Below the pieces are notes generated by a model. That model was not told the origin of the DNA, did no database searches, and worked only from the letters and a program-made list of their open reading frames with translations. 64,000 nt of DNA, taken from positions 1-64,000 of the IMG/VR virus record IMGVR_UViG_3300032607_000125. One strand, 5' to 3'. This document shows positions 1 through 64,000 of the stretch, piece by piece (position 1 is the stretch's first letter; each line of letters opens with the position of its first letter). The position numbers were made by a program, and so were the translations under genes. The DNA is from a virus.

Positions 1-702
1 GGTAATAATAGCTTGTCAATGACAAATCTAGTATCAAATACTGGAGTAGTATCAAATGACGTTGCAGGTGTTGGAACTGCTCGTATGTATTTGACTGCTG
101 CTGGTTATGGTGGCGATAAAGCTATATTTGGATATGGTAGAGGTGTGTCAATAAGTGAAGTCTATTCTCAAACAAATCTAGTATCAAATGCCGGCGTGAT
201 ATCAAGTGACGTTGCTGGAGTTGGCACTATACGGCATAGTTTAGCTGCTGCTGGTTATGGTGGTGATAAAGCTATATTTGGGTATGGAATTAATGTGTAT
301 AATGTTTATTATACACTAACTAATCTTGTATCGAATACTGGAGTAGTATCAAATGACGTTGCAGGTGTGGGCACACCGAGACAAGGTTTAGCTGCTGCTG
401 GTTATGGTGACGATAAAGCTATTTTTGGGTATGGTTCAACTAGTTCGGGTAATTCAAGTATTACAAATCTAGTATCAAACACTGGTGTAGTAGCAATGGA
501 TACAACTGGCGTAGGAACTGGGCGGTCAAGATTAGCTGCTGCTGGGTTTGGTGGCGATAAAGCTATCTTTGGATATGGGAGTGTTGGCAATGCATATAGT
601 AATTTAACAAATCTAGTATCAAACAGTGGTGTTGTATCCAATGATGTTACTGGCGTTGGAACTGCTAGATATACTCCAGGTGCTGCTGGTTACGGATCAT
701 AA
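1..702 (+). CDS. Kelch-like repeat protein, 5' end cut off (probable beta-propeller adhesin)
   Basis: The frame is open from base 1 (reading GNNS before an internal TTG), so the true start lies upstream of the window. About five imperfect repeats of 47-50 residues are visible. Each has a conserved 39-residue core that starts TNLVSNTGVV, passes an R-x-x-L-A-A-A-GYGG turn and ends DKAIFGYG, then an 8-11 residue variable linker. The GTxR, GYGG and KAIFGYG spacing resembles kelch beta-propeller blades (inference). The last repeat stops half way, as expected if the missing N-terminus completes the blade. A role as virion surface or host-recognition protein is inferred from repeats and phage context only. 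Confidence 0.7.
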   Translation, partial: GNNSLSMTNLVSNTGVVSNDVAGVGTARMYLTAAGYGGDKAIFGYGRGVSISEVYSQTNLVSNAGVISSDVAGVGTIRHSLAAAGYGGDKAIFGYGINVYNVYYTLTNLVSNTGVVSNDVAGVGTPRQGLAAAGYGDDKAIFGYGSTSSGNSSITNLVSNTGVVAMDTTGVGTGRSRLAAAGFGGDKAIFGYGSVGNAYSNLTNLVSNSGVVSNDVTGVGTARYTPGAAGYGS

Positions 703-711
703 GGAAAATAA

Positions 712-1626
712 ATGACAAGTTTAGTATTAACAGGCATTCAATATTTTGGCGGTTTCATTGAAACTTCTGCATACGCTTCAACGCAACAAGCTATTTTTGG
801 GTTTGGTACAATATCAGGATATGGCGAAGGATCTATAACAAATCTAGTATCAAATACTGGATTAGTAGCAACAGATACTGCAGGAGTTGGAAGTCCACGC
901 CAGTGGTTAGCTGCTACCGGTTTCGGCGGCGATAAAGCTATATTTGCATTTGGTAAATTTGGCGCTAGTTCTTATACTACTATAACAAATTTAGTATCAA
1001 ATATTGGAGCAGTAGCAACAGATATTACTATCTCAGCAACATCTAGATCATATTTAGCTGCTGCTGGTTATGGTGGCGATAAAGCAATCTTTGGTTATGG
1101 CGAAACGTATAGTTTTACATATATTTCATTAGTAAACTTAGTATCAAATACTGGAGTATTCTCTAGTGATGTTACCGGTGTTGGAACTGCCAGATATGCT
1201 TTAGCTGCTGCAAGTTATGGTGGCAATAAAGCTATATTTGGATATGGTAATAACGATAATGGAGACTATTCGTTGACTAATCTAGTATCAAATACTGGAG
1301 TAGTATCAAATGATGTTACAGGTGTTGGAACGCCACGTAGATTTCTATCTTCTACAAGTTATGGTGGTGATAAAGCAATGTTTATGAATGGCTTTATCAC
1401 CAAGGTAATTAATCTAGTATCAAATACCGGAGTTGTTGCTACCGATACAACTAGTGTTGCCCCAAATAGAACATACGATAGCGCAACTGGTTATGGCGGC
1501 GACAAAGCTATCACTGCAGCTAATGGCGCTGCAAATCTAATATCTAATGTTGGAATAATAGCATCTAGTATAACTATAGCCGGTAGTGGGCGTTATGCCG
1601 GTGCCGCAGCAAGTTTCTCTGTATAA
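712..1626 (+). CDS. Kelch-like repeat protein, complete (probable six-bladed beta-propeller)
   Basis: This 304-residue paralog of the upstream gene starts 9 nt after that gene's stop and in the same frame; two in-frame TAA codons separate them. An AAGGA ribosome site lies before the ATG. The N-terminus holds a half repeat (QQAIFGFG), followed by five full repeats with NLVSN, R-x-x-L, GGDKAIFGYG landmarks, and a final half repeat ending GRYAGAAASFSV. N- and C-terminal halves together make one blade, the velcro closure typical of propellers, giving about six blades (inference). Variable linkers between cores could form a binding face. Function is not established; a host-binding or virion surface role is likely. 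Confidence 0.7.
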   Translation: MTSLVLTGIQYFGGFIETSAYASTQQAIFGFGTISGYGEGSITNLVSNTGLVATDTAGVGSPRQWLAATGFGGDKAIFAFGKFGASSYTTITNLVSNIGAVATDITISATSRSYLAAAGYGGDKAIFGYGETYSFTYISLVNLVSNTGVFSSDVTGVGTARYALAAASYGGNKAIFGYGNNDNGDYSLTNLVSNTGVVSNDVTGVGTPRRFLSSTSYGGDKAMFMNGFITKVINLVSNTGVVATDTTSVAPNRTYDSATGYGGDKAITAANGAANLISNVGIIASSITIAGSGRYAGAAASFSV

Positions 1627-1668
1627 AATTTATGTGTATTTTAAAAATGAAAAAGGAAATTAATAATT

Positions 1669-2271
1669 ATGGCTTCTAAATTAAACTCTGAATTTAACTA
1701 TCGTTATCAGGTAATGGGTGAAACTGTGTGGGAAAAGATCAAGATTCTCAAGGGATTCTTGGAGGGCCGTATTCGTGCTGCATGTCTAGAAGAAGTCTCT
1801 GAAATTAAGTATCAGGCTAAAGTAGCTGAATTGGAACACCTTAGAGACATTAATGCACTGCCGCATGTGATTCTTAATCTACGTGCTGAAATTCTAGAAT
1901 TTGAATCAGGGCTACCTGCGCAGAATGAAGCGTTTGCGCTCAATAGAGAAGAAATTGAAATGCTTAAGCGTCTATTGGCGGAATGCTTTGAGATTGCAGA
2001 ACCAACTAGAATTCTTGGTTATAATGATGAACAAATGTTTGAAGCTAACGCTGCAAATGAATTCACTGCTATGATTGGAAAAGAAATCCAAGCAGAAATT
2101 ATTGCGACAGGTCATCCATCACCAGCTAAACTTCGCAATGCAATGTCTAATCCACATACTTTCCTTGCACTACAGAAAATTGGATTAATTCCAGAAAATG
2201 CAATGATGTTGGCTAGTAGTCATGATCCACTTAAGATTGAATTCACCCCACTTCAATTGGAGAACAAATAA
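1669..2271 (+). CDS. Conserved T4-like phage protein, function unknown
   Basis: A 200-residue soluble, largely helical protein with no signal peptide or membrane segment. It starts MASKLNSEFNYRYQV and has charged stretches such as KYQAKVAELEHLR. From memory, relatives with this N-terminus occur in other T4-type phages, without assigned function. AAGGAAA lies 8-14 nt before the ATG. Its stop overlaps the next start (TAATG), so the two are probably translated together. Position behind two adhesin-like genes suggests, without proof, a fiber assembly or structural accessory role. Confidence 0.6.
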   Translation: MASKLNSEFNYRYQVMGETVWEKIKILKGFLEGRIRAACLEEVSEIKYQAKVAELEHLRDINALPHVILNLRAEILEFESGLPAQNEAFALNREEIEMLKRLLAECFEIAEPTRILGYNDEQMFEANAANEFTAMIGKEIQAEIIATGHPSPAKLRNAMSNPHTFLALQKIGLIPENAMMLASSHDPLKIEFTPLQLENK

Positions 2272-2678
2272 TGTATTTTCTTTGTACTGTAACTACTGCA
2301 GCATTAGCACAAATGTATGGTAGTCCGGAAATGCCAGGCCAACCTGCAAAAGCACCCACTGTAGATTTTAAACTAGTCTTCATTGCACAAGCAACACCAG
2401 TTTGCTTGTCATATCTTGTCTTATCACAGAATGAACATCCTAGTCTAATTAGACAAACCTCAATTCCTACTGGATACGAGTTTATCTTTAGACAAAGCTG
2501 GGGTATGGCACTCAATGAAGAAGTTCTTCACCGCGTAGTTCAGACATTGCGTGCAGAAGCATATCCACCAATTGCAGATTATCTTGACGCAAAAGTCAAA
2601 AGCGATGCTGCACAGGAAGCTGCGTATATTGCGGCATGTCAAGCAGTGAAAGCACAGCATCCAAAATTTACTTTTTGA
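2271..2678 (+). CDS. Hypothetical protein coupled to the upstream gene
   Basis: A 135-residue protein whose ATG overlaps the stop of the preceding gene as TAATG. It starts MYFLCTVTTAALAQM, then has a proline-rich stretch (GSPEMPGQPAKAP) and a C-terminal alanine-rich helix ending QHPKFTF. The hydrophobic start could be taken for a short signal sequence, but no convincing cleavage or anchor pattern follows. I recognise no family. It is the last gene before a promoter and hairpin at 2680-2746 and so closes the left operon. Confidence 0.55.
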   Translation: MYFLCTVTTAALAQMYGSPEMPGQPAKAPTVDFKLVFIAQATPVCLSYLVLSQNEHPSLIRQTSIPTGYEFIFRQSWGMALNEEVLHRVVQTLRAEAYPPIADYLDAKVKSDAAQEAAYIAACQAVKAQHPKFTF

Positions 2679-2679
2679 T

Positions 2680-2708
2680 TGTACTTTAATTCGCAGATAA
2701 GGTATAAT
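2680..2708 (+). promoter_or_regulatory. Promoter TGTACT-N17-TATAAT with overlapping late-type box
   Basis: TGTACT (2680-2685) and TATAAT (2703-2708) are separated by exactly 17 nt, matching the promoters at 4044, 5006 and 60807. The -10 runs into AATAAATA (2706-2713), one base from a T4 late -10 box, so the site could serve early and late polymerase. The predicted start near 2715 is only about 5 nt before the hairpin at 2720. Confidence 0.6.
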
Positions 2709-2719
2709 AAATACTATCC

Positions 2720-2746
2720 AAAGGCTCCTAAAGGAGCCTTTGTTTT
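2720..2746 (+). terminator. Rho-independent terminator or 5' leader hairpin
   Basis: The stem AAAGGCTCC (2720-2728) pairs perfectly with GGAGCCTTT (2733-2741) around a 4-nt loop and is followed by GTTTT. It fits an intrinsic terminator for the operon ending at 2678. Because a promoter lies directly upstream, it would also be the first element of the new transcript, where it could attenuate or stabilise the SleB-ClpP message. Confidence 0.65.
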
Positions 2747-2821
2747 CTGCCCAAACTAAAAGGCTTATTGGCAAAAGTCTTCCGGGAACGTAGAGGCAAC
2801 TCTAACTACTAAGGAGAAATA

Positions 2822-3340
2822 ATGCAAAAAGTATTATTCACAATAGTCATTATGTGCACATTATTTATTTTGCACAATGACACATCGCGTAATGATTTAA
2901 TCGTATCATATAAAATTCCAAAATATGAACATTTATCAAAAGAAGAAAAAAGAGAAGTTGACTGTTTAACTACTAACATCTATAGAGAAGCAGGTATTGA
3001 ACCAGAAGCGGGCAAAATCGCAGTTGGATTAGTTACCATGAATAGAGTTAAAGCACCTGGTTTTCCAGAAACCGTGTGTGAAGTCGTTAAACAAAAAAGA
3101 AAGAGCACATGCCAATTTTCTTGGGTGTGCATGAGGAAATTACCAGACATCAATCAACAGATATATAGCTATAGCAGAAGTCTTGCAATTAAAGTCTTCT
3201 TCAATCATCATGTAATCGAGGATACGACTCTGGGCGCGCTTTTCTATCACGCCAATTATGTTCGCCCGCGATGGACTAAACTTGAAGTGACTACTATAAT
3301 TGGTAGACATATATTTTATAAACCTATCGGAGAAGCATAA
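2822..3340 (+). CDS. SleB/CwlJ-type cell-wall hydrolase (candidate endolysin)
   Basis: This 172-residue protein has an N-terminal hydrophobic segment (about residues 1-20) resembling a signal or signal-anchor sequence, then a Hydrolase_2 (SleB/CwlJ) domain. The domain shows the family landmarks NIYREAGIEPEAGK, VGLVTMNRV, FPETVCEVV and CQFSW, with LGALFYHANYVRPRW near the C-terminus. The family cuts peptidoglycan as a lytic transglycosylase or amidase. The N-terminal segment suggests export across the inner membrane, perhaps in a signal-arrest-release mode (inference). AAGGAG precedes the ATG. Its stop overlaps the start of the ClpP-like gene (TAATG). It is the best endolysin candidate here; the holin-like gene is on the other strand at 11438. 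Confidence 0.8.
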   Translation: MQKVLFTIVIMCTLFILHNDTSRNDLIVSYKIPKYEHLSKEEKREVDCLTTNIYREAGIEPEAGKIAVGLVTMNRVKAPGFPETVCEVVKQKRKSTCQFSWVCMRKLPDINQQIYSYSRSLAIKVFFNHHVIEDTTLGALFYHANYVRPRWTKLEVTTIIGRHIFYKPIGEA

Positions 3341-4053
3341 TGGATATTTTAGATATGATTGGTCCAAAGTCACACGCTAATGGCTATTTTCCCAATAAAT
3401 CTCTTGCAAACGTGCATGAGTTTTATCTCACTGGTACTATTGAAGAAGCTGCAAATTATCTAGAATGGTTTGATGCTATTCGTCATGCAGGCGAACATGA
3501 TCTAATTAAGATCTACATCAATAGTTATGGTGGTGATATGTTTACCGCTATTCAATTTATGCGAGTTCTAGCCGACACTGCTGCTACAGTAGTATGTTCT
3601 GTTGAAGGCGCATGCATGTCTGCAGCTACCATGATCTTTATGTGTGGTGATCAATTTGAAGTAACTCCACATTCGGTGTTTATGTTCCACAACTATTCTG
3701 GTGGTACCATTGGCAAAGGTGGAGAAATGATTGATCAACTTATGCATGAGCGTCGTTGGTCTGAACGTCTAATGAATGAAATCTATAAAGACTTCATGAC
3801 AGATGTTGAAATCAAAGCGATGTTAGACAATAAAGATATGTGGATGGACGGCGAAGAAGTTGTAGTTCGTATGACAGCACGTATTGCAAAGATGCAGAAA
3901 GATGTAGATGCTGCATTAAAAGCTGAAGAAGCCGAAGAAGAAGAACAAGTCAAGCCAAAGAAAACGACTGTTAAGAAGGCACCTACTAAACGCCCATTAG
4001 TTAAAAAGCCTGCAGTTAAAAAGACTCCAACAAAAAGAAAACCTGTACAATAA
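3340..4053 (+). CDS. ClpP-like serine protease (S14 family) with lysine-rich tail
   Basis: A 237-residue protein with a ClpP fold over residues about 22-180: NSYGGD (61-66) as the oxyanion-region glycines, Ser94 in GACMSAA as the nucleophile position and His117 in MFHNYSGG as the catalytic histidine. The acidic member is probably Asp163 or Asp166, shifted about one residue from E. coli Asp171 by my hand alignment. The usual N-terminal Clp-ATPase docking loops are not obvious. Residues 194-204 are acidic and 205-237 are a Lys/Pro/Thr histone-H1-like tail. Translation is coupled to SleB. Phage ClpP homologs act as head-maturation or auxiliary proteases; since gp21 is present here, an auxiliary or host-directed role is more likely (inference). 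Confidence 0.8.
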   Translation: MDILDMIGPKSHANGYFPNKSLANVHEFYLTGTIEEAANYLEWFDAIRHAGEHDLIKIYINSYGGDMFTAIQFMRVLADTAATVVCSVEGACMSAATMIFMCGDQFEVTPHSVFMFHNYSGGTIGKGGEMIDQLMHERRWSERLMNEIYKDFMTDVEIKAMLDNKDMWMDGEEVVVRMTARIAKMQKDVDAALKAEEAEEEEQVKPKKTTVKKAPTKRPLVKKPAVKKTPTKRKPVQ

Positions 4054-4072
4054 ATCATAATTATGGTATAAT
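4044..4072 (+). promoter_or_regulatory. Promoter TGTACA-N17-TATAAT for tRNA-Arg
   Basis: TGTACA (4044-4049), a 17-nt spacer and TATAAT (4067-4072) lie just upstream of the tRNA, so transcription should begin near 4079. The -10 is embedded in a perfect 18-bp palindrome (4063-4080). Confidence 0.7.
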
Positions 4073-4080
4073 TATACCAT
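4063..4080. repeat. Perfect 18-bp palindrome over the tRNA promoter -10
   Basis: ATGGTATAATTATACCAT reads the same on both strands and contains TATAAT in both directions. It could be an operator for a dimeric regulator or a chance product of the GGTATAAT promoter core. The leftward copy has no matching -35 at 17 nt (GTTGAA on the minus strand). Confidence 0.6.
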
Positions 4081-4083
4081 ACT

Positions 4084-4155
4084 CTGGCGTTCGTTCAACG
4101 GATAGGACAAATCTCTTCTAAAGATTTAATGGTGGTTCGATTCCACTACGCCGGA
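4084..4155 (+). tRNA. tRNA-Arg(UCU)
   Basis: A 72-nt cloverleaf was folded by hand. The acceptor stem CTGGCGT pairs with ACGCCGG plus discriminator A4155. The D arm is GTTC/GGAC with loop AACGGATA. The anticodon stem AATCT/AGATT encloses loop CTTCTAA with anticodon TCT. The T arm is GGTGG/CCACT around TTCGATT. CCA is encoded at 4156-4158. It decodes AGA, a codon frequent in these AT-rich phage genes, which is the usual reason phages keep this tRNA. It is the only tRNA I found in the window. Confidence 0.93.
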
Positions 4156-4177
4156 CCATTTTTATTAGGACTATATT

Positions 4178-4399
4178 ATGGCATACGTATCAGTTGATGT
4201 AGACGTTGATCTTGAAGAGTTTAGTGATAGCGAACTTTTAGACGAGGTACGAGATCGTGGGTTTACTATCTCATCACTAGAAGAATCTACAACACTTGAA
4301 GAAGACCTTGTAGTGATCTACCAACTGCATAGACTAGGACGCCCGTATGATCACCTGATGGATGCTTACATCTATAAACACCTAGGCAAAATAATTTAA
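4178..4399 (+). CDS. Small acidic hypothetical protein
   Basis: A 73-residue, strongly acidic protein (VDVDVDLEEFSDSELLDEV) that follows the tRNA by 22 nt, with AGGA before the ATG, so it is likely cotranscribed from 4044. The central EESTTLEEDLVVIYQLHRLGR segment looks helical. No family is recognised. Small acidic early proteins of phages often bind host proteins or mimic DNA, but nothing here shows that directly. Confidence 0.6.
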   Translation: MAYVSVDVDVDLEEFSDSELLDEVRDRGFTISSLEESTTLEEDLVVIYQLHRLGRPYDHLMDAYIYKHLGKII

Positions 4400-4403
4400 G
4401 CTA

Positions 4404-4432
4404 TATACATTATATCGTCTTTATGGTATAAT
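4404..4432 (+). promoter_or_regulatory. Promoter TATACA-N17-TATAAT abutting a start codon
   Basis: TATACA (4404-4409) and TATAAT (4427-4432) are separated by 17 nt and share the ATGGTATAAT core with the tRNA promoter. The ATG of the next gene is at 4439, where transcription should start, so the message is predicted to be leaderless. Confidence 0.6.
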
Positions 4433-4438
4433 AGATCC

Positions 4439-4663
4439 ATGGCAAATGCACACTTTCAACAAAAAATCGCATCCGACGAACTTCGGGATACTATCTTCTT
4501 TGTCACATCTTCATATTCAAATAAAGAAAAAGCTAAAGATTTTGTAACACTTAGAGTTCCAAATCTTGAAGTTAAAATCACTAATTTTAAAAATATTATC
4601 GTCAATGGTAATAAGTGTAAATCAGTGTATGAAGCAAAACTAGCAATTATGAAAATGCTATGA
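4439..4663 (+). CDS. Small basic hypothetical protein, predicted leaderless
   Basis: A 74-residue protein (MANAHFQQKIASDELRDTIF...) with a mixed alpha/beta look (FVTLRVPNLEVKITNF). There is no Shine-Dalgarno sequence and no alternative start nearby. The ATG lies 6 nt behind a strong -10, so the mRNA probably starts at the initiation codon. The end overlaps the next gene by 4 nt (ATGA). No family is recognised. Confidence 0.6.
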   Translation: MANAHFQQKIASDELRDTIFFVTSSYSNKEKAKDFVTLRVPNLEVKITNFKNIIVNGNKCKSVYEAKLAIMKML

Positions 4664-5004
4664 TAATTTATAATAATATCAAAAAACGTAAACCACAAAA
4701 ATTAAACGCAACTCAACGGCAACTTGCTAGTGAATGGGAAGCTATTGTTAATGGTTATAAACCAAAGAAACAACTGAAGCAATCTACGTCTACTAAATTA
4801 GATTACACTTTAAGTGATGGCCCACGTGGAAAATCGCCTAATATTAAAAGTCTAGGTGAATGGATAACTGGTTCAGTATCTTCTAAACCAAATCAGCAAT
4901 ATACTGGCGATAAGATATTGGGTATTGGCACACTACATAAATCAAATGCTATTCCAGTCTTCACCGATGAAGAAGCTAAAAGTCTTGCCTCCATGCGGCG
5001 CTGA
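4660..5004 (+). CDS. Basic hypothetical protein
   Basis: A 114-residue, lysine- and serine-rich protein translationally coupled (ATGA) to the gene before. It starts MIIYNNIKKRKPQKL, contains QLASEWEAIVNGYKPKKQLKQ and ends DEEAKSLASMRR. The middle looks disordered. No enzyme motif or membrane segment is visible. The basic N-terminus could bind nucleic acid (inference only). Confidence 0.55.
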   Translation: MIIYNNIKKRKPQKLNATQRQLASEWEAIVNGYKPKKQLKQSTSTKLDYTLSDGPRGKSPNIKSLGEWITGSVSSKPNQQYTGDKILGIGTLHKSNAIPVFTDEEAKSLASMRR

Positions 5005-5005
5005 T

Positions 5006-5034
5006 TGTACATTTAATCTTAACTATATTATAAT
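5006..5034 (+). promoter_or_regulatory. Promoter TGTACA-N17-TATAAT abutting a start codon
   Basis: TGTACA (5006-5011), a 17-nt spacer and TATAAT (5029-5034). The next ATG is at 5040, so the predicted start site coincides with the initiation codon, the same arrangement as at 4404-4439. It should drive the run of small genes leading to gp33 and gp59. Confidence 0.65.
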
Positions 5035-5039
5035 AAACT

Positions 5040-5306
5040 ATGAATCGTAAACAGTTTGAATCTAACATTGCAGATGCGCATCTGTATAACCAACCGCAAA
5101 AGATTGAAGAAATCTTTATTGAGTTAATTAGTATGCGAAGTAAACTTGATCGTTGGTTTACTAAGTATATTGATATGTTTGATGAAAGAATGGCAGTATT
5201 GCCAACAGACAATCCTATCTGGAAATTGTATAACGTTAAGTTTGACGAGTATAGTGAAATCAATCAAACAATTAAAACTGCCGAATATTACATGAAGAAA
5301 GCATAA
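5040..5306 (+). CDS. Small helical hypothetical protein, predicted leaderless
   Basis: An 88-residue protein rich in charged helix (NQPQKIEEIFIELISMRSKL, then EINQTIKTAEYYMKKA at the end). No ribosome site precedes it; the ATG sits 5 nt after a TATAAT. It ends 1 nt before the gp33 start, so both belong to one operon. No family is recognised. The helical make-up would suit a small protein-binding factor (inference). Confidence 0.6.
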   Translation: MNRKQFESNIADAHLYNQPQKIEEIFIELISMRSKLDRWFTKYIDMFDERMAVLPTDNPIWKLYNVKFDEYSEINQTIKTAEYYMKKA

Positions 5307-5307
5307 T

Positions 5308-5523
5308 ATGTTTAAAGGTGCCTCCTCATTTTCTCTTCACATTGAAGAAATCGTAAAAGAATCTAGAGTATCGCATATGGATGCAGTACTAAAATACTGC
5401 GCTGATAACTTTCTAGAACCAGATGACATTAAAAGTCTGGTGAATAAGCCTCTAAGAGATAAGATTGAACGTGATATGCGTGAAGCAAATCTTCTTCCTA
5501 AACAAGCAATGTTGGATGTATGA
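5308..5523 (+). CDS. 33: Late transcription coactivator gp33
   Basis: A 71-residue protein matching the phage late-transcription coactivator family. Its body, SHMDAVLKYCADNFLEPDDI followed by KSLVNKPLRDKIERDMREANLL, carries the hallmark YxDAVxxYxExxxIEPxxIxxL pattern. In T4, gp33 binds the RNA polymerase beta flap and links gp55-polymerase to the gp45 sliding clamp to activate late promoters. Its partner gp55 is at 60862, and TATAAATA boxes occur across the window. The last codon and stop overlap the next gene by 4 nt. Confidence 0.85.
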   Translation: MFKGASSFSLHIEEIVKESRVSHMDAVLKYCADNFLEPDDIKSLVNKPLRDKIERDMREANLLPKQAMLDV

Positions 5524-5789
5524 AAATAGAAATGGTCATGTGCCATGCAACATTGATGTCTATGTTGCTTCGTCCAGAAGAATTGCAAAACGCTGTTAAT
5601 AGTTATACTGCATCTGCGCCGGATGTACAGAATGAGGGTTTCACTGGATACATGGAAACTAAAGTAACTTTTCATGTTAAAGATCTAGAGAAATTCTCTG
5701 CACTTTATAAAAGTGCTTATGTATACCCATCTGATCGCACAGCATGGTATTTTAAAGTAAAACGAGGACTAATGGAGTGCATTAAATGA
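5520..5789 (+). CDS. Hypothetical protein
   Basis: An 89-residue protein coupled by ATGA overlaps to gp33 before it and to the next gene after it. It starts MKIEMVMCHATLMSMLLRPE and has a central region (YMETKVTFHVKDLEKFSALY) that looks like a beta-alpha unit. No motif is recognised. Tight packing in an early operon with transcription and replication factors is the only hint of a role. Confidence 0.6.
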   Translation: MKIEMVMCHATLMSMLLRPEELQNAVNSYTASAPDVQNEGFTGYMETKVTFHVKDLEKFSALYKSAYVYPSDRTAWYFKVKRGLMECIK

Positions 5790-6058
5790 GTACAGATATT
5801 GACAAAGAAAAACGTAGTCGACGTCTTCATAATGATGAGACCTATATCGCTAAGCAAGTAAAGATTGCTAAGTCAAATGGAATTCCAGTAAAACCAGGTG
5901 AAGAACACAAGTATCATAAACGTAGTGGTGTAACATGCGGTGATTCTAATTGCGTGATGTGTGGCAATCCACGTAAGTTCTTCAGTCAATTGACTATGCA
6001 AGAAAAGAATTTTATTCAAACGGAGCAATGGACTGATGACACCGAATCCAAGTTGTAA
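5786..6058 (+). CDS. Small putative zinc-binding phage protein
   Basis: A 90-residue protein with a Cys/His cluster at about residues 41-62: HKYHKRSG, then TCGDSNCVMCGNPRKFF. The C-x4-C-x2-C spacing followed by GNPRK and a glutamine-rich SQLTMQEKNF segment is, to my recollection, common in short conserved phage proteins of unknown function. The cysteines suggest a structural zinc site (inference). It overlaps the neighbours on both sides (4 nt and 23 nt). Confidence 0.65.
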   Translation: MSTDIDKEKRSRRLHNDETYIAKQVKIAKSNGIPVKPGEEHKYHKRSGVTCGDSNCVMCGNPRKFFSQLTMQEKNFIQTEQWTDDTESKL

Positions 6059-6251
6059 ATTAGAGTGCAAATTTAGCACTTCATTTGGTATGACTACCGC
6101 CATGTACTGCCCTCCAGTCTATGATAAAGATGGAACAAATCTTAATACTGACATGAATATTACTTCAACGACTGTAGATTGTTCAGTTTGCAATAAATCA
6201 TGGTCAAGTTCTACTCGTGCCGGCACTTCTACATTTGATGAAATCTTGTGA
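6036..6251 (+). CDS. Small cysteine-containing hypothetical protein
   Basis: A 71-residue frame with two cysteine pairs (NPSCKLECKF and VDCSVCNKSW), consistent with a small zinc ribbon. The stated ATG gives a 23-nt overlap with the upstream gene; a later ATG at 6090 (MTTAMYCPP) would remove the overlap but lose the first cysteine pair. The stop overlaps the gp59 start by 4 nt, which supports translation of this frame. No family is recognised. Confidence 0.5.
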   Translation: MTPNPSCKLECKFSTSFGMTTAMYCPPVYDKDGTNLNTDMNITSTTVDCSVCNKSWSSSTRAGTSTFDEIL

Positions 6252-6850
6252 TTGACGCATTCTCTACATACAAATACTTTATGGCTATCAAGTTGCATTT
6301 TACAACTGATCGTTATGATGTATTCCAAGCTAACGGAAAAGTCTCTGGATCTAGAGCAACGTTTGAAAAGCGTAACGATAGATTCTTATTTGATAAGATT
6401 GGACGTAAGTTTGATCAACCCCGCGAATTAATTGATTACTTTGTAGCTAACTTTGCTTATGGCAATAAGAGTGTAATCTATTCAAGTGAATCAACTGATT
6501 ATCATGAAGTGTGGACTAAACGAAAAGAGTCTCGAACTCATATGTTTAAGATGCAAATGTCTGATATTCAAAGACATCTTGAAAACAACAATCTTAAGTA
6601 TGAAGATTTGTTTAATATAGATAATAATGTACCAGAACTTTTGAGTCTATATGTTGGCGGACATGTTCACTTAGAAACTATGGTTATCTTAGACCAATTT
6701 GAAAACTTCCTCCAGCAATGGGAACCACTTGTTATGCTTTGGGGCGATCAACTCCGTATCATCAATAAGACAAAAAAGTTTGTCAAGTTTGACCAAATTA
6801 AGATACAATCAATCTATCAACAATATAAAGAATCATTCGCAGAACTCTAA
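6248..6850 (+). CDS. 59: gp59-type replicative helicase loader
   Basis: A 200-residue protein, close to the 217 residues of T4 gp59. The N-terminal half carries the family pattern FSTYKYFMAIKLHF, then YDVFQANGKVSGSR and KRNDRFLFDKIGRKF; the helical C-terminal half has HLETMVILDQFENF. gp59 recognises fork DNA, binds gp32 and loads gp41 helicase, coupling recombination to replication. It lies two genes before gp32, its known partner. The helicase and polymerase genes are not in this window. Confidence 0.85.
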   Translation: MIDAFSTYKYFMAIKLHFTTDRYDVFQANGKVSGSRATFEKRNDRFLFDKIGRKFDQPRELIDYFVANFAYGNKSVIYSSESTDYHEVWTKRKESRTHMFKMQMSDIQRHLENNNLKYEDLFNIDNNVPELLSLYVGGHVHLETMVILDQFENFLQQWEPLVMLWGDQLRIINKTKKFVKFDQIKIQSIYQQYKESFAEL

Positions 6851-6851
6851 C

Positions 6852-7082
6852 ATGGGCCGTACTCTACATAATCACAATGATCAAGATGATGATCGCAAAA
6901 GCAAAACTAAATTTGCTAAACATGCAAAACACACTAAAAATATCCCAGGAAGTGGGATGCGTGTTATAAATAGATGGTCAGAGGAATCAGAACCCGTCGA
7001 AGATTTAGACTATGATAGTTTTAATCTAGACGATGATGGTGACTATGACGATGACACAGCAAAATACTTCGCAAAATCGTAA
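6852..7082 (+). CDS. Small His/Lys- and Asp-rich hypothetical protein
   Basis: The frame is open further upstream inside gp59, but the sensible start is the ATG at 6852, 1 nt after the gp59 stop, giving 76 residues. The first half is basic and histidine-rich (MGRTLHNHN, KSKTKFAKHAKHTKN); the second half is very acidic (EPVEDLDYDSFNLDDDGDYDDD). Such a charge-split, probably disordered protein between gp59 and gp32 could interact with DNA-bound factors, but no family is known to me. Confidence 0.6.
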   Translation: MGRTLHNHNDQDDDRKSKTKFAKHAKHTKNIPGSGMRVINRWSEESEPVEDLDYDSFNLDDDGDYDDDTAKYFAKS

Positions 7083-7106
7083 ACAATCGTACACTAAGGA
7101 AAATAT

Positions 7107-8021
7107 ATGGACATTACTACACTTCGCAAAATGCGCAATACAGACTTCGGTAAAATCTCTACCGAGTTCAACAAGATCGCTAATCCACAAAGCGAATCAA
7201 AGTCTTATCAAGACGACCGCTTCTGGAAACTAGAAGCAGACAAAGCCGGTAATGCTACCGCAACTATTCGATTCCTCCCACGCGCTGAAGGCGACGAACT
7301 CCCTTGGGTTCGCGTATTTAATCATGGGTTCCAAGGGCCTACTGGGAAATGGTACATCGAAAACTCTCTTACAACTATTGGTGAAAACGATCCGGTCGGT
7401 GAACTAAATTCTCGTCTGTGGAATACTGGTAATGATGCTGATAAGGAAGTCGCTCGTAAACAAAAGCGTCGTCTACAGTACATTGCAAACGTTTTGATCG
7501 TATCAGATCCTAAGCATCCAGAAAACGAAGGACAAGTTCGCTTGTATAAGTTTGGCAAGAAGATCTTCGATAAGATTATGGACAAAGCTCGTCCAACATT
7601 TGAAGATGAAACGCCAGTCAATGTGTTTGACTTGTGGGAAGGTGCAGACTTTAAACTTCGTCAACGTAAAGTTGAGGGTTATCCTAACTATGATCAGTCG
7701 GTGTTTAATGCTCCAGCTCCAGTTTCTGAAGATGAAGAAGAAATTCTTAAAGTTGTAAATGCTCAACATAAGCTTGCTGAGTTTATCGATAAGAAAAACT
7801 TCAAGACTTATGAAGAACTATCGCGTAAGTTGGTATCTGTTTTGAATAGTGAGATGGCAGCACCTGCACCATCAGCTGCGAATATGGATAATGCTGATGA
7901 TGATTATACACCACCAGTTCGCACTGCTGCTAAACCTACAGTGAAGATCTCCAAGCCGGCAGATGACGGTGATGACGATGAGGCAATGAGTTACTTTAAG
8001 AAGATTGCTCAGGAAGATTAA
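7107..8021 (+). CDS. 32: Single-stranded DNA-binding protein gp32
   Basis: A 304-residue gp32, near T4's 301. The N-terminal cooperativity segment (MDITTLRKMRNTDFG), the OB-fold core with RFWKLEADKAGNATATIRFLP, ENEGQVRLYKFGKKIFDKI and VFDLWEGADFKLR, and an acidic C-terminal tail (residues about 250-304, ending DDGDDDEAMSYFKKIAQED) are all visible. T4's zinc site is not conserved: its CPVC segment aligns with NDPVGEL, without cysteines, as I recall for marine T4-types. The protein coats ssDNA in replication and recombination and binds gp59 and UvsY. AAGGAAA precedes the ATG and a strong terminator follows. Confidence 0.95.
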   Translation: MDITTLRKMRNTDFGKISTEFNKIANPQSESKSYQDDRFWKLEADKAGNATATIRFLPRAEGDELPWVRVFNHGFQGPTGKWYIENSLTTIGENDPVGELNSRLWNTGNDADKEVARKQKRRLQYIANVLIVSDPKHPENEGQVRLYKFGKKIFDKIMDKARPTFEDETPVNVFDLWEGADFKLRQRKVEGYPNYDQSVFNAPAPVSEDEEEILKVVNAQHKLAEFIDKKNFKTYEELSRKLVSVLNSEMAAPAPSAANMDNADDDYTPPVRTAAKPTVKISKPADDGDDDEAMSYFKKIAQED

Positions 8022-8041
8022 TCTATAACGTAGATAAAAAC

Positions 8042-8067
8042 AAAGGGAGGCCGAAGCCTCCCTTTTT
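8042..8067. terminator. Bidirectional intrinsic terminator
   Basis: A 10-bp stem AAAGGGAGGC / GCCTCCCTTT around CGAA, followed by more T on the plus strand. Upstream GATAAAAACAAA gives GTTTTTATC after the hairpin on the minus strand, where the loop reads as a stable UUCG. It can end gp32 transcripts from the left and the tape-measure operon from the right. Confidence 0.85.
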
Positions 8068-8078
8068 ATTGGAATGAT

Positions 8079-8252
8079 ATGAACAATGAAATTAAATACT
8101 TAGTCTATAAGAATGGTGTCAACATAGGTTCATTTAAGAATCTAGTTCTTGGCATTGAACAGATTAAATCTACGTGTAAAGGTTCTATAACAATATATCA
8201 GATACGTGATATTCACACGCAAGAAGTAGTGTGGGATGGATTAATAGACTGA
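8079..8252 (+). CDS. Small hypothetical protein in a convergent gap
   Basis: A 57-residue frame starting MNNEIKYLVYKNGVNIGSF and ending EVVWDGLID. It looks protein-like (alternating beta strands around YLVYKNGVN and ITIYQIRD). It begins 12 nt after the gp32 terminator and its 3' end overlaps the end of the minus-strand tape-measure gene by 12 bp. No promoter or clear ribosome site was found, so expression would need readthrough. No family is recognised. Confidence 0.5.
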   Translation: MNNEIKYLVYKNGVNIGSFKNLVLGIEQIKSTCKGSITIYQIRDIHTQEVVWDGLID

Positions 8253-10118
8253 TCTAGCACTAAAATATCTATCAACACTTGATTCATGTGTGCGCACATT
8301 TGATGTTACACTTGCGATCGCTGTCTGTTTAACATTAGTAGTCACTGAAGGTGCACTAACTATACTAGCGCCAAGAGCGCCTTGCTCTTTCATTGCTCCA
8401 ATTTGACTAGACATACCAGACACTTTAGAACCAGCGTTTGAACCAAATGAACTTAATCCTTGACTAAGTTTTTCCATTCCTATTCCAGCTTGTGCCAAAC
8501 CAGGACCATAACTAGCAATTTGTTCTAATTGCTCAATAGGTGATTTTTTGCCACTTACTGCGCCTAAGAATCCTGTTACTAAGTTAGCGACACCTGCAAC
8601 GGCTCCGCCTGCGCCAAATGCTGCCATGCCAGCGCCGACTGCAACTAGTCCAGCACCAACTGAGATTAAGTTACTACCATCAACAGCACCAAGTCTTTCA
8701 ATGCTAGTCACAATTGAATCCATAATTCCAGTAATAGCATCTGATATAGAAGTCACAATGTTGACGATCACGTCTCCAATTGATTTTAGAATTTCTGGTA
8801 TTGCTTTAATAGCTTCGATGAATACTCCGCCAACTACTTCTGCAACTTTCATTAGAACTGGAGCAAAAGCTTCAATTGCAGGTGCAGCCATACCAAGCGC
8901 TTTACCTAAAGCCATTGATGCTACTGCTAATGTTAGAATAACTGGAATCGCTGGAGTTAACGCGATTAATCCAGGTGCTAAAGACATAAGACCTCGACCA
9001 ATACCACTAAGGATTGCGCCTAATCCCTTGCCTGCTCCTGCACCTAATTTTGCTAGTGCGTTTCCAAGACCACCAAGGACACCGCCCCCACTATCGCTGC
9101 TATCACTATTAGCACTAGTTTTACTAACACCTTCATGAGGTCCACCAGTGTTAGTTACAATTTGCTTAAGTATGAATATTTGTTCTTCTTGAACTTTTTG
9201 TGCTTCATTCTTATCTTCTTTAGAAACCGTCACTTTTCTATTTTTAGTGATATCTTCCTTTGCAACATCAGGCGAAGTTTTAGCAACTGGCTTAATAGGT
9301 ATTGGTTCATCGCGTTGATTTTCAATACTAATCTTTGCGGCGTGAGCACTATCTTTAGATTTTTCTTGTTCTTCTCTTACAAATTCAGATTTCTTATCAT
9401 GTTTGGCATACTCTTCTGCAAGTATAGCTTTCTTAGCAAATAACTTCTTTCCTTCCGGCGTTTTAGCCAGTTGAGTATCATCATCTAACCCAGTAACTTT
9501 CTTAAGTTTAGTGATACTTTCTTCAGTGCTCTTTAAACCTTTTGAAGCTTGGTGCGCCATAGCAAAATCTGTCTTAAGTTCTTCATCGGTTTTAGTAGAA
9601 CCAAGTGCTTTCTGCTGTTTAATAAAATCACTTTGAGCAATTTTCTTATTAAGCAATCCACCAACGTTTACAGCGCTAAGAGCAGTTCTGCCAATATTGC
9701 CTTTACCATATTTTTCACCAAATGATTTTTTCATATCACCTAGTTTTTCGCCAACAGTTTTAAAGGTTTTCATACTGGTAGCTACAACGGCCATTGCCTG
9801 AAGTTCGCGCTCAGTCATAGAATTATTAGCTTTTGCTAACTTTATTAATTCTTTTTGTGATGCTTCTATTTCATTTAAACTATCATTTTCTTCTTCAATA
9901 GTTTTATCAGCTTTTCTTTGTTCTAGCGCTTGTAACGCGTCTATAGCTACCAAAGCAGTAAGTTTAGTAGAATTAGTAGAGATAGCATCCGATATAGAAC
10001 CAAGATGTTCATTCGAAAGTTTTTGAAGTTCAAGCAGTTGAGTAAACCCCGCTTCTTGAGTCTTAGTGCCTTCTCTAATGCTAGAATTAACTGAGCTATT
10101 GCCTGTTCTTTTTGCCAT
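8241..10118 (-). CDS. Tail tape-measure-like protein (candidate gp29)
   Basis: A 625-residue protein. Residues 1-330 are charged and helical with coiled-coil character (ELQKLSNEHLGSI, NSLNEIEASQKELIKLA). Residues about 345-590 are Gly/Ala-rich and hydrophobic (ALAKLGAGAGKGLGAILSG, TPAIPVILTLAVASMALGKA), the make-up of tape-measure proteins that fill the tail tube and insert into the host membrane. The length is close to T4 gp29 (590), and gp51-like and gp26 genes sit just upstream in the operon, as in the T4 hub cluster. Sequence similarity to gp29 itself is not obvious to me, so the assignment rests on composition, size and neighbours. Confidence 0.6.
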   Translation of the reverse strand: MAKRTGNSSVNSSIREGTKTQEAGFTQLLELQKLSNEHLGSISDAISTNSTKLTALVAIDALQALEQRKADKTIEEENDSLNEIEASQKELIKLAKANNSMTERELQAMAVVATSMKTFKTVGEKLGDMKKSFGEKYGKGNIGRTALSAVNVGGLLNKKIAQSDFIKQQKALGSTKTDEELKTDFAMAHQASKGLKSTEESITKLKKVTGLDDDTQLAKTPEGKKLFAKKAILAEEYAKHDKKSEFVREEQEKSKDSAHAAKISIENQRDEPIPIKPVAKTSPDVAKEDITKNRKVTVSKEDKNEAQKVQEEQIFILKQIVTNTGGPHEGVSKTSANSDSSDSGGGVLGGLGNALAKLGAGAGKGLGAILSGIGRGLMSLAPGLIALTPAIPVILTLAVASMALGKALGMAAPAIEAFAPVLMKVAEVVGGVFIEAIKAIPEILKSIGDVIVNIVTSISDAITGIMDSIVTSIERLGAVDGSNLISVGAGLVAVGAGMAAFGAGGAVAGVANLVTGFLGAVSGKKSPIEQLEQIASYGPGLAQAGIGMEKLSQGLSSFGSNAGSKVSGMSSQIGAMKEQGALGASIVSAPSVTTNVKQTAIASVTSNVRTHESSVDRYFSARSVY

Positions 10119-10124
10119 GATAGT

Positions 10125-10268
10125 TTATCTCTTTTGTGCTTCTAACCGTTGTTTTTCTTCTTCTAAATATTGTATAAGCATAGCGGTATAAATTTCACGT
10201 TCAAAGGGGATCATATTCTCAATTTCCCCTAGACTATACTTGTGGTACTGCATAAGCGCAAAGTTCAT
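10125..10268 (-). CDS. gp51-like baseplate hub assembly protein
   Basis: A 47-residue frame starting MNFALMQYHKYSLGEIENM and continuing IPFEREIYTAMLIQYLEEE to a charged end QRLEAQKR. The HKYSL...MIPFEREIY pattern is what I recall for small hub-assembly (gp51-type) proteins of marine T4-like phages. It lies between gp26 and the tape-measure gene and is separated from the latter by 6 nt. The frame stays open upstream (…YHDSLHNYYK) without an ATG, so a non-ATG start slightly earlier is possible. Confidence 0.55.
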   Translation of the reverse strand: MNFALMQYHKYSLGEIENMIPFEREIYTAMLIQYLEEEKQRLEAQKR

Positions 10269-10306
10269 CTTATAGTAATTATGCAGACTGTCATGATATA
10301 AGCAAA

Positions 10307-11020
10307 TTAGAAAAAAGATTCGAGGCCTTTAATAACCTTTTGATGATCTTTCTTACACACTGGACAAACGTATTTAACTGTTTCTTCAAGTTTTGGCATT
10401 GTGTCAAAGAAAGCTTGAAGTTTACTGAATTGTTCTTGTGTTAAATTATTTACAAACTCACGAACTTCTTCTGGTTTTTGCTCTTTAGTTGGATACACTT
10501 CATCACTGTCATAGATAGAGTCAATACACTGGCATATAATCTCAAACAATAATTCGACATCACCATTAGTAAGACCATCCATTTTCTTAATGATATCAAG
10601 AGTTGGATATTTCATAATAGCGCCAACGTCATTAAATAGCAAAATTGTTTTCTTATGTTCTTTTGGTACTTGAACTTTAACTTTAGTTAAATCAATAGAA
10701 TATCGCACTGTTGCTTTATCGTCTTCACACGTATCACACTTTAGAATAATATCTACAATTTCACCAACTGACTTTGCTCTAAGCTGAGTGAAAATATATT
10801 CTACGTCAAATACTGCTAGATCATTTACGTTTATTTTATCCATGACACAAGACTCAATGACTGACTTTAAAGTCTCAATCATAGTGTCAGGATCTTCACT
10901 TTGTTGTGCGATTAATAGAGCCTTTTCTTCTTTTACTAGAAATGGTCTATAGGTGACAGACTTATTAGTTGAAGGAATTGTCAATTTATATCGCGGCGCT
11001 TGTGCCTGTGGTAATGCCAT
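10307..11020 (-). CDS. 26: gp26-like baseplate hub subunit
   Basis: A 237-residue protein (T4 gp26 is 208) with the family's N-terminal signature YKLTIPSTNKSVTYRPFLVK followed by EEKALLIAQQ, the FDVEYIFTQLRAKSVGE block and the LQAFFDTMPKL segment near the C-terminus. Two cysteine pairs (CDTC in the middle, CPVCKKDH near the end) could bind zinc. In T4, gp26 belongs to the genes needed to build the baseplate hub. The gene sits 2 nt downstream of gp16 and upstream of the gp51-like gene. Confidence 0.8.
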   Translation of the reverse strand: MALPQAQAPRYKLTIPSTNKSVTYRPFLVKEEKALLIAQQSEDPDTMIETLKSVIESCVMDKINVNDLAVFDVEYIFTQLRAKSVGEIVDIILKCDTCEDDKATVRYSIDLTKVKVQVPKEHKKTILLFNDVGAIMKYPTLDIIKKMDGLTNGDVELLFEIICQCIDSIYDSDEVYPTKEQKPEEVREFVNNLTQEQFSKLQAFFDTMPKLEETVKYVCPVCKKDHQKVIKGLESFF

Positions 11021-11022
11021 TA

Positions 11023-11436
11023 TTATTTTCCTTTTCGAATATCATCAAGCATCTTGCTTAATTCAGTTGTGCTACCAACAAAGATAGCGTTATTAGTCAC
11101 TGCTGCAATTTCCTTTGACTCGCCTTTAGGATTATCAATTGTTTGCTTCTTCTTATGCAGATCAAGTAGTTGATGATTAATGTCTGAAAGATGTTTCATC
11201 AATCCGCCAACAACTTCAAAAGCTCTGGGATGTTCACTTTGCTTTGCAACTTCTAATGCTGCATTTAGTGCTTCTTGTCCTTGAACCATTATACTATGTA
11301 AGTTTGAACGAGTAGTTTCATAATCATATTCTAATGATTGATTTTTTGAAACAACAACGTTTCCGTTAGATATAATATCAACTTTTCCAATTGGTTCTAC
11401 TTTAAACACTTCACTTAAATTATCATCAATATTCAT
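11023..11436 (-). CDS. 16: Small terminase subunit gp16
   Basis: A 137-residue protein matching T4 gp16 (164). It has the central two-helix region YDYETTRSNLHSIMVQGQEA ... SEHPRAFEVVGGLMKHLSDI and the C-terminal NNAIFVGSTTELSKML, equivalent to T4 NATVFMGSPTELMDE. gp16 forms rings that recognise viral DNA and stimulate the gp17 ATPase and nuclease. Unlike T4, where 16 and 17 are adjacent, this gene is about 37 kb from gp17 and on the opposite strand. Confidence 0.88.
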   Translation of the reverse strand: MNIDDNLSEVFKVEPIGKVDIISNGNVVVSKNQSLEYDYETTRSNLHSIMVQGQEALNAALEVAKQSEHPRAFEVVGGLMKHLSDINHQLLDLHKKKQTIDNPKGESKEIAAVTNNAIFVGSTTELSKMLDDIRKGK

Positions 11437-11437
11437 A

Positions 11438-11716
11438 TTATTTAGTGCTAGATTCCTCTGCGCTCGCTTGTTGTATTACTATAGATTTTTCTTTGCTACG
11501 ACCATAAGCAGTAACACCCAATATACCACCAAAGGCTAAGTGAATGAAACCGCCGTTTTCAAGTGTTAGTGACTTCCATAAATCAATTTCAACACCCTTC
11601 AATCTTAGATATAACACGAATGCAGGTGCTATGATGAAGTCAAATATATTGATAGCCATATACGTCCAACCCATAGCAGGACGCCATAAAGATCGTACCC
11701 AGTGTTCTTCTATCAT
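11438..11716 (-). CDS. Holin-like membrane protein
   Basis: A 92-residue protein with two clear hydrophobic segments, about residues 18-40 (YMAINIFDFIIAPAFVLYL) and 58-70 (FIHLAFGGILGVTAYG), plus a weaker one at the N-terminus (WRPAMGW). The WRPxxGW start and short charged tail resemble phage and gene-transfer-agent holins with three membrane spans. It would open the inner membrane at lysis. Its start overlaps the end of the gp54-like gene by 4 nt, and gp16 follows after 1 nt, so it is expressed with late morphogenesis genes. Confidence 0.65.
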   Translation of the reverse strand: MIEEHWVRSLWRPAMGWTYMAINIFDFIIAPAFVLYLRLKGVEIDLWKSLTLENGGFIHLAFGGILGVTAYGRSKEKSIVIQQASAEESSTK

Positions 11717-12471
11717 ACAAATAATCCGCCTAAACTTGTTTCAATGCCCTGACGCTCTAATCTAGAAATAGATCTACTAATTGCATTGCTGTCATTGATT
11801 CTTTGCTGATACTCTTGAAAGTTAGAGTAATACAGTTCATTAGTGTTTGCATCCATGCTAATCGCTGTAGCACCATATTGCTGTAGTGTTAACTGATCTC
11901 CAGTCACGTTTATGTTATTGTCTATAAGCGCATTGGATGGTACTGTGGCCCAATTTTTATTAATATGATTTTTATACGCAAACGTTACACCTAATCTCAT
12001 AACGTCTTTAGAATTATTATCCAATGTTATTGACTGAACTGCTTTTGGAAATACTTCATACATTTCACATTCATAAGTGTTATTGTTTTCTACGTCTTGA
12101 ATTACTATATTCATTTTAGTAGCATACTGATCGTAATACCCATTAAGCCGTGTTGTTGGATTTACTATAACGTTCATCCATTCATCAAATAACTTTTTAA
12201 CTAACATCTTACTATCAACTAAGAAAACCAATGTTATATTTTCAAAATTTCTTTCATATACAACTTCGCGAGTTTCACCAAATGTTCTAATTGGTTGAGT
12301 AGCTACTGCAAGTCCAGGCAGTGCAGCTTGTTCACAGAACAAATGTACTACATTTAATTCATTAAATAAATTTGGCATTCCAGATGGAAGTGATATATTA
12401 ACAGTAAATCTATTCTGTCTTGCAATGCCATCATTCTTTACTTGCGCAATAAAGTCTCTTAGTGCAGCCAT
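11713..12471 (-). CDS. 54: gp54-like baseplate tail-tube initiator
   Basis: The frame is open to 12555 but the start used is the ATG at 12471, overlapping the previous stop as TAATG and giving 252 residues with MAALRDFIAQVKNDGIARQN. This N-terminus parallels the tail tube protein gp19 at 52190 (MANISDFKAQLTGGGARANQ), and VHLFCEQAALPGLAVATQPI matches the tube-fold pattern. In T4, gp54 and gp48 sit on the baseplate and start tube assembly; gp48 is encoded just across the divergent promoter. T4 gp54 is longer (320). Another tube-fold paralog cannot be ruled out. Confidence 0.65.
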   Translation of the reverse strand: MAALRDFIAQVKNDGIARQNRFTVNISLPSGMPNLFNELNVVHLFCEQAALPGLAVATQPIRTFGETREVVYERNFENITLVFLVDSKMLVKKLFDEWMNVIVNPTTRLNGYYDQYATKMNIVIQDVENNNTYECEMYEVFPKAVQSITLDNNSKDVMRLGVTFAYKNHINKNWATVPSNALIDNNINVTGDQLTLQQYGATAISMDANTNELYYSNFQEYQQRINDSNAISRSISRLERQGIETSLGGLFV

Positions 12472-13055
12472 TACATTCCTCCAGTATTTTTCCAGACTTG
12501 CGCAGAAGAAGATTTTGTAAAACTTTCTACTGGCAACATCATTGCTGTAACCCAATCTGTTGGGGATATTAATTTAGTTGGTGTCATAATATGATCATAA
12601 AGATATGATTTGACGCAGTGTTCAGCTAATTTGTGTTTAGAAATTCCACTGATGATATTCCATGAATATCTAAGTCTAGTAGTCTCATCGAGAGTTTTTG
12701 TAGTCTTAAATCTTAAAAGATTATCAAGTAAGACTACTCTAAACTTATATGATAAATAATGCATGTTTAATCCAATGAAACCATTAGGCGTTGTTGCAAA
12801 TGGAAACACCATTGGAAATCTATCATAGTGGGGTAGAGTTTCTTTATGCTTTGGATCATAGAAAAACATATATAAACTACCAGGCTTAATAGTATTTGAC
12901 ACTTTGCCAGAATTAGTGTATACGCCTCTAGCTTTAACGCCTTCTTTGGTTAAAAGCATAGCTTGTTGTCTAAACCAACTTCTAGAGTTATTCAGTATTG
13001 ATTGGTCGAACTGATGTTTTTCAAATACATCGAGCATACTCTTAGGTGCTGTCAT
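12471..13055 (-). CDS. Conserved T4-like virion or DNA-end protein, unknown
   Basis: A 194-residue protein between gp4 and the gp54-like gene, overlapping both (4 nt and TAATG). It contains LYMFFYDPKHKETLPHYDRF followed by PMVFPF and GFIGLNMHYLSYKFRVVLL, a block I recall from many T4-type phages. In T4 the gene next to 4 is 2 (DNA end protector), so a gp2-like role is possible, but I cannot confirm similarity. No catalytic motif is seen. Confidence 0.6.
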   Translation of the reverse strand: MTAPKSMLDVFEKHQFDQSILNNSRSWFRQQAMLLTKEGVKARGVYTNSGKVSNTIKPGSLYMFFYDPKHKETLPHYDRFPMVFPFATTPNGFIGLNMHYLSYKFRVVLLDNLLRFKTTKTLDETTRLRYSWNIISGISKHKLAEHCVKSYLYDHIMTPTKLISPTDWVTAMMLPVESFTKSSSAQVWKNTGGM

Positions 13056-13489
13056 TTTATTCCTAGGTGATATTCAGTTAAGATTATAAATTCCCACTGT
13101 CTATCTTTTGCATATGTTGTTGCGGCTTTCCACTTAGATTCATTTACACCCCATGTCATCACTTCTTGAATATACCTTCTTGTTTTTCTAGATGGTGGCA
13201 CTGGTGGTCTTGTCTGGGCGTCTGGTTTTACTTCTACTAAATAAGTCTTAATACTACCATCTTTTGTCTGTATTTTAATTTTAAAGTCAATAAAGTATCG
13301 ATGAGCTCTATTGTCTACTGGAGAGACATAGGGTACTATAGTTTCTTCTGAACTCCAACTTAAAACAGAAGAGTTCTTATCGCACCATATTGCAAACTTG
13401 GTTTCCCAACTAGATCGCATAACGATGTTTGTTGGGTCACCAATATACTTCTCTGGATGTATTGGTTTGTATTTTCGTTTGTGAAACAT
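13052..13489 (-). CDS. 4: Head completion protein gp4 (nuclease fold)
   Basis: A 145-residue protein (T4 gp4 is 150) with conserved YIGDPTNIVMRSSWETKFAI, the YFIDFKIKI...TYLVEVKP stretch and MTWGVNESKWKAATTYAKDR. The pattern D (in YFID), then E-V-K, is that of restriction-endonuclease-like folds (PD-(D/E)xK, TnsA-like). gp4 acts on the packaged head before tail joining. It is the first gene of the minus-strand operon, 28 nt downstream of a TATAAATA box at 13517-13524 on the minus strand. Confidence 0.9.
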   Translation of the reverse strand: MFHKRKYKPIHPEKYIGDPTNIVMRSSWETKFAIWCDKNSSVLSWSSEETIVPYVSPVDNRAHRYFIDFKIKIQTKDGSIKTYLVEVKPDAQTRPPVPPSRKTRRYIQEVMTWGVNESKWKAATTYAKDRQWEFIILTEYHLGIK

Positions 13490-13490
13490 T

Positions 13491-13498
13491 GATAAATA
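13491..13498 (+). promoter_or_regulatory. Late-type promoter box for gp48 operon
   Basis: GATAAATA, one base from the T4 late box TATAAATA, 36 nt before the gp48 start, with AGGAA serving as ribosome site at 13524-13528. It lies within the same 44-bp gap as an opposing late box. Confidence 0.45.
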
Positions 13499-13516
13499 TA
13501 CTATAGCTTATACAAC

Positions 13517-13524
13517 TATTTATA
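13517..13524 (-). promoter_or_regulatory. Late promoter box for the minus-strand gp4 operon
   Basis: TATTTATA on the plus strand is a perfect TATAAATA on the minus strand, located 28 nt before the gp4 start. The gp55-gp33 polymerase should transcribe leftward from about 13511. Confidence 0.65.
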
Positions 13525-13533
13525 GGAACTTGC

Positions 13534-14640
13534 ATGGCCACAGTAAAATCAGGAATAGCACCAGCCACGGCAATTCCTCAAAATCAATATCAGCCAAAGT
13601 CTTTTGACCCTAATCAGTCAAAATACGCGGTGGAAGGCTATTCATATCCAAATGATTTAATGGGAAATATTACACAGTATGGCAGCAACTATGTCTTGTT
13701 TTATATAAATGTCAATGAAGCTTCAAAAATGCTTCAGAATCCAGATGCACTAACTGTTGACATTGCTGCATCTGAACGAGTTAAAAAGCAACTTTCTGGA
13801 AAAGAATATAGTGCTACTAGTGTTGCTGCAGTTCAAATTGCATCTGGCGCGCTTGCTGGTGGCGCAGTTGCTGGCGTAGTTGCTGGTAAATTGGGCGGTG
13901 CTGCTGGTGTAGTTGCTGGTGGTGCAGTTGGTGGAGTATCTACTGCAGCAATTGCGACAAACGCATCTGGTTTCTCTAGAGCTCAAAAAAGATTAAAAAC
14001 TGCAATTGCATTACACGTTCCAAATCAACTATCTATTAGATATGGCGCTAATTGGGGTGAAGAAGAGACATTTGGGATGCAAGCAGCACAGACCGGAATT
14101 GAAATTGCTGCAGCATTAGCTAAAAGTGGTGAATCTATTACAGATAAAGCAAAAACTGCAGCTAAGGGTACTTCCGGGATAGTCGCAAATGTTGCATTAA
14201 CAAAAGGCCCTAACGCTGCTGCACTATCTGCAATGACTGGACTAGCGCCAAATCCAATGAAAGAGCAAATATTTAAAGGTGTAGACTTTAGAACATTTAG
14301 CGTTGATTATAGCTTTTCGCCTAGAAGCGCTGAAGAATCACGCAGTGTATTAAATATTATTGCTGCGTTTAAATACCACATGCATCCAGAATTTAAAGAC
14401 GCCAACAACTTTTTATTTTTATATCCATCAGAATTTGATATTGTATATTATCATAATGGTTCGGAAAATATGAACATTCATCGCCACACGTCTTGTGTGT
14501 TAACCGAAATGAATGTGAACTATACTCCTAATGGGAATTTTACTACATTTGCTGGTGGTATGCCAACTCAAATTAACGTCTCAATGTCATTTAAAGAACT
14601 TACTATTCTTACTAAAGAACTTATCGCACAGGGTTTATAA
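13534..14640 (+). CDS. 48: Baseplate tail-tube cap gp48
   Basis: A 368-residue protein, near T4 gp48 (364). The C-terminal half is diagnostic: VDFRTFSVDYSFSPRSAEES, then FKYHMHPEFKDANNFLFLYP, IHRHTSCVLTEMNVNYTPNG and GMPTQINVSMSFKELTILTK. A Gly/Ala-rich glycine-zipper-like stretch (about residues 105-150) lies in the middle. gp48 sits with gp54 on top of the baseplate hub and nucleates the tail tube. AGGAA is placed 6-10 nt before the ATG. The gp53 gene follows after 1 nt. Confidence 0.9.
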   Translation: MATVKSGIAPATAIPQNQYQPKSFDPNQSKYAVEGYSYPNDLMGNITQYGSNYVLFYINVNEASKMLQNPDALTVDIAASERVKKQLSGKEYSATSVAAVQIASGALAGGAVAGVVAGKLGGAAGVVAGGAVGGVSTAAIATNASGFSRAQKRLKTAIALHVPNQLSIRYGANWGEEETFGMQAAQTGIEIAAALAKSGESITDKAKTAAKGTSGIVANVALTKGPNAAALSAMTGLAPNPMKEQIFKGVDFRTFSVDYSFSPRSAEESRSVLNIIAAFKYHMHPEFKDANNFLFLYPSEFDIVYYHNGSENMNIHRHTSCVLTEMNVNYTPNGNFTTFAGGMPTQINVSMSFKELTILTKELIAQGL

Positions 14641-14641
14641 G

Positions 14642-15373
14642 ATGTATTTCGCAAACTTTCCAAAAATAGTATATGATTTTGATTTAAGTTCTGGTACTAA
14701 TTACCAGATCGTAACTGACATTACTCGTAACGTCAGATTCCGCAAACAAATTCTTGAAAATATTAGTCTATATGATTATTATGATATGCGTGAAGGTGAA
14801 ACACCGGAAATTGTCTCTGAGAGAATTTATGGCACGCCATACTACCATTGGGTGATTATGTTAGCCAACCAACGCTACGATTATATCAATGATTTTCCAG
14901 TTAGTCAATTAGAACTTGACGCTCTTGTTGTGCAAAGATATGGCATTGCACAAATAGATCATGTACATCACTATGAATACAACGGATTTAAAAGAGAAGG
15001 TGTTAACATTCTTGTTCTTAGAGAGTCAGCTATAACTGGTGGTGGCATAGGTTCGCTTGCTGTTGGTAAAATACTAGTTAGTGAAACTAACGTGTATGTT
15101 GGACGAATAGACTCTATTTTAGTAGAATCAAATAATGAAACTATTACAGTATCAACGTCTTTACGAAATGGTAAGTTCATGCCAAGTGAAACGCTTACAG
15201 TGCAAAATGAAGACGTAGTTGTTGAAGTACAAACATGCACAGTTCCGGAAAATTATACTACTACTTCAAATTATCAGTATGAATTTAATTTAAATGAAGT
15301 TAAGCGTAGAATAAAAATAATTGATCCAGGATTAGTAGAACAGCTAATCAAAGAATTTAAAGATACTATATGA
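14642..15373 (+). CDS. 53: Baseplate wedge protein gp53
   Basis: The start is the ATG at 14642, directly after the gp48 stop, not the longer frame inside gp48. The 243-residue product starts MYFANFPKIVYDFDL and has the gp53 hallmarks YYDMREGETPEIVSERIYGT followed by PYYHWVIMLANQRYDYI. A C-terminal extension (about residues 120-243) has beta-rich sequence and ends with VKRRIKIIDPGLVEQLIKEF. gp53 completes the wedge and promotes wedge joining around the hub. T4 gp53 has 196 residues, so this one carries an insert of roughly 50. Confidence 0.9.
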   Translation: MYFANFPKIVYDFDLSSGTNYQIVTDITRNVRFRKQILENISLYDYYDMREGETPEIVSERIYGTPYYHWVIMLANQRYDYINDFPVSQLELDALVVQRYGIAQIDHVHHYEYNGFKREGVNILVLRESAITGGGIGSLAVGKILVSETNVYVGRIDSILVESNNETITVSTSLRNGKFMPSETLTVQNEDVVVEVQTCTVPENYTTTSNYQYEFNLNEVKRRIKIIDPGLVEQLIKEFKDTI

Positions 15374-16656
15374 GTGAAAGTGCAACATCAGAATCGTTAA
15401 GATTTGCTGGTGATATCTCAATACGCAAACTTCAGTTAGTATCATCTAACAATTTTGCAATTGATATCACAGACCAAATGATTGGCATAGAAATGCATGA
15501 GGATTTATTCTCGCCATTTATTACCATGACTATAGTGGTGAGGGAATCGCTTGACTTTATTAATGCGCTACCATTGCGTGGAGAAGAGATTATAAATGTA
15601 GAGTTTGCTACTCCAACTTTTACTAAAGATAATACTGTAGTAAAAGGTAAATTTTACGTATACAAATTAAGCGATCGTCAATTATTAAATGATAAGAATT
15701 CAGTGTATGCGTTGCATTGTATTTCATATGAAGCTCTTACTGATCTTAACGTTAAACAGTCTAAGGCGTTTAGAGGAAATATTAGCGACATTGCTGAAAC
15801 TCACTTAAAAGTAGATGGATTGAATACAACTAAAAAGTATAACATTGAACCAACTAAGAATGCAACAAAATATGTTTCAAACTTCTGGTCGCCAATTAAG
15901 AATTTAAACTTTATAGCATGTAACGCAATTAATAAAAACGGAAGTGCTTCATATCTATTTTTTGAAAATAGAACAGGATTTAATTTTGTTTCATTAGATT
16001 CTCTCTATGCGCAAGATTCATATCAAGTATTCATAAATGATAACTATACGCGCGATACTAATGGAATAGAATCTTATATAAACATAGATAGAGACTATCA
16101 AAGAATTATAGAATTTAGAATTAAGACACTATATGATTCATTGAAAAATACTAATTCAGGGACGTATGCATCAAGACTATTTGCATATGACTTAGTTAAA
16201 AAGAAATATTTTGCAAAAGACTATATTGCTTCAGCCGACTTTAGTAAGTTTAATCATTTAAATAAACTTCCATTGTATACTAGTTTTAAACCGGTTAGTG
16301 CAGTCAATAGTATACAGACCGACGTAAGGCATTTTGGAATTCATAATGGTTTTGCTGATACGAGCAATGTTGCATTTGAGCAATCTAGAAATTCTGCTCT
16401 TCAGATGCTAAGATCTTCTGTTATAGAGATTGAAGTATTTGGCAGAACTGATTATACTGTAGGACAAAAAATGTATATTGAAGTTCCAAAGCCTACAGTT
16501 ATGGTTAAAACAGATGAAATGAATACTAATGATAAATCTGGAATTATAGACGCAACATATTCTGGAAACTATATTGTGACTGCTATTAATCATATCATTA
16601 ATAGAAACAACCATACTTGTGTTTTAGAATTATCTAAAGAATCGATGATAGCATGA
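15370..16656 (+). CDS. 27: Baseplate hub protein gp27
   Basis: A 428-residue protein (T4 gp27 is 391) that overlaps gp53 by 4 nt and gp5 by 4 nt. It has the hub pattern: LVSSNNFAIDITDQMIGIEM near the N-terminus, FITMTIVVRESLDFINALPL, YALHCISYEAL and a late EIEVFGRTDYTVGQKMYIEV block. gp27 forms the trimeric ring, related to the VgrG N-terminus, that holds gp5 and the tube. The immediate gp5 neighbour supports the call. Confidence 0.85.
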   Translation: MSESATSESLRFAGDISIRKLQLVSSNNFAIDITDQMIGIEMHEDLFSPFITMTIVVRESLDFINALPLRGEEIINVEFATPTFTKDNTVVKGKFYVYKLSDRQLLNDKNSVYALHCISYEALTDLNVKQSKAFRGNISDIAETHLKVDGLNTTKKYNIEPTKNATKYVSNFWSPIKNLNFIACNAINKNGSASYLFFENRTGFNFVSLDSLYAQDSYQVFINDNYTRDTNGIESYINIDRDYQRIIEFRIKTLYDSLKNTNSGTYASRLFAYDLVKKKYFAKDYIASADFSKFNHLNKLPLYTSFKPVSAVNSIQTDVRHFGIHNGFADTSNVAFEQSRNSALQMLRSSVIEIEVFGRTDYTVGQKMYIEVPKPTVMVKTDEMNTNDKSGIIDATYSGNYIVTAINHIINRNNHTCVLELSKESMIA

Positions 16657-19124
16657 TATACACTGGCGTAGTAGAAAATAGATATGATCCGTTGAAACTT
16701 GGAAGATGCCAAGTTAGAATAATTGGGTTGCACACGCACGATAAGCAAAAACTTCCAACAGAAGATTTACCTTGGGCATATCCAATGCAGGGTATTACTT
16801 CGGCAGCAATGAGTGGAATAGGTTCAGGGCCATTAGGTTTAGTTGAAGGCACTTCTGTTCTTATAGCATTTCAAGACGCAGATTTACAATATCCAATCAT
16901 GATTGGATCACTTGGTGGCATCCCTCAAAGTGGTAGTAGTAATATTGATGTAGATGATTCTACTTTGCAATTAAAAATTGATGGCGAACTCAAAGAATCA
17001 AATACACAAAGTAACGTAGTAGTTGATGGAAGTGGTAATGCAATTGTAGATGGAAGCGGAACGCCTGTAACGACAACTCAACCTCCAGCAACACTTGAAA
17101 ATACAAATAATCTTAAAAGAGCTGCTGAGTTTACGCCAAGCGTAAACTGCATAGCATTAATTAAACGATTTGAAGGTCTTCGACTTCAATCATATCAAGA
17201 TTCTATTGGCAAATGGACAATTGGTTACGGAACGACCGTGATCAACAAACAACCAGTTGTTGCAAATATGAATATCACTATCGCCCAAGCCGAATCATAT
17301 TTGCTAAGCGATTTAACTGCAGATCACGCAGCATCAGTAAAACGTAACACTAGAGCCCTAATCACGCAATCGATGTTTGATGCGTTAGCGTGTTTTACGT
17401 ATAATGTTGGTAGTGGCAACTTTGCAAGATCTACATTATTAAAAGATTTAAATGCAAGTAAGTATTTAGATTCTGCTGCAGGGTTTCTTCAATGGGATAA
17501 AGCCGGTGGCGTTATTTTAGCAGGATTGACTAAGCGTAGAATAGCTGAAAAAGATTTATTCTTAGCAGATGGAATTCCAAATTCTGCAGGAGAATTGCCG
17601 CCTACAACTCAAACTATTACTGCTGCAGATGGAACTGTCACCCAAAATGCAGTTGGTGCTCAACAATCTGCTCAGAGTGTAAATGGATTTGGTGATCCTA
17701 AAGGCGTGTATCCATTATATATCAATGAACCTGACACTAATAGATTAGCTCGGCACGAAGAGATTAGTAAAACTGTTGTTTATAAAAAAGACGCCGCATT
17801 AGTCACCGGTGTTGAAGTCGCAGGTGGTACTACATGGGATCAATCGCCAAATCCATATAATGCAGCATATCCATTTAATCATGTGATGATGACGGAGTCT
17901 GGCCATATCATGGAATTTGATGATTCACCACATTCAGAACGGATTCATCTATATCATAAATCTGGTACATTTATGGAGATTGATGCAAATGGCACTCAAG
18001 TTAATCGCATCGTTGGTGATGGATATGAAATATACGAGAGAAATGGGTATGTGCATATCAATGGATCTCTTAATGTGACAGTTGATGGCGCAGCAAATGT
18101 ACTCATTAAGAATGGGCTTAATCTAGACGTAAGAGGCGTTGCAAATATCAATGTGTATAATGACGTAAATCTTAATGTAAGTGGATCGCTTAATGCATCT
18201 ATTGCAGAGTCTTTTAAACTTAAAGCATCTTCTGTTATTATTGAAGGTGATAGTGTTGACATTAGATCTAATGGCGCATTAGCAGTAAGTGGTGAAGGTG
18301 ATGTTAATATTAATGCGGGTGGAACGTTGCACGCCGATGGTTCGTTTATAGATATTGCCAATGGAGCTAGTAGTGCTACAACTACTGGCTTGGGTGTGCC
18401 GGGAGATAAGCAAACTGCAGAAATGCCAGAGTTTAATGTCTTGACAGTTATGTCTAGAAGTGCTGGCGCAGCTGGGCAATATGAAACCCCAGATGAAGGT
18501 GATTCATCTGTATTTCAACAAGGTCAGATCAATAGTGGCGCCATCAAATCTGAAGATGTCAATAGTGGCACTTCAACAGATTCAATAATAGCGCCTGCAA
18601 ATAATGTTGCTCCAATTGGCGCTAATTGTGATATCATTATGATGAAGCAAACCTTTGAACCTTCATTTTTACTGTCTAAGAATTATACTCTTGCATCATT
18701 AACTTCTAACGGCAGTAGAATGCCGATTTCGCAGATGGGGTTATCGCCACAAGGCATTGTATGCAATCTAAAAGGACTATGCGAAAACTATTTGGAAATA
18801 ATTAGAAACATATATCCTAACATTATCATTACGTCTGGATTTAGAAGACCCGGAGATGTAGCAGCATCGTCTAAAACATCCGATCATTATCTTGGTACAG
18901 CAGTTGATATTGTGATCCCTAGTCTTGATCGCGCTGGACATTATGAAGCAATTCAAAGAATTCAACAGTTGGTGTCATATGATCAGTTAATTTTAGAATA
19001 TCAAGGCGCTAAAACAGTTTGGATTCATGGATCATTTAAATATACTGGCAATAGAAAACAAATATTCACAATGCGCGATCACCGTAGACTTGGTGATATG
19101 GGCAAATTTACATTAGTCACATGA
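16653..19124 (+). CDS. 5: Tail spike gp5: OB fold, lysozyme, beta-helix and M15 peptidase
   Basis: An 823-residue protein (T4 gp5 is 575). Residues 1-95 are the OB domain (GVVENRYDPLKLGRCQVRII, PIMIGSLGG). Residues about 160-305 are a GH24 lysozyme with the exact Glu-8-Asp-5-Thr triad: E174, D183, T189. Residues about 395-575 are the spike region with repeated short strands (NVTVDGAANVLIKNG, VYNDVNLNVSGSLN) typical of the triple-stranded beta-helix. Residues about 655-823 look like a zinc D,D-peptidase of family M15: SGFRRPGD, H745 and D752 in SDHYLGTAVD, E782, and H792 in VWIHGS. The spike should pierce the outer membrane and cut both glycan and peptide bonds of peptidoglycan. The C-terminal domain is absent from T4. 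Confidence 0.92.
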   Translation: MIYTGVVENRYDPLKLGRCQVRIIGLHTHDKQKLPTEDLPWAYPMQGITSAAMSGIGSGPLGLVEGTSVLIAFQDADLQYPIMIGSLGGIPQSGSSNIDVDDSTLQLKIDGELKESNTQSNVVVDGSGNAIVDGSGTPVTTTQPPATLENTNNLKRAAEFTPSVNCIALIKRFEGLRLQSYQDSIGKWTIGYGTTVINKQPVVANMNITIAQAESYLLSDLTADHAASVKRNTRALITQSMFDALACFTYNVGSGNFARSTLLKDLNASKYLDSAAGFLQWDKAGGVILAGLTKRRIAEKDLFLADGIPNSAGELPPTTQTITAADGTVTQNAVGAQQSAQSVNGFGDPKGVYPLYINEPDTNRLARHEEISKTVVYKKDAALVTGVEVAGGTTWDQSPNPYNAAYPFNHVMMTESGHIMEFDDSPHSERIHLYHKSGTFMEIDANGTQVNRIVGDGYEIYERNGYVHINGSLNVTVDGAANVLIKNGLNLDVRGVANINVYNDVNLNVSGSLNASIAESFKLKASSVIIEGDSVDIRSNGALAVSGEGDVNINAGGTLHADGSFIDIANGASSATTTGLGVPGDKQTAEMPEFNVLTVMSRSAGAAGQYETPDEGDSSVFQQGQINSGAIKSEDVNSGTSTDSIIAPANNVAPIGANCDIIMMKQTFEPSFLLSKNYTLASLTSNGSRMPISQMGLSPQGIVCNLKGLCENYLEIIRNIYPNIIITSGFRRPGDVAASSKTSDHYLGTAVDIVIPSLDRAGHYEAIQRIQQLVSYDQLILEYQGAKTVWIHGSFKYTGNRKQIFTMRDHRRLGDMGKFTLVT

Positions 19125-19672
19125 CAATATTAATGACAATCACTCCAACGAGTGTGCCAGATATTGCAGACAACGCAGTAGAATTTGGCGGAGCAGACGC
19201 TTTAAGTAGATTTCCACCAGTTAGAGAATATATTGATACCTTTGAATTTTCCGCTACATTTTCTGGAGTTATAGATGAAGTTACACTTACTGCTCCAGAG
19301 TTGACTATAACTAATGTAGAGATCAGTCCAACTATTACTGGAATTGTAAGTACTTTTTCTGGAAACACTATAAATATATCTGGTATAGCTTCTAATGTAT
19401 TTTTAAATAAGTACTATCAGTTCAAAATGAACGATGAAAGCATAAAGATCTTACCTCCAAATACAGTTGAAGATTTTTATGGTGTCATAAAATATCAACC
19501 AGATTATGTAAGATACGTCGAAATTACTTATTTTATTACATTCTCAGTAATGTCTACAGATCCATTAGCGCCGGGTTTATCTACATCTACATACGTTGCA
19601 ATGCAAACAGTGAATAATGATTGGGAAGCGAATAGGTTAATCCTAAAACAATTAGTAGCACAGGGGCATTAA
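19121..19672 (+). CDS. Conserved baseplate-cluster protein, unknown
   Basis: A 183-residue protein overlapping the gp5 stop by 4 nt and ending just before the PAAR gene. The N-terminal part is beta-rich with Thr/Ile strands (FEFSATFSGVIDEVTL, IVSTFSGNTINISGI), and the C-terminal part has YVRYVEITYFITFSV and ends LILKQLVAQGH. A second ATG four codons in (MTITPTS) is an alternative start. Its place between spike and tip suggests a structural hub or spike accessory (inference). Confidence 0.65.
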   Translation: MTILMTITPTSVPDIADNAVEFGGADALSRFPPVREYIDTFEFSATFSGVIDEVTLTAPELTITNVEISPTITGIVSTFSGNTINISGIASNVFLNKYYQFKMNDESIKILPPNTVEDFYGVIKYQPDYVRYVEITYFITFSVMSTDPLAPGLSTSTYVAMQTVNNDWEANRLILKQLVAQGH

Positions 19673-19975
19673 ATGGCGGCAGTAGCACTAGAAGGTCACG
19701 GTTCAACAGGTCATTCTTGTTTTCCTCCAACATCAACTGAGAGTGGATTTTCATCTAAGACTAATTTTGAAGGTCTACCATGTCAATTGCTAGGATTGAC
19801 CAAATACGTTAATCATGCCTGCGGTAGAGCACAACACGTTGGAGCAACTCGTAACGTATCGAGTGGCAGCGGAAAAGTAAACATAGAAGGAAAAGCCGCA
19901 GTGCGAATAGGCGATTCTATTGCATGCGGCGATACTATAGCTCAAGGTGCTTCTAAAGTCTTTATTGGTGGATAA
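19673..19975 (+). CDS. 5.4: PAAR-repeat spike tip protein (gp5.4-like)
   Basis: A 100-residue PAAR protein, like T4 gp5.4 (97). It starts MAAVALEGHGSTGHSCFPP and ends with the PAAR pattern KVNIEGKAAVRIGDSIACG and SKVFIGG; His and Cys residues (H9, H14, C16, H48, C50, C85) are available for the buried metal. It forms the sharp tip at the end of the gp5 beta-helix. The stop codon overlaps a GATAAATA box. Confidence 0.9.
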   Translation: MAAVALEGHGSTGHSCFPPTSTESGFSSKTNFEGLPCQLLGLTKYVNHACGRAQHVGATRNVSSGSGKVNIEGKAAVRIGDSIACGDTIAQGASKVFIGG

Positions 19976-19982
19976 ATAACAT

Positions 19983-20372
19983 ATGGCTAAAATAAGAACA
20001 TTCTCCGATTTAGATCTGAATTTTACAGCAAATCCAGTATCTAAAGACGTCTCAAAGAAATATGATGAGAACGCAATAAAGCAATCTATCAAAAATCTTA
20101 TTATGACACGAAATTTCGAAAGACCATTTCGTAGCGACATTGGTTCTCAAATAAAAACACTTATGTTTGAACCAATAACGCCAATGCTTTCAGCACTTGT
20201 TAAAAAGACTATAGAAAACACTCTTAATTCTTATGAACCTAGAGCTAATATTCTTGACATTTCAGTGTTGCTAAGTCCAGACAATAATGGAATATACGTA
20301 ACTATAGTATTTGCAATAGTTAACACGAGTACACCTATAAGTGTTGATCTATTTCTAGAAAGAACCCGCTAA
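19983..20372 (+). CDS. 25: Baseplate wedge protein gp25
   Basis: A 129-residue member of the gpW/gp25 family (T4 gp25 is 132), with KKYDENAIKQSIKNLIMTRN, FERPFRSDIGSQIKTLMFEP and RANILDISVLLSPDNNG. gp25 links the wedge core gp6-gp7 to the sheath and starts sheath assembly. The family is shared with type VI secretion (TssE). Its stop overlaps the gp6 ATG by 1 nt (TAATG). Confidence 0.93.
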   Translation: MAKIRTFSDLDLNFTANPVSKDVSKKYDENAIKQSIKNLIMTRNFERPFRSDIGSQIKTLMFEPITPMLSALVKKTIENTLNSYEPRANILDISVLLSPDNNGIYVTIVFAIVNTSTPISVDLFLERTR

Positions 20373-22180
20373 TGGCAACAAATAATAAAATTAATATATC
20401 TGAGTTGGATTTTGATAACATCAAATCTAGTCTAAAAGATTATTTAAAAGGCCAAGATCAATTTACAGACTATGACTTTGAAGGCTCAGCTATTAACGTT
20501 TTACTTGATATTCTAGCATACAATACGCACTATAACGCAATGTATACTAATTTAGCAGTCAATGAAATGTTTCTAGATTCTGCAAGTAAAAGAGATAGCG
20601 TAGTCTCTATTGCTAATAACTATGGGTATTTGCCTCTTTCTAAAGCATGCGCAAAAGCAAATATTAGTATGACAGTAGGCGTTGGCGTTTCAACTGCTAA
20701 TATATTATCTATTCCAACATCAACACCTTTCACTTCTTCTATAAATGGCGTGGATTATGCTTTCTATACGCGCAGTGAAACCGTTGGAGTTTCTAATGGC
20801 ACCAATTTTGTTTTTGACCGTATAGAAATATTTGAAGGTACCCCAGTAACTGAAAAATTTACAGTCTTTGCAAACTCTTCAATAGTTCTTCAAAACATTA
20901 ATATTGACACAAACACTATTAGAGTTACAATTCAAGATATTGCAAATTCGTTTTCATCTTCAGTATATATATATTCTGAAAAAATGATAGGACTAGTTCC
21001 TACAAGTGAAATTTATTTTATCAAAGAAGTAGAAGGTGGATTATACCAAATTTATTTTGGTAAAGATAATCTTGGTAAAGAACCTGGTATTGGGTCTGTT
21101 GTCACTGTTGATTATATTGTAACAGGTGGATCTACTGGCAATGGTGTAGCACTATTTACTTATGCAGGACCAAATCTGCCAAATGCTCCAACTATATCAG
21201 TATTAAATATTGCAACTGGCGGTAGAGATGCTGAAAAAATTGATGAAATAAAATATAACGTATCACATAAATATAAGATTCAAGATAGAGCAGTCACTGC
21301 TAGTGATTATATTGATATCATTCAAACTGCATATCCAGATATTGATGCGATTAATTGTTGGGGCGGCGAAACAATGTCTCCTCCAATTTATGGAAGAATT
21401 TACATTTCTATAAAACCAAAGACAAGTTTGTTCTTATCAAGTAGTGAAAAGAACTACATTATAGAATCTATAATTGCTCCAAAATCAATGCTGGGCATAT
21501 CTCCTATTTTAATAGATCCTATTTATACGACTGTAGAAATAAACTCTACAGTATACTATGATCCAAATTCTAGTTCTAAGTCATCTACACAGTTAACTGA
21601 CTTAGTTCGCCAAACAATAGTGGACTATAATAATTTAAGTTTGCAAAAGTTTGATGGCGTTTTAAGATATTCAAGATTAATTGGAGCAATTGATGATGCA
21701 GACACTAGCATCATCAATAACATTACTACTATAAAGTTAAGAAGAATTATAGACACAGTGTTTAACTCAACTACTAAATATAATGTAGACATTGGAAACC
21801 GGATTTATTCTTCTGGTGTTCCAGTAGAAGCAGTTATGACTAATGCGTTTTATATAGATGACAGTGGAACTAAATATTATATAGATGATGATGCATTGGG
21901 TAACTTAAGATTGTTTTATTATAATCCTTTAGATTATTCTAAAGTGTTTACTAATTTAAAAATTGGCACAGTCAACTATACGGCTGGCACAATATCTATC
22001 ACTAACTTATTTGTGACTGGTGTTGCAGAATCAAATCTTGAAGTTATAATTAAGCCACAGTCTAACGACATTTTATCTAAACATAATCAAATTGTAAACA
22101 TTAGTTTAGACAATTTAACTATTAAAGTAGTATCAGAACTTTCAGGCACATCCCATCAGTTTGCATCTAGTAGAACATAA
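20372..22180 (+). CDS. 6: Baseplate wedge protein gp6
   Basis: A 602-residue protein (T4 gp6 is 660). The N-terminal block ISELDFDNIKSSLKDYLKGQ, then DYDFEGSAINVLLDILAYNT and LGYLPLS-type YGYLPLSKA are the gp6 signature, and the middle has the baseplate-J-like domain. gp6 dimers form the inner ring that holds the baseplate together and changes shape on contraction. It is coupled to gp25 before and to the gp7-like gene after by TAATG overlaps. Confidence 0.92.
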   Translation: MATNNKINISELDFDNIKSSLKDYLKGQDQFTDYDFEGSAINVLLDILAYNTHYNAMYTNLAVNEMFLDSASKRDSVVSIANNYGYLPLSKACAKANISMTVGVGVSTANILSIPTSTPFTSSINGVDYAFYTRSETVGVSNGTNFVFDRIEIFEGTPVTEKFTVFANSSIVLQNINIDTNTIRVTIQDIANSFSSSVYIYSEKMIGLVPTSEIYFIKEVEGGLYQIYFGKDNLGKEPGIGSVVTVDYIVTGGSTGNGVALFTYAGPNLPNAPTISVLNIATGGRDAEKIDEIKYNVSHKYKIQDRAVTASDYIDIIQTAYPDIDAINCWGGETMSPPIYGRIYISIKPKTSLFLSSSEKNYIIESIIAPKSMLGISPILIDPIYTTVEINSTVYYDPNSSSKSSTQLTDLVRQTIVDYNNLSLQKFDGVLRYSRLIGAIDDADTSIINNITTIKLRRIIDTVFNSTTKYNVDIGNRIYSSGVPVEAVMTNAFYIDDSGTKYYIDDDALGNLRLFYYNPLDYSKVFTNLKIGTVNYTAGTISITNLFVTGVAESNLEVIIKPQSNDILSKHNQIVNISLDNLTIKVVSELSGTSHQFASSRT

Positions 22181-24939
22181 TGGATAAAACACCAATCTCT
22201 ATAGCATTAGAACGTCAAATTCCTGAATTTATTCGGGAAGAATACGTAGTATTTGTTGAATTTATAAAAGCGTACTATGCTTTTTTAGATCAAACGCAAC
22301 AGCGAAATTTAGAAGATATTCGTTCTATTGAGAATACGCTTGACGAATTTGTCATTAGATTTAAAAAAGAACTTTCTGTAGTATTTCCAACAAATTCATT
22401 AGTAAATGAAAGATTTATCTTACAGCGTATTCGCGAATTTTATAAAACTCGTGGATCTAGTGAGTCATTTAAATTCTTATTTAGAACACTGTTTAATAAA
22501 GAAGCTGAGATATACTATCCATCAAAGCAAATTTTAAGAGCGTCTGATGGCAGTTGGATTTTAGAAAAATCTATATTTGTTCAGGCAACCTCAAGCGACC
22601 TATTTGCTTTAGGTGGTAAGATTATAACTATAGTCACAGACATGAAGACTATTAGTGTATTCTGCCCACGGGTAGTATATTATCGCGAAAACATATATGA
22701 AGTGTTTATCGATAGATCGTACATTGAAGACATTTCACTTGGAAATGTAGTATCATTTGATGATGGATTGCATTCTGGTATTATTATTCCATGTCCATCT
22801 ACATACACAATTGTATCTGGTGGTAGTGGGTTTGAACTAGGTGCACTATATCATTTGCCATCAGAAACTGGCGATGGGTCATTAGTAAAAATCACAAGAA
22901 TTGATACTAATGGCGCTATTAGAAAAATTCAAATAATTAGTTTTGGATTAGATTATCAGTCAGTATTTTATGCAAAACTTAGTAATAAGACGCGCCAAGC
23001 GTTTGCGTATTATAATCCTATAACATCATTCACAGTTGGTGCAGGACATCCTGCTGGATTATACCCTACAACGTCATTTACAAATGGAACTCCATACGCT
23101 GATGGCACAACTGGATATATTGATTTAGGTTATATCAATAGACAAAATTATTTTGCATACGATAGTGCATATCTACCAGCGACAAATGCAAATGAAACTG
23201 TGTTTTATGCAGATGGTACGTATGTAGGTGAAATTATAGGATCATTCTATACGAACAATTCTAATGATAATGCTATAGATGATACGTTAGCTGAAATTAA
23301 AATTGAACTTGGACCAGTTGCAATTTATCCTGGATACTATTCTAAGAGTGATGGGTTTATTTCAGATGAATCATTTATTCAAGATGGTAAGTATTATCAG
23401 TTATTTTCATACGTAATTAAAGTTGAACAACAGGTAGATTCATACCGCGATATTATAAAAGCGCTATTACATCCTGCTGGTTTTGAGATGTTTGCAGAAT
23501 ATAACATTAAGAACACGTATCTACTATCAGCTACACCTCTTCAAGCATTTATTCGTCGACAGTTTACAGAGCAAGAATACATTACTGATGACGAAGGCGC
23601 AAGGGCAGTTTACAAATTCTTAGATGATTTGCAAGCAACATACCATGATGATGATGATGACATTAAAGATGTCATTAAAAGAGTCGCTGAACTTGTGGAT
23701 TCTACCGAATCTAAGTATTATAATATGTTAAAAGGTTCTGCAATAGATCCTATAGAAAATAGTCTTGCAACTTCATATCATGCAGATACGACTGATGTAA
23801 AAAATAATATCAAGATAACCAGCGATACCGCGCCATCATATCACGTGGATACGACTGATGTAAAAAATGCAGTTAAAGGAACTATTGGTGATACCGCACC
23901 GTCGTATCACGTGGATACGACTGATGTAAAAGACGTGTTAAAAGGTTCTGTTGGTAGTCCAGTTGAGAACGCAATCACTACAATTAGTCATAATGCTAGT
24001 AGTGACATTAAGGACATGACTCCTAAGTATGAAGAATTTGAACCTATAAATGAAGTATTAAATAGAACTGTTATATACAATAGATCTATTATTCCTCTTG
24101 AGACTGACACTGCTGCTAACGTTGATCAGTATGGATCAACGTTTACGCCTAGTACATACGTTGAGACTCTTACTACTGCTGGTGGCGATTGGTCTTGGAA
24201 TGGAACTACGTACATTTTAAATTATCCAGAAATTAGAATTGGTAGTGGGTTTATTCGTTCGCCAAATTTGTTGGGGTTTCAAGCAACATTAGTAGCAGGA
24301 TCTAATTTAGTAACATTAACAAATGGAACTACTGCAGGAATGTATAATGGATTAGTTCCATCTGTATCTTCTGGTTCTGGCACATTTGGAGCATTGACTA
24401 GAATTTTTAATATCATTGATTCTACATCATTTACGACTACTATAAATCATACAACTAGTGGTAGTATAACATTCTATATTGTTGGCGATACAGCGCAACT
24501 TGGAGAAACGCTGTCTTCTCCAATAGATGCTGGACCAGACGGATCTATTCAGGGATTAGTTAAATTTGCATTATCTGGTAATTCATGGAATCAAATAATA
24601 ACTACTGCTGATTCGCTCACAAGTGCAACAGTTTATAATAGAGCTATTGTTCCACTAGCGACCGATTCCACGGGAACTACTGACAAAGCGCCTGATGGAT
24701 CTACTCAAGGGTTAGTTAAATTTGCATTATCTGGTGCTACTTGGATAGATATAACTTTACCTGGCGATTCTATCCCATTTAATGTTTACACAAATAAGTA
24801 CGTGGATAGTATAAATAATACAAATACAGGAACATTGTACTATAATGTGTACAATCAAAACGACGCTGCAGATCCTAATACTTCATATTCTTATGAAGCA
24901 GAAGTATATTCAGTACACGACATGAGAGCAATCTCTTAA
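22180..24939 (+). CDS. 7: gp7-like baseplate wedge protein
   Basis: A 919-residue protein (T4 gp7 is 1032) directly after gp6. The N-terminal 150 residues (MDKTPISIALERQIPEFIRE, then YVVFVEFIKAYYAFLDQ and REFYKTRGSSESFKFLFRTL) are conserved in large proteins following gp6 in marine T4-types. A GGSGFELGALYHL module lies at about residue 210. Residues about 530-600 carry 21-22 residue tandem repeats with PSYHVDTTDVK, and the C-terminal third has two copies of an NRxIVPLxTDS...DGSxQGLVKFALSG unit. The gp7 name rests mainly on position and size. Confidence 0.65.
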   Translation: MDKTPISIALERQIPEFIREEYVVFVEFIKAYYAFLDQTQQRNLEDIRSIENTLDEFVIRFKKELSVVFPTNSLVNERFILQRIREFYKTRGSSESFKFLFRTLFNKEAEIYYPSKQILRASDGSWILEKSIFVQATSSDLFALGGKIITIVTDMKTISVFCPRVVYYRENIYEVFIDRSYIEDISLGNVVSFDDGLHSGIIIPCPSTYTIVSGGSGFELGALYHLPSETGDGSLVKITRIDTNGAIRKIQIISFGLDYQSVFYAKLSNKTRQAFAYYNPITSFTVGAGHPAGLYPTTSFTNGTPYADGTTGYIDLGYINRQNYFAYDSAYLPATNANETVFYADGTYVGEIIGSFYTNNSNDNAIDDTLAEIKIELGPVAIYPGYYSKSDGFISDESFIQDGKYYQLFSYVIKVEQQVDSYRDIIKALLHPAGFEMFAEYNIKNTYLLSATPLQAFIRRQFTEQEYITDDEGARAVYKFLDDLQATYHDDDDDIKDVIKRVAELVDSTESKYYNMLKGSAIDPIENSLATSYHADTTDVKNNIKITSDTAPSYHVDTTDVKNAVKGTIGDTAPSYHVDTTDVKDVLKGSVGSPVENAITTISHNASSDIKDMTPKYEEFEPINEVLNRTVIYNRSIIPLETDTAANVDQYGSTFTPSTYVETLTTAGGDWSWNGTTYILNYPEIRIGSGFIRSPNLLGFQATLVAGSNLVTLTNGTTAGMYNGLVPSVSSGSGTFGALTRIFNIIDSTSFTTTINHTTSGSITFYIVGDTAQLGETLSSPIDAGPDGSIQGLVKFALSGNSWNQIITTADSLTSATVYNRAIVPLATDSTGTTDKAPDGSTQGLVKFALSGATWIDITLPGDSIPFNVYTNKYVDSINNTNTGTLYYNVYNQNDAADPNTSYSYEAEVYSVHDMRAIS
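23773..23964 (+). repeat. Tandem repeats inside the gp7-like gene
   Basis: Three units start at 23773, 23836 and 23902, spaced 63 and 66 bp. Each contains TCRTATCAYG followed by GGATACGACTGATGTAAAA or a close variant; units two and three share long identical runs. They encode PSYHVDTTDVK-type 21-22 residue repeats, suggesting recent slippage or unequal recombination. Confidence 0.8.
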
Positions 24940-24956
24940 TTTAAAAAGGTATAAAA

Positions 24957-25493
24957 ATGATTTTAATTCCTCAATTCAGAAATATCATCGAAGCTGGTGG
25001 TACTTTACAAATCGCGCATTTTGGTCCAGATGGTGAACTCATCGAAGAACGCATGTATTCTAATATCGTTACGACTATTGGCAAACAATGGATTGCAGCT
25101 CGTATGAAAACTTCTGGCATTCCACTTGAAATGTCATATATGTCAGTTGGTGGTAATGCAACTGTTGGTTCTAATCCAGCTAAAACTACTCCAGTAATTG
25201 GCGATCAAGCGCTTTCAACTGGTGGGTCTCCTGCTTTATCAGAATTAGCACGTGTTGGTCTGACTACGTCAGGTGGTAGTGTTTCTGGCGCTGTTGTTAC
25301 TTATGCAGCCACATTTGCTGCAGGGACTGGCACTGGTTCACTAATTGAAGCAGGTATTTTTAACGTTGCAACTGGCCCTGTTCAAGGATCTGGTTCCATT
25401 ACGGCGGCTATGCTTTGCAAGACTTCATTTGACGTTGTCAATAAAGCTGCAAACGATTCTATCGCTATCACTTGGACTGTAACTATTCAATAA
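24957..25493 (+). CDS. Putative tail or baseplate structural protein
   Basis: A 178-residue protein between gp7-like and gp8. The first half starts MILIPQFRNIIEAGGTLQIA and the second half has ELARVGLTTSGGSVSGAVVT followed by YAATFAAGTGTGSLIEAGIF and a closing ITWTVTIQ. That ARVxLTT...GTGTGxLxEAGIFN pattern occurs in minor structural proteins of many tailed phages. AAAGGT lies before the ATG. Exact location in the virion is unknown. Confidence 0.6.
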   Translation: MILIPQFRNIIEAGGTLQIAHFGPDGELIEERMYSNIVTTIGKQWIAARMKTSGIPLEMSYMSVGGNATVGSNPAKTTPVIGDQALSTGGSPALSELARVGLTTSGGSVSGAVVTYAATFAAGTGTGSLIEAGIFNVATGPVQGSGSITAAMLCKTSFDVVNKAANDSIAITWTVTIQ

Positions 25494-25540
25494 TTGACTA
25501 TTTGCATTGTACTCTTATACGATTAAAAAGAAAATAATAA

Positions 25541-28135
25541 ATGTCAACATCGCTACTTAAATTCTCTCTGAAGACTAATTTAGTTAAATCAGTCATATCA
25601 GAAATCGTATCAAATATTAGTCGCTACTATTATGTCTATGGGCACTCAGGTGCCTGGTCTGATGAAGCATCTCCAGATCAAGTTTCAGAATCATATGAAT
25701 ATGAAAATGAAACTAGAAATGAAATGATTCTATACAAACAAATAGATTCTAATGACATTGCCGCAGTTATAAATAGAGTTAACTGGGTTAGCGGTTATAC
25801 GTTTGACATGTACAATGAATATAGTAGCACTAACCCAGCATTCTCCGGAGCAACGTCTCTAGAGACTGCTGAGTTTTATTGTGTCACTGATGATTACAAC
25901 GTATACAAATGCCTATACAATAACAATAATAGTCCTTCTTCAGAAAGACCTATTGGCACTAACACTGAATTAATGGTAATGGATGATGGGTACATGTGGA
26001 AATACATGTACACTATTCCTCTATCTGTTCGTAATAAATTTTTAACGGCGACTACAATGCCAGTCGTAACAGCGTTATCAAATCAATTTTATTCAAAGGG
26101 TTCTATTGTTGCGTACAACATTGAGAATCCTGGTTCAAAATATCCAATAACATCATATAAGATTACTGGATTTAAAATCATAGATGGCGGTTCTGGATAT
26201 TCAACCGCACCAACTATTCAATTATCAAACCCAGACCAAGCAGGTGGTACTGGCGCTACAGTTTTAAGTGTCACTGTTAACGGCGGGCAGATTACTGCAG
26301 TAGCAATTAATTCACAAGGTTCCGGGTATTCATATCCTCCAATCGTTACTATATTAGGAACAGGATCGCGCACCGCCGTACTAGAACCAATTGTTGAAAG
26401 ACTTAGTAGTACTTATACGAATTTACTAGTAACTGGCGACGGATATTTAGAAGAAAACCCATATCAAGTTTCTGGAATAAACATAACAAATGGTGGTTCG
26501 GGTTATTCTTCAGTTCAATTTTTATTTAGATCTCCAGATCTTATAAATGGAGTTACTGCAGCGGCAAATGGAATTATCACAGACGTAGCATTAACTGGAT
26601 CTCTTGTTGCATCAACTAGTACTACTTTAGTAACAGGCGCTGGCACTAACTTCTTAACGACATTAGTTATAAACAGTGCAGTTAAAATAAATGGAACAGT
26701 GTATAGAGTAACTGCAGTAAATAGCAATACGTCAATCACTATTAATACTGCAATAAGTGTGACAGTTGGCACGCTTATATACAAAGCAGGCGTTGTCACT
26801 GGTATTATTTTAGGTGCTACGTCTAATGCTGGAACATTTATTTCAGGAAAACAATATACGATTGTTTCAACTGGAAGCACAGCATACACAAGCATTGGCG
26901 CTGCAAATAATAATCCTGGCACAATATTTACAGCAACTGGTCCTGGAACTGGAAGTGGTACCGCTGCATTAAAAGTATTAGTCACTGGATACGGGTATTC
27001 TAAACCATTTTCTTCAGTAACGCAAGATTCAAATGCTAGTAATATCGTATTGTCTAATGTAACTTCTATAGCTGGTCAAACTTCTTCTGGACTATCGTTT
27101 AACGTTATAACTCAAAAAAATGAAGCAGAGTTAATACCTCTAATTAACACGCAAGGTGAAATTGAAGGCGTGCAAATAACTAAGGCTGGCATTGGATATA
27201 CATTTGCAACAGTTAGCGTAATAACAAGTTTAGATAAAGCAAACACTAGTGGATTTGCAGAAGCAGCAATCTTACTAAGTTTTGGTATTGGTGATATAGA
27301 ATCACGCCAATCTACTGTTGAACTTACAGCTATCAGTGGTGCCATGCCAGTTATAGATTTAGCATATGCTGGATACGCCTATACTTCAGTGCCAACAGTC
27401 ACAATTATTGGTGATGGAACTGGTTGCACAGCAGTAGCTACATTAAATACTACAGGATCATTGGCTAATATTATAGTGAGTAATCCAGGTGTAAATTATA
27501 CTAAAGCAAGTGTTATGATCACTGGTGGCGGTGTTCCAAATGGAAGTACAAATCAAGCAAAAGCTAATGCAATTATAAGCCCTAAAGGTGGTCATGGCAG
27601 AGACGCAGTCGCTGAGTTATATTCTAAGACATTAGTTTTGCATGGAAATCTATCTAAAGAGCAAAATCAAGGATTTAATTCTACTAATAATTATCGTCAA
27701 ATTTGCATTGTAAAAAATCCTAAAATTTATAACGTGAATTCTAATTTAAGATCAGCTCTTGCATCTTCATGTATTACTGTTATTGGTAGTATCACACAAG
27801 TTGGTGTTAATCTTATAGTTAATGATGATATTTTGACGTATATTGATACTACTGCTACGCCAAATAAAGTGTATTCATTTAGAGTTATCGAGAAAAATGC
27901 AGCATATTCAACTACTGAGGCTGCGCTATTATTATCGTATCTTGATAACTTTATTCCACCTATAGGTGCTACACTAGTCAGATCTACTGGCACACCTACT
28001 GCGTTTAGCACTACTAATATATCGTATCCAAATGTTGATAAATATTCTGGTGAAGTGTTAACTATTGATAATAGAATTAGTTTTTCACCATCGACTGAGC
28101 AAATAGTAGTAGCACTCAACTCGATTACGTTCTAA
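25541..28135 (+). CDS. 8: Baseplate wedge protein gp8 (expanded)
   Basis: An 864-residue protein whose first 190 residues match gp8: WVSGYTFDMYNEYSSTNPAF, FYCVTDDYNVYKCLYNNNNS and DDGYMWKYMYTIPLSVRNKF. T4 gp8 has 334 residues; here a long middle region is inserted, built from GGSGYSTAPTI-type modules, an LVTGAGTNF...NGTVYRVTAVNS unit and a GKQYTIVSTGST...NNPGTIFTATG unit, all repeated elsewhere in this phage's virion proteins. The C-terminal 170 residues (GRDAVAELYSKTLVLHGNLS onward) resume gp8-like sequence. gp8 dimers sit on the outer baseplate wedge. Confidence 0.85.
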   Translation: MSTSLLKFSLKTNLVKSVISEIVSNISRYYYVYGHSGAWSDEASPDQVSESYEYENETRNEMILYKQIDSNDIAAVINRVNWVSGYTFDMYNEYSSTNPAFSGATSLETAEFYCVTDDYNVYKCLYNNNNSPSSERPIGTNTELMVMDDGYMWKYMYTIPLSVRNKFLTATTMPVVTALSNQFYSKGSIVAYNIENPGSKYPITSYKITGFKIIDGGSGYSTAPTIQLSNPDQAGGTGATVLSVTVNGGQITAVAINSQGSGYSYPPIVTILGTGSRTAVLEPIVERLSSTYTNLLVTGDGYLEENPYQVSGINITNGGSGYSSVQFLFRSPDLINGVTAAANGIITDVALTGSLVASTSTTLVTGAGTNFLTTLVINSAVKINGTVYRVTAVNSNTSITINTAISVTVGTLIYKAGVVTGIILGATSNAGTFISGKQYTIVSTGSTAYTSIGAANNNPGTIFTATGPGTGSGTAALKVLVTGYGYSKPFSSVTQDSNASNIVLSNVTSIAGQTSSGLSFNVITQKNEAELIPLINTQGEIEGVQITKAGIGYTFATVSVITSLDKANTSGFAEAAILLSFGIGDIESRQSTVELTAISGAMPVIDLAYAGYAYTSVPTVTIIGDGTGCTAVATLNTTGSLANIIVSNPGVNYTKASVMITGGGVPNGSTNQAKANAIISPKGGHGRDAVAELYSKTLVLHGNLSKEQNQGFNSTNNYRQICIVKNPKIYNVNSNLRSALASSCITVIGSITQVGVNLIVNDDILTYIDTTATPNKVYSFRVIEKNAAYSTTEAALLLSYLDNFIPPIGATLVRSTGTPTAFSTTNISYPNVDKYSGEVLTIDNRISFSPSTEQIVVALNSITF

Positions 28136-28142
28136 AAATTTA

Positions 28143-28150
28143 GATAAATA
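28143..28150 (+). promoter_or_regulatory. Late-type promoter box before the DUF4815 gene
   Basis: GATAAATA, one mismatch from TATAAATA, in the 69-bp gap between gp8 and the next gene, with GAGAGAAA as ribosome site before the chosen ATG at 28205. Confidence 0.45.
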
Positions 28151-28204
28151 TAACATATGCAGCAATCGCTGCTGTATGTAATCAATTTGCATGAGAGAAA
28201 ATAT

Positions 28205-31200
28205 ATGGCATTAGACTTAAATATTGAACCATTCTTCGACGACTATTCTGAAGATGATAAATTTTATAGAATTTTATTTCGTCCTGGATATGCAATTCAA
28301 GCCCGTGAACTTACTCAAATGCAGACTATTCTGCAACAACAGATTAAGCGCAATGGTGATCATTTATTTAAAAATGGTTCTATGGTTATCCCTGGTCAGA
28401 TATCGTATGACAATAATACTCCATATGTAAAACTAAAAGCTGCTATTTCTTCTAGTAGTTCTATTTCAACGTTCTCAGTTCTTTCTTCTGTTATTGGAAA
28501 AACCTATCGTGGCGCAACGTCAGGCGTAGAAGCTATTATACTTACAGCGGTTGCTTTAGAAGTTATTGCAGGCGTTACAGAAGCAGATACTATATTTGTA
28601 AAATATACAAGAGGTACTGGCAAATTTAGTTTTGGCGAAATCATTTCTCCAATTGATGGTTCATCTGGATTAGACTTAATTGTAGAAGACTCCACTACTG
28701 ATGCATTAGCATTGGGCATTGGTACAACAGCAAGTATTGAGCGTGGCATTTATTATATTAAAGACAATTTTGTATTAGTGACCGCGCAAACTACTGTACT
28801 ATCAAAGTATAGTTCTACTCCAAGTGTTAAAGCTGGATTACAAGTAATTGAAGAAATTAAATATCCAGAAGATGCTGGGTATGACATTCTATTAGATAAC
28901 GCATTAGGTTCTCCTAATTATGCAGCGCCAGGTGCAGCCCGATATTATATTGACTTAGTTCTTCAAGCAGTAGCGTATGATTTAGTAGTAGACCCATATG
29001 AATTTATCCCACTACTTACATTATTAAATGGTGCTGTTCAGTTTATGGTTGATAAGAGCGAATATGCTCAGATTGAAAGAACTCTTTCACGCAGAACATA
29101 TGACGAATCAGGTGATTACACTGTTCGCGCTTTCCCAATTCAAGTAAAAGAATATAGAAATAACTATAGACTTTGGGCTATTAATAATACATTCATTGTA
29201 GGCGATATTATAGTAGCAAATGCTACTACTTACAAATGTATTGTTAACCATACTTCTGCTGCGTCAGGCACATTTACAATTGGATCTAATTGGATTGAAG
29301 ATACAAGTCCAAGATATAATTATGGGTTATATACTGGAACTACATACACAACAAACACTGCTGCAGACATTTTACCAAATACTCTTTTGATGTCATTGGC
29401 AGTTGAGGCCGGAAAAGCGTATGTAAAAGGACACGAAGTTGAGAAAATTGCTACGCAATATTTAACAATTGATAAGGCGCGCTACACTTCTAATATTGAA
29501 ACTATTAGTCTAGATACAAGCCCAGGTAACTATATTGTAATTAACAATGTCAACTATATTCCAGATATTTCTACAGTCATAACATTCTATGATCGTTTTG
29601 GTACTGCTGGCACGATTCCAACTAGTGGCGTAGTAATAGCTACGGCCCGGGCAAAACAAATTCAATTACATTCTACTGGCAAGTATAAATTATTCTTGTT
29701 TGATATGCAAGTTACTGTTGGCAAGAACTTTTCTAGAGATGCAAAATTTGCATACTCAGCTACTGGCGCATCGGCTCCGGTAAGATTTAGTGCTCAAGTA
29801 GAACCATATCTAAATTCACTACCAGGTAATCTTGTAGCTGGCGCATCTAGTGCAACAGTCACAGCAGTTAATAGCACGTTTATAAATGACTTTAAGGTAG
29901 GTGATTACATCTCTATCAATGGAAGTAATAGACGTATTCTTACCGTTGACTCAAACAATAGTCTAACTGTAGATACTGCCATTGCAGTATTAGCAGTATC
30001 TACAAATGTTTATAGAGTTGAAGTAACATTGAACAATCCAAGTGCAGTTATTTCAATGTTTCCTATTCCAAGATACGCAATTCGCGCTACACAGAATTTG
30101 AAATACACATTCTATAAAAAAGCATTATCGCAAAGTCCTAGTGTTACTATCACTGAAACTGGATACACATTTGGTGCTTCTACTGATACTACTAATTATA
30201 TCGTAGTAGATAGAGCAACAGGCGTACACCAAAGTATAACTTCTGGTGCGCCGGCTGCTGGGCAGTTTAGAGTAGTTGTTAGTGGAAGTTCTGCTACATT
30301 TACAATGTCTACTGGAACTACATATGATATCATTTACGCAATTAGAAAAGTAATTGATGGTTCAGTGTCTAAACAAAAAGTCTTAACTAATATCACAGAA
30401 ACCGGTTTAACGGTAGTTTCTGGTAAAGTAATATTAACAAAATCAGATGGATTTGAAGTATTAAAAATTACTAACTCTGTTGGCGCAGACATTACATCAA
30501 GTTTTACGTTTAATGGTGGACAGACTGAAAGTTATTGTGGTCTAGCATCTATTTCAACTACAGCGACTATTACTGGAAATATTTCAGTGACATATAGTTA
30601 TCTAATCCATTTGGCTGGTGGAGACTATATTGCTGTTAATTCATACACAGCAGTTGGTTCTAATATTACGTACGAAGAACTTCCAGAACAGTTTATGAAT
30701 ACTGTTGACTTTCGCCCACGTAAAAATAATGATGGCACATGGGATGGTGCAGTAGTACCTAAATTTGGCGAACAAACTGATATTCAATATGACTACTATT
30801 ACGGTAGAGTCGATAAACTTTCAATCGATGTAAATGGCGAATTCATTATCACTAAAGGCATTCCTAGTGAAAGCCCAGTTGAAACTAAGTCGCCAGACAA
30901 TTCAATGGACTTATATAGATTCTATATAGAACCATATACATTCACTGCTGAATACGGTATTGCTAGTGAAAAAATCGAGAATAAACGATACACAATGCGC
31001 GACATTGGCCGATTAGAATCTAGAATTAAAAATCTAGAGTATTATACATCATTGTCTCTATTAGAACAAAACACAATCAATGCTAAGTCATATGATGCAT
31101 ATGGTATTGAGCGTCCTCAAAATGGATTCTTAGTTGATAGTTTTAATGGTCAAGGCGTTGGTGATGTAATCTCCAATGATTGGAAAGCATCTATTGATAG

Positions 31201-33778
31201 TACTTTACAAGAACTACGTCCATTTTATACAGCGCAACAAGTATCACTATTTGAAGATATTGGAACAGGACTAAGTAGAACTGGAAGAAACTATGACGTC
31301 AATGGTGATTTAGTAACATTAAAAATTCTTAGCACTACTCCACTTGTAAAACAATTAAGAGCTTCTCATTCGGAATCGGTTAATCCATTTGATGTATATA
31401 CATTTGCTGGAACTGTTGTTTTAAATCCATGGTCAGATACTTGGTTTGAAACAAAGCGTCGTCCAGATATCATCATTAATGACGATAGTCAATATGATGC
31501 AGTAGTCAATAAAGCAATCGCAGATGGTGTGTTAGGAACTGTATGGAATGCTCCTACTACTTTATGGTTTGGAGAGACTCTTATAAGTTCAACTTCTGAC
31601 ACAGCTAATCGTCAGAATGGAGTTGGCTTAAACTTTGATGCTAAATATGGCGTAGCAACTAGAAGAGATACTGCTTCTTATAACTTTAACTTTGGTTTAC
31701 GTACTGTTGTTACTAATACTATCGCAGTTAATTCTGGCGGTGTTCGTACAGGAACTACTAAGTTTATTGTAGAAAATACTGAAAATACAGTTATAAGTGA
31801 TAAGGTAGTATCTACTGAGATCATTCCTTATATGAGATCACGCAATATTTTGTTTAGAGGAGAAGCGTTCAAGCCAGAAACTGCAATGTATACATTCTTT
31901 GACGGTATAAACGTTGATCAGCACATTAAACCTGCTAAAAGAATTGAAGTTACTGGATATGGCGCGACGCTTACTCCTCCAACATTCTTACTAAATTCAA
32001 ATGTTGGATCTAACGTAAATGCTACTGCTAGAAAAGTAGTTGGACTTGTAGAAAGTTCATATTCATATGGAGAAGTTTTAAGTGAATATGTATCTGTGAA
32101 TGGTGCTGCAGGAACTACTACTGGAGTAACATGTATACTATTAGGCCAAGAAACTAGAGGTGCAAATTATCTTATGTATGTAGATAACATACTTGGTGGT
32201 AGTTTACATTCAGATTCTGGTTCAAACGTTTATTACTTAAGAGGCGAATTTACCACAGGAACTATTAAATATGTTTCAACTAGTACACTTAATAGATTAA
32301 ATCCAACAACATTAAGCACCACATTTAGTGGACAAATATTTGGAACGTTTAGTATTCCAAATGATGCAGCTATGAGTTTTAGAACTGGTGTAAGACAACT
32401 TAGATTTACAGATAGTTCTACTAACAATGTTAAGAATGAATTAACATATTCAGAACAATCATTTGAATCTCGTGGTACTATTGAGTGGATGGAAAAAACT
32501 ATTCTATCAACTAGAACTGCTCAAGTGGCATCTGCTCAAGTGTCAGAAACATGGACATTAAATACTACACGCCAAGCAGTCGGAAGTGACACTGGGTGGT
32601 ATGACCCATTAGCACAAACTTTCTTAGTCGATGTTCCTGGTGGAATCTTTGTGACAGACGTCGATTTATTCTTTGCAGCAACCGATCCAAATATTCCTAT
32701 TAAAGTTGAAATTAGAAACGTAGTCAATGGTTATCCTGGTCCAGTTATTGTTCCATTTAGTACTATAATTAAATACCCATCTGCGATTGCAGTTAATGCA
32801 ACTACTGGCGGTGCAGCAACTAATTTCAAATTTGTTTCTCCAATATATCTTCAAGCAAATACAGAATATTGTCTATGCATGTTTGCAGATTCTGCTAAAT
32901 ATAGATTATGGGTTGCGCAATCTGGAGAGATTGATGTAAACGGATCTGGTTTAATTACAGGTCAACCATATAATGGCGTGCTGTTTAAATCACAGAATGC
33001 TTCTACATGGACTGCAGATCAATCTCAAGATTTGAAGTTCCAATTGAATAGAGCAGTGTTTGACATAAACAACACTGCAACTCTAGATTTAGTAAATCAG
33101 CATACACCGAGTGATCTAAATTTTGATGTACTATTAGCAAATGCTAGTAATATTATTTTTACCAATACTGCAATTACAGCTCAGTATATTGATAGTGATG
33201 CGGTAAGCACTTCTATTAATCTTGGTGACAATACTTACTTTAACTCTCCTAAACTTATTAAATCTTCTGTAAACGAAGCAGGTACGTCTTCAATGAGAGT
33301 TAGAATGAATATGTCTTCTAGCGCAAGTAATGTTTCACCTGTAGTAGACTTAGGCAGATGTAATGCTACAATGATTAGCAATGTTATTGATAATATTGTT
33401 TCAGATAATGAAATATATCCTGAAGTTGGACTTGCTACTGCAAAATATGTTACTAAACAAATTAACTTAAATGATAGTGCAACTACTATTAGAGTTCTCT
33501 TTAGTGCATGTGTTCCTAACTTATCAAATACTGATGTAGATGTTTATTATAAAGTTGGTGATTCTTCTTCAAATACGTTTGATGATCAATTATTTACGCT
33601 AATGGCACCCACAAAAGCATATGTAAAAACACAAAATTCTAAATCATTCACTGAAGCAGAATATTTAATAGAAGATATTACGCCATTCACTACTATTAGA
33701 GTAAAACTAGTATTTAAGTCGGATAACACTTCACAAGTGCCAAGAGTTAAAGACTTAAGAGTATTGGCATATGCGTAA
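28205..33778 (+). CDS. DUF4815 baseplate wedge protein (gp10-like position)
   Basis: The start chosen is the ATG at 28205 (MALDLNIEPFFDDYSEDDKF), which has a ribosome site; the same frame opens at 28157. The 1857-residue product has the DUF4815 hallmark RPGYAIQARELTQMQTILQQ followed by QIKRNGDHLFKNGSMVIPG, and VDFRPRKNNDGTWDG in the middle. In marine T4-type phages this family follows gp8 and is annotated as gp10-like wedge or structural protein. A VAGASSATVTAVNSTF ... VDSNNSLTVDT module (about residues 535-600) is shared in style with gp8. The C-terminal 600 residues are likely beta-rich and may carry fibers. Confidence 0.8.
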   Translation: MALDLNIEPFFDDYSEDDKFYRILFRPGYAIQARELTQMQTILQQQIKRNGDHLFKNGSMVIPGQISYDNNTPYVKLKAAISSSSSISTFSVLSSVIGKTYRGATSGVEAIILTAVALEVIAGVTEADTIFVKYTRGTGKFSFGEIISPIDGSSGLDLIVEDSTTDALALGIGTTASIERGIYYIKDNFVLVTAQTTVLSKYSSTPSVKAGLQVIEEIKYPEDAGYDILLDNALGSPNYAAPGAARYYIDLVLQAVAYDLVVDPYEFIPLLTLLNGAVQFMVDKSEYAQIERTLSRRTYDESGDYTVRAFPIQVKEYRNNYRLWAINNTFIVGDIIVANATTYKCIVNHTSAASGTFTIGSNWIEDTSPRYNYGLYTGTTYTTNTAADILPNTLLMSLAVEAGKAYVKGHEVEKIATQYLTIDKARYTSNIETISLDTSPGNYIVINNVNYIPDISTVITFYDRFGTAGTIPTSGVVIATARAKQIQLHSTGKYKLFLFDMQVTVGKNFSRDAKFAYSATGASAPVRFSAQVEPYLNSLPGNLVAGASSATVTAVNSTFINDFKVGDYISINGSNRRILTVDSNNSLTVDTAIAVLAVSTNVYRVEVTLNNPSAVISMFPIPRYAIRATQNLKYTFYKKALSQSPSVTITETGYTFGASTDTTNYIVVDRATGVHQSITSGAPAAGQFRVVVSGSSATFTMSTGTTYDIIYAIRKVIDGSVSKQKVLTNITETGLTVVSGKVILTKSDGFEVLKITNSVGADITSSFTFNGGQTESYCGLASISTTATITGNISVTYSYLIHLAGGDYIAVNSYTAVGSNITYEELPEQFMNTVDFRPRKNNDGTWDGAVVPKFGEQTDIQYDYYYGRVDKLSIDVNGEFIITKGIPSESPVETKSPDNSMDLYRFYIEPYTFTAEYGIASEKIENKRYTMRDIGRLESRIKNLEYYTSLSLLEQNTINAKSYDAYGIERPQNGFLVDSFNGQGVGDVISNDWKASIDSTLQELRPFYTAQQVSLFEDIGTGLSRTGRNYDVNGDLVTLKILSTTPLVKQLRASHSESVNPFDVYTFAGTVVLNPWSDTWFETKRRPDIIINDDSQYDAVVNKAIADGVLGTVWNAPTTLWFGETLISSTSDTANRQNGVGLNFDAKYGVATRRDTASYNFNFGLRTVVTNTIAVNSGGVRTGTTKFIVENTENTVISDKVVSTEIIPYMRSRNILFRGEAFKPETAMYTFFDGINVDQHIKPAKRIEVTGYGATLTPPTFLLNSNVGSNVNATARKVVGLVESSYSYGEVLSEYVSVNGAAGTTTGVTCILLGQETRGANYLMYVDNILGGSLHSDSGSNVYYLRGEFTTGTIKYVSTSTLNRLNPTTLSTTFSGQIFGTFSIPNDAAMSFRTGVRQLRFTDSSTNNVKNELTYSEQSFESRGTIEWMEKTILSTRTAQVASAQVSETWTLNTTRQAVGSDTGWYDPLAQTFLVDVPGGIFVTDVDLFFAATDPNIPIKVEIRNVVNGYPGPVIVPFSTIIKYPSAIAVNATTGGAATNFKFVSPIYLQANTEYCLCMFADSAKYRLWVAQSGEIDVNGSGLITGQPYNGVLFKSQNASTWTADQSQDLKFQLNRAVFDINNTATLDLVNQHTPSDLNFDVLLANASNIIFTNTAITAQYIDSDAVSTSINLGDNTYFNSPKLIKSSVNEAGTSSMRVRMNMSSSASNVSPVVDLGRCNATMISNVIDNIVSDNEIYPEVGLATAKYVTKQINLNDSATTIRVLFSACVPNLSNTDVDVYYKVGDSSSNTFDDQLFTLMAPTKAYVKTQNSKSFTEAEYLIEDITPFTTIRVKLVFKSDNTSQVPRVKDLRVLAYA

Positions 33779-33995
33779 TCAGGTTGTCATTGAAAATGAG
33801 ATTGGTATGACTAGAGATATGACTAGTCATGCCGTCTTGTGTGACGTTAAGCATAAAATATTAGACTATAACGCTAAAAGACAAGCGGCTGAACAGAGAG
33901 ATACTCTAATTAAGAATCATGAAGAACAGATAAATAGTCTAAAGAATGATATAAGCAGCATAAAAGATATGCTAACAGCTTTAATGCAAAGGTAG
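33771..33995 (+). CDS. Small coiled-coil protein
   Basis: A 74-residue protein overlapping the DUF4815 gene by 8 nt. Residues 25-74 form an uninterrupted heptad-like helix (KHKILDYNAKRQAAEQRDTL, KNHEEQINSLKNDISSIKDM). A short coiled coil between baseplate and fiber genes suits a trimerisation or attachment adaptor, but no family is recognised. Confidence 0.6.
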   Translation: MRNQVVIENEIGMTRDMTSHAVLCDVKHKILDYNAKRQAAEQRDTLIKNHEEQINSLKNDISSIKDMLTALMQR

Positions 33996-33998
33996 AAA

Positions 33999-35588
33999 AT
34001 GGCACTAGTTTTTAGAACAGCACAGTCAACGCCGTTGACAAACGATCAATTAGATGGCAACTTCATATATTTGCGTGATCAGTTACTTTTAAAATATTTA
34101 ATTAGTGATTTTACCGCTGTAAATATTGCTGCGAAGCTAAACACTTTTGGCGCAGGTCAAAGTACTGCTATTCAACTTGCTGAAACAAATGCAATTAACG
34201 CTTGGACTATTAAGAACTTAGCGCCATCGAATACGCTTCCAGTGTCTACTGATAAATCTTCATTAGTCTCTAGAACTTCAACTGGTGATATTACGGTATC
34301 AACAGTATATGGCAATCTATCTGGAACAGCGTCGACTGCTACTTTAGCAACTAGTTCAATTAAACTGCAAACTGCTAGAACTATCAATAATGTTTCTTTT
34401 GATGGCACTACAGATATCACAATAGCAGATTCTACTAAGTTACCACTTAGTGGTGGAACTATGGGTGGAAAGATTGCGTTGCTTCCAGCAACAGCATTAT
34501 CTGCATCTCTTAATTTTGGAACTAGCACAATTACGCCAACAAATCCAATTAATGGAGATATGTGGGGCACTACGTCTGGTTTATTTTATAGAATCACTGG
34601 TACTATATACAAAATAGCACAGGTTGATAGTCCCACATTTACAGGTCTTGTGTCTGCTCCTGGATATACTGGTGTAGCAGATTCTGTCATAACGATAAGT
34701 CATCTTGACGCAGCTAAGACTGTTTTAAATGCATCAATTGCACTAAAATCTAATTTATCTAGTCCTACATTTACTGGCACACCAATAGCTCCAACAGCAT
34801 CTAATGGAACTAACACTGCACAATTAGCGACTACTGCGTTTGTCACTACGGCAGATATTAACAATGCAAATGCTTTAACACTAGCGTATCAAGCATATAC
34901 GACTAGTGCAGTTACTACTTTTAGTAACGCTAATAATATTGCACTAGCACTAAAATCTAATTTAGTAAGTCCTGAATTTACTGGAATTCCACGAGCTCCA
35001 ACTGCTGCAAATAACGACAATAGTACACAACTTGCCACTACGGCATTTGCTACTTCAGCTGCAGCATCAGTGCAACAGCAATTAAATGCCGCAATCATTT
35101 CATTAAACAATGCGATTGCGGCAACTAGACCAGTTCCAATTGGTGCAGTATTCTATATGTTAAAAGCAACTATACCTTATGGATACTTAGAAGCAAATGG
35201 GCAATCAGTATCTAGAACAACGTATTCTGACTTATGGAATTATCTTGGGCAACCAAATACTGGCAATGGAAGCACCACATTTAACGTTATCGATTTAAGA
35301 GCAGAATTTATTCGCGGGTGGGACAATGGCCGAGGTGTTGACACTAATCGGGTTCTTGGCTCATACCAAGAACCAATTAACTTAGCACATAATCATGGTA
35401 TGCCAGGTGACGATCAACTGTCTTACGCTAATGGCGCTGCAGGATGGGCAGCGACTAGTCGCGCCTCATTTCAATATGATGCAACATCGCGCTATGGCGG
35501 CGGTGCGCAAATTTGGAACACGACAACTGACGGCGGAAACGAATCTCGCCCCCGCAACATTGCTTTGATGCCTATCATCAAGTGGTAA
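33999..35588 (+). CDS. Short tail fiber with phage collar domain (gp12-like)
   Basis: A 529-residue fiber. The N-terminus (FRTAQSTPLTNDQLDGNFIY) is the attachment segment also seen in other fibers here. The shaft has repeated SPTFTGTPIAPTASNGTNTA / TQLATTAFVT units. Residues about 375-430 are a phage tail collar domain (PIGAVFYMLKATIPYGYLEA, NGQSVSRTTYSDLWNYLG), followed by a receptor-binding tip with FIRGWDNGRGVD and a final ESRPRNIALMPIIKW. This architecture is that of side or short tail fibers that bind host surface polysaccharide. Confidence 0.85.
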   Translation: MALVFRTAQSTPLTNDQLDGNFIYLRDQLLLKYLISDFTAVNIAAKLNTFGAGQSTAIQLAETNAINAWTIKNLAPSNTLPVSTDKSSLVSRTSTGDITVSTVYGNLSGTASTATLATSSIKLQTARTINNVSFDGTTDITIADSTKLPLSGGTMGGKIALLPATALSASLNFGTSTITPTNPINGDMWGTTSGLFYRITGTIYKIAQVDSPTFTGLVSAPGYTGVADSVITISHLDAAKTVLNASIALKSNLSSPTFTGTPIAPTASNGTNTAQLATTAFVTTADINNANALTLAYQAYTTSAVTTFSNANNIALALKSNLVSPEFTGIPRAPTAANNDNSTQLATTAFATSAAASVQQQLNAAIISLNNAIAATRPVPIGAVFYMLKATIPYGYLEANGQSVSRTTYSDLWNYLGQPNTGNGSTTFNVIDLRAEFIRGWDNGRGVDTNRVLGSYQEPINLAHNHGMPGDDQLSYANGAAGWAATSRASFQYDATSRYGGGAQIWNTTTDGGNESRPRNIALMPIIKW

Positions 35589-35594
35589 TAAATA
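35587..35594 (+). promoter_or_regulatory. Possible late-type box
   Basis: AATAAATA overlapping the stop region of the collar fiber gene, 29 nt before the next ATG, with AAAAGGAC as ribosome site. One mismatch from TATAAATA in an AT-rich spacer, so chance is possible. Confidence 0.35.
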
Positions 35595-35623
35595 AACAAA
35601 TACCGACTAAAAGGACAAAGTAA

Positions 35624-37258
35624 ATGGCAAATATAGTTTATAGAGGTGCAGTAACGCCGACAGTTACTAACACTGCAGCAAACAAAAATGCAGCGTTAAC
35701 CAACGACGAAATCGATAAAAATTTATTTGCATTGAATGTTGGCCCTACAATTGGATCAACTACAATTTCACCGGGTACAGCATCTACTGTTTTAACGGGA
35801 TTAACATCGGTTACATCTACTACATTCATTGGTGCGCTTACAGGCAATGCTTCTACAGTAACTACTAATGCTAACCTAACTGGTGATGTAACGTCACTTG
35901 GTAATATTACTACACTTGCAAATACGACAGTTAGCGCTGGTACTTATGGGTCATCAACTTCTATTCCAAGTTTTAGCGTTGATAGCAAAGGCAGAATTAC
36001 GTCTGCCAGCGCAAATTCTATTAGTGTTGGTGATGGTAATCTTACTCTTGGTATTGGCGCTGCAGGCGCAACGAGCACTTCTATTACTATTGGAACTGGA
36101 ACTGGATTTTCTGCAAATGATGCGGTTGCAGTTACTTACGATATTAGAGTAGGACCAGCGTTAACTAATCTTGTTGCGACTATGACAACGGCTGGTGCTG
36201 GTTTTATTAGACGTGGTGCGACAGCAGACACCTATGCTATTGATACTAGCACTTATTTGACTGCGTTAAGTGGTGATATAACAACATCTGGAACAGTTGC
36301 TACATTAGCAAATACTGCTGTTACAGCAGGTTTATATGGATCATCTACATCTATTCCAAGCATTACTATTGATAGCAAAGGTAGAATAACTGCTGCAAGT
36401 ACAAGCGCTATAACAGTTGGTGATGCAGCTCTTACAGTTGCAAGTTCTGCAGGATTGACAAATACTAACGTAACACTTGCATTAAGCGGAGCATACAGTG
36501 CTAACGCTACTATAGCTAGAAGTCTTAACTTTACTGTCGGTCCAGCACTAACCAATCTTTCCAGTTTCATGACTACAGTAACTGCTGGATTTATTAAGCG
36601 TACAGGACAAGATGCATATGGAATTGATACTACTACATATGCATCTGGTACTGGTACTGCAAATGGAACAAATACTGGCGATCAAACTATTACTCTAACT
36701 GGTGACGTAACTGGTACTGGCACTGGATCGTTTACAACTACACTAACTAATACAACAGTTACTGCTGGATCATATGGTTCTGCGACTGCTATTCCAGTAA
36801 TTACAATCGATGGTAAGGGTAGAATAACATCTGCGAGTACGATAGCACTAAGTGTTGGCGATGGAGCTCTTACTCTTGCAATTGGCGCTGCCGCTGCGTC
36901 AGCAACAACAGTTACTATAGGAACTGGAACTGGTTTTACTGCCAATGATACAGTAGCAAATACTACATATGATATTAAAGTTGGACCAGCATTAACTAAT
37001 CTTGCAACGCTAATGACAACTGCAGGTGCTGGCTTTATTAGACGTGGCACTACGGCTGATAGTTACGCAATTGATACTAATACATATGTAGTATCTGGCA
37101 GCGCAATTGCAGCATCATCATTAGTTACTACTGGATTTTCAGTATTAGAATCGGGCGGTGTTCTTTACTTTAAATCTGGCGCAACAAATATTGCTAAGTT
37201 AGATGCAAGTGGCAATCTAACTGTTCTTGGTACAGTAACGTCTAATGGCACAATATAA
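35624..37258 (+). CDS. Tail fiber, repeat-rich shaft protein A
   Basis: A 544-residue Thr/Gly/Ala-rich protein. The N-terminus contains ALTNDEIDKNLFALN, the same type of attachment motif as the collar fiber. The shaft has three copies of a long unit: LTGDVTSLGNITTLANTTVS, AGTYGSSTSIPSFSVDSKGR, ITSAS, then GTGFSANDAV and DIRVGPALTNL with GAGFIRRG. The SIPxxxxDxKGRITxAS motif is widespread in phage fibers. No collar or peptidase domain closes it; the end (VLESGGVLYFKSGATNIAKL) looks like a virion fiber tip. Confidence 0.75.
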   Translation: MANIVYRGAVTPTVTNTAANKNAALTNDEIDKNLFALNVGPTIGSTTISPGTASTVLTGLTSVTSTTFIGALTGNASTVTTNANLTGDVTSLGNITTLANTTVSAGTYGSSTSIPSFSVDSKGRITSASANSISVGDGNLTLGIGAAGATSTSITIGTGTGFSANDAVAVTYDIRVGPALTNLVATMTTAGAGFIRRGATADTYAIDTSTYLTALSGDITTSGTVATLANTAVTAGLYGSSTSIPSITIDSKGRITAASTSAITVGDAALTVASSAGLTNTNVTLALSGAYSANATIARSLNFTVGPALTNLSSFMTTVTAGFIKRTGQDAYGIDTTTYASGTGTANGTNTGDQTITLTGDVTGTGTGSFTTTLTNTTVTAGSYGSATAIPVITIDGKGRITSASTIALSVGDGALTLAIGAAAASATTVTIGTGTGFTANDTVANTTYDIKVGPALTNLATLMTTAGAGFIRRGTTADSYAIDTNTYVVSGSAIAASSLVTTGFSVLESGGVLYFKSGATNIAKLDASGNLTVLGTVTSNGTI

Positions 37259-37271
37259 GAATCTGCACGCT

Positions 37272-37279
37272 AATAAATA
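37272..37279 (+). promoter_or_regulatory. Possible late-type box
   Basis: AATAAATA in the 40-bp gap before the gene at 37299; AATAGGAA serves as ribosome site. One mismatch from the late consensus. Confidence 0.35.
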
Positions 37280-37298
37280 AAGCAATAGGAATACTAAA

Positions 37299-37631
37299 AT
37301 GGCAACGACATCGTACTTAGATATAGATCAGGGTTCAGATTTTGTCACAGAGATGACTCTTGAAAATGATGATGGAACTCCAATGAATCTAAGTAGCTTT
37401 ACTGTGCATTCACAGTTTAGAAAAAGCTACGATTCTACAACTGGTTATACATTTATTACGAATATTAATGATGCAACAAATGGCAAATTTACACTATCAC
37501 TTTCAGGTATTACTTCATCTGCTATAAAATCTGGAAGATATTTGTACGATGTTGAAATTTATAATAATGTTTCAAAAATTAGAGTAGTAGAAGGAGTGAT
37601 CACTATCAATCCTGAAATAACTAAAATATAA
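37299..37631 (+). CDS. Small beta-rich virion accessory protein
   Basis: A 110-residue protein starting MATTSYLDIDQGSDFVTEMT and containing NDDGTPMNLSSFTVHSQFRK and SGRYLYDVEIYNNVSKIRVV EG-type strands. The pattern of an initial acidic D-x-x-QGsdF followed by D-x-x-G-x-P-x-dLs resembles the N-terminal baseplate-attachment (BppU-like) domains of phage accessory fibers. It overlaps the next gene by 1 nt (TAATG). Confidence 0.6.
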   Translation: MATTSYLDIDQGSDFVTEMTLENDDGTPMNLSSFTVHSQFRKSYDSTTGYTFITNINDATNGKFTLSLSGITSSAIKSGRYLYDVEIYNNVSKIRVVEGVITINPEITKI

Positions 37632-37888
37632 TGAAAATAAAAGTAAATAGTCAACAGACTAAGATTGTTAGCGTTAACACACAATCTAATAATGAAGTAA
37701 TAGCTGTAGGAATTCAAGGGCCTGCAGGACCTGCAGGCCAAGTTAATGTTGAACGTATGTCGGATATTGGAGATACAGACATAACAACATTGATCAATGG
37801 TTCTATTCTTGTCTATAATGTAAATACTAATAAATGGACATCTACCACTACTCTTGATGCGCAAGACATGGAAGGTGGAGAGTTTTAA
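37631..37888 (+). CDS. Small collagen-like fiber accessory protein
   Basis: An 85-residue protein with a short collagen-like segment (GIQGPAGPAGQ, about residues 29-39) followed by a SDIGDTDITTLINGSILVYN ... KWTSTTTL unit common in phage fibers. The Gly-x-y run would trimerise. Coupled to the previous gene; the next fiber starts 16 nt later, so the three are likely made together. Confidence 0.6.
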   Translation: MKIKVNSQQTKIVSVNTQSNNEVIAVGIQGPAGPAGQVNVERMSDIGDTDITTLINGSILVYNVNTNKWTSTTTLDAQDMEGGEF

Positions 37889-37904
37889 CTAGAGAAAATA
37901 AAAA

Positions 37905-39236
37905 ATGGCAAGCATAATTAGAATTAAAAGATCCGGTGTTAGTGGCAACCCAGCCACGTTAGCAGCAGGAGAACTTGCGTATTCAGCATTAGCCGATACT
38001 GGTGCTAATGGCGGAGACAGATTATATATCGGTAGTGGAACTGAAACTTCTGGCAATGCTGCGAACCACGTAGTAATTGGTGGCAAGTATTTTACCGACA
38101 TGGTTAGTGCTGCAACAAATACCAATACTGCTTCAACAATCGTAAAACGAGATGGTGCTGGAAACTTTAGTGCTGGAACAATTACAGCAGCTTTAACTGG
38201 TACTGCTAGTACAGCAACTGGTTGGGCAACAGGTAGAACACTTTCATTGACTGGAGATATCTCATATACTTCACCAAGTTTTGATGGAACTGGCAATGTA
38301 ACAGCTATAGCAACTCTACCAGTTGTCAATAGCAGCGTTGGTGCTTTTGGTTCTACTACAGCAATTCCAATCGTAACGGTAAATGCTAAAGGTCTAATTA
38401 CAAGCGTAACAACTGCTACAATTTCTAGTACACTATCGATTGCTGGTGGAACTGGAACTGATACAGTCAGTGTTGGAACTGATACACTAACTTTTGCTGG
38501 TGGAACTGGCGTAACAACAACAGTTACTAATAATCAAGTGAGTTTTGCAATTGGTCAAGCAGTAGCAACTACATCTAATGTAACGTTTAACGATATTACT
38601 GTCAATGGTACTTTAAATAGCAATGATATCACTAGTGCTTCTATTAGCATTGCTGGTGATGCTACTATTACTGGTAACTTAACTGTTAACGGTACGACAA
38701 CTACTATTAATTCGACAACACTAGAAGTCGGTGATCTTAATATTGTACTTGCTAAAGACGCCACAACTGCCACTGCTGCAAATGGCGCAGGTTTAACAAT
38801 CAATGGTCCTACGACTCCTGCGACAATACTATATAGTTCTATAGATGATCGTTGGAATTTAAATAAAGATTTAAATGTTGGAACAATATATGGTGCGCAT
38901 TCTGGTAACTCTACAACTGCTACTACATTAGCTACTGGCAGAACAATTGCGTTAACTGGTGATGTTACGTATACATCGCCAAGTTTCAATGGTAGCGCGA
39001 ACATTACAGCTGCAGCAACGCTTGCAACTGTCAACTCTAATGTTGGCAGTTTTGGTAATAGTACAACAGTGCCTAGTTTTACAGTTAATGCTAAAGGGTT
39101 GATCACAGCAGCAAGTAGCACAGTAATCCCAACATCAACATCTAGCGTTAATGGTTTAGCATCTTTTGATTCTACAAACTTTACTGTAGTAAGCGGTTTG
39201 GTTACTATAGCATCTGTAGATGGTGGCACATATTAA
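37905..39236 (+). CDS. Tail fiber, repeat-rich shaft protein B
   Basis: A 443-residue fiber with N-terminal IIRIKRSGVSGNPATLAAGE followed by LAYSALADTGANGGDRLYIG, a common phage fiber head segment. Two LTGDxxYTSPSFxGxxNxTA units with SSVGAFGSTTAIPIVTVNAK GLIT-type endings flank an NGTTTTINSTTLEVGDLNIV segment typical of fiber shafts. It ends without a recognised tip domain. A strong terminator follows. Confidence 0.75.
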   Translation: MASIIRIKRSGVSGNPATLAAGELAYSALADTGANGGDRLYIGSGTETSGNAANHVVIGGKYFTDMVSAATNTNTASTIVKRDGAGNFSAGTITAALTGTASTATGWATGRTLSLTGDISYTSPSFDGTGNVTAIATLPVVNSSVGAFGSTTAIPIVTVNAKGLITSVTTATISSTLSIAGGTGTDTVSVGTDTLTFAGGTGVTTTVTNNQVSFAIGQAVATTSNVTFNDITVNGTLNSNDITSASISIAGDATITGNLTVNGTTTTINSTTLEVGDLNIVLAKDATTATAANGAGLTINGPTTPATILYSSIDDRWNLNKDLNVGTIYGAHSGNSTTATTLATGRTIALTGDVTYTSPSFNGSANITAAATLATVNSNVGSFGNSTTVPSFTVNAKGLITAASSTVIPTSTSSVNGLASFDSTNFTVVSGLVTIASVDGGTY

Positions 39237-39254
39237 TAGCAATAAACATATTAA

Positions 39255-39283
39255 GGGAGACTTCTTAGTCTCCCATTTTTTTT
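39255..39283 (+). terminator. Rho-independent terminator
   Basis: GGGAGACT (39255-39262) pairs with AGTCTCCC (39267-39274) around TCTT and is followed by A and a run of nine T. It closes the fiber A/B operon. Confidence 0.85.
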
Positions 39284-39306
39284 CATTTCCTTTTTAGGCA
39301 TATAGT

Positions 39307-40584
39307 ATGGCAAATAAAGTTCTTTTAAAGAAGTCTTCAGTAGTATCAAAGATACCTTTATCTACAGACTTAGATTATGGTGAATTAGCACTTAATTATG
39401 CTGATGGTAAACTATATTATAAGAATTCTTCTAATGCTATAGACGTCTTTACTTCGGGTGGAGCTGGAGGTGGTGGCGTCACATCTATTAGTACTGGCAC
39501 TGGTTTAACTGGTGGACCAATTAGTTCAACCGGCACAATTTCACTTGCTAATACAAGTGTTACGCCTGGCGCGTATACGCTAGCAAATATTACTATTGAT
39601 GCACAGGGTAGAATTATTGCTGCAACTAGTGGTAGTGCAGGAAGTGGAACCGTTACTAACGTAATTGCGACAACTCCACTCTCAAGCACAGGTGGTACTA
39701 CTCCAACAATTAGTATGCCAGCAGCGACTACTTCAGTATCTGGTTATTTAACTAGTACTGACTGGACTACATTCAATAGCAAACAAGCGGCATTGGGATT
39801 CACGCCATATAGCGCGACCAATCCATCTGGATACACGACTAATACCGGTACAGTAACATCAATTACAAGTGGAACCGGTTTAACAACTGGCACTATTACT
39901 ACATCTGGTACTATTTCACTTGCCAATACTGCAGTTACTCCTGGTTCATATACCGCAAGTAATATAACCGTTGATGCACAGGGCAGAATTACTGCAGCAG
40001 CAAATGGCGTTGCTGCTGGTGATTTAACTGCTATTATAGATCGTAAGTCATACACTATAACTGTTGCAGGATCTAACACTAAAAACGTAAATTATGATGT
40101 TGGATTTGTTGATGTATATGTTAATGGCGTTAAACTTAATAGTAGCGCTACAGGTACAAACGTTACTGCAACAAACGGTACATCAGTAACAATAACAGGT
40201 TTACTAGTTAATGATGAACTTCAATTAATTGGATTTAGCAAACTTACTTTTGCTAGTCGCATGAGAAGTGCAACCACTACGTCTACTGCAACAATCACTC
40301 CGACTATTGATACTCTTGATCAATATAGTGTTACAGCTCTAGCAGTAGCGGCGTCAATAGCAATACCAACTGGCACGCCTTTAGATGGTCAACGACTTAC
40401 TATACGCATAAAAGATAATGGTACGCCGCAAACACTAACTTGGATTACAACTTCTGGTGGGTATCGCGCAATTGGAACAACGTTACTGACAACAACAGTC
40501 GCAACAAAAATAGTATATATAGGTTGTGTGTATAATTTAAATGACTTATACTGGGACGTAGTCTCAGTAGCTCAGCAAGCATAA
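39307..40584 (+). CDS. Tail fiber, repeat-rich shaft protein C
   Basis: A 425-residue fiber. The N-terminus (KVLLKKSSVVSKIPLSTDLD, YGELALNYADGKLYYKNSSN) is the usual phage-fiber head, then two ISLANTxVTPGxYTxxNITxDAQGRI units separated by SVSGYLTSTDWTTFNSKQAA. The C-terminal domain (about residues 240-425) begins DRKSYTITVAGSNTKNVNYD and has a beta-rich sequence ending LYWDVVSVAQQA; it may be the receptor tip. Similar shafts occur in many phages. Confidence 0.75.
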   Translation: MANKVLLKKSSVVSKIPLSTDLDYGELALNYADGKLYYKNSSNAIDVFTSGGAGGGGVTSISTGTGLTGGPISSTGTISLANTSVTPGAYTLANITIDAQGRIIAATSGSAGSGTVTNVIATTPLSSTGGTTPTISMPAATTSVSGYLTSTDWTTFNSKQAALGFTPYSATNPSGYTTNTGTVTSITSGTGLTTGTITTSGTISLANTAVTPGSYTASNITVDAQGRITAAANGVAAGDLTAIIDRKSYTITVAGSNTKNVNYDVGFVDVYVNGVKLNSSATGTNVTATNGTSVTITGLLVNDELQLIGFSKLTFASRMRSATTTSTATITPTIDTLDQYSVTALAVAASIAIPTGTPLDGQRLTIRIKDNGTPQTLTWITTSGGYRAIGTTLLTTTVATKIVYIGCVYNLNDLYWDVVSVAQQA

Positions 40585-40592
40585 GGACTAGT

Positions 40593-40811
40593 ATGATTAA
40601 GATTGACTTTGAAATTGAAACAAACTATGGCGTATATCGTGACGCCTTACACTTACAAGATGACCATGTTTTTACAGAAGAAGAAATTCAAGCAATGAAG
40701 AATGAACGAGTTGATAATTGGATTACTGTTATCACTACGCCATCAGTTGAAATTCCAGCACCAGCAGATTTTATCGAGGTGGACGGCGTACAGTACGCAA
40801 AGGTAGTCTAA
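40593..40811 (+). CDS. Small fiber-associated hypothetical protein
   Basis: A 72-residue protein, MIKIDFEIETNYGVYRDALH followed by a FTEEEIQAMKNERVDNWITV helix and a C-terminal EVDGVQYAKVV strand. Short proteins with an EEIxxMKxxRxDNWIxxI pattern lie beside fiber genes in various phages. It lies 1 nt before the giant adhesin gene, so the two are cotranslated. No function is assigned. Confidence 0.55.
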   Translation: MIKIDFEIETNYGVYRDALHLQDDHVFTEEEIQAMKNERVDNWITVITTPSVEIPAPADFIEVDGVQYAKVV

Positions 40812-40812
40812 C

Positions 40813-43800
40813 ATGGCAGATAGATACTGGGTTGGTGGAGCAGGTACGTGGGATACAACCACTACAACAGGGTGGTCTGCCACATCTGGAGGAGCGGGTG
40901 GGGCTTCTGCTCCTACGTCTGCTGATAATGCAATCTTTGATGCAAACTCTGGACTGACGGTAGGTCTTTCTGTCACCATCACTGGCGGTGTATGTGCAAA
41001 CTTAACATACACCCCAGCAACCGCCATGACCATTGGGCGTGTGAACTTTGTAATCGTTTCATCCCTTACGGTAGCAGGAACATTCTCAACTTCCGGTACA
41101 GCAGGCAATAATCGACTTAGGATCAAAAGTCTTACCCTTGGTATTGCCACTAGCTTTGTGGTGGCTACGGCGGGTTCTATTAGTGATATTGACTTTTACG
41201 AAATCATTGTTAGCGGCGCTGCTGCTCCCATATCTGGTACTCGTCTTGGTAACGTGGTTAGCGTTCAAGGCGTAACTTTTGCAGCCCCTAAAAACGTCTA
41301 TTGGAACTTAGCAGGCGCGCAAAACTGGTCAGCTAACGGCTGGGCAGCTACGTCGGGTGGAACTCCAAACACAGATTATTTCCCCTTAGTGCAGGACACA
41401 GCAGTATTTGATAATGCAGGTAGTGTCACAGGTTCTATTGCGATGGACACCGCAGCGTTCCAGTATTTTGGCAATGTTGATATGTCAGCCCGTACATCGG
41501 CTATGACATTAACTTCAAGTGGCGGTATATTTTTATTTGGGAACTGGACTAACGGCTCAGGAACAGGAGTATCAAGTCTAAGCGCAATGCAGTGGTATGG
41601 TAGAGGAACACAAACACTTATAAGCGCAGGTAAAACATGGCCTTCTGTGTTTATCGTACTAAGTTATGGTGGAACTTTTGCTCTTGGTGATGCGCTTAAT
41701 ATTGGCGCAAATGCTTTAACAGTAACCAGCGGTAATTTTGTCACCAATGGTTATGCTGTTACAGCAAGTCAAATTTCTTCTAACACAGCAGGCCCACGAT
41801 CTATTAGCCTTGGATCAAGCACCGTTACGCTATCATCTACAGGTACGCCAATTATTTTAAGTACAAATAATGGCCTTGCCTTTAATGCTGAAACGTCCAC
41901 TATTATTTTTACAGCAACTAGTTTAACTTCTATTGATATTGGGTATGCGTATTATAATGTAACTCTACCAAACTATAATACGATACTTACTTTAACTAGT
42001 TCTAATACATTTAATAATCTTATATTTAGTATTGTTATAAATTCTTTAGTTTTACAAGCAGATCAAATAATTAATGGCAATCTTTCGCTATATGGAAGTA
42101 CAAGTACAAGTAATCGAACTACTATAAAATCCAATACTCCAGGAACTAACCGAAATATAACAATTAATAGCGCAGTAACATTAACTGATATAGATTTTCA
42201 AGATATTATCATTGCGGGTATTGCGTCTCCTATTTCCGGTACTCGATTAGGAGACGTTGGAAATAACTTAGGTATTACATTTACATCCAAGACTGTTTAT
42301 TGGAATCTTGCTGGCGCGCAAAACTGGTCAGCTAACGGCTGGGCAGCTACATCAGGTGGAACGCCCTCAGTAGTTAATTTTCCTTTGACACAAGACACCG
42401 CTGTCTTTGATAACGTGGGTTCAGTTACAGGCATAATTAGTATTAATGCTGATTACACTCTACCTACAATAGATATGTCAGCTCGTACAACTGCAATGAC
42501 GCTATCTTCTACAGTAGCCGCAAGGGTGTATGGTGATTGGATAAATGGCTCTGGTATAACACTCAGTGGCACAGGTATTTTGACGTTTTCAAAACGTACC
42601 GGAACACAGACAATCACTTCTGCAGGTAAGACGTTTACATGCGGCATTACAGTCAACACGCTTACTGGAACAGTGCAATTAGAGGGTGCTTTATCATCCA
42701 ATGCTTCAGCTGGACTTACTATTACCTCCGGCACTTTTAATGCAGTTTCATATAACGTAACAACTAACGCAGTTCAAAGTGGAGGTACCATTACTAGAAC
42801 TATTAATATGGGTTCTGGGCTATGGACGCACTCTTCTTCAGGAGGTGTATGGAATGTTATAGCTACAGGTTTGACTATAAATCAAGGCACGGCTGATATT
42901 CTACTTTCAAATACTCAAACAACCGCTAAAACTTTTGCAGGTGCGGGGTTTTCATACAACAAACTAACAATTGGTGGTTCGGGAATATCCACAACTACGT
43001 TCAGTGGCGCGAACACCTTTACTGAGCTTGCCAGCACCAAGACTGTTGCACACACGGTTGCATTAAGCACCACTGCACAGACGTTTGGTAAGTGGACAAT
43101 TACAGGTACTGTTGGAAACGTCGTTACTGTTACGGGCGCAGGAAGTCACATTATTGCAGGGCCAAGAGTAGCAGGAGTAGACTACCTAGCCCTTGGTACA
43201 ACTTCATTTGTATACACCTCATCAGGGGAGTTTTATGCGGGGGTTAATTCTACTGGCACAGGTGTAGGCGTTATTTTAACAGCCGCCCCCGCAGCAGTTA
43301 CTCGGTACTGGGTTGGTGGAACGGGTGTTTTGGATATAACAACAACGACAAATTGGTCAGATACGTCTGGAGGCGTTGGCGGATTTTCAGTACCTGTTTC
43401 TGTAGATACAGTAATTTTTGACACTCTTTCAAGTTCTACCGCATACACAGTAACTTTTACTCCGGTAGGCAATAGTAACTTTCGATTTAGTAGCCTAACA
43501 ATGGGCGCACCCATGTCTGGAAATATTACATGGGCGGGTACAGCACTTATTACAGCGCATTCAGCGATAAATTTAACTGGTGGTTCATCTCGCATAACAA
43601 GAACATATACGGGAAATATTCTACTTGGCGGTGCATCCACGGGTACATTGACAACTAATGGTGTTTCTCTTGCATCAACATCAGGAATTACTTGTACGGG
43701 TATTGGTAGTAGTTGGTCATTAGAGTCGGCATTAACTTTAGCAACAAGCCCATTAACCATATCTAGAGGGTCATTTGATACTGCGGGGTACGCTCTAACT

Positions 43801-45396
43801 GTAAACACAATAAATTTAATTGGACAAGCGCCAAGAGCACTTTTGCTAGGCGCATCTACGGTTTCAATAGCAAGCGCAACACCTCTTAGTTTAACCACAA
43901 CGGGATCAACGCTTAATGCAGGGACATCCACAATTAGTTTAACTAATGCAGCTCCAGCATTTACAGGTGCTGGATTTACATATTACAACGTAACTTATAC
44001 GGTAGCAAACACAACAGGACTTAACGTAACCGGCGCAAACACGTTTAACAATCTGACATTTACGGGTGGAACTACTGGAGTCAAGATAGTATCGTTTGCA
44101 GCAGATCAAACATTTACAGGTGCATTAACTACAACTGGTACAACCGCTATTGCACGTATTACAGTAAGCTCAGATATTGTGGGTACAGCTCGCACGTTCA
44201 CAACTAACAGCACAGCGTCTATCTCAGACATAGACTTCCAAGACATTGCAGTAGTTGGCACAGCAGCGCCTATTTCGGGGACTCGCTTAGGTGATCTTGG
44301 AGGAAACTCTGGTATTACCTTGACAGCTAAAACGGTTTACTGGAACTTAGCTGGTGCTCAAAACTGGAATGCTACTGGGTGGGCTGCTACATCGGGTGGG
44401 TCACCTGCAATATCTAATTTCCCACTAGCGCAAGATATTGCCGTCTTTGATAATACGGGGTCAGTGACAGGCACTATTGCTTTTGTCACGGGTTACGCAT
44501 ACCCCACCATAGATATGCGTGCCAGAACCGCGGCAATGACCTTGGCTACCGTAGCATCAGCTATTTATGGTGACTGGATAAACGGTTCTGGCACAACATT
44601 ATCTGGTACAGCTACTCTGACGTTTGCCAAGCGTGGAACTCAGACTATTACTCCTGCTGGTAAACCCTTTACGCAGTCTATTAACATAAACTCTATTAAT
44701 GGAACAGTAAGGCTGTTAGCAGACACTGTTAGCAACCGCACTGGGGCAGGCGCAATCGTACTGACTAACGGCACGTTAGATTTAAACGGGTACACCCTGT
44801 ACCAAAATTCAACAGGTGGTAGTTTTATTACTGCGGCGGGAACTAAGACACTACTGTTCAACGGCGGTACTGTTTCAATATTTTCAGCATTAACAATAGG
44901 CTTTAACAACGCAGCGCCTACAGGTCTTACAGTATTAGCTGGTTCTGCGCCGGGGACAATTGTTTGTACCTTCGGCACTACAACTTTTGCTGGGGGAGGC
45001 TCAGTTTGGCCTTGTACGCTTAGAAAAACAGCTAGTGGTACTTTTACAATTACAGGCAATAATACATTTTTAGGTATAGATAGTACTTATATAGGCGCAT
45101 CAACAATTGCCCTTGGATCAACAATTCAAACAGTTGGCACATGGACAGCAGCGGGTACAGCAGGTAACTTGTTAACCGTATCAGGAGCTTCCGCAGCAGC
45201 ACCTGCATATCTTGTTTTAACTGGCGTTAGTCCTGTCAATGTTGACTACTTAAATATCAGTAACGTACGCGTTACACCACTTTCTAATAAGTGGTACGCC
45301 GGAGCTAATTCTATCAACAATGGATCGCTGGGTTGGATATTCACTACTGCTGTAATAGTAGCATCGGTCGTTTCAACATTCTTCTTAATGTTTTAA
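40813..45396 (+). CDS. Giant repeat adhesin or fiber (1527 residues)
   Basis: A 1527-residue Ser/Thr/Gly-rich beta protein. A RYWVGGAGTWDTTTTTGWSA-type unit occurs at the N-terminus and again at about residue 830 (RYWVGGTGVLDITTTTNWSD). A unit with VYWNLAGAQNWSANGWAATS and QDTAVFDNxGSVTGxI recurs three times (about residues 160, 495, 1175), each preceded by SDIDFxxIxVxGxAxPISGTRLG. The last 20 residues are strongly hydrophobic (TTAVIVASVVSTFFLMF), unusual for a fiber. By eye it is richer in G and C than its neighbours, suggesting acquisition from another source. A host-binding role is inferred from size, repeats and position. Confidence 0.7.
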   Translation: MADRYWVGGAGTWDTTTTTGWSATSGGAGGASAPTSADNAIFDANSGLTVGLSVTITGGVCANLTYTPATAMTIGRVNFVIVSSLTVAGTFSTSGTAGNNRLRIKSLTLGIATSFVVATAGSISDIDFYEIIVSGAAAPISGTRLGNVVSVQGVTFAAPKNVYWNLAGAQNWSANGWAATSGGTPNTDYFPLVQDTAVFDNAGSVTGSIAMDTAAFQYFGNVDMSARTSAMTLTSSGGIFLFGNWTNGSGTGVSSLSAMQWYGRGTQTLISAGKTWPSVFIVLSYGGTFALGDALNIGANALTVTSGNFVTNGYAVTASQISSNTAGPRSISLGSSTVTLSSTGTPIILSTNNGLAFNAETSTIIFTATSLTSIDIGYAYYNVTLPNYNTILTLTSSNTFNNLIFSIVINSLVLQADQIINGNLSLYGSTSTSNRTTIKSNTPGTNRNITINSAVTLTDIDFQDIIIAGIASPISGTRLGDVGNNLGITFTSKTVYWNLAGAQNWSANGWAATSGGTPSVVNFPLTQDTAVFDNVGSVTGIISINADYTLPTIDMSARTTAMTLSSTVAARVYGDWINGSGITLSGTGILTFSKRTGTQTITSAGKTFTCGITVNTLTGTVQLEGALSSNASAGLTITSGTFNAVSYNVTTNAVQSGGTITRTINMGSGLWTHSSSGGVWNVIATGLTINQGTADILLSNTQTTAKTFAGAGFSYNKLTIGGSGISTTTFSGANTFTELASTKTVAHTVALSTTAQTFGKWTITGTVGNVVTVTGAGSHIIAGPRVAGVDYLALGTTSFVYTSSGEFYAGVNSTGTGVGVILTAAPAAVTRYWVGGTGVLDITTTTNWSDTSGGVGGFSVPVSVDTVIFDTLSSSTAYTVTFTPVGNSNFRFSSLTMGAPMSGNITWAGTALITAHSAINLTGGSSRITRTYTGNILLGGASTGTLTTNGVSLASTSGITCTGIGSSWSLESALTLATSPLTISRGSFDTAGYALTVNTINLIGQAPRALLLGASTVSIASATPLSLTTTGSTLNAGTSTISLTNAAPAFTGAGFTYYNVTYTVANTTGLNVTGANTFNNLTFTGGTTGVKIVSFAADQTFTGALTTTGTTAIARITVSSDIVGTARTFTTNSTASISDIDFQDIAVVGTAAPISGTRLGDLGGNSGITLTAKTVYWNLAGAQNWNATGWAATSGGSPAISNFPLAQDIAVFDNTGSVTGTIAFVTGYAYPTIDMRARTAAMTLATVASAIYGDWINGSGTTLSGTATLTFAKRGTQTITPAGKPFTQSININSINGTVRLLADTVSNRTGAGAIVLTNGTLDLNGYTLYQNSTGGSFITAAGTKTLLFNGGTVSIFSALTIGFNNAAPTGLTVLAGSAPGTIVCTFGTTTFAGGGSVWPCTLRKTASGTFTITGNNTFLGIDSTYIGASTIALGSTIQTVGTWTAAGTAGNLLTVSGASAAAPAYLVLTGVSPVNVDYLNISNVRVTPLSNKWYAGANSINNGSLGWIFTTAVIVASVVSTFFLMF
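41314..41351 (+). repeat. 38-bp direct repeat, copy 1 (in giant adhesin)
   Basis: GGCGCGCAAAACTGGTCAGC and the next 18 bases are identical to 42313-42350, 999 bp downstream. Both encode GAQNWSANGWAAT. A third, diverged copy lies near 44354. Confidence 0.8.
42313..42350 (+). repeat. 38-bp direct repeat, copy 2 (in giant adhesin)
   Basis: Identical to 41314-41351. The 999-bp distance is divisible by three, so recombination between copies would keep the frame and remove or add 333 residues. Confidence 0.8.
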
Positions 45397-45400
45397 GATT

Positions 45401-45408
45401 TATAAATA
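45401..45408 (+). promoter_or_regulatory. Late promoter for the neck-packaging operon
   Basis: A perfect TATAAATA in the 31-bp gap before gp13, with TAGGAGAAGAC providing a good ribosome site. It should drive gp13 through gp17 with gp55-gp33 polymerase. Confidence 0.75.
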
Positions 45409-45427
45409 GATTATAATAGGAGAAGAC

Positions 45428-46168
45428 ATGGCCGTAACATCAAGATCTAGTTTAATAACATATTGCTTAAGAGCTCTTGGCGAGCCCGTTGTCGAAATTA
45501 ATATTGATGAAGGCCAAGTTGAAGATCGTGTAGACGAAGCAATTGAATACTTTCGACAGTACCACTTTGACGGTATTGAAAAAGTATATCTAAAGCACGA
45601 AATTACTCAAGAAAATATTGATAACAAATACATTGAAGTCCCCGATCTAATCTATGGTATCACTAAGGTATATCCAATCGCATCTGGAACTTCTACATCA
45701 AAGTCTATCTTTGACTTACAATATCAATTGCGGTTAAACGATCTATATGATCTAACATCTACGTCAGTAATGTATTACACTCAAGTAATGAGTCACCTAG
45801 CATTACTTGATTTAACACTTAATGGTCATCCACTGTATCGGTTTAACCGATTAAGTAATAAGCTTTATATTGACATGGCGTGGAAAGAAAAGATGGGTCT
45901 TGGTAACTTTATTCTAGTTGAGTGTTATCGAGCGATGGATCCAGAAACTGCGACTAGAATGTACAATGAAACTTGGCTTAAGCACTATACTACCGCATTG
46001 ATTAAGAAACAGTGGGCAATCAATCTTAAGAAATTCTCTGGCATGCAATTACCAGGTGGAGTATCAATCGATGGGCCTGCACTATATGCGGAAGCTATGA
46101 CAGAGATTAAAGACCTTGAAGATGAGATGCTGAATAAATCGGCACCCCTCGAATTTTTTCTTGGCTGA
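45428..46168 (+). CDS. 13: Neck protein gp13
   Basis: A 246-residue protein (T4 gp13 is 309) starting MAVTSRSSLITYCLRALGEP and continuing VVEINIDEGQVEDRVDEAIE, YFRQYHFDGIEKVYLKHEIT, the conserved start of marine T4-type gp13. The C-terminal half has WKEKMGLGNFILVECYRAMD and KKQWAINLKKFSGMQLPGG. gp13 and gp14 close the portal after packaging and form the head-tail neck. AGGAGA precedes the ATG. Confidence 0.88.
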   Translation: MAVTSRSSLITYCLRALGEPVVEINIDEGQVEDRVDEAIEYFRQYHFDGIEKVYLKHEITQENIDNKYIEVPDLIYGITKVYPIASGTSTSKSIFDLQYQLRLNDLYDLTSTSVMYYTQVMSHLALLDLTLNGHPLYRFNRLSNKLYIDMAWKEKMGLGNFILVECYRAMDPETATRMYNETWLKHYTTALIKKQWAINLKKFSGMQLPGGVSIDGPALYAEAMTEIKDLEDEMLNKSAPLEFFLG

Positions 46169-46172
46169 AATT

Positions 46173-46772
46173 ATGGATAAGTATCAAAAATGGTATAACG
46201 CTCTAATAGATAATGCTAAAAAAAGAGCATGGGTAAAAAAGACTGCGCCATGCTATGTTGAAAGACACCACATTATTCCAAAATCTCTAGGTGGATCAAA
46301 TGATTCTAATAATTTAGTTTTTCTAACAGCAAGAGAACATTGTGTAGCGCATTTGATGTTGTGCAGATTTGGCAATAAGAATCAAATGATTAATGCTTTG
46401 CAAAGATTTATGTCATCAAATAAAACGGTATCTAGCATTTTATATGAAAGTTGTAAAAAACAATTTTCTATTATGATAAGCGAAAGATTAAAAGGCAATA
46501 AACATAGATTAGGTAAAATCGATTCTATAGAAACTCGTAAAAAGAAAAGTGTGCTTGGAAAGGGTGGTACTTGGAAAAGAACTGATGAACATAGAAGACA
46601 ATGTTCTGAAAGAGCTACTAAGAGAGCATACGAAAACAATCCTATGAATAGTGAAGAATCTAGAAAAAAAGTTGCTTTAAGTAAAATTGGTAGAAAGAAA
46701 TATATCAATCAATTAACTGGAGAAAGTAAAATGTTTTTACCTGGAACAGAGTTAATAGGTTGGAGTCGTTAA
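46173..46772 (+). CDS. HNH homing endonuclease between gp13 and gp14
   Basis: A 199-residue free-standing endonuclease from the ATG at 46173; a TTG at 46161 overlapping the gp13 end would add four residues. The HNH core is ERHHIIPKSLGGSNDSNNLV with LTAREHCVAHLML, that is H-H, N, N and H as metal and catalytic residues. The C-terminal part (NPMNSEESRKKVALSKIGRK, then a YINQLTGESKMFLPG strand) looks like a DNA-binding NUMOD-type module. Such genes sit between conserved phage genes, cut genomes lacking them and spread by repair. gp14 begins 1 nt after its stop, so it is inserted into the neck operon. Confidence 0.9.
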   Translation: MDKYQKWYNALIDNAKKRAWVKKTAPCYVERHHIIPKSLGGSNDSNNLVFLTAREHCVAHLMLCRFGNKNQMINALQRFMSSNKTVSSILYESCKKQFSIMISERLKGNKHRLGKIDSIETRKKKSVLGKGGTWKRTDEHRRQCSERATKRAYENNPMNSEESRKKVALSKIGRKKYINQLTGESKMFLPGTELIGWSR

Positions 46773-46773
46773 T

Positions 46774-47421
46774 ATGCCAAATGTATATTTTTCACATGGT
46801 ACTCGTAATGAACAGTATCTTCTAGAAGATCTAATCGTAGAGTCTATCTCTATCTGGGGCCAGGAATTCTATTATATTCCTAGAACACTAGTTGCTAAAG
46901 ACGAGATCCTTGGCGAAGATCGCCTATCTAAATTTAAAAGCGCGTATCCAATTGATATGTACTTAGAATCAGTTGACGGGTTTGAAGGTCAGGGCGCATT
47001 CATTCAAAAGTTTGGTCTAATGATGGAACAATCTGCGACACTAACTGTCGCTCGTCGCACATGGGAAAGAGTAGTTGGAAAACATGGAAGCACTATACTT
47101 CCAAACAGACCATGTGAAGGCGATCTATTATACTTTCCGCTGACTAAAGGTCTATTTGAAATTAAGTTTGTTGATCATCAGGATCCATTCTATCAACTGA
47201 AGAAGCTTTATGTTTATAAGCTTCAGGTGGAACTATTTCAGTATGCTTCTGAGAAGATGGAAACTGGAATTCCAGCGATTGACATATTTGAAACTCTTAA
47301 GACTATGGATACTACACTACAACCTAACATTGATGTTGTAGATTCATATGGCGATAACAATAAGTTTAAAGCTGAAGCAACTGCCGTAGTCTTTGACACA
47401 AACAATCCATTCGGCGAATAA
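46774..47421 (+). CDS. 14: Neck protein gp14
   Basis: A 215-residue protein (T4 gp14 is 256) with the family pattern YFSHGTRNEQYLLEDLIVES, YYIPRTLVAKDEILGED, FIQKFGLMMEQSATLTVARR and CEGDLLYFPLTKGLFEIKFV. It works with gp13 to seal the filled head. The gene starts 1 nt after the HNH endonuclease and the gp15 ATG follows after 1 nt. Confidence 0.9.
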   Translation: MPNVYFSHGTRNEQYLLEDLIVESISIWGQEFYYIPRTLVAKDEILGEDRLSKFKSAYPIDMYLESVDGFEGQGAFIQKFGLMMEQSATLTVARRTWERVVGKHGSTILPNRPCEGDLLYFPLTKGLFEIKFVDHQDPFYQLKKLYVYKLQVELFQYASEKMETGIPAIDIFETLKTMDTTLQPNIDVVDSYGDNNKFKAEATAVVFDTNNPFGE

Positions 47422-47422
47422 T

Positions 47423-48157
47423 ATGTTAAATAACAATATTTTCTATCATGCAATTACGCGTAAAGTTATAGTTGCATTTGGCAGTTTGTTTAGTGACATC
47501 CGTATTGAACGTAAAAAAGATGGTGATGTAGTTCAAACATTAGCAGTCCCAGTTGCATATGCACCAAAGGAAAAATGGCTTATCCGCATTGAACAAGATC
47601 CAATGCTAGAGAATCATACTTATACTACACTTCCAAGGTTATCATTTGAAATAACTGGACTAAACTATGATGCTTCACGCAAGACAAATAGAATGAGTCA
47701 TATTGCAGTCAATGATGCAAATGGAAATAATAGTAAATTATATGCTCCAGTTCCATACAATATAGACATATCGCTATATGCTTTGACAAAGACTCAAGAA
47801 GATGGATTACAAATCATTGAACAGATTCTTCCATACTTTACACCAGAATATACATTATCACTTAATGCTATTCCCAATAGCGATATTATAATGGATGTGC
47901 CAATTATTTTAGATAGCGTATCAATACAAGATGATTATGATGGTGATTTTGCAACTAGAAGATTTGTTACTTACACTATGAATTTTACTTTGAAGTGTAA
48001 CTTCTATGGTCCATTGACTGAAGGTAAGCTTATTACTAAGACATTCGTTGATCTTAATACTATCAATCTTACTCTTGATGCACTAGTTGCCAACAACGAT
48101 GGTGTTGGCAATCCAATAGATGGATCCAAAACTAATGTATGGACTGAAAAACCATAG
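47423..48157 (+). CDS. 15: Tail sheath stabilizer / terminator gp15
   Basis: The frame is open from 47393 but the ATG at 47423, 1 nt after gp14, gives the expected 244-residue gp15 (T4: 272). It starts MLNNNIFYHAITRKVIVAFG, then SLFSDIRIERK, and includes LPRLSFEITGLNYDASRKTN and a late MNFTLKCNFYGPLTEGKLIT. gp15 forms the hexamer at the tail top that ends the tube and sheath and joins the neck. Confidence 0.9.
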   Translation: MLNNNIFYHAITRKVIVAFGSLFSDIRIERKKDGDVVQTLAVPVAYAPKEKWLIRIEQDPMLENHTYTTLPRLSFEITGLNYDASRKTNRMSHIAVNDANGNNSKLYAPVPYNIDISLYALTKTQEDGLQIIEQILPYFTPEYTLSLNAIPNSDIIMDVPIILDSVSIQDDYDGDFATRRFVTYTMNFTLKCNFYGPLTEGKLITKTFVDLNTINLTLDALVANNDGVGNPIDGSKTNVWTEKP

Positions 48158-48173
48158 TACTATTATACCATAC

Positions 48174-49766
48174 ATGACAGAAAACCTAAAATCTTATAAT
48201 TCTAATTCGGGACTTAAAGCGGCAGGCCAAATTATTGGCTTTAGTAAAGAACAACTTCAAGAATATTTGAAGTGCGCTGAAGATCCAATTTATTTTATCA
48301 ATAATTATTGCATGATCGTATCACTCGATCAAGGCTTAATTCCATTTAAATTATACCCGTGTCAAGTAAATAAGATAAACATCATCCATAATAATCGTAA
48401 GGTTATTCTAATGGAAGGTCGTCAGCAAGGTAAGACTACATCTTCAGCAGCATACATCCTTTGGTACACTATATTTCAAACTAGTAAGACAGTAGCTATC
48501 CTTGCGAATAAAGCAACCGCAGCTCGTGAGGTATTAAATCGTTACCAATTAATGTATGAAAATCTTCCACTTTGGATGCAACAGGGTGTTACCACATGGA
48601 ACAAAGGCGATATCGAATTAGAGAATGGTTCTAAAGTATTCACTGCTGCAACATCAGCATCTGGTATTCGTGGTAAGTCTGTTAACATGTTGTATGTTGA
48701 CGAAACTGCGATCATCCCAAACACTGTTGCCGATCAGTTCTTTGCTTCAGTATACCCAACAATTTCAGCCGGTGATACTACGAAGATCTTATTAAGTTCT
48801 ACTCCTTTGGGATATAACCACTTTTGGAAATTCTGGAACGATGCAGAGAATGACCGCAATGGGTTCGTTCCATTGTTTATTCCATATACAGATATTCCAG
48901 GTAGAGACGCAGCATGGGCTAATGAACAACATAGATTACTCGGTGATCTTAAATTTAATCAAGAAGTATTATGTACTTTCCTTGGTTCAAGTTTAACATT
49001 GATTGGTTCAAACACAATCTCACAAATGTCTCCGGGAAGAATAATATATAGTAAAGACGGATTTGATGTCTATGAAAAACCGATGGTTGGTTGCGTATAT
49101 GCACTGGTTGCAGACACCGCAAAAGGCGTTGGTGGAGATTATTCTGCATTCGTAGTTATAGATATGACAGAACTTCCATATAGACTAGTTGCCAAGTATA
49201 AAGACAATAGGATTAGTCCTATGTTGTATCCTTCGATTATAAATAAAGTTGGAAAAGAATATAATACTGCATACGTTCTTATTGAGATTAACTCTTCAGA
49301 ACAAGTTGCTGATATTCTATACAGCGAATATGAATATGACAATGTTGTTATGGTCAATAGAAGTGGCGATGGACAGACAATATCGGGTGGCTTTGGTGGC
49401 GGAAAAACTCAATTGGGGGTTATAACCGACAAGAGAGTCAAACGAATTGGATGTTCTAATTTTAAAGCTCTCGTTGAAGAAAAACGATTATTGATTCCCG
49501 ATGCCGATGTTATATCTGAAATTTCTACATTTATTCAAGTAAAGAATAGTTATGAAGCAGATGAAGGTTATCATGATGATCTAGTTATGCCTTTAGTATT
49601 GTTTTCGTGGGCAACTAGTAGTCAATACTTTAAGGATCTTAGTAATATCAACATTAGACAAGTGATGTATGAAAACCAAATGAAACAAATTGAATCGGAC
49701 TTAACTCCATTTGGTTTTCTAGATGATGGACAAACAAGAGAAGATGGCCTAATGGCTAACTTCTAA
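48174..49766 (+). CDS. 17: Large terminase gp17 (packaging ATPase-nuclease)
   Basis: The start used is ATG 48174 (530 residues); ATG 48120 in the same frame would overlap gp15 by 38 nt. Motifs in order: adenine motif YPCQ (61-64), Walker A GRQQGKTT (82-89), Walker B MLYVDE (172-177) with catalytic Glu177, coupling motif LLSSTP, and the RNase-H-like nuclease with VADTAKGVGGDYSAF, EINSSEQVADIL and YEADEGYHDDLVM acidic clusters. gp17 drives DNA into the prohead and makes the cuts. The ribosome site is weak, so the exact start is uncertain. T4 gp17 is 610 residues. Confidence 0.94.
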   Translation: MTENLKSYNSNSGLKAAGQIIGFSKEQLQEYLKCAEDPIYFINNYCMIVSLDQGLIPFKLYPCQVNKINIIHNNRKVILMEGRQQGKTTSSAAYILWYTIFQTSKTVAILANKATAAREVLNRYQLMYENLPLWMQQGVTTWNKGDIELENGSKVFTAATSASGIRGKSVNMLYVDETAIIPNTVADQFFASVYPTISAGDTTKILLSSTPLGYNHFWKFWNDAENDRNGFVPLFIPYTDIPGRDAAWANEQHRLLGDLKFNQEVLCTFLGSSLTLIGSNTISQMSPGRIIYSKDGFDVYEKPMVGCVYALVADTAKGVGGDYSAFVVIDMTELPYRLVAKYKDNRISPMLYPSIINKVGKEYNTAYVLIEINSSEQVADILYSEYEYDNVVMVNRSGDGQTISGGFGGGKTQLGVITDKRVKRIGCSNFKALVEEKRLLIPDADVISEISTFIQVKNSYEADEGYHDDLVMPLVLFSWATSSQYFKDLSNINIRQVMYENQMKQIESDLTPFGFLDDGQTREDGLMANF

Positions 49767-49777
49767 AATCGACTATA

Positions 49778-49785
49778 TATAAATA
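49778..49785 (+). promoter_or_regulatory. Late promoter for tail sheath gp18
   Basis: A perfect TATAAATA in the 67-bp gap between gp17 and gp18, followed by CTCAAGGAGAATCGC as ribosome site before the ATG at 49834. Confidence 0.75.
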
Positions 49786-49833
49786 AAGATAGACAAAGTT
49801 CTAATTTATTAATAACTCTCAAGGAGAATCGCA

Positions 49834-52125
49834 ATGCCTTTCGCACTATCTCCAGGCGTAACAATTGTTGAGAAAGACTTCTCATCTATTATTCCTGCTG
49901 TTTCAACTTCCGCTGGCGCGTTCGCTGGCGTGTTTTCATGGGGACCAGTGGCAGAGCCAACGACTGTTTCTTCTGAGGATGTACTAGTACAATCATTCGG
50001 AAAACCAAATGATTCAAACTATCAATCGTTTTTCTCTGCCGCTAACTTTTTATCATATACAAACAATCTAATTGTTAACCGTACTGATACTTCTGATCTA
50101 CGCAATGCTGTTTCGGCTGCTGGTGGTGAAGTTTTAGATGTAACGTTTTCAACTAAGGGTTCTGGTTATAAAATTGGTCATGCTCCTACCGTAACGTTCT
50201 CTGCGCCAGAAACTGCTGGTGGAACTACAGCTGTTGGCACTATCGTTCTTAGTGGCGGTATTGTTACTGGTTTTACTATTGTTGGCGGCGGCGGTTATAT
50301 AACTGCTCCTACTGTTACTATTAGTGCTCCTGAAATTGAAGGTGGCCAAACTGCAGTAGCTACTGCAGTTCTTAGTGGTGGTGTTGTTACTGCAATTAAC
50401 TTGACTTCTGGTTACACCGGTTCAGGTTATCTTAATGCTCCTACTATTACTATTAGTGCAGCTCCAGCAGGTGGAACTACTGCGACTGCGACTGCGACTG
50501 TTGCAACTTCTAGCATTAGCAAAATTAGTCTTACTACTGGTGGTTCTGGTTACGTTGCAGTTCCTACTGTTACTATCGTAGCAAATAACACTGGTACTGT
50601 TGGCGCTGTAGTTGCTCCTACTGGTGTAACGGCAGTTTTATCATCTTCTACAGGTGTTAAGATTAGAAACACTGCCGACTACGTTGCCAACTTCCGCGAC
50701 TTCCAGCAATCAGTGTATGGTATGTTTGCCGCTAGATATCCAGGTACTCTTGGTAATGGCATTCAAATCGTATTAGTTGATAATAGCGTATACACTTGGG
50801 CTTTAGCAAATCCAACTAGTTATATTAGTGGTACGACTGTAAGAGCTTCTGTTATTACTAGTAGCTTTGCTGGTGCGCCAGGAACTAGCACTGCTGCAGC
50901 ACTAAAAGGTATCATTAATGACGAACTTCACGTTTTAGTATTAGATACTCCTCGTGGAACTTGGTCTGGTGTACCTAATACTACTCTTGAAAAGTATTCA
51001 TACCTTTCAAAGATTAAAGGTGTTACTCGTAGTGATGGCACAAATGTTTACTTCCGTGATGCAATCAATAGTGGATCTAGATATGTTTGGGTTCTAAACA
51101 CTCCAAGCGTAGTTCTAATCAATGATCCGCAGAATGCAGATTGGAATCAAAGCATTGATTCGATTCTTCAAGCAACCAATCTTCGCGACTTAAAACCTAC
51201 TGCAGTGGCAACAGTGCTAGCTGGTGGTGTAGATGACTTTGTTGCAACCGACGGTGAAACACAAGCAGCATTCTTACAGTTCACTAATACTGATTTGTAT
51301 GATATCTCTCTTGTCGTATCAGGCGATGTTAGCGCAGTAACTGCAAACGTTCTAATTAATAGTTTGGCTGAAATCCGCAAAGACTGTGTAGTGTTTATCT
51401 CTCCACGAAATGCTGATGGTTCTCCAATTACTATTTCTACTAGTGCAGTAACAAGTATCCAAGCGTTTAAATCGACGTTGACTAATAGTACTTATGCAGT
51501 TCTAGACACTGGTTGCAAATATCAATATGATCGTTACAATGATGTATATCGTTGGATTCCATTGAATGCAGACATCGCCGGTCTGTGCGCTCGCACTGAC
51601 TATACGACTGACGCATGGTTCTCTCCAGGTGGTTTCACTCGTGGACAAGTAAAGAATGTAGTTAAGTTAGGTTTCAATCCTGGCCCTACTGATCGCGATA
51701 ATCTTTACAAAGAAAGCGTAAATCCAGTCGTAACATTCCCAGGTCAAGGTACAATCCTTTACGGTGATAAAACATTCTGGGCTAAACCAAGTGCTTTTGA
51801 TCGTATCAACGTACGTCGTCTATTCATTGTGTTGGAAAAAGCAGTTGCAACAGCAGCTAAATACCAACTATTCGAGTTTAACGATGACTTCACTCGTGCT
51901 CAATTCCGCAATCTAGTGGAACCGTTCCTACGAAATGTTCAAGGCCGTCGTGGTATTATCGACTTCCGTGTTAAGTGTGACAATAGTAATAACACAGGCG
52001 AAGTGATTGATCGTAATGAGTTTGTTGCAAGTATCTTCATCAAACCAAATCGTTCTATTAACTTCATCACGCTAAACTTCGTAGCCGCTCGTTCAAGTGT
52101 AAGCTTCGACGAAATCGGCGGTTAA
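49834..52125 (+). CDS. 18: Tail sheath protein gp18 with inserted repeat domain
   Basis: A 763-residue sheath (T4: 659). The N-terminus (LSPGVTIVEKDFSSIIPAVS, AFAGVFSWGPV) and the C-terminal core (NVRRLFIVLEKAVATAAKYQ, FVASIFIKPNRSINFITLNF) are typical. Between about residues 95 and 250 lies an insert of four GSGY/GGGY-x-x-APTVTIS units with VLSGGxVTxxxL spacers, not part of the T4 protein and probably exposed on the tail surface. The sheath contracts to push the tube. A terminator follows. Confidence 0.93.
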   Translation: MPFALSPGVTIVEKDFSSIIPAVSTSAGAFAGVFSWGPVAEPTTVSSEDVLVQSFGKPNDSNYQSFFSAANFLSYTNNLIVNRTDTSDLRNAVSAAGGEVLDVTFSTKGSGYKIGHAPTVTFSAPETAGGTTAVGTIVLSGGIVTGFTIVGGGGYITAPTVTISAPEIEGGQTAVATAVLSGGVVTAINLTSGYTGSGYLNAPTITISAAPAGGTTATATATVATSSISKISLTTGGSGYVAVPTVTIVANNTGTVGAVVAPTGVTAVLSSSTGVKIRNTADYVANFRDFQQSVYGMFAARYPGTLGNGIQIVLVDNSVYTWALANPTSYISGTTVRASVITSSFAGAPGTSTAAALKGIINDELHVLVLDTPRGTWSGVPNTTLEKYSYLSKIKGVTRSDGTNVYFRDAINSGSRYVWVLNTPSVVLINDPQNADWNQSIDSILQATNLRDLKPTAVATVLAGGVDDFVATDGETQAAFLQFTNTDLYDISLVVSGDVSAVTANVLINSLAEIRKDCVVFISPRNADGSPITISTSAVTSIQAFKSTLTNSTYAVLDTGCKYQYDRYNDVYRWIPLNADIAGLCARTDYTTDAWFSPGGFTRGQVKNVVKLGFNPGPTDRDNLYKESVNPVVTFPGQGTILYGDKTFWAKPSAFDRINVRRLFIVLEKAVATAAKYQLFEFNDDFTRAQFRNLVEPFLRNVQGRRGIIDFRVKCDNSNNTGEVIDRNEFVASIFIKPNRSINFITLNFVAARSSVSFDEIGG

Positions 52126-52132
52126 TTTAAAA

Positions 52133-52158
52133 GGGGGAGATTAACCTCTCTCCCGTTT
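52133..52158 (+). terminator. Probable intrinsic terminator after gp18
   Basis: GGGGGAGA (52133-52140) pairs with TCTCTCCC (52147-52154) with one G-T wobble around a 6-nt loop, followed by GTTT. The short T tract suggests partial termination. Confidence 0.65.
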
Positions 52159-52159
52159 G

Positions 52160-52167
52160 AATAAATA
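52160..52167 (+). promoter_or_regulatory. Late-type promoter box before gp19
   Basis: AATAAATA, one mismatch from TATAAATA, directly after the gp18 hairpin, with ATAAAGGAG before the gp19 ATG. Confidence 0.45.
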
Positions 52168-52189
52168 AAAGAATAAAGGAGTCATTCAG

Positions 52190-52786
52190 ATGGCAAACAT
52201 TTCAGATTTTAAAGCACAACTTACTGGTGGCGGTGCTCGCGCCAACCAGTTTAGAGTTCAGTTGGCTTTCCCTACGTTTGTAAACCTTGGCGCAGTTGCT
52301 GGTGTACAAGCTCAGTTCTTATGCAACACAGCACAATTACCAGCATCGACTATTGAACCTATCTCTGTACTATATAGAGGTCGTCCAGTAAATTTTGCAG
52401 GTGAACGTACGTTTGCACCTTGGACTGTTTCAATCTATAACGATACGAACTTTAATATTCGTAACGCACTAGAACAATGGTCTAATGGCATTCAGAACAA
52501 TGCAGCAACAACTGGTATTGTCAATCCATTAAATTATCAAGTTGACTTAGCTGTATATCAATTGGATCGCAATGGCGCTACAATTAAAACATACAACTTT
52601 GTTGATGCATTTCCTTCTGAAGTTGGTGATATCCAACTAGGATACGATCAAGGTAACGCGATTGAAACGTTTAACGTGACATTCCAGTATAACTTCTGGA
52701 CATCAGACACTTCAACCGGCGGTGCTGCTGGTGGATTTGGAGTTAGCGGAACAATTAACACCCCAGTCGGTTCATTCCCTATTTAA
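52190..52786 (+). CDS. 19: Tail tube protein gp19
   Basis: A 198-residue tube protein (T4: 163) of the T4 gp19 family: MANISDFKAQLTGGGARANQ, FRVQLAFP, FLCNTAQLPASTIEPISVLY, RGRPVNFAGERTFAPWTVSI and IETFNVTFQYNFWTSDTS. The Gly-rich end (GGAAGGFGVSGTINTPVGSF) is a short extension. It stacks as hexamers inside the sheath and is paralogous to the gp54-like protein at 11713. Confidence 0.93.
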   Translation: MANISDFKAQLTGGGARANQFRVQLAFPTFVNLGAVAGVQAQFLCNTAQLPASTIEPISVLYRGRPVNFAGERTFAPWTVSIYNDTNFNIRNALEQWSNGIQNNAATTGIVNPLNYQVDLAVYQLDRNGATIKTYNFVDAFPSEVGDIQLGYDQGNAIETFNVTFQYNFWTSDTSTGGAAGGFGVSGTINTPVGSFPI

Positions 52787-52802
52787 TTAAAAGCGATATA
52801 TA

Positions 52803-54338
52803 ATGAAAGTTTTTGGTTTTGAAATTCAGCGCAAGAAACAACCTGAAACGTTATCAATTATTGCGCCATCAGCAGATGATGGCTCAACGGTTGTTACGTC
52901 TACTGCAGGATACTATGCACATGTGATGAACATGGATGATACGATTAAGAGTGAAAATGACTTAATTCGTAGATACCGTGAAGTATCTCAATATCCAGAC
53001 TGCGATAGTGCCATTGATGATATCACCAATGAAGCTATTGTTGCAGAAGAAGATCATGCACCAGTTGAAATTGTTTTAGATGATCTAAAAGTTTCTGCTG
53101 CAATTAAAACCAAGATTACTGACGAGTTTAAGAACGTCATGACCCTTTTGAAATTTGATCAAAAAGGTCATGACATCTTTCGCAATTGGTATGTTGATGG
53201 TAGATTATACTATCAAATTCTGGTAGATGAAGAAAATCCTAAGAATGGTATTGCCGAACTACGACCAGTCGATTGTCGTAAAATTCGTAAGATTAAGAAT
53301 GTAAAGAAACAAAAGAACGCACAAGGCGTGGAAGTTGTTATGAACGTAGAAGAGTACTACCTATACAACGATAAAGGTATTACAGAATCTACTACACAAG
53401 GAATTAAACTTCCTGTTGATTCTATTCTCTACACTCCATCAGGAGTGATAGACCAAAATAGTGGTCTTATGCTATCGTATTTGCATAAGGCTATTAAGTT
53501 AGTAAATCAACTTAAAATGATGGAAGACTCGCTAGTCATCTATCGTATTAGTAGAGCACCAGAACGTAGAATTTTCTACGTTGACGTTGGTAATCTACCA
53601 AAACAAAAAGCTGAACAATACGTCAATGATTTGATGAATAAGTTCCGCAACAAAGTTGTTTACGATGCAACAACTGGCGAAGTCCGTGATGATCGTAAGC
53701 ATATGTCTATGATGGAAGACTTCTGGATGCCACGCCGTGAAGGTGGTAAAGGCACAGAAATCACAACACTTCCAGGTGGACAAACTCTTGGTCAAATTGA
53801 AGACATTGAGTTCTTCCAAAACAAATTATACCAAGCATTGAACGTCCCAATGAGTCGTCTAAAAGGCGATAGTGGATTTAGTATTGGCCGCTCATCTGAA
53901 ATTTCTCGAGATGAGATCAAGTTTACAAAGTTTGTTTGGAGAATTCGTAAGAAATTTTCAAACTTATTCCTCGATGCATTAAAGATTCAGTTAGTTCTTA
54001 AAGGTGTTATCAATATCGATGATTGGTCAGAAATGGTTCAACAGATTCGATTTGACTTCATGAAGGATAATCACTTTTCGGAAATTAAAGACAATGAGAT
54101 TATGCAAGGTAGAATCAATTTACTAACTTCTATTGATCCATTTGTTGGCAAGTATTATTCTCCTACATATGTTAAACGTAAGATCCTTATGCTTAATGAT
54201 GAACAGATTGAAGAAATTGACGCAGAGAATGAGACACATAATGCTGAAACCCAAGCAACTGAAATAGAAGACATGAAAGTCAAAGGTCAAGCTAATGCTG
54301 ACATTGTGAATATGAAAGACACTGGAGATAAAAAATGA
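52803..54338 (+). CDS. 20: Portal protein gp20
   Basis: A 511-residue portal (T4: 524) with conserved YREVSQYPDCDSAIDDITNE, AIVAEEDHAPVEI, IRKIKNVKKQ, RRIFYVDVGNLPKQKAEQYV and MPRREGGKGTEITTLPGGQT LG-type sequence, widely used as the T4-type marker gene. The dodecamer is the entry channel for DNA and the docking site for gp17 and the neck. The acidic C-terminus (EIDAENETHNAETQATEIED) overlaps the next small gene by 4 nt. Confidence 0.95.
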   Translation: MKVFGFEIQRKKQPETLSIIAPSADDGSTVVTSTAGYYAHVMNMDDTIKSENDLIRRYREVSQYPDCDSAIDDITNEAIVAEEDHAPVEIVLDDLKVSAAIKTKITDEFKNVMTLLKFDQKGHDIFRNWYVDGRLYYQILVDEENPKNGIAELRPVDCRKIRKIKNVKKQKNAQGVEVVMNVEEYYLYNDKGITESTTQGIKLPVDSILYTPSGVIDQNSGLMLSYLHKAIKLVNQLKMMEDSLVIYRISRAPERRIFYVDVGNLPKQKAEQYVNDLMNKFRNKVVYDATTGEVRDDRKHMSMMEDFWMPRREGGKGTEITTLPGGQTLGQIEDIEFFQNKLYQALNVPMSRLKGDSGFSIGRSSEISRDEIKFTKFVWRIRKKFSNLFLDALKIQLVLKGVINIDDWSEMVQQIRFDFMKDNHFSEIKDNEIMQGRINLLTSIDPFVGKYYSPTYVKRKILMLNDEQIEEIDAENETHNAETQATEIEDMKVKGQANADIVNMKDTGDKK

Positions 54339-54505
54339 GTACACGCGATTTAGTAGATGCCCTAATTTCAGGCGATTCAATTGAAATTGAAAATGCATTT
54401 GATGCTACTATGGCAGAAAGAATGTCAACAAGTTTGGATGCATATAAAGTTGAAATAGCACAATCAATGTTTAACGCCATTACTGCAGACGAAACTTCAG
54501 AATAA
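54335..54505 (+). CDS. 67: Small prohead core protein, gp67-like
   Basis: A 56-residue acidic protein, MSTRDLVDALISGDSIEIEN followed by AFDATMAERMSTSLDAYKVE and ending TADETSE. It overlaps the portal stop as ATGA. In T4 the gene after 20 is 67, an 80-residue acidic prohead core component processed by gp21; size, charge and place match, although similarity is too short to be certain. Confidence 0.6.
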   Translation: MSTRDLVDALISGDSIEIENAFDATMAERMSTSLDAYKVEIAQSMFNAITADETSE

Positions 54506-54521
54506 TTCTAATTTATTTGAT

Positions 54522-54529
54522 GATAAATA
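54522..54529 (+). promoter_or_regulatory. Late-type promoter box before the head accessory gene
   Basis: GATAAATA, one mismatch from TATAAATA, 21 nt before the ATG at 54551, with AATAAGGAAC as ribosome site. Confidence 0.45.
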
Positions 54530-54550
54530 TAAAATCAATAAGGAACTAAT

Positions 54551-54985
54551 ATGGCGGTCGTAAAAAGCTTTTTAAAATTAACAGAATCTGACTGTGTAGT
54601 TAAAGTCGCAGGAACTGCAGGAGCAGCTACTATTAGTTTGTCTACTGATTTGTTACGCCCAACAGAATCGCTTACTGGTGGAGCACAAGCGCCTAAAGTT
54701 GTTATTACTACACTGACGTGGACTGGTGACACTGCTGGCGTTATTAGTATTTCTAGAGGCGGTACGATTATTTGCACTCTCTTAGCAGCTGCATGCAGTC
54801 AGTTGGATTTTGGAGGACAATTTGCAACAGCAGAAAACACTAATGCAACTAACGATATTGTTGTTACTATTAGCGGTGGACAAGCAGAATTGTTTATGCG
54901 TATTTCAAAAGTAACAGGCTATTCAAGCAAAATTGAAACTTCACAGTTCAGCGTATATGATGATACCTCAGTAGTGGGAAGCTAA
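54551..54985 (+). CDS. Putative head structural protein
   Basis: A 144-residue beta-rich protein, MAVVKSFLKLTESDCVVKVA, AATISLSTDLLRPTES, KVVITTLTWTGDTAGVISIS RG-type strands and a final SKIETSQFSVYDDTSVVGS. It lies between the gp67-like gene and gp21, where T4 has gene 68, but it does not resemble gp68. The fold would suit a virion surface or structural protein (inference). To my memory similar small proteins occur at this place in marine T4-types. Confidence 0.55.
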   Translation: MAVVKSFLKLTESDCVVKVAGTAGAATISLSTDLLRPTESLTGGAQAPKVVITTLTWTGDTAGVISISRGGTIICTLLAAACSQLDFGGQFATAENTNATNDIVVTISGGQAELFMRISKVTGYSSKIETSQFSVYDDTSVVGS

Positions 54986-54987
54986 TC

Positions 54988-55641
54988 ATGTATTTAATTA
55001 AAGAAGTTTTAGAATCAGTACACCTTATTACCGAGAACAAACTCGGTAAAGGTAAAGAATATTTTATTGAAGGTGTATTCCTTCAATCAGAAGTTAAAAA
55101 TCGTAACGGCCGTATGTATCCAGAGTCTACAATGGATAAAGAAGTTGCTCGTTATATGTTAGAAAAAGTAAATAAGAATACAGCTTATGGAGAACTTGGT
55201 CATCCAGATTCTCCTTCTATCAATTTGGATAGAGTATCACATATGATCGTCGATCTTCGTAAAGAAGGCACTAATTATATTGGTAAAGCAAAGATCATGG
55301 AAACGCCAATGGGTAATATTGCACGAAGCCTTCTTGAAGGTGGAGCAAATCTAGGCGTTTCCAGTAGAGCGCTTGGTTCTATTCGAATGAATAGAGAAGG
55401 AATTCAAGTTGTTCAAGACGATTTTATGTTGTCTACAGCGGCAGACATCGTAGCTGATCCTTCAGCGCCTGATGCTTTCGTAAGAGGTATCATGGAGTCG
55501 GCAGAGTGGGTTTTTGTTGATGGTCGCTTTGAACAAAAGCATATTGAACAAACTAAGAAACTTATTCAGAATGTTCCATCTAAGCGATTGAACGAAGTTT
55601 CCGTACAAGCATTTCAGAACTTTCTGAATAATCTAAAGTAA
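54988..55641 (+). CDS. 21: Prohead core protease gp21
   Basis: A 217-residue protease (T4 gp21 is 212). Conserved parts: EGVFLQSEVKNRNGRMYPES, YGELGHPDSPSINLDRVSHM with catalytic His72, and LGVSSRALGSIR with the serine nucleophile at 125 or 126, then an acidic partner in DDFMLSTAADIVADPSAP. It cleaves the scaffold and capsid proteins during head maturation. It sits 2 nt after the previous gene and before its substrate gp22. Confidence 0.93.
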   Translation: MYLIKEVLESVHLITENKLGKGKEYFIEGVFLQSEVKNRNGRMYPESTMDKEVARYMLEKVNKNTAYGELGHPDSPSINLDRVSHMIVDLRKEGTNYIGKAKIMETPMGNIARSLLEGGANLGVSSRALGSIRMNREGIQVVQDDFMLSTAADIVADPSAPDAFVRGIMESAEWVFVDGRFEQKHIEQTKKLIQNVPSKRLNEVSVQAFQNFLNNLK

Positions 55642-55647
55642 TAAATA
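55640..55647 (+). promoter_or_regulatory. Possible late-type box before gp22
   Basis: AATAAATA at the gp21 stop, 28 nt before the gp22 ATG; TTTAGGAGAATAAAC is the ribosome site. One mismatch from the late consensus. Confidence 0.4.
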
Positions 55648-55674
55648 AATAATCTAGTTTAGGAGAATAAACAA

Positions 55675-56535
55675 ATGTCTATCGAACAAAAAATTGCCGA
55701 CCTTCTTGAAGAATCTAAGAAGTTGCAAGAAGAAGAACAAACTGAAGTGGTTGCTGAAGAAGTGATTACCGAAGAAGAAGTAACTGAAGAAGTAACTGAA
55801 GTGGTTGCTGAAGAACTTACAATCGATGTATCTGAAGACGTTGCCGCACTGGTTAACGGTGAAGATCTATCGGAAGAATTTAAAACTAAAGCTGCTACAA
55901 TTTTTGAAGCAGCTGTAGTAACTCGCGTTAAGCAAGAAATTGCTAAACTCGATGAACAGTTTGATACTAAACTTGCAGAGCAAGTCGAGTCAATCAAAGA
56001 GGGTCTTGTTGAAAAAGTTGATGGATATCTCAACTACGTAGTTGAGCAGTGGATGACAGATAATGAGCTTGCCCTTGAGAATGGTATGAAGAGTGAAATC
56101 ATGGAGAGTTTCATCACAGGTATGAAAGGCCTTTTTGAACAACACTACATTGATGTACCTGAAGAAAAGTTTGATGTTCTAGGCGAAATGCAAGAAGAAG
56201 TTAGTGCTGTAAAGTCTAAACTCGACGAGCAATTAGCTGCTAATGTTGAATTAACTAAGCAAGTAAATGAAATGAAGAGAGTTGCTGCGATTGCAGAATC
56301 AGCAGCAGGAATGGTTGATACCGACGTAGAAAAGTTTAGCGGCCTTGCCGAAGAACTTGCCTTCGAAGATGCTGATACCTTCAAGACAAAACTTCAAACC
56401 ATTAAGGAAAATTATTTTGGTAAGAAGGTAAGTAAGACTGTTAATTCAGTCGTGACAGATGAACCAGTGCAACTCTCTGAAGAAACTATCAGTCCTAGAA
56501 TGGCTGCTACTCTTCGTGCACTTGGCAAAAAGTAA
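55675..56535 (+). CDS. 22: Prohead scaffold core protein gp22
   Basis: A 286-residue acidic, helical protein (T4: 269). The first 60 residues are very Glu/Val-rich (LEESKKLQEEEQTEVVAEEV), followed by coiled-coil stretches (VKSKLDEQLAANVELTKQVN) and a C-terminal ETISPRMAATLRALGKK, the usual gp22 ending. It forms the inner scaffold on which gp23 assembles and is then digested by gp21. Its neighbours gp21 and gp23 confirm the call. Confidence 0.9.
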   Translation: MSIEQKIADLLEESKKLQEEEQTEVVAEEVITEEEVTEEVTEVVAEELTIDVSEDVAALVNGEDLSEEFKTKAATIFEAAVVTRVKQEIAKLDEQFDTKLAEQVESIKEGLVEKVDGYLNYVVEQWMTDNELALENGMKSEIMESFITGMKGLFEQHYIDVPEEKFDVLGEMQEEVSAVKSKLDEQLAANVELTKQVNEMKRVAAIAESAAGMVDTDVEKFSGLAEELAFEDADTFKTKLQTIKENYFGKKVSKTVNSVVTDEPVQLSEETISPRMAATLRALGKK

Positions 56536-56558
56536 ACATCCATTAAAGGAAAAATAAA

Positions 56559-57827
56559 ATGACAACACGTCAAGATTTAATTAAAAAGTGGTCTCCAATC
56601 CTGGAAGCTACGGAAGCTGCTCCAATCCAGTCTAACTATCGTAAAGAAGTTACTGCTGTTCTTTTGGAAAACCAAGAACGCGCAATGTCAGAGAGCTACC
56701 ATGCTCTTAACGAAATTGCTAACACTGGTGGCGCTGGTGTTTCATTGGGTGCCGCTGGTACTAATGCTAATATGGCTGGTTATGACCCAGTTCTTATCAG
56801 TCTAGTTCGTCGTGCTGCTCCACAGATGATCGCTTATGACATTGCTGGTGTTCAGCCAATGACTCAGCCTACAGGTTTGATCTTCGCTATGAAGAGCAAG
56901 TATGCTGCTCAAGACGGCGCAGAAGCATTGTTCAACGAAGCAGATACTGACTTCGCTGGTGCAGCATCTCCTGCTCACGCTGGTTCTAACCCACTAGACG
57001 GTACTTATACTACTGGTACTGGTATGTCTACCTCTACGGCTGAAGATCTTGGTGCTGGTACAGCATTCGGTCAAATGGCTTTCTCTATCGAGAAGACTAC
57101 TGTAACTGCTAAAACTCGTGCCCTAAAAGCTGAGTACACAGTTGAACTAGCACAAGACTTGAAAGCAGTTCACGGTCTTGACGCTGAAGGCGAACTAAGC
57201 AACATTCTTTCAAGCGAAATCTTGAATGAGATCAACCGCGAAGTTCTTCGTACAGTGTACGTTGGCGCTAAAGTTGGTGCTCAAGTTGGTACCGCTTCTG
57301 TTGGTACTTTCGACTTGGACGTTGATGCTAACGGTCGCTGGTCAGTTGAAAAATTCAAAGGTCTAATGTTCCAAATCGAACGTGAAGCCAATGCAATCGC
57401 GCAGACAACACGTCGTGGCCGTGGTAACTTCATCATCTGTTCTTCAGATGTTGCAAGTGCTTTGGCAATGGCTGGTGTTCTTGATTATGCTCCTGCTCTT
57501 TCAACTGGTTTGAATGTTGACGAAGCAAGCACTACTTTCGCTGGTGTTCTAAATGGTAAGTATAAAGTGTATGTTGATCCATACTCTGCTAACCAAGCAA
57601 ATACCCAGTTCTTCGTAGCTGGTTATAAAGGTACTTCTGCATTCGACGCTGGTCTTTTCTATTGCCCATACGTGCCACTAGAAAAAGTTCGTGCTATCGA
57701 TCCTGCTACATTCCAGCCGAAAATCGGGTTTAAGACTCGTTATGGAATGGTTGCTAACCCATTCACTTCATTGGCTTCTGGCACCAACATTTACTATCGT
57801 AAAGTTGCAGTTACCAACTTGATGTAA
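56559..57827 (+). CDS. 23: Major capsid protein gp23
   Basis: A 422-residue HK97-fold capsid protein (T4: 521; shorter by loss of insertion sequence). Landmarks: WSPILEATEAAPIQ at the N-terminus, DPVLISLVRRAAPQMIAYDI AGVQPMTQPTGLIFAMKSKY across two blocks, LKAEYTVELAQDLKAVHGLD and FIICSSDVASALAMAGVLDY. A likely gp21 cleavage site is LNE-IANTGGAG near residue 48. Codon use looks more biased, with many GCT/GGT codons, consistent with very high expression. AAAGGAAAA precedes the ATG; a strong terminator follows. Confidence 0.96.
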   Translation: MTTRQDLIKKWSPILEATEAAPIQSNYRKEVTAVLLENQERAMSESYHALNEIANTGGAGVSLGAAGTNANMAGYDPVLISLVRRAAPQMIAYDIAGVQPMTQPTGLIFAMKSKYAAQDGAEALFNEADTDFAGAASPAHAGSNPLDGTYTTGTGMSTSTAEDLGAGTAFGQMAFSIEKTTVTAKTRALKAEYTVELAQDLKAVHGLDAEGELSNILSSEILNEINREVLRTVYVGAKVGAQVGTASVGTFDLDVDANGRWSVEKFKGLMFQIEREANAIAQTTRRGRGNFIICSSDVASALAMAGVLDYAPALSTGLNVDEASTTFAGVLNGKYKVYVDPYSANQANTQFFVAGYKGTSAFDAGLFYCPYVPLEKVRAIDPATFQPKIGFKTRYGMVANPFTSLASGTNIYYRKVAVTNLM

Positions 57828-57858
57828 TCGAGTTAAGTCTACGTAAGATAGACACCTT

Positions 57859-57887
57859 AAAAGGGAGCTTCGGCTCCCTTTTTTTCG
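57859..57887 (+). terminator. Strong intrinsic terminator after gp23
   Basis: AAAAGGGAGC / GCTCCCTTTT around a UUCG tetraloop, followed by T's. It isolates the capsid gene from the late promoter immediately downstream. Confidence 0.9.
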
Positions 57888-57888
57888 T

Positions 57889-57896
57889 TATAAATA
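57889..57896 (+). promoter_or_regulatory. Late promoter abutting a start codon
   Basis: A perfect TATAAATA with only GAGT between it and the ATG at 57901. Late transcripts start about six bases after the box, so the message would begin at or next to the start codon. Confidence 0.7.
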
Positions 57897-57900
57897 GAGT

Positions 57901-58434
57901 ATGACTACATTACTTTCAACTCAAATTCCAGAAAACATTAATCCGTTATCACCTAATGGATACTTGTTTGCGATCGATAGAATCCCATCTCTATCATATT
58001 TCTGCCAAGAAGTTGCACTGCCAAGTATAACACTTCCAGAAGTAATTCAAAATACACCTTTCTCAAGGGTGTCTCTGCCGGGTGATCAAATTGACTATGG
58101 TGTATTAACCATACAATTTTTGATAGACGAAAAAATGGAAAATTATAAAGCCATTCATAATTGGTTGATTGGTTTAGGGTTTCCGGAAAACTATCAGCAA
58201 TATACGGATATCGTAAATAGTGGTAGTATGTTAGAGTCTTCTGAAGTCGCAAGAGCATCGTCAGACGCAGCACTAATGATTCTTGGTAATGACAATAATA
58301 CAGTTCAAACCATACAGTTTACCGATTGTATTCCACAAAGTCTAGAGAGTGTTACATTCACGTCTACGAGTCAAGACGTACAGTATTTAATTGGAAACGT
58401 AACGTTCTCATATTCTTACTACAAATTCGTTTAA
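57901..58434 (+). CDS. 3: gp3-like tail completion protein (tube fold)
   Basis: A 177-residue protein, the size of T4 gp3 (176), placed between gp23 and uvsY as gp3 is in marine T4-types. The sequence (INPLSPNGYLFAIDRIPSLS, YFCQEVALPSITLPEVIQ, LTIQFLIDEKMENYKAIHNW and LIGLGFPENYQQY) resembles the tube-fold pattern of gp19 and gp54. In T4, gp3 caps the finished tail tube below gp15. There is no Shine-Dalgarno sequence; the ATG is 4 nt from a late promoter box. It might instead be another tube-fold paralog. Confidence 0.65.
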   Translation: MTTLLSTQIPENINPLSPNGYLFAIDRIPSLSYFCQEVALPSITLPEVIQNTPFSRVSLPGDQIDYGVLTIQFLIDEKMENYKAIHNWLIGLGFPENYQQYTDIVNSGSMLESSEVARASSDAALMILGNDNNTVQTIQFTDCIPQSLESVTFTSTSQDVQYLIGNVTFSYSYYKFV

Positions 58435-58438
58435 TTAT

Positions 58439-58452
58439 TAGCCGAAAGGCTA
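58439..58452 (+). other. Small GNRA-loop hairpin before uvsY
   Basis: TAGCC-GAAA-GGCTA forms a 5-bp stem with a stable GAAA tetraloop in the 33-bp gap before uvsY. It has no T tract, so it is not a terminator; a role in mRNA processing or stability is possible. Confidence 0.45.
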
Positions 58453-58467
58453 TCACTGAAATACATT

Positions 58468-58905
58468 ATGAACATAACAGAATTACATGACCTTTGGGAT
58501 GTTGATTGCAATATCAACGGTGATCACCTCGATCGCGAGTCAGTTAAAAGCCCACAACTCCATGCAAAATATCTGCGCTTTCTTATCCAGCATAAGATGA
58601 AGCTATCTGCATTTACTGCAGAGTATAATACCCTTCGACAAAAGAAATTTCGATACTATCGCGGTGAAATGAGTAAAGATGAACTCACCGAAACTGGATG
58701 GAATCAATGGCAAGGAATTAAACCATTAAAGAATGAGATGGAAGAATTCCTTGAAGGCGACTCCGATCTTAACAAGATCAACATAAAGAGCGCATATATA
58801 AAAGGAATGGTAGAGGCTTTAGAGTCTATCCTTGGTCAAATCAAATCGCGTGACTGGCAAATTCGAAATGCCATCACTTGGAAACAATTCGTTGCTGGTG
58901 CATAA
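58468..58905 (+). CDS. uvsY: Recombination mediator UvsY
   Basis: A 145-residue protein (T4 UvsY is 137) starting MNITELHDLWDVDCNINGDH with the conserved ARES-like LDRESVKSPQLHAKYLRFLI and the helical C-terminal half FRYYRGEMSKDELTETGWNQ. UvsY loads the UvsX recombinase onto gp32-coated ssDNA. UvsX itself is not in the window. The uvsW start follows 2 nt after its stop. Confidence 0.88.
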   Translation: MNITELHDLWDVDCNINGDHLDRESVKSPQLHAKYLRFLIQHKMKLSAFTAEYNTLRQKKFRYYRGEMSKDELTETGWNQWQGIKPLKNEMEEFLEGDSDLNKINIKSAYIKGMVEALESILGQIKSRDWQIRNAITWKQFVAGA

Positions 58906-58907
58906 TA

Positions 58908-60389
58908 ATGATTTCAATTGAGAAGATAAACAACGTTCACTTACGGATCTACACTGATCCTTCAATCACACAAGAACTATCGGAATTCTTTACCTTTCAG
59001 GTTGAAGGATATAAGTTCACGCCTGCTTATAGAAGCGGACAGTGGGATGGGAAGATCCGCATGTATGACATGAATCGTAAGACATTATATGTTGGTCTTC
59101 TTAAGTATGTACTTGGTTTTGCAGAGCGTAATCAGTATGAAGTTAAATACATTAATGAAGTATTGCCCACTAGTACTATTACGCGAGATGAAGTAGTAGA
59201 ATACGCTAAGTGGTTAAACCCTTGTTCTCGCGGTGTGCCAATTGAGATCTATGACTATCAAGTAGATGCAGTATATAAAGCACTAACAGATGAAAGAGCT
59301 TTGTTGCTTTCACCTACTGCGTCTGGTAAATCATTTATCATCTATACAGCAATGAGATACCACCTTGAACAGAACCGCAAGTGTATAGTTATCGTTCCAA
59401 CTACATCTCTAGTAGAACAACTGTATGCAGACTTTGCAGATTATTCTTCTGTCAATGGATGGAGAACTGATCGTCACTGCCAGAAATTATACAGTGGATT
59501 CACTAAGGACGTCACTGCAGATGTGTTAATCACTACATGGCAATCAATCTATAAGCAACCTGCAGCGTGGTTCAATCAGTTTGATGTCATCTTTGGAGAT
59601 GAAGCCCACAATTTTAAAGCAAAGTCTTTAACTTCTGTCATGGATAAGATGACTAATGTTGCACATCGTATAGGTACTACTGGCACACTAGACGATAAGA
59701 AAGTCAACAAACTTGTTTTAGAAGGAATCTTTGGTCCAGTGCATAGAGTCATCTCGACTCGTGAACTAATGGATTCCAATAGAGTTGCAAACCTAAAGAT
59801 TACTTGTCTAGTATTAAAGTATGACGAAGTAAGTCGTAAGGTAATGAATAGAGCACAGTATCCAGATGAGATCAACTTTATCATTGGCCATGAGAAGCGC
59901 AATAGGTTTATTCGTAATCTCGCTATTAGTTGTGAAGGCAATACTCTAGTACTATTTCAGATGGTTGCTAAACATGGTAAGATACTACACGAACTAATTC
60001 AAGCAAAAGTTGGAGACACTAGAAAAGTATTCTTTATCTATGGTGGTACCGACACTGAAGCTCGTGAGTCTGCTCGTAAAGCAATGGAAGGTGAAACAGA
60101 CGCTATCTGTATTGCTTCATTTGGCGTATTCTCGACAGGTATAAATATTCCATCGATAGAGAACGTTATCTTTGCTTCACCAAGTAAATCTAAGATTCGC
60201 AACCTTCAATCTATTGGTCGTGGTCTACGATTAAAAGAAGGAAAGACTCATTGTAATCTATATGATATCAGTGATGATCTACATTATAAATCTTATAAGA
60301 ATCATACTCTTGGTCACTTTGCAGAAAGACTAAAGACATATTCTGAAGAGAAGTTTACTTACAAGATTGTTGAGGTACCAGTTGAATGA
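58908..60389 (+). CDS. uvsW: DNA/RNA helicase UvsW
   Basis: The start is ATG 58908, giving 493 residues (T4: 502). The N-terminal domain has RSGQWDGKIRMYD; motif I is SPTASGKS, motif II is DEAH in FGDEAHNFKA, motif III GTTGTL and the C-terminal helicase motifs ASFGVFSTGINIP and QSIGRGLRLKEG (motif VI). UvsW is a superfamily 2 helicase that unwinds R-loops and branched intermediates and switches T4 from origin- to recombination-dependent replication. It overlaps the next gene by 8 nt. Confidence 0.93.
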   Translation: MISIEKINNVHLRIYTDPSITQELSEFFTFQVEGYKFTPAYRSGQWDGKIRMYDMNRKTLYVGLLKYVLGFAERNQYEVKYINEVLPTSTITRDEVVEYAKWLNPCSRGVPIEIYDYQVDAVYKALTDERALLLSPTASGKSFIIYTAMRYHLEQNRKCIVIVPTTSLVEQLYADFADYSSVNGWRTDRHCQKLYSGFTKDVTADVLITTWQSIYKQPAAWFNQFDVIFGDEAHNFKAKSLTSVMDKMTNVAHRIGTTGTLDDKKVNKLVLEGIFGPVHRVISTRELMDSNRVANLKITCLVLKYDEVSRKVMNRAQYPDEINFIIGHEKRNRFIRNLAISCEGNTLVLFQMVAKHGKILHELIQAKVGDTRKVFFIYGGTDTEARESARKAMEGETDAICIASFGVFSTGINIPSIENVIFASPSKSKIRNLQSIGRGLRLKEGKTHCNLYDISDDLHYKSYKNHTLGHFAERLKTYSEEKFTYKIVEVPVE

Positions 60390-60735
60390 TTACGTAGTAC
60401 TTAAATTAATTAGCGGTGAACAACTAATTGCTAGTCTGTTGAATGAAACTAGTGAAGGTATTGTTGTACTAGATCCTATTGTAGTAAGGATGCATGCTAT
60501 AGTAAGAGATGGTACTAATGTTGAACAAGCTGTTACTAGTAGATTCTGTCAGTTTGGAGAAGACAATGTATTTGCTTTCCATTATAGGAATCTAATCTAT
60601 CGAAAGAAGTTAGATCCTGATATGATACCTTATTATACTCGTATTGTTAAAGCATTAGAAGCTGAAGACAATATGATTGATCCTCCAGAGGAGTTACTTA
60701 GTAGTGATATTCCAATTGATAGGATTATACATTAA
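60382..60735 (+). CDS. Small conserved hypothetical protein after uvsW
   Basis: A 117-residue protein with TTG start at 60382, chosen because GAGG lies 6 nt upstream (a longer TTG start at 60367 is possible). The N-terminus (YVVLKLISGEQLIASLLNET, then EGIVVLDPIVVRM) looks like an Sm/Lsm-type small beta barrel, and the C-terminal half is acidic and helical. T4 has a small uvsW.1 protein here, but I cannot show homology. A divergent promoter pair follows. Confidence 0.6.
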   Translation: MNDYVVLKLISGEQLIASLLNETSEGIVVLDPIVVRMHAIVRDGTNVEQAVTSRFCQFGEDNVFAFHYRNLIYRKKLDPDMIPYYTRIVKALEAEDNMIDPPEELLSSDIPIDRIIH

Positions 60736-60754
60736 CTTGAAAGACCATAGATTT

Positions 60755-60783
60755 ATTATACCATCAGTCAGAAGATCTGTACA
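60755..60783 (-). promoter_or_regulatory. Minus-strand promoter TGTACA-N17-TATAAT, antisense to uvsW region
   Basis: On the minus strand TGTACA (60783-60778), a 17-nt spacer and TATAAT (60760-60755) preceded by GG match the plus-strand class exactly. It points left into the 3' end of the plus-strand gene at 60382 and uvsW, where no minus gene is credible. Confidence 0.55.
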
Positions 60784-60806
60784 ATCTAAATGCGTCTAAT
60801 CTTTGG

Positions 60807-60835
60807 TGTACAGTCAATCATTTATAGTGTATAAT
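60807..60835 (+). promoter_or_regulatory. Promoter TGTACA-N17-TATAAT for gp55
   Basis: TGTACA (60807-60812), 17-nt spacer and TATAAT (60830-60835). The start near 60842 gives a short leader with TGGAG before the gp55 ATG at 60862. A host-type promoter for the late sigma factor fits an early-to-late cascade. Confidence 0.7.
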
Positions 60836-60861
60836 AGAACAAATATCACTATGGAGTCTAT

Positions 60862-61452
60862 ATGGCAACCCACTATGTCAACAATGCCCAAATGCTTGAA
60901 TTTATCAAGGATTATCGGGAAAAGCTTTTAACAGCTAGAGCCAACTCTACTGAAACACCTCGCATTCCCGAATATCTTGGAGAGTGTATCCTAAAGATCG
61001 CCACCGGTCTAAGTAGGAAATCGAACTTTATCAATTACTCGTATAAAGACGATATGATTCTCGATGGAATTGAAAACTGCATTCAATGTATGCACTCCTT
61101 TGATCCAGAGAAATCTTCAAATCCATTCTCCTATTTTACTCAAGTGATCTACTTTGCTTTCCTTCGCCGTATTGCTAAAGAGAAAAAGCAATCGTATATC
61201 AAGGGTAAGCTTATTCAAGACATGGCATTTGAATCATTTGATCTACAGGGTCATGATGACGATGCAGACTTTAAGAATGCTTACACTGCATTCATTCAAG
61301 CAAATTCTAACTTTGATGATTCCTTTATAAAGAATAAAGAAAAGAAAAAGAAAGAAAAGCTTGAACAGTCACTTGCTAACTTCATTGATGAGCCAAAGTT
61401 AATTAAAGACGATAACGATCCATTCTCACTTGGTGATATTAATGACGGTTGA
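60862..61452 (+). CDS. 55: Late-promoter sigma factor gp55
   Basis: A 196-residue protein (T4: 185). Conserved regions: LGECILKIATGLSRKSNFIN, YKDDMILDGIENCIQCMHSF and NPFSYFTQVIYFAFLRRIAK EKK, corresponding to the sigma region 2 polymerase-binding and -10 recognition part; a lysine-rich stretch (IKNKEKKKKEKLE) and acidic tail follow. gp55 directs host polymerase to TATAAATA promoters together with gp33 and the sliding clamp. Its end overlaps the next small gene by 11 nt. Confidence 0.92.
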   Translation: MATHYVNNAQMLEFIKDYREKLLTARANSTETPRIPEYLGECILKIATGLSRKSNFINYSYKDDMILDGIENCIQCMHSFDPEKSSNPFSYFTQVIYFAFLRRIAKEKKQSYIKGKLIQDMAFESFDLQGHDDDADFKNAYTAFIQANSNFDDSFIKNKEKKKKEKLEQSLANFIDEPKLIKDDNDPFSLGDINDG

Positions 61453-61585
61453 AAAAGATTGGCTTGATAAAGTTGCCTTAGCCGCTTCTGTTTATTGTGA
61501 ATCGCCTACAGCTAATGAAGCGGAGATAGATAAGTTCATTGAATTTTTGTATTATGCATATGGATACGATAAACTAGTAAAATGA
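61442..61585 (+). CDS. Small hypothetical protein between gp55 and gp47
   Basis: A 47-residue frame, MTVEKDWLDKVALAASVYCE followed by SPTANEAEIDKFIEFLYYAY and GYDKLVK. It overlaps gp55 by 11 nt and gp47 by 4 nt (ATGA), which supports real translation, and it reads as two amphipathic helices. In cyanophage-type genomes, small genes at this point are common. No function is known. Confidence 0.6.
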   Translation: MTVEKDWLDKVALAASVYCESPTANEAEIDKFIEFLYYAYGYDKLVK

Positions 61586-62637
61586 AAATAGCAATTATAA
61601 CTGATCAGCACTTTGGTGCTCGTGGTGATAGTGTACAGTGTTTAGATTATTATGAGAACTTCTATAAGAATGTTTTCTTTCCTAAACTTAAAGAACAACG
61701 TATCACTACAATGTTAATCCTTGGTGATACTTTCGATCGTCGTAAGTTCATTAATTTTAACACACTTTCTCGTGCTAAAAAGATGTTCTTTGACATAGCA
61801 TTCGCTGATGGTATTATGATCACGATGATTGCTGGTAATCATGATACGTATTTTAAAAATACTAATGAAGTTAATAGTCCTGAGCTAACATTAAAAGAGT
61901 ACACTAACATTTCCATTGTTAGTGATCCAAAGACCGTTAGCATTAATGGAACTGATGTTTGTTTTCTTCCATGGATCTGTTTAGATAACTATGCAGATTC
62001 AATGAATGAGATTAAGAACACTAAAGCAGATATCTGCATGGGTCACCTAGAGATATCTGGATTTGCAATGTATAGAGGAGTTGAATCGCATGAAGGTTTA
62101 TCTAAAGCAATGTTTGGCAAATTTGATATGGTGTTCTCCGGACATTATCATCATAAATCTAATAATGGGAACATATTTTATCTTGGTAACCCTTACGAAT
62201 TAACATGGCAAGATTATAAAGATCCACGTGGTTTTCACTTCTTTGATCTTGACACTCGTCAACTAGAATTTGTTCAGAATCCATATAGTCTATTCGAGCG
62301 TTATGAATATGATGATACTGTTGAAGATCCAGATGGTGTTGATACTAGTTTTGTCGCCGATAAGTATGTCAAAATTGTTGTGATCAATAAGACTGATTTT
62401 TATAAATTTGATAAGTTTATCAACCGTGTCTATCTTCGCAATCCACTCGAAGTAAAGATCATCGAGAACTTTTCAGAATTTAGTGATGGTCAAGTTGATG
62501 AAAATATAAACCTTGAAGATACTTCAAGCGTGCTATCGGATTATATTGACTCTGTTGAAACTGATGTTGATAAAGATAAAGTGAAGAATTTTATGAAAGC
62601 TTTGTATACTGAAGCATTGAACAAGGATGTAGTCTAA
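61582..62637 (+). CDS. 47: Recombination nuclease gp47 (Mre11-like)
   Basis: A 351-residue protein (T4: 339) with all Mre11 phosphoesterase motifs: DQHFGARG (D8, H10), LGDTFDRRKF, AGNHDTYF, CMGHLEISGF and FSGHYHHKSN. It forms the nuclease half of the gp46-gp47 complex that resects DNA ends for recombination-primed replication and host DNA breakdown. Its stop overlaps the gp46 ATG (TAATG), ensuring matched expression. Confidence 0.95.
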   Translation: MKIAIITDQHFGARGDSVQCLDYYENFYKNVFFPKLKEQRITTMLILGDTFDRRKFINFNTLSRAKKMFFDIAFADGIMITMIAGNHDTYFKNTNEVNSPELTLKEYTNISIVSDPKTVSINGTDVCFLPWICLDNYADSMNEIKNTKADICMGHLEISGFAMYRGVESHEGLSKAMFGKFDMVFSGHYHHKSNNGNIFYLGNPYELTWQDYKDPRGFHFFDLDTRQLEFVQNPYSLFERYEYDDTVEDPDGVDTSFVADKYVKIVVINKTDFYKFDKFINRVYLRNPLEVKIIENFSEFSDGQVDENINLEDTSSVLSDYIDSVETDVDKDKVKNFMKALYTEALNKDVV

Positions 62638-64000
62638 TGCTTATTTTTAAAACTCTAACTTGGCAAAACTTTCTATCAACTGGTAATTCTCCTAATACGA
62701 TTATCCTTAATAGATCTGCTAGCACTCTTGTCATTGGTAAGAATGGAGAAGGCAAATCTACAATGCTTGACGCACTGACCTTTGCTTTGTTTGGTAAACC
62801 ATTTCGTAACATTAATAAGCCACAATTAGTGAATAGTATTAATGGCAAAGGTTGTGTAGTTACTATTGAGTTTGAACTTGGTACTGCTGAGTATAAGATT
62901 GTTCGTGGCATTAAACCGGGCATCTTTGAGATCTATCTCAATGGCGTTATGATCAATCAAGACGCAGCAGTTAAAGATTACCAAAAAGTTCTAGAACAAC
63001 AAATTTTACGTCTTAACTATAAGACTTTCACGCAAGTTATTATTCTTGGTTCTGCATCATTCGTTCCATTCATGCAACTACCAGCATGGCAACGTAGAGA
63101 AGTCATTGAAGATATTCTTGACATTGGTATCTTTTCCACTATGAATTCAATCTTAAAAGAAAGAATTAGTGAGACTAAAGAAGAGATGCATAGTATCGAG
63201 AATAAAATCGAGATTGCTAAGAACTCTGTAGTTGCTCAAAAGAAAATCATTACATCGATGGTGTCATCTAAGCAAGAATATGTAGATCATATTCGTAAAC
63301 AGATTGATGATAATGCCGTAGAGATTAAAGCAAATGAAGATCGTTGGGAAACTCTTACAGATCAAATGAATGCTCTACTTGCATCTAGTGATAACGCTAA
63401 AGATCTTAAAGAAGACATTGATAGAGCAACTGCCCTGCGTTCTAAACTAAACTCTAAAAAAGAACACATAGAAGAGACATTGCAGTTCTTTGCTGATAAT
63501 ACTACATGCCCTAGTTGTGCTCAAGATATTCCACATCAACATAAAACTAATATTAGTTCTAAGTTTAATCAAGAATATAATGATAGTGTAGATAACATTA
63601 ATGTTATTCAAGAAGCTTTTGATACTCTAATGGATCGCCAACAAAAGCTCAATGAATTGAATGTAAAACTGTTGACTATTAATTCACAGTCTAATGCTAC
63701 AATTACTGCTAATAAACTATTAACAAAGAGTACTAAAAAACTCAATGAAGACATCGCAGCAACAAAACAAGACACTGGCAATATTGATGTTGAGAAACAA
63801 AAACTTAAACAAGTCGCAGACGACGCAATAGTTCTAATTGATAAAAAGAATGAACTATCCGCTGAACGCAATATCCAAGAAGTATCGGCTTTACTGCTGA
63901 AAGATACTGGAATTAAAACTGCTATCATTAAGGAATACCTTCCTGTCATGAATAAGTTGATCAATGGTTACCTTACTGCAATGGACTTCTATGTTCACTT
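62637..64000 (+). CDS. 46: Recombination ATPase gp46 (Rad50-like), 3' end cut off
   Basis: The gene begins at the ATG overlapping the gp47 stop and is open to the window end (454 codons plus 2 nt; T4 gp46 has 560). Walker A is GKNGEGKST (34-42), followed by the Q-loop region GSASFVPFMQLPAWQRREVI. Coiled-coil arms flank a zinc hook CPSC (291-294). The Walker B and signature motifs lie beyond the window. It is an SMC-type ATPase that controls gp47 nuclease. Confidence 0.95.
   Translation, partial: MLIFKTLTWQNFLSTGNSPNTIILNRSASTLVIGKNGEGKSTMLDALTFALFGKPFRNINKPQLVNSINGKGCVVTIEFELGTAEYKIVRGIKPGIFEIYLNGVMINQDAAVKDYQKVLEQQILRLNYKTFTQVIILGSASFVPFMQLPAWQRREVIEDILDIGIFSTMNSILKERISETKEEMHSIENKIEIAKNSVVAQKKIITSMVSSKQEYVDHIRKQIDDNAVEIKANEDRWETLTDQMNALLASSDNAKDLKEDIDRATALRSKLNSKKEHIEETLQFFADNTTCPSCAQDIPHQHKTNISSKFNQEYNDSVDNINVIQEAFDTLMDRQQKLNELNVKLLTINSQSNATITANKLLTKSTKKLNEDIAATKQDTGNIDVEKQKLKQVADDAIVLIDKKNELSAERNIQEVSALLLKDTGIKTAIIKEYLPVMNKLINGYLTAMDFYVH

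Follow-up and report, generated by a model that had tools for sequence, protein, structure and literature searches.

Conserved close spacing of promoter and start codon predicts a class of leaderless genes in a T4-like phage and its relatives

The DNA described here (the window) consists of positions 1 to 64,000 of a 130,182-base virus record, the remainder of which was also analyzed, with genes called there by a simple codon-based caller. Judged by its sequence, the record derives from a T4-like phage; the gp32-like protein at 7107 matches Methylophilales phage Melnitz at 51% and Pelagibacter phage Mosig at 49%, and RegA lies at genome position 71271-71633. The features around the two genes of interest, 4439 and 5040, are as follows.

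4044-4072, plus strand: third promoter of the 4439/5040 family (TGTACA-17-TATAAT), ahead of a tRNA gene
4084-4158, plus strand: tRNA-Arg (TCT), directly downstream of that promoter
4404-4409, plus strand: -35 hexamer TATACA of the gene 4439 promoter, read directly from the sequence
4427-4432, plus strand: -10 hexamer TATAAT of the gene 4439 promoter, with TGG in front (extended -10)
4433-4438, plus strand: 6-nt discriminator AGATCC of gene 4439; close relatives keep the length and vary the bases (GGATCT, AGGTCT)
4439-4663, plus strand: gene 4439, predicted to be leaderless, 74 aa, without known family; predicted +1 is the A of the ATG
4660-5004, plus strand: gene 4660, downstream of 4439, 114 aa, phrog_27048 (unknown), without a Shine-Dalgarno (SD) sequence
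5006-5011, plus strand: -35 hexamer TGTACA of the gene 5040 promoter, read directly from the sequence
5029-5034, plus strand: -10 hexamer TATAAT of the gene 5040 promoter
5035-5039, plus strand: 5-nt discriminator AAACT of gene 5040; 5 nt in all orthologs, including the distant L095/L096
5040-5306, plus strand: gene 5040, predicted to be leaderless, 88 aa, without known family
5308-5523, plus strand: gp33-type late-transcription co-activator (PF16805), the next gene after 5040

An earlier note on this DNA had claimed that both genes start immediately behind a promoter and have no SD sequence. Direct reading bears this out: the arrangement is TATACA-17-TATAAT-6 nt-ATG at 4439 and TGTACA-17-TATAAT-5 nt-ATG at 5040, and no SD-like sequence precedes either ATG. 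The -10 hexamer occupies about the place that an SD sequence would need, and neither gene has an SD-led start further downstream. Both spacers, at 17 nt, fall within the 16-18 nt range of sigma70-type promoters, and both promoters agree with the sigma70 consensus at 10 of 12 positions, a score that six further sites in the first 12 kb reach as well; a TG precedes the -10 hexamer at 4427 only, not at 5029. The T4-type late promoter element TATAAATA is not present at 4439 or 5040, where TATAATAG and TATAATAA stand instead, and late TATAAATA sites are separate from promoters of this type. Because a generic scan for sigma70-like matches in positions 1-12000 found 39, with no excess over the 41.4 found in shuffled sequence, promoter matches prove nothing by themselves. 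The non-random part at 4439 and 5040 is the distance from the -10 hexamer to the ATG.

The start of gene 4660 overlaps the stop of gene 4439 (ATGATAA), and its homologs have a leaderless-type promoter of their own in two relatives, at 6 nt in G013 and 7 nt in G014. A search of 50,697 phage records with the proteins of genes 4439 and 5040 gave no match, and neither protein could be assigned to a PHROG or Pfam family. Protein 5040 is predicted to fold as a helical hairpin (pLDDT 92), and a fold search with this model gave significant matches to uncharacterised phage proteins only; the model of protein 4439 was too poor for use.

Under a strict definition, the 130-kb record contains 29 promoters of the 4439/5040 family. 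An open reading frame starts 5-6 nt past the -10 hexamer at six of them, namely 4439, 5040 and four outside the window:

64388: predicted leaderless gene, 722 aa, CobT-like peptidase (phrog_459)
103535: predicted leaderless gene, 194 aa, unknown
110307: predicted leaderless gene, 429 aa, DNA ligase
128654: predicted leaderless gene, 68 aa

The remaining promoters mostly have an ATG about 16-30 nt past the -10 hexamer, often with an SD sequence, or are followed by a tRNA or by no open frame. The family is absent from the plus strand between 5.1 and 60.8 kb, the region of the structural genes; since the promoter class is also sigma70-like, it is plausible that 4439 and 5040 are early genes, as the earlier note called them. 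On the minus strand of the window, a promoter of the same family (TGTACA-17-TATAAT, 60755-60783) points antisense into ORF 60382-60735.

To put the spacing on a wider basis, we analyzed the record together with those 18 of 24 related contigs, chosen by homology, that had at least one match to TGTACA-17-TATAAT-N4-7-ATG; a reversed control pattern had no match in the 24. This selection favors offsets of 4-7 nt in general and cannot favor 5-6 nt over 4 or 7 nt, and the ligase, which is leaderless here, was itself a bait for finding relatives. For each of the 222 promoter cores obtained, we measured the distance from the -10 hexamer to the first ATG opening at least 40 codons. The distribution was bimodal, with a peak at 5-6 nt (54 of 222 promoters) and a main mode at about 17-33 nt. 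Specifically, 20 promoters had a distance of 5 nt, 34 of 6 nt, one of 7 nt, two of 11 nt and 107 of 15 nt or more, while 58 had no such ATG within 60 nt; distances of 0-4, 8-10 and 12-14 nt did not occur among the 222. From position-specific base frequencies and the rate of open frames, about 3.3 cases with an open frame of at least 40 aa would be expected at 5-6 nt.

The short class comprises 23 protein families; some of these, such as G011 43794+, are lone small open frames and may not be real genes. Counted by family, 26 of the 29 occurrences at offsets 0-14 fall in 2 of the 15 slots (P about 4e-20). A -10 hexamer at a fixed short distance ahead of open frames, a mark of the -10-adjacent architecture of the Deinococcus type, is found here, with nearly empty flanks. 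The earlier note had taken two cases of the same geometry as a sign of design rather than accident, and that view has gained considerably: the genome has at least six cases, and the group as a whole has 23 gene families with this geometry.

The genes of the short class differ from the others in more than spacing. An SD sequence precedes none of the 54, compared with 75 of 100 leadered genes, and the base before the ATG is a pyrimidine in all 54, compared with 66 of 100 (P 6e-8). Only ATG opens genes in the start slot, where an open frame of at least 60 aa follows 53 of 65 ATG codons, none of three TTG codons and not the single GTG; GUG and UUG are poorly used as leaderless starts in Escherichia coli, and an AUG start is what is looked for in leaderless genes. 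Among leadered promoters of the same type, a pyrimidine followed by A stands at positions 6-7 past the -10 hexamer in 71 of 100, a preference that makes the A of the ATG the likely start base in the 6-nt class. The 5' coding ends of the short class contain little G (3.6 compared with 5.1 residues in nt 4-33, P 0.0025) and show weak structure (P 0.01). CA repeats, a reported translation enhancer (PMC9031893), were not significantly enriched in the short class (P 0.14).

The earlier note had proposed a search of related phages for a conserved TATAAT-to-ATG spacing, and such conservation is what we found for 4439, 5040 and the ligase, using orthologs from IMG/VR that are 57-85% identical. The 4439 orthologs keep 6 nt in six of six cases, with 5 nt in the distant relative G011, and their first codons and N-terminus are nearly invariant. 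For 5040, the spacing is 5 nt in all close orthologs. In L095/L096, 57% identical to 5040, the start is situated three codons farther to the 5' side, and a promoter lies 5 nt before the new ATG; by the alignment, promoter and ATG have shifted together in these relatives. In many contigs at 58-81% identity the ligase has a spacing of 6 nt, among them some with another -35 hexamer (TTGACA in L049, L052 and L062), and in L032 it has 5 nt; it is leadered in L015-L017, L027 and L038. Across orthologs, the discriminator bases vary while the spacing stays.

Switching between the leaderless and the leadered form occurs in the ligase, a metallophosphoesterase, a CobS-like gene and three smaller families. 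In the ligase and the metallophosphoesterase, leadered and leaderless orthologs align residue 1 to residue 1; in the CobS-like gene and the three smaller families the N-termini are slightly shifted. The CobS-like gene, for example, is leadered here, with ATA in the slot (genome 66585-66618), and leaderless in G010, with ATG in the slot (L122 11382-11394). A search of IMG/VR with the CobT-like protein gave no matches.

Four relatives show a different use of the slot. At G009 2959+, G010 56428+, G016 5073- and G018 28903+ (loci L116, L124, L119 and L135), an AUG in the leaderless slot opens a short conserved upstream open reading frame (uORF; MNWRTHG...) that overlaps an SD-led ATG, and the genes behind these frames encode putative uvsX/RecA-like proteins of about 385 aa. 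Our own genome has no such slot uORF at 107246.

The arrangement does not extend to all T4-like phages. T4 and Melnitz have no open frame of at least 60 aa at 5-6 nt past TATAAT, where the same test gives six in our genome, and four large, more distant relatives, G017, G019, G022 and G023 (88-177 kb), have no match to the pattern. The main strand of T4 carries ten TATAAT-N5/6-ATG strings; the annotation was consulted for seven of them, and at none of these seven is the ATG an annotated start. A scan of IMG/VR for the geometry gave, among the matches listed, open frames in 71 of 125 at 5-6 nt and 47 of 111 at the 8-9 nt control spacing, fractions that differ only modestly, so that we claim no collection-wide enrichment; these matches include examples with long open frames in other contigs, and 8-9 nt spacings with open frames as well. 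In T4 (NC_000866 40192-40157, minus strand), TATAATAGATCT-ATG lies upstream of gene 55 and starts a two-codon open frame (ATG AAT TGA) just before the gene 55 SD sequence; this ATG is a possible 5'-terminal AUG.

We consider it highly probable (about 0.88) that 4439 and 5040 belong to a conserved leaderless architecture, that is, a fused module of promoter and start codon that would serve a subset of early-type genes in these T4-like phages. The host sigma70 RNA polymerase would bind TGTACA-17-TATAAT (consensus TGTACAaTAAtTCGTattTgTGGTATAAT) and would start transcription, after a pyrimidine, on an A that is the sixth or seventh base past the -10 hexamer. This A would be the first base of the start codon, so that the mRNA would begin 5'-AUG with neither leader nor SD sequence. 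Leaderless mRNAs are characteristically translated by 70S ribosomes in a kasugamycin-insensitive manner, and here too 70S ribosomes would bind the 5'-terminal AUG. The remaining genes served by promoters of this type carry a leader, in most cases with an SD sequence. The exact 5' end, the 70S route and the early timing are what we infer; the claim that these genes are leaderless and not accidentally so is strongly supported by the bimodal and conserved spacing, the invariable pyrimidine, the lack of SD sequences and the restriction to ATG, and the 5' ends themselves stand as predictions.

The promoters could be real and their closeness to the genes a product of compaction, with 4439 and 5040 translated mainly from longer read-through mRNAs (from the 4044 promoter into 4439, and from the 4404 promoter into 5040) by SD-less or coupled initiation. 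The local genes do form a compact cluster on one strand, with no terminator-like site listed on the plus strand from 4044 to 5040, and the nearby genes 4660 and 5308 likewise have no SD sequence. Compaction, however, would also yield distances of 0-4 and 8-14 nt, and hardly any of these are seen, whereas the pyrimidine in 54 of 54 cases and the ATG-only rule fit initiation at the A. Moreover, many of the genes have the promoter directly in front of them (the ligase, the CobT-like gene and the phosphoesterase, with the ligase and the phosphoesterase doing so in several phages). We regard read-through as an improbable main source of translation.

RNA polymerase often distributes its start sites over 2-3 neighboring bases, and spacings of 5 and 6 nt both occur, even among orthologs. 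Transcription might thus start 1-3 nt ahead of the ATG, or at mixed positions, to give very short leaders and not an exact 5'-AUG. Such a start would lie only 3-6 bases past the -10 hexamer, closer than usual. In addition, 71% of leadered promoters carry pyrimidine-A at positions 6-7, and the A of this pair falls at the same place as the first base of the ATG in the 6-nt class; very short leaders in place of an exact 5'-AUG are very improbable. A related point counts against exact initiation in the 5-nt class, whose A is at position 6 past the -10 hexamer compared with position 7 favored by leadered promoters, so that some of the mRNAs could begin at a T or G instead and lack the AUG. As for chance, strings like TATAAT and ATG are common in AT-rich DNA, and the generic scan of positions 1-12000 did not exceed shuffles. 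Coincidence of this kind is scarcely credible when 54 cases are observed against 3.3 expected, the spacing is conserved across orthologs 57-85% identical, and T4 and Melnitz give none under the same search; the spacing distribution, the family switching and the enrichment statistics already contradict it.

Leaderless mRNAs in E. coli follow the 70S route and are translatable when initiation is disturbed (PMC9031893), a property that the earlier note had suggested and that the mRNAs of this phage may share, and phage transcripts have been stated to be often leaderless (PMC5312081). A close parallel is in Deinococcus-Thermus (PMC12340547), where the SD sequence is replaced by a -10 hexamer that precedes the open frame by about 6-7 bp, transcription rises just behind this motif, and SD-led genes occur in the same genome. 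There it is a cellular, genome-wide mode, found in roughly one third of the genes of D. radiodurans and mostly with TACACT, whereas here it is a phage promoter family with conserved -35 hexamer and spacer, used by a minority of genes and with ATG only. The naturally leaderless lambda cI (PMC4965119) likewise has a phage mRNA that begins with AUG and is translated SD-free, as is predicted here, but it is one repressor gene of a temperate phage, whereas the T4-like phages here have a set made up of metabolic genes and small unknown ones. In Lactococcus cremoris (PMC10986495), leaders were measured as either <5 nt or about 40 nt long, and no leader fell between 4 and 14 nt; the similar gap here is deduced from phage sequence, while that one was measured in a bacterium. 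E. coli 5'-terminal AUG uORFs on SD-led mRNAs (PMC4965119) resemble the slot-AUG short frames of the four relatives, unlike genes 4439 and 5040, which have no downstream SD-led start. The early promoters of T4 and Melnitz (PMC9004378) are alike in belonging to T4-like phages, in using the host polymerase and in being of sigma70 type, and differ in having no open frame of at least 60 aa 5-6 nt past TATAAT; in the Melnitz paper, "leaderless" occurs in a reference title only. The literature searched, outside which most subscription papers lay, does not describe any conserved leaderless class for phages of the T4 type.

Discussion of leaderless mRNAs usually centers on individual phage genes such as lambda cI or on particular groups of bacteria and archaea. 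If our reading is true, leaderless and SD-led classes from one promoter family would form a natural paired system in T4-like phages, because orthologs such as the ligase occur both with and without a leader while starting at the same Met, and it would become testable why an organism picks one initiation route over another. Annotation would be affected as well, because gene finders that give credit for an SD sequence can put leaderless starts in the wrong place. A bolder extension, which we think rather unlikely, is a two-branch early program from one promoter family, in which the bases at about +1 to +3 would set whether a gene is leaderless (AUG at +1) or SD-led. Translation of the leaderless branch (ligase, CobS/CobT-like genes, nucleotide enzymes) would then continue in infected cells while SD-dependent initiation is repressed, for instance by RegA, which the phage itself encodes, or by changes in ribosomes or initiation factors. 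A separate idea, escape of leaderless genes from RegB, a nuclease that cuts GGAG, was unsupported, as no RegB was found and the control was equally silent.

Several other features of the record deserve mention. A late-type TATAAATA lies 4 nt ahead of the ATG of a tail-tube-like gene (window 57889-58434) that has no SD sequence, and comparable late-type spacings of 4-6 nt occur in G002, G010, G011 and Melnitz (62276-, 121054-); these are possibly leaderless late genes. Two repeat-built open frames occupy 13-1626 of the window, with the motifs TNLVSNTGVV and YGGDKAIFGYG, the second frame having no PHROG match. Just upstream of the tRNA, at 3340-4053, is a ClpP-like protease (phrog_1827, ATP-dependent protease) whose C-terminal tail is rich in lysine, and an HNH homing endonuclease (phrog_655) lies among the structural genes at 46173-46772.
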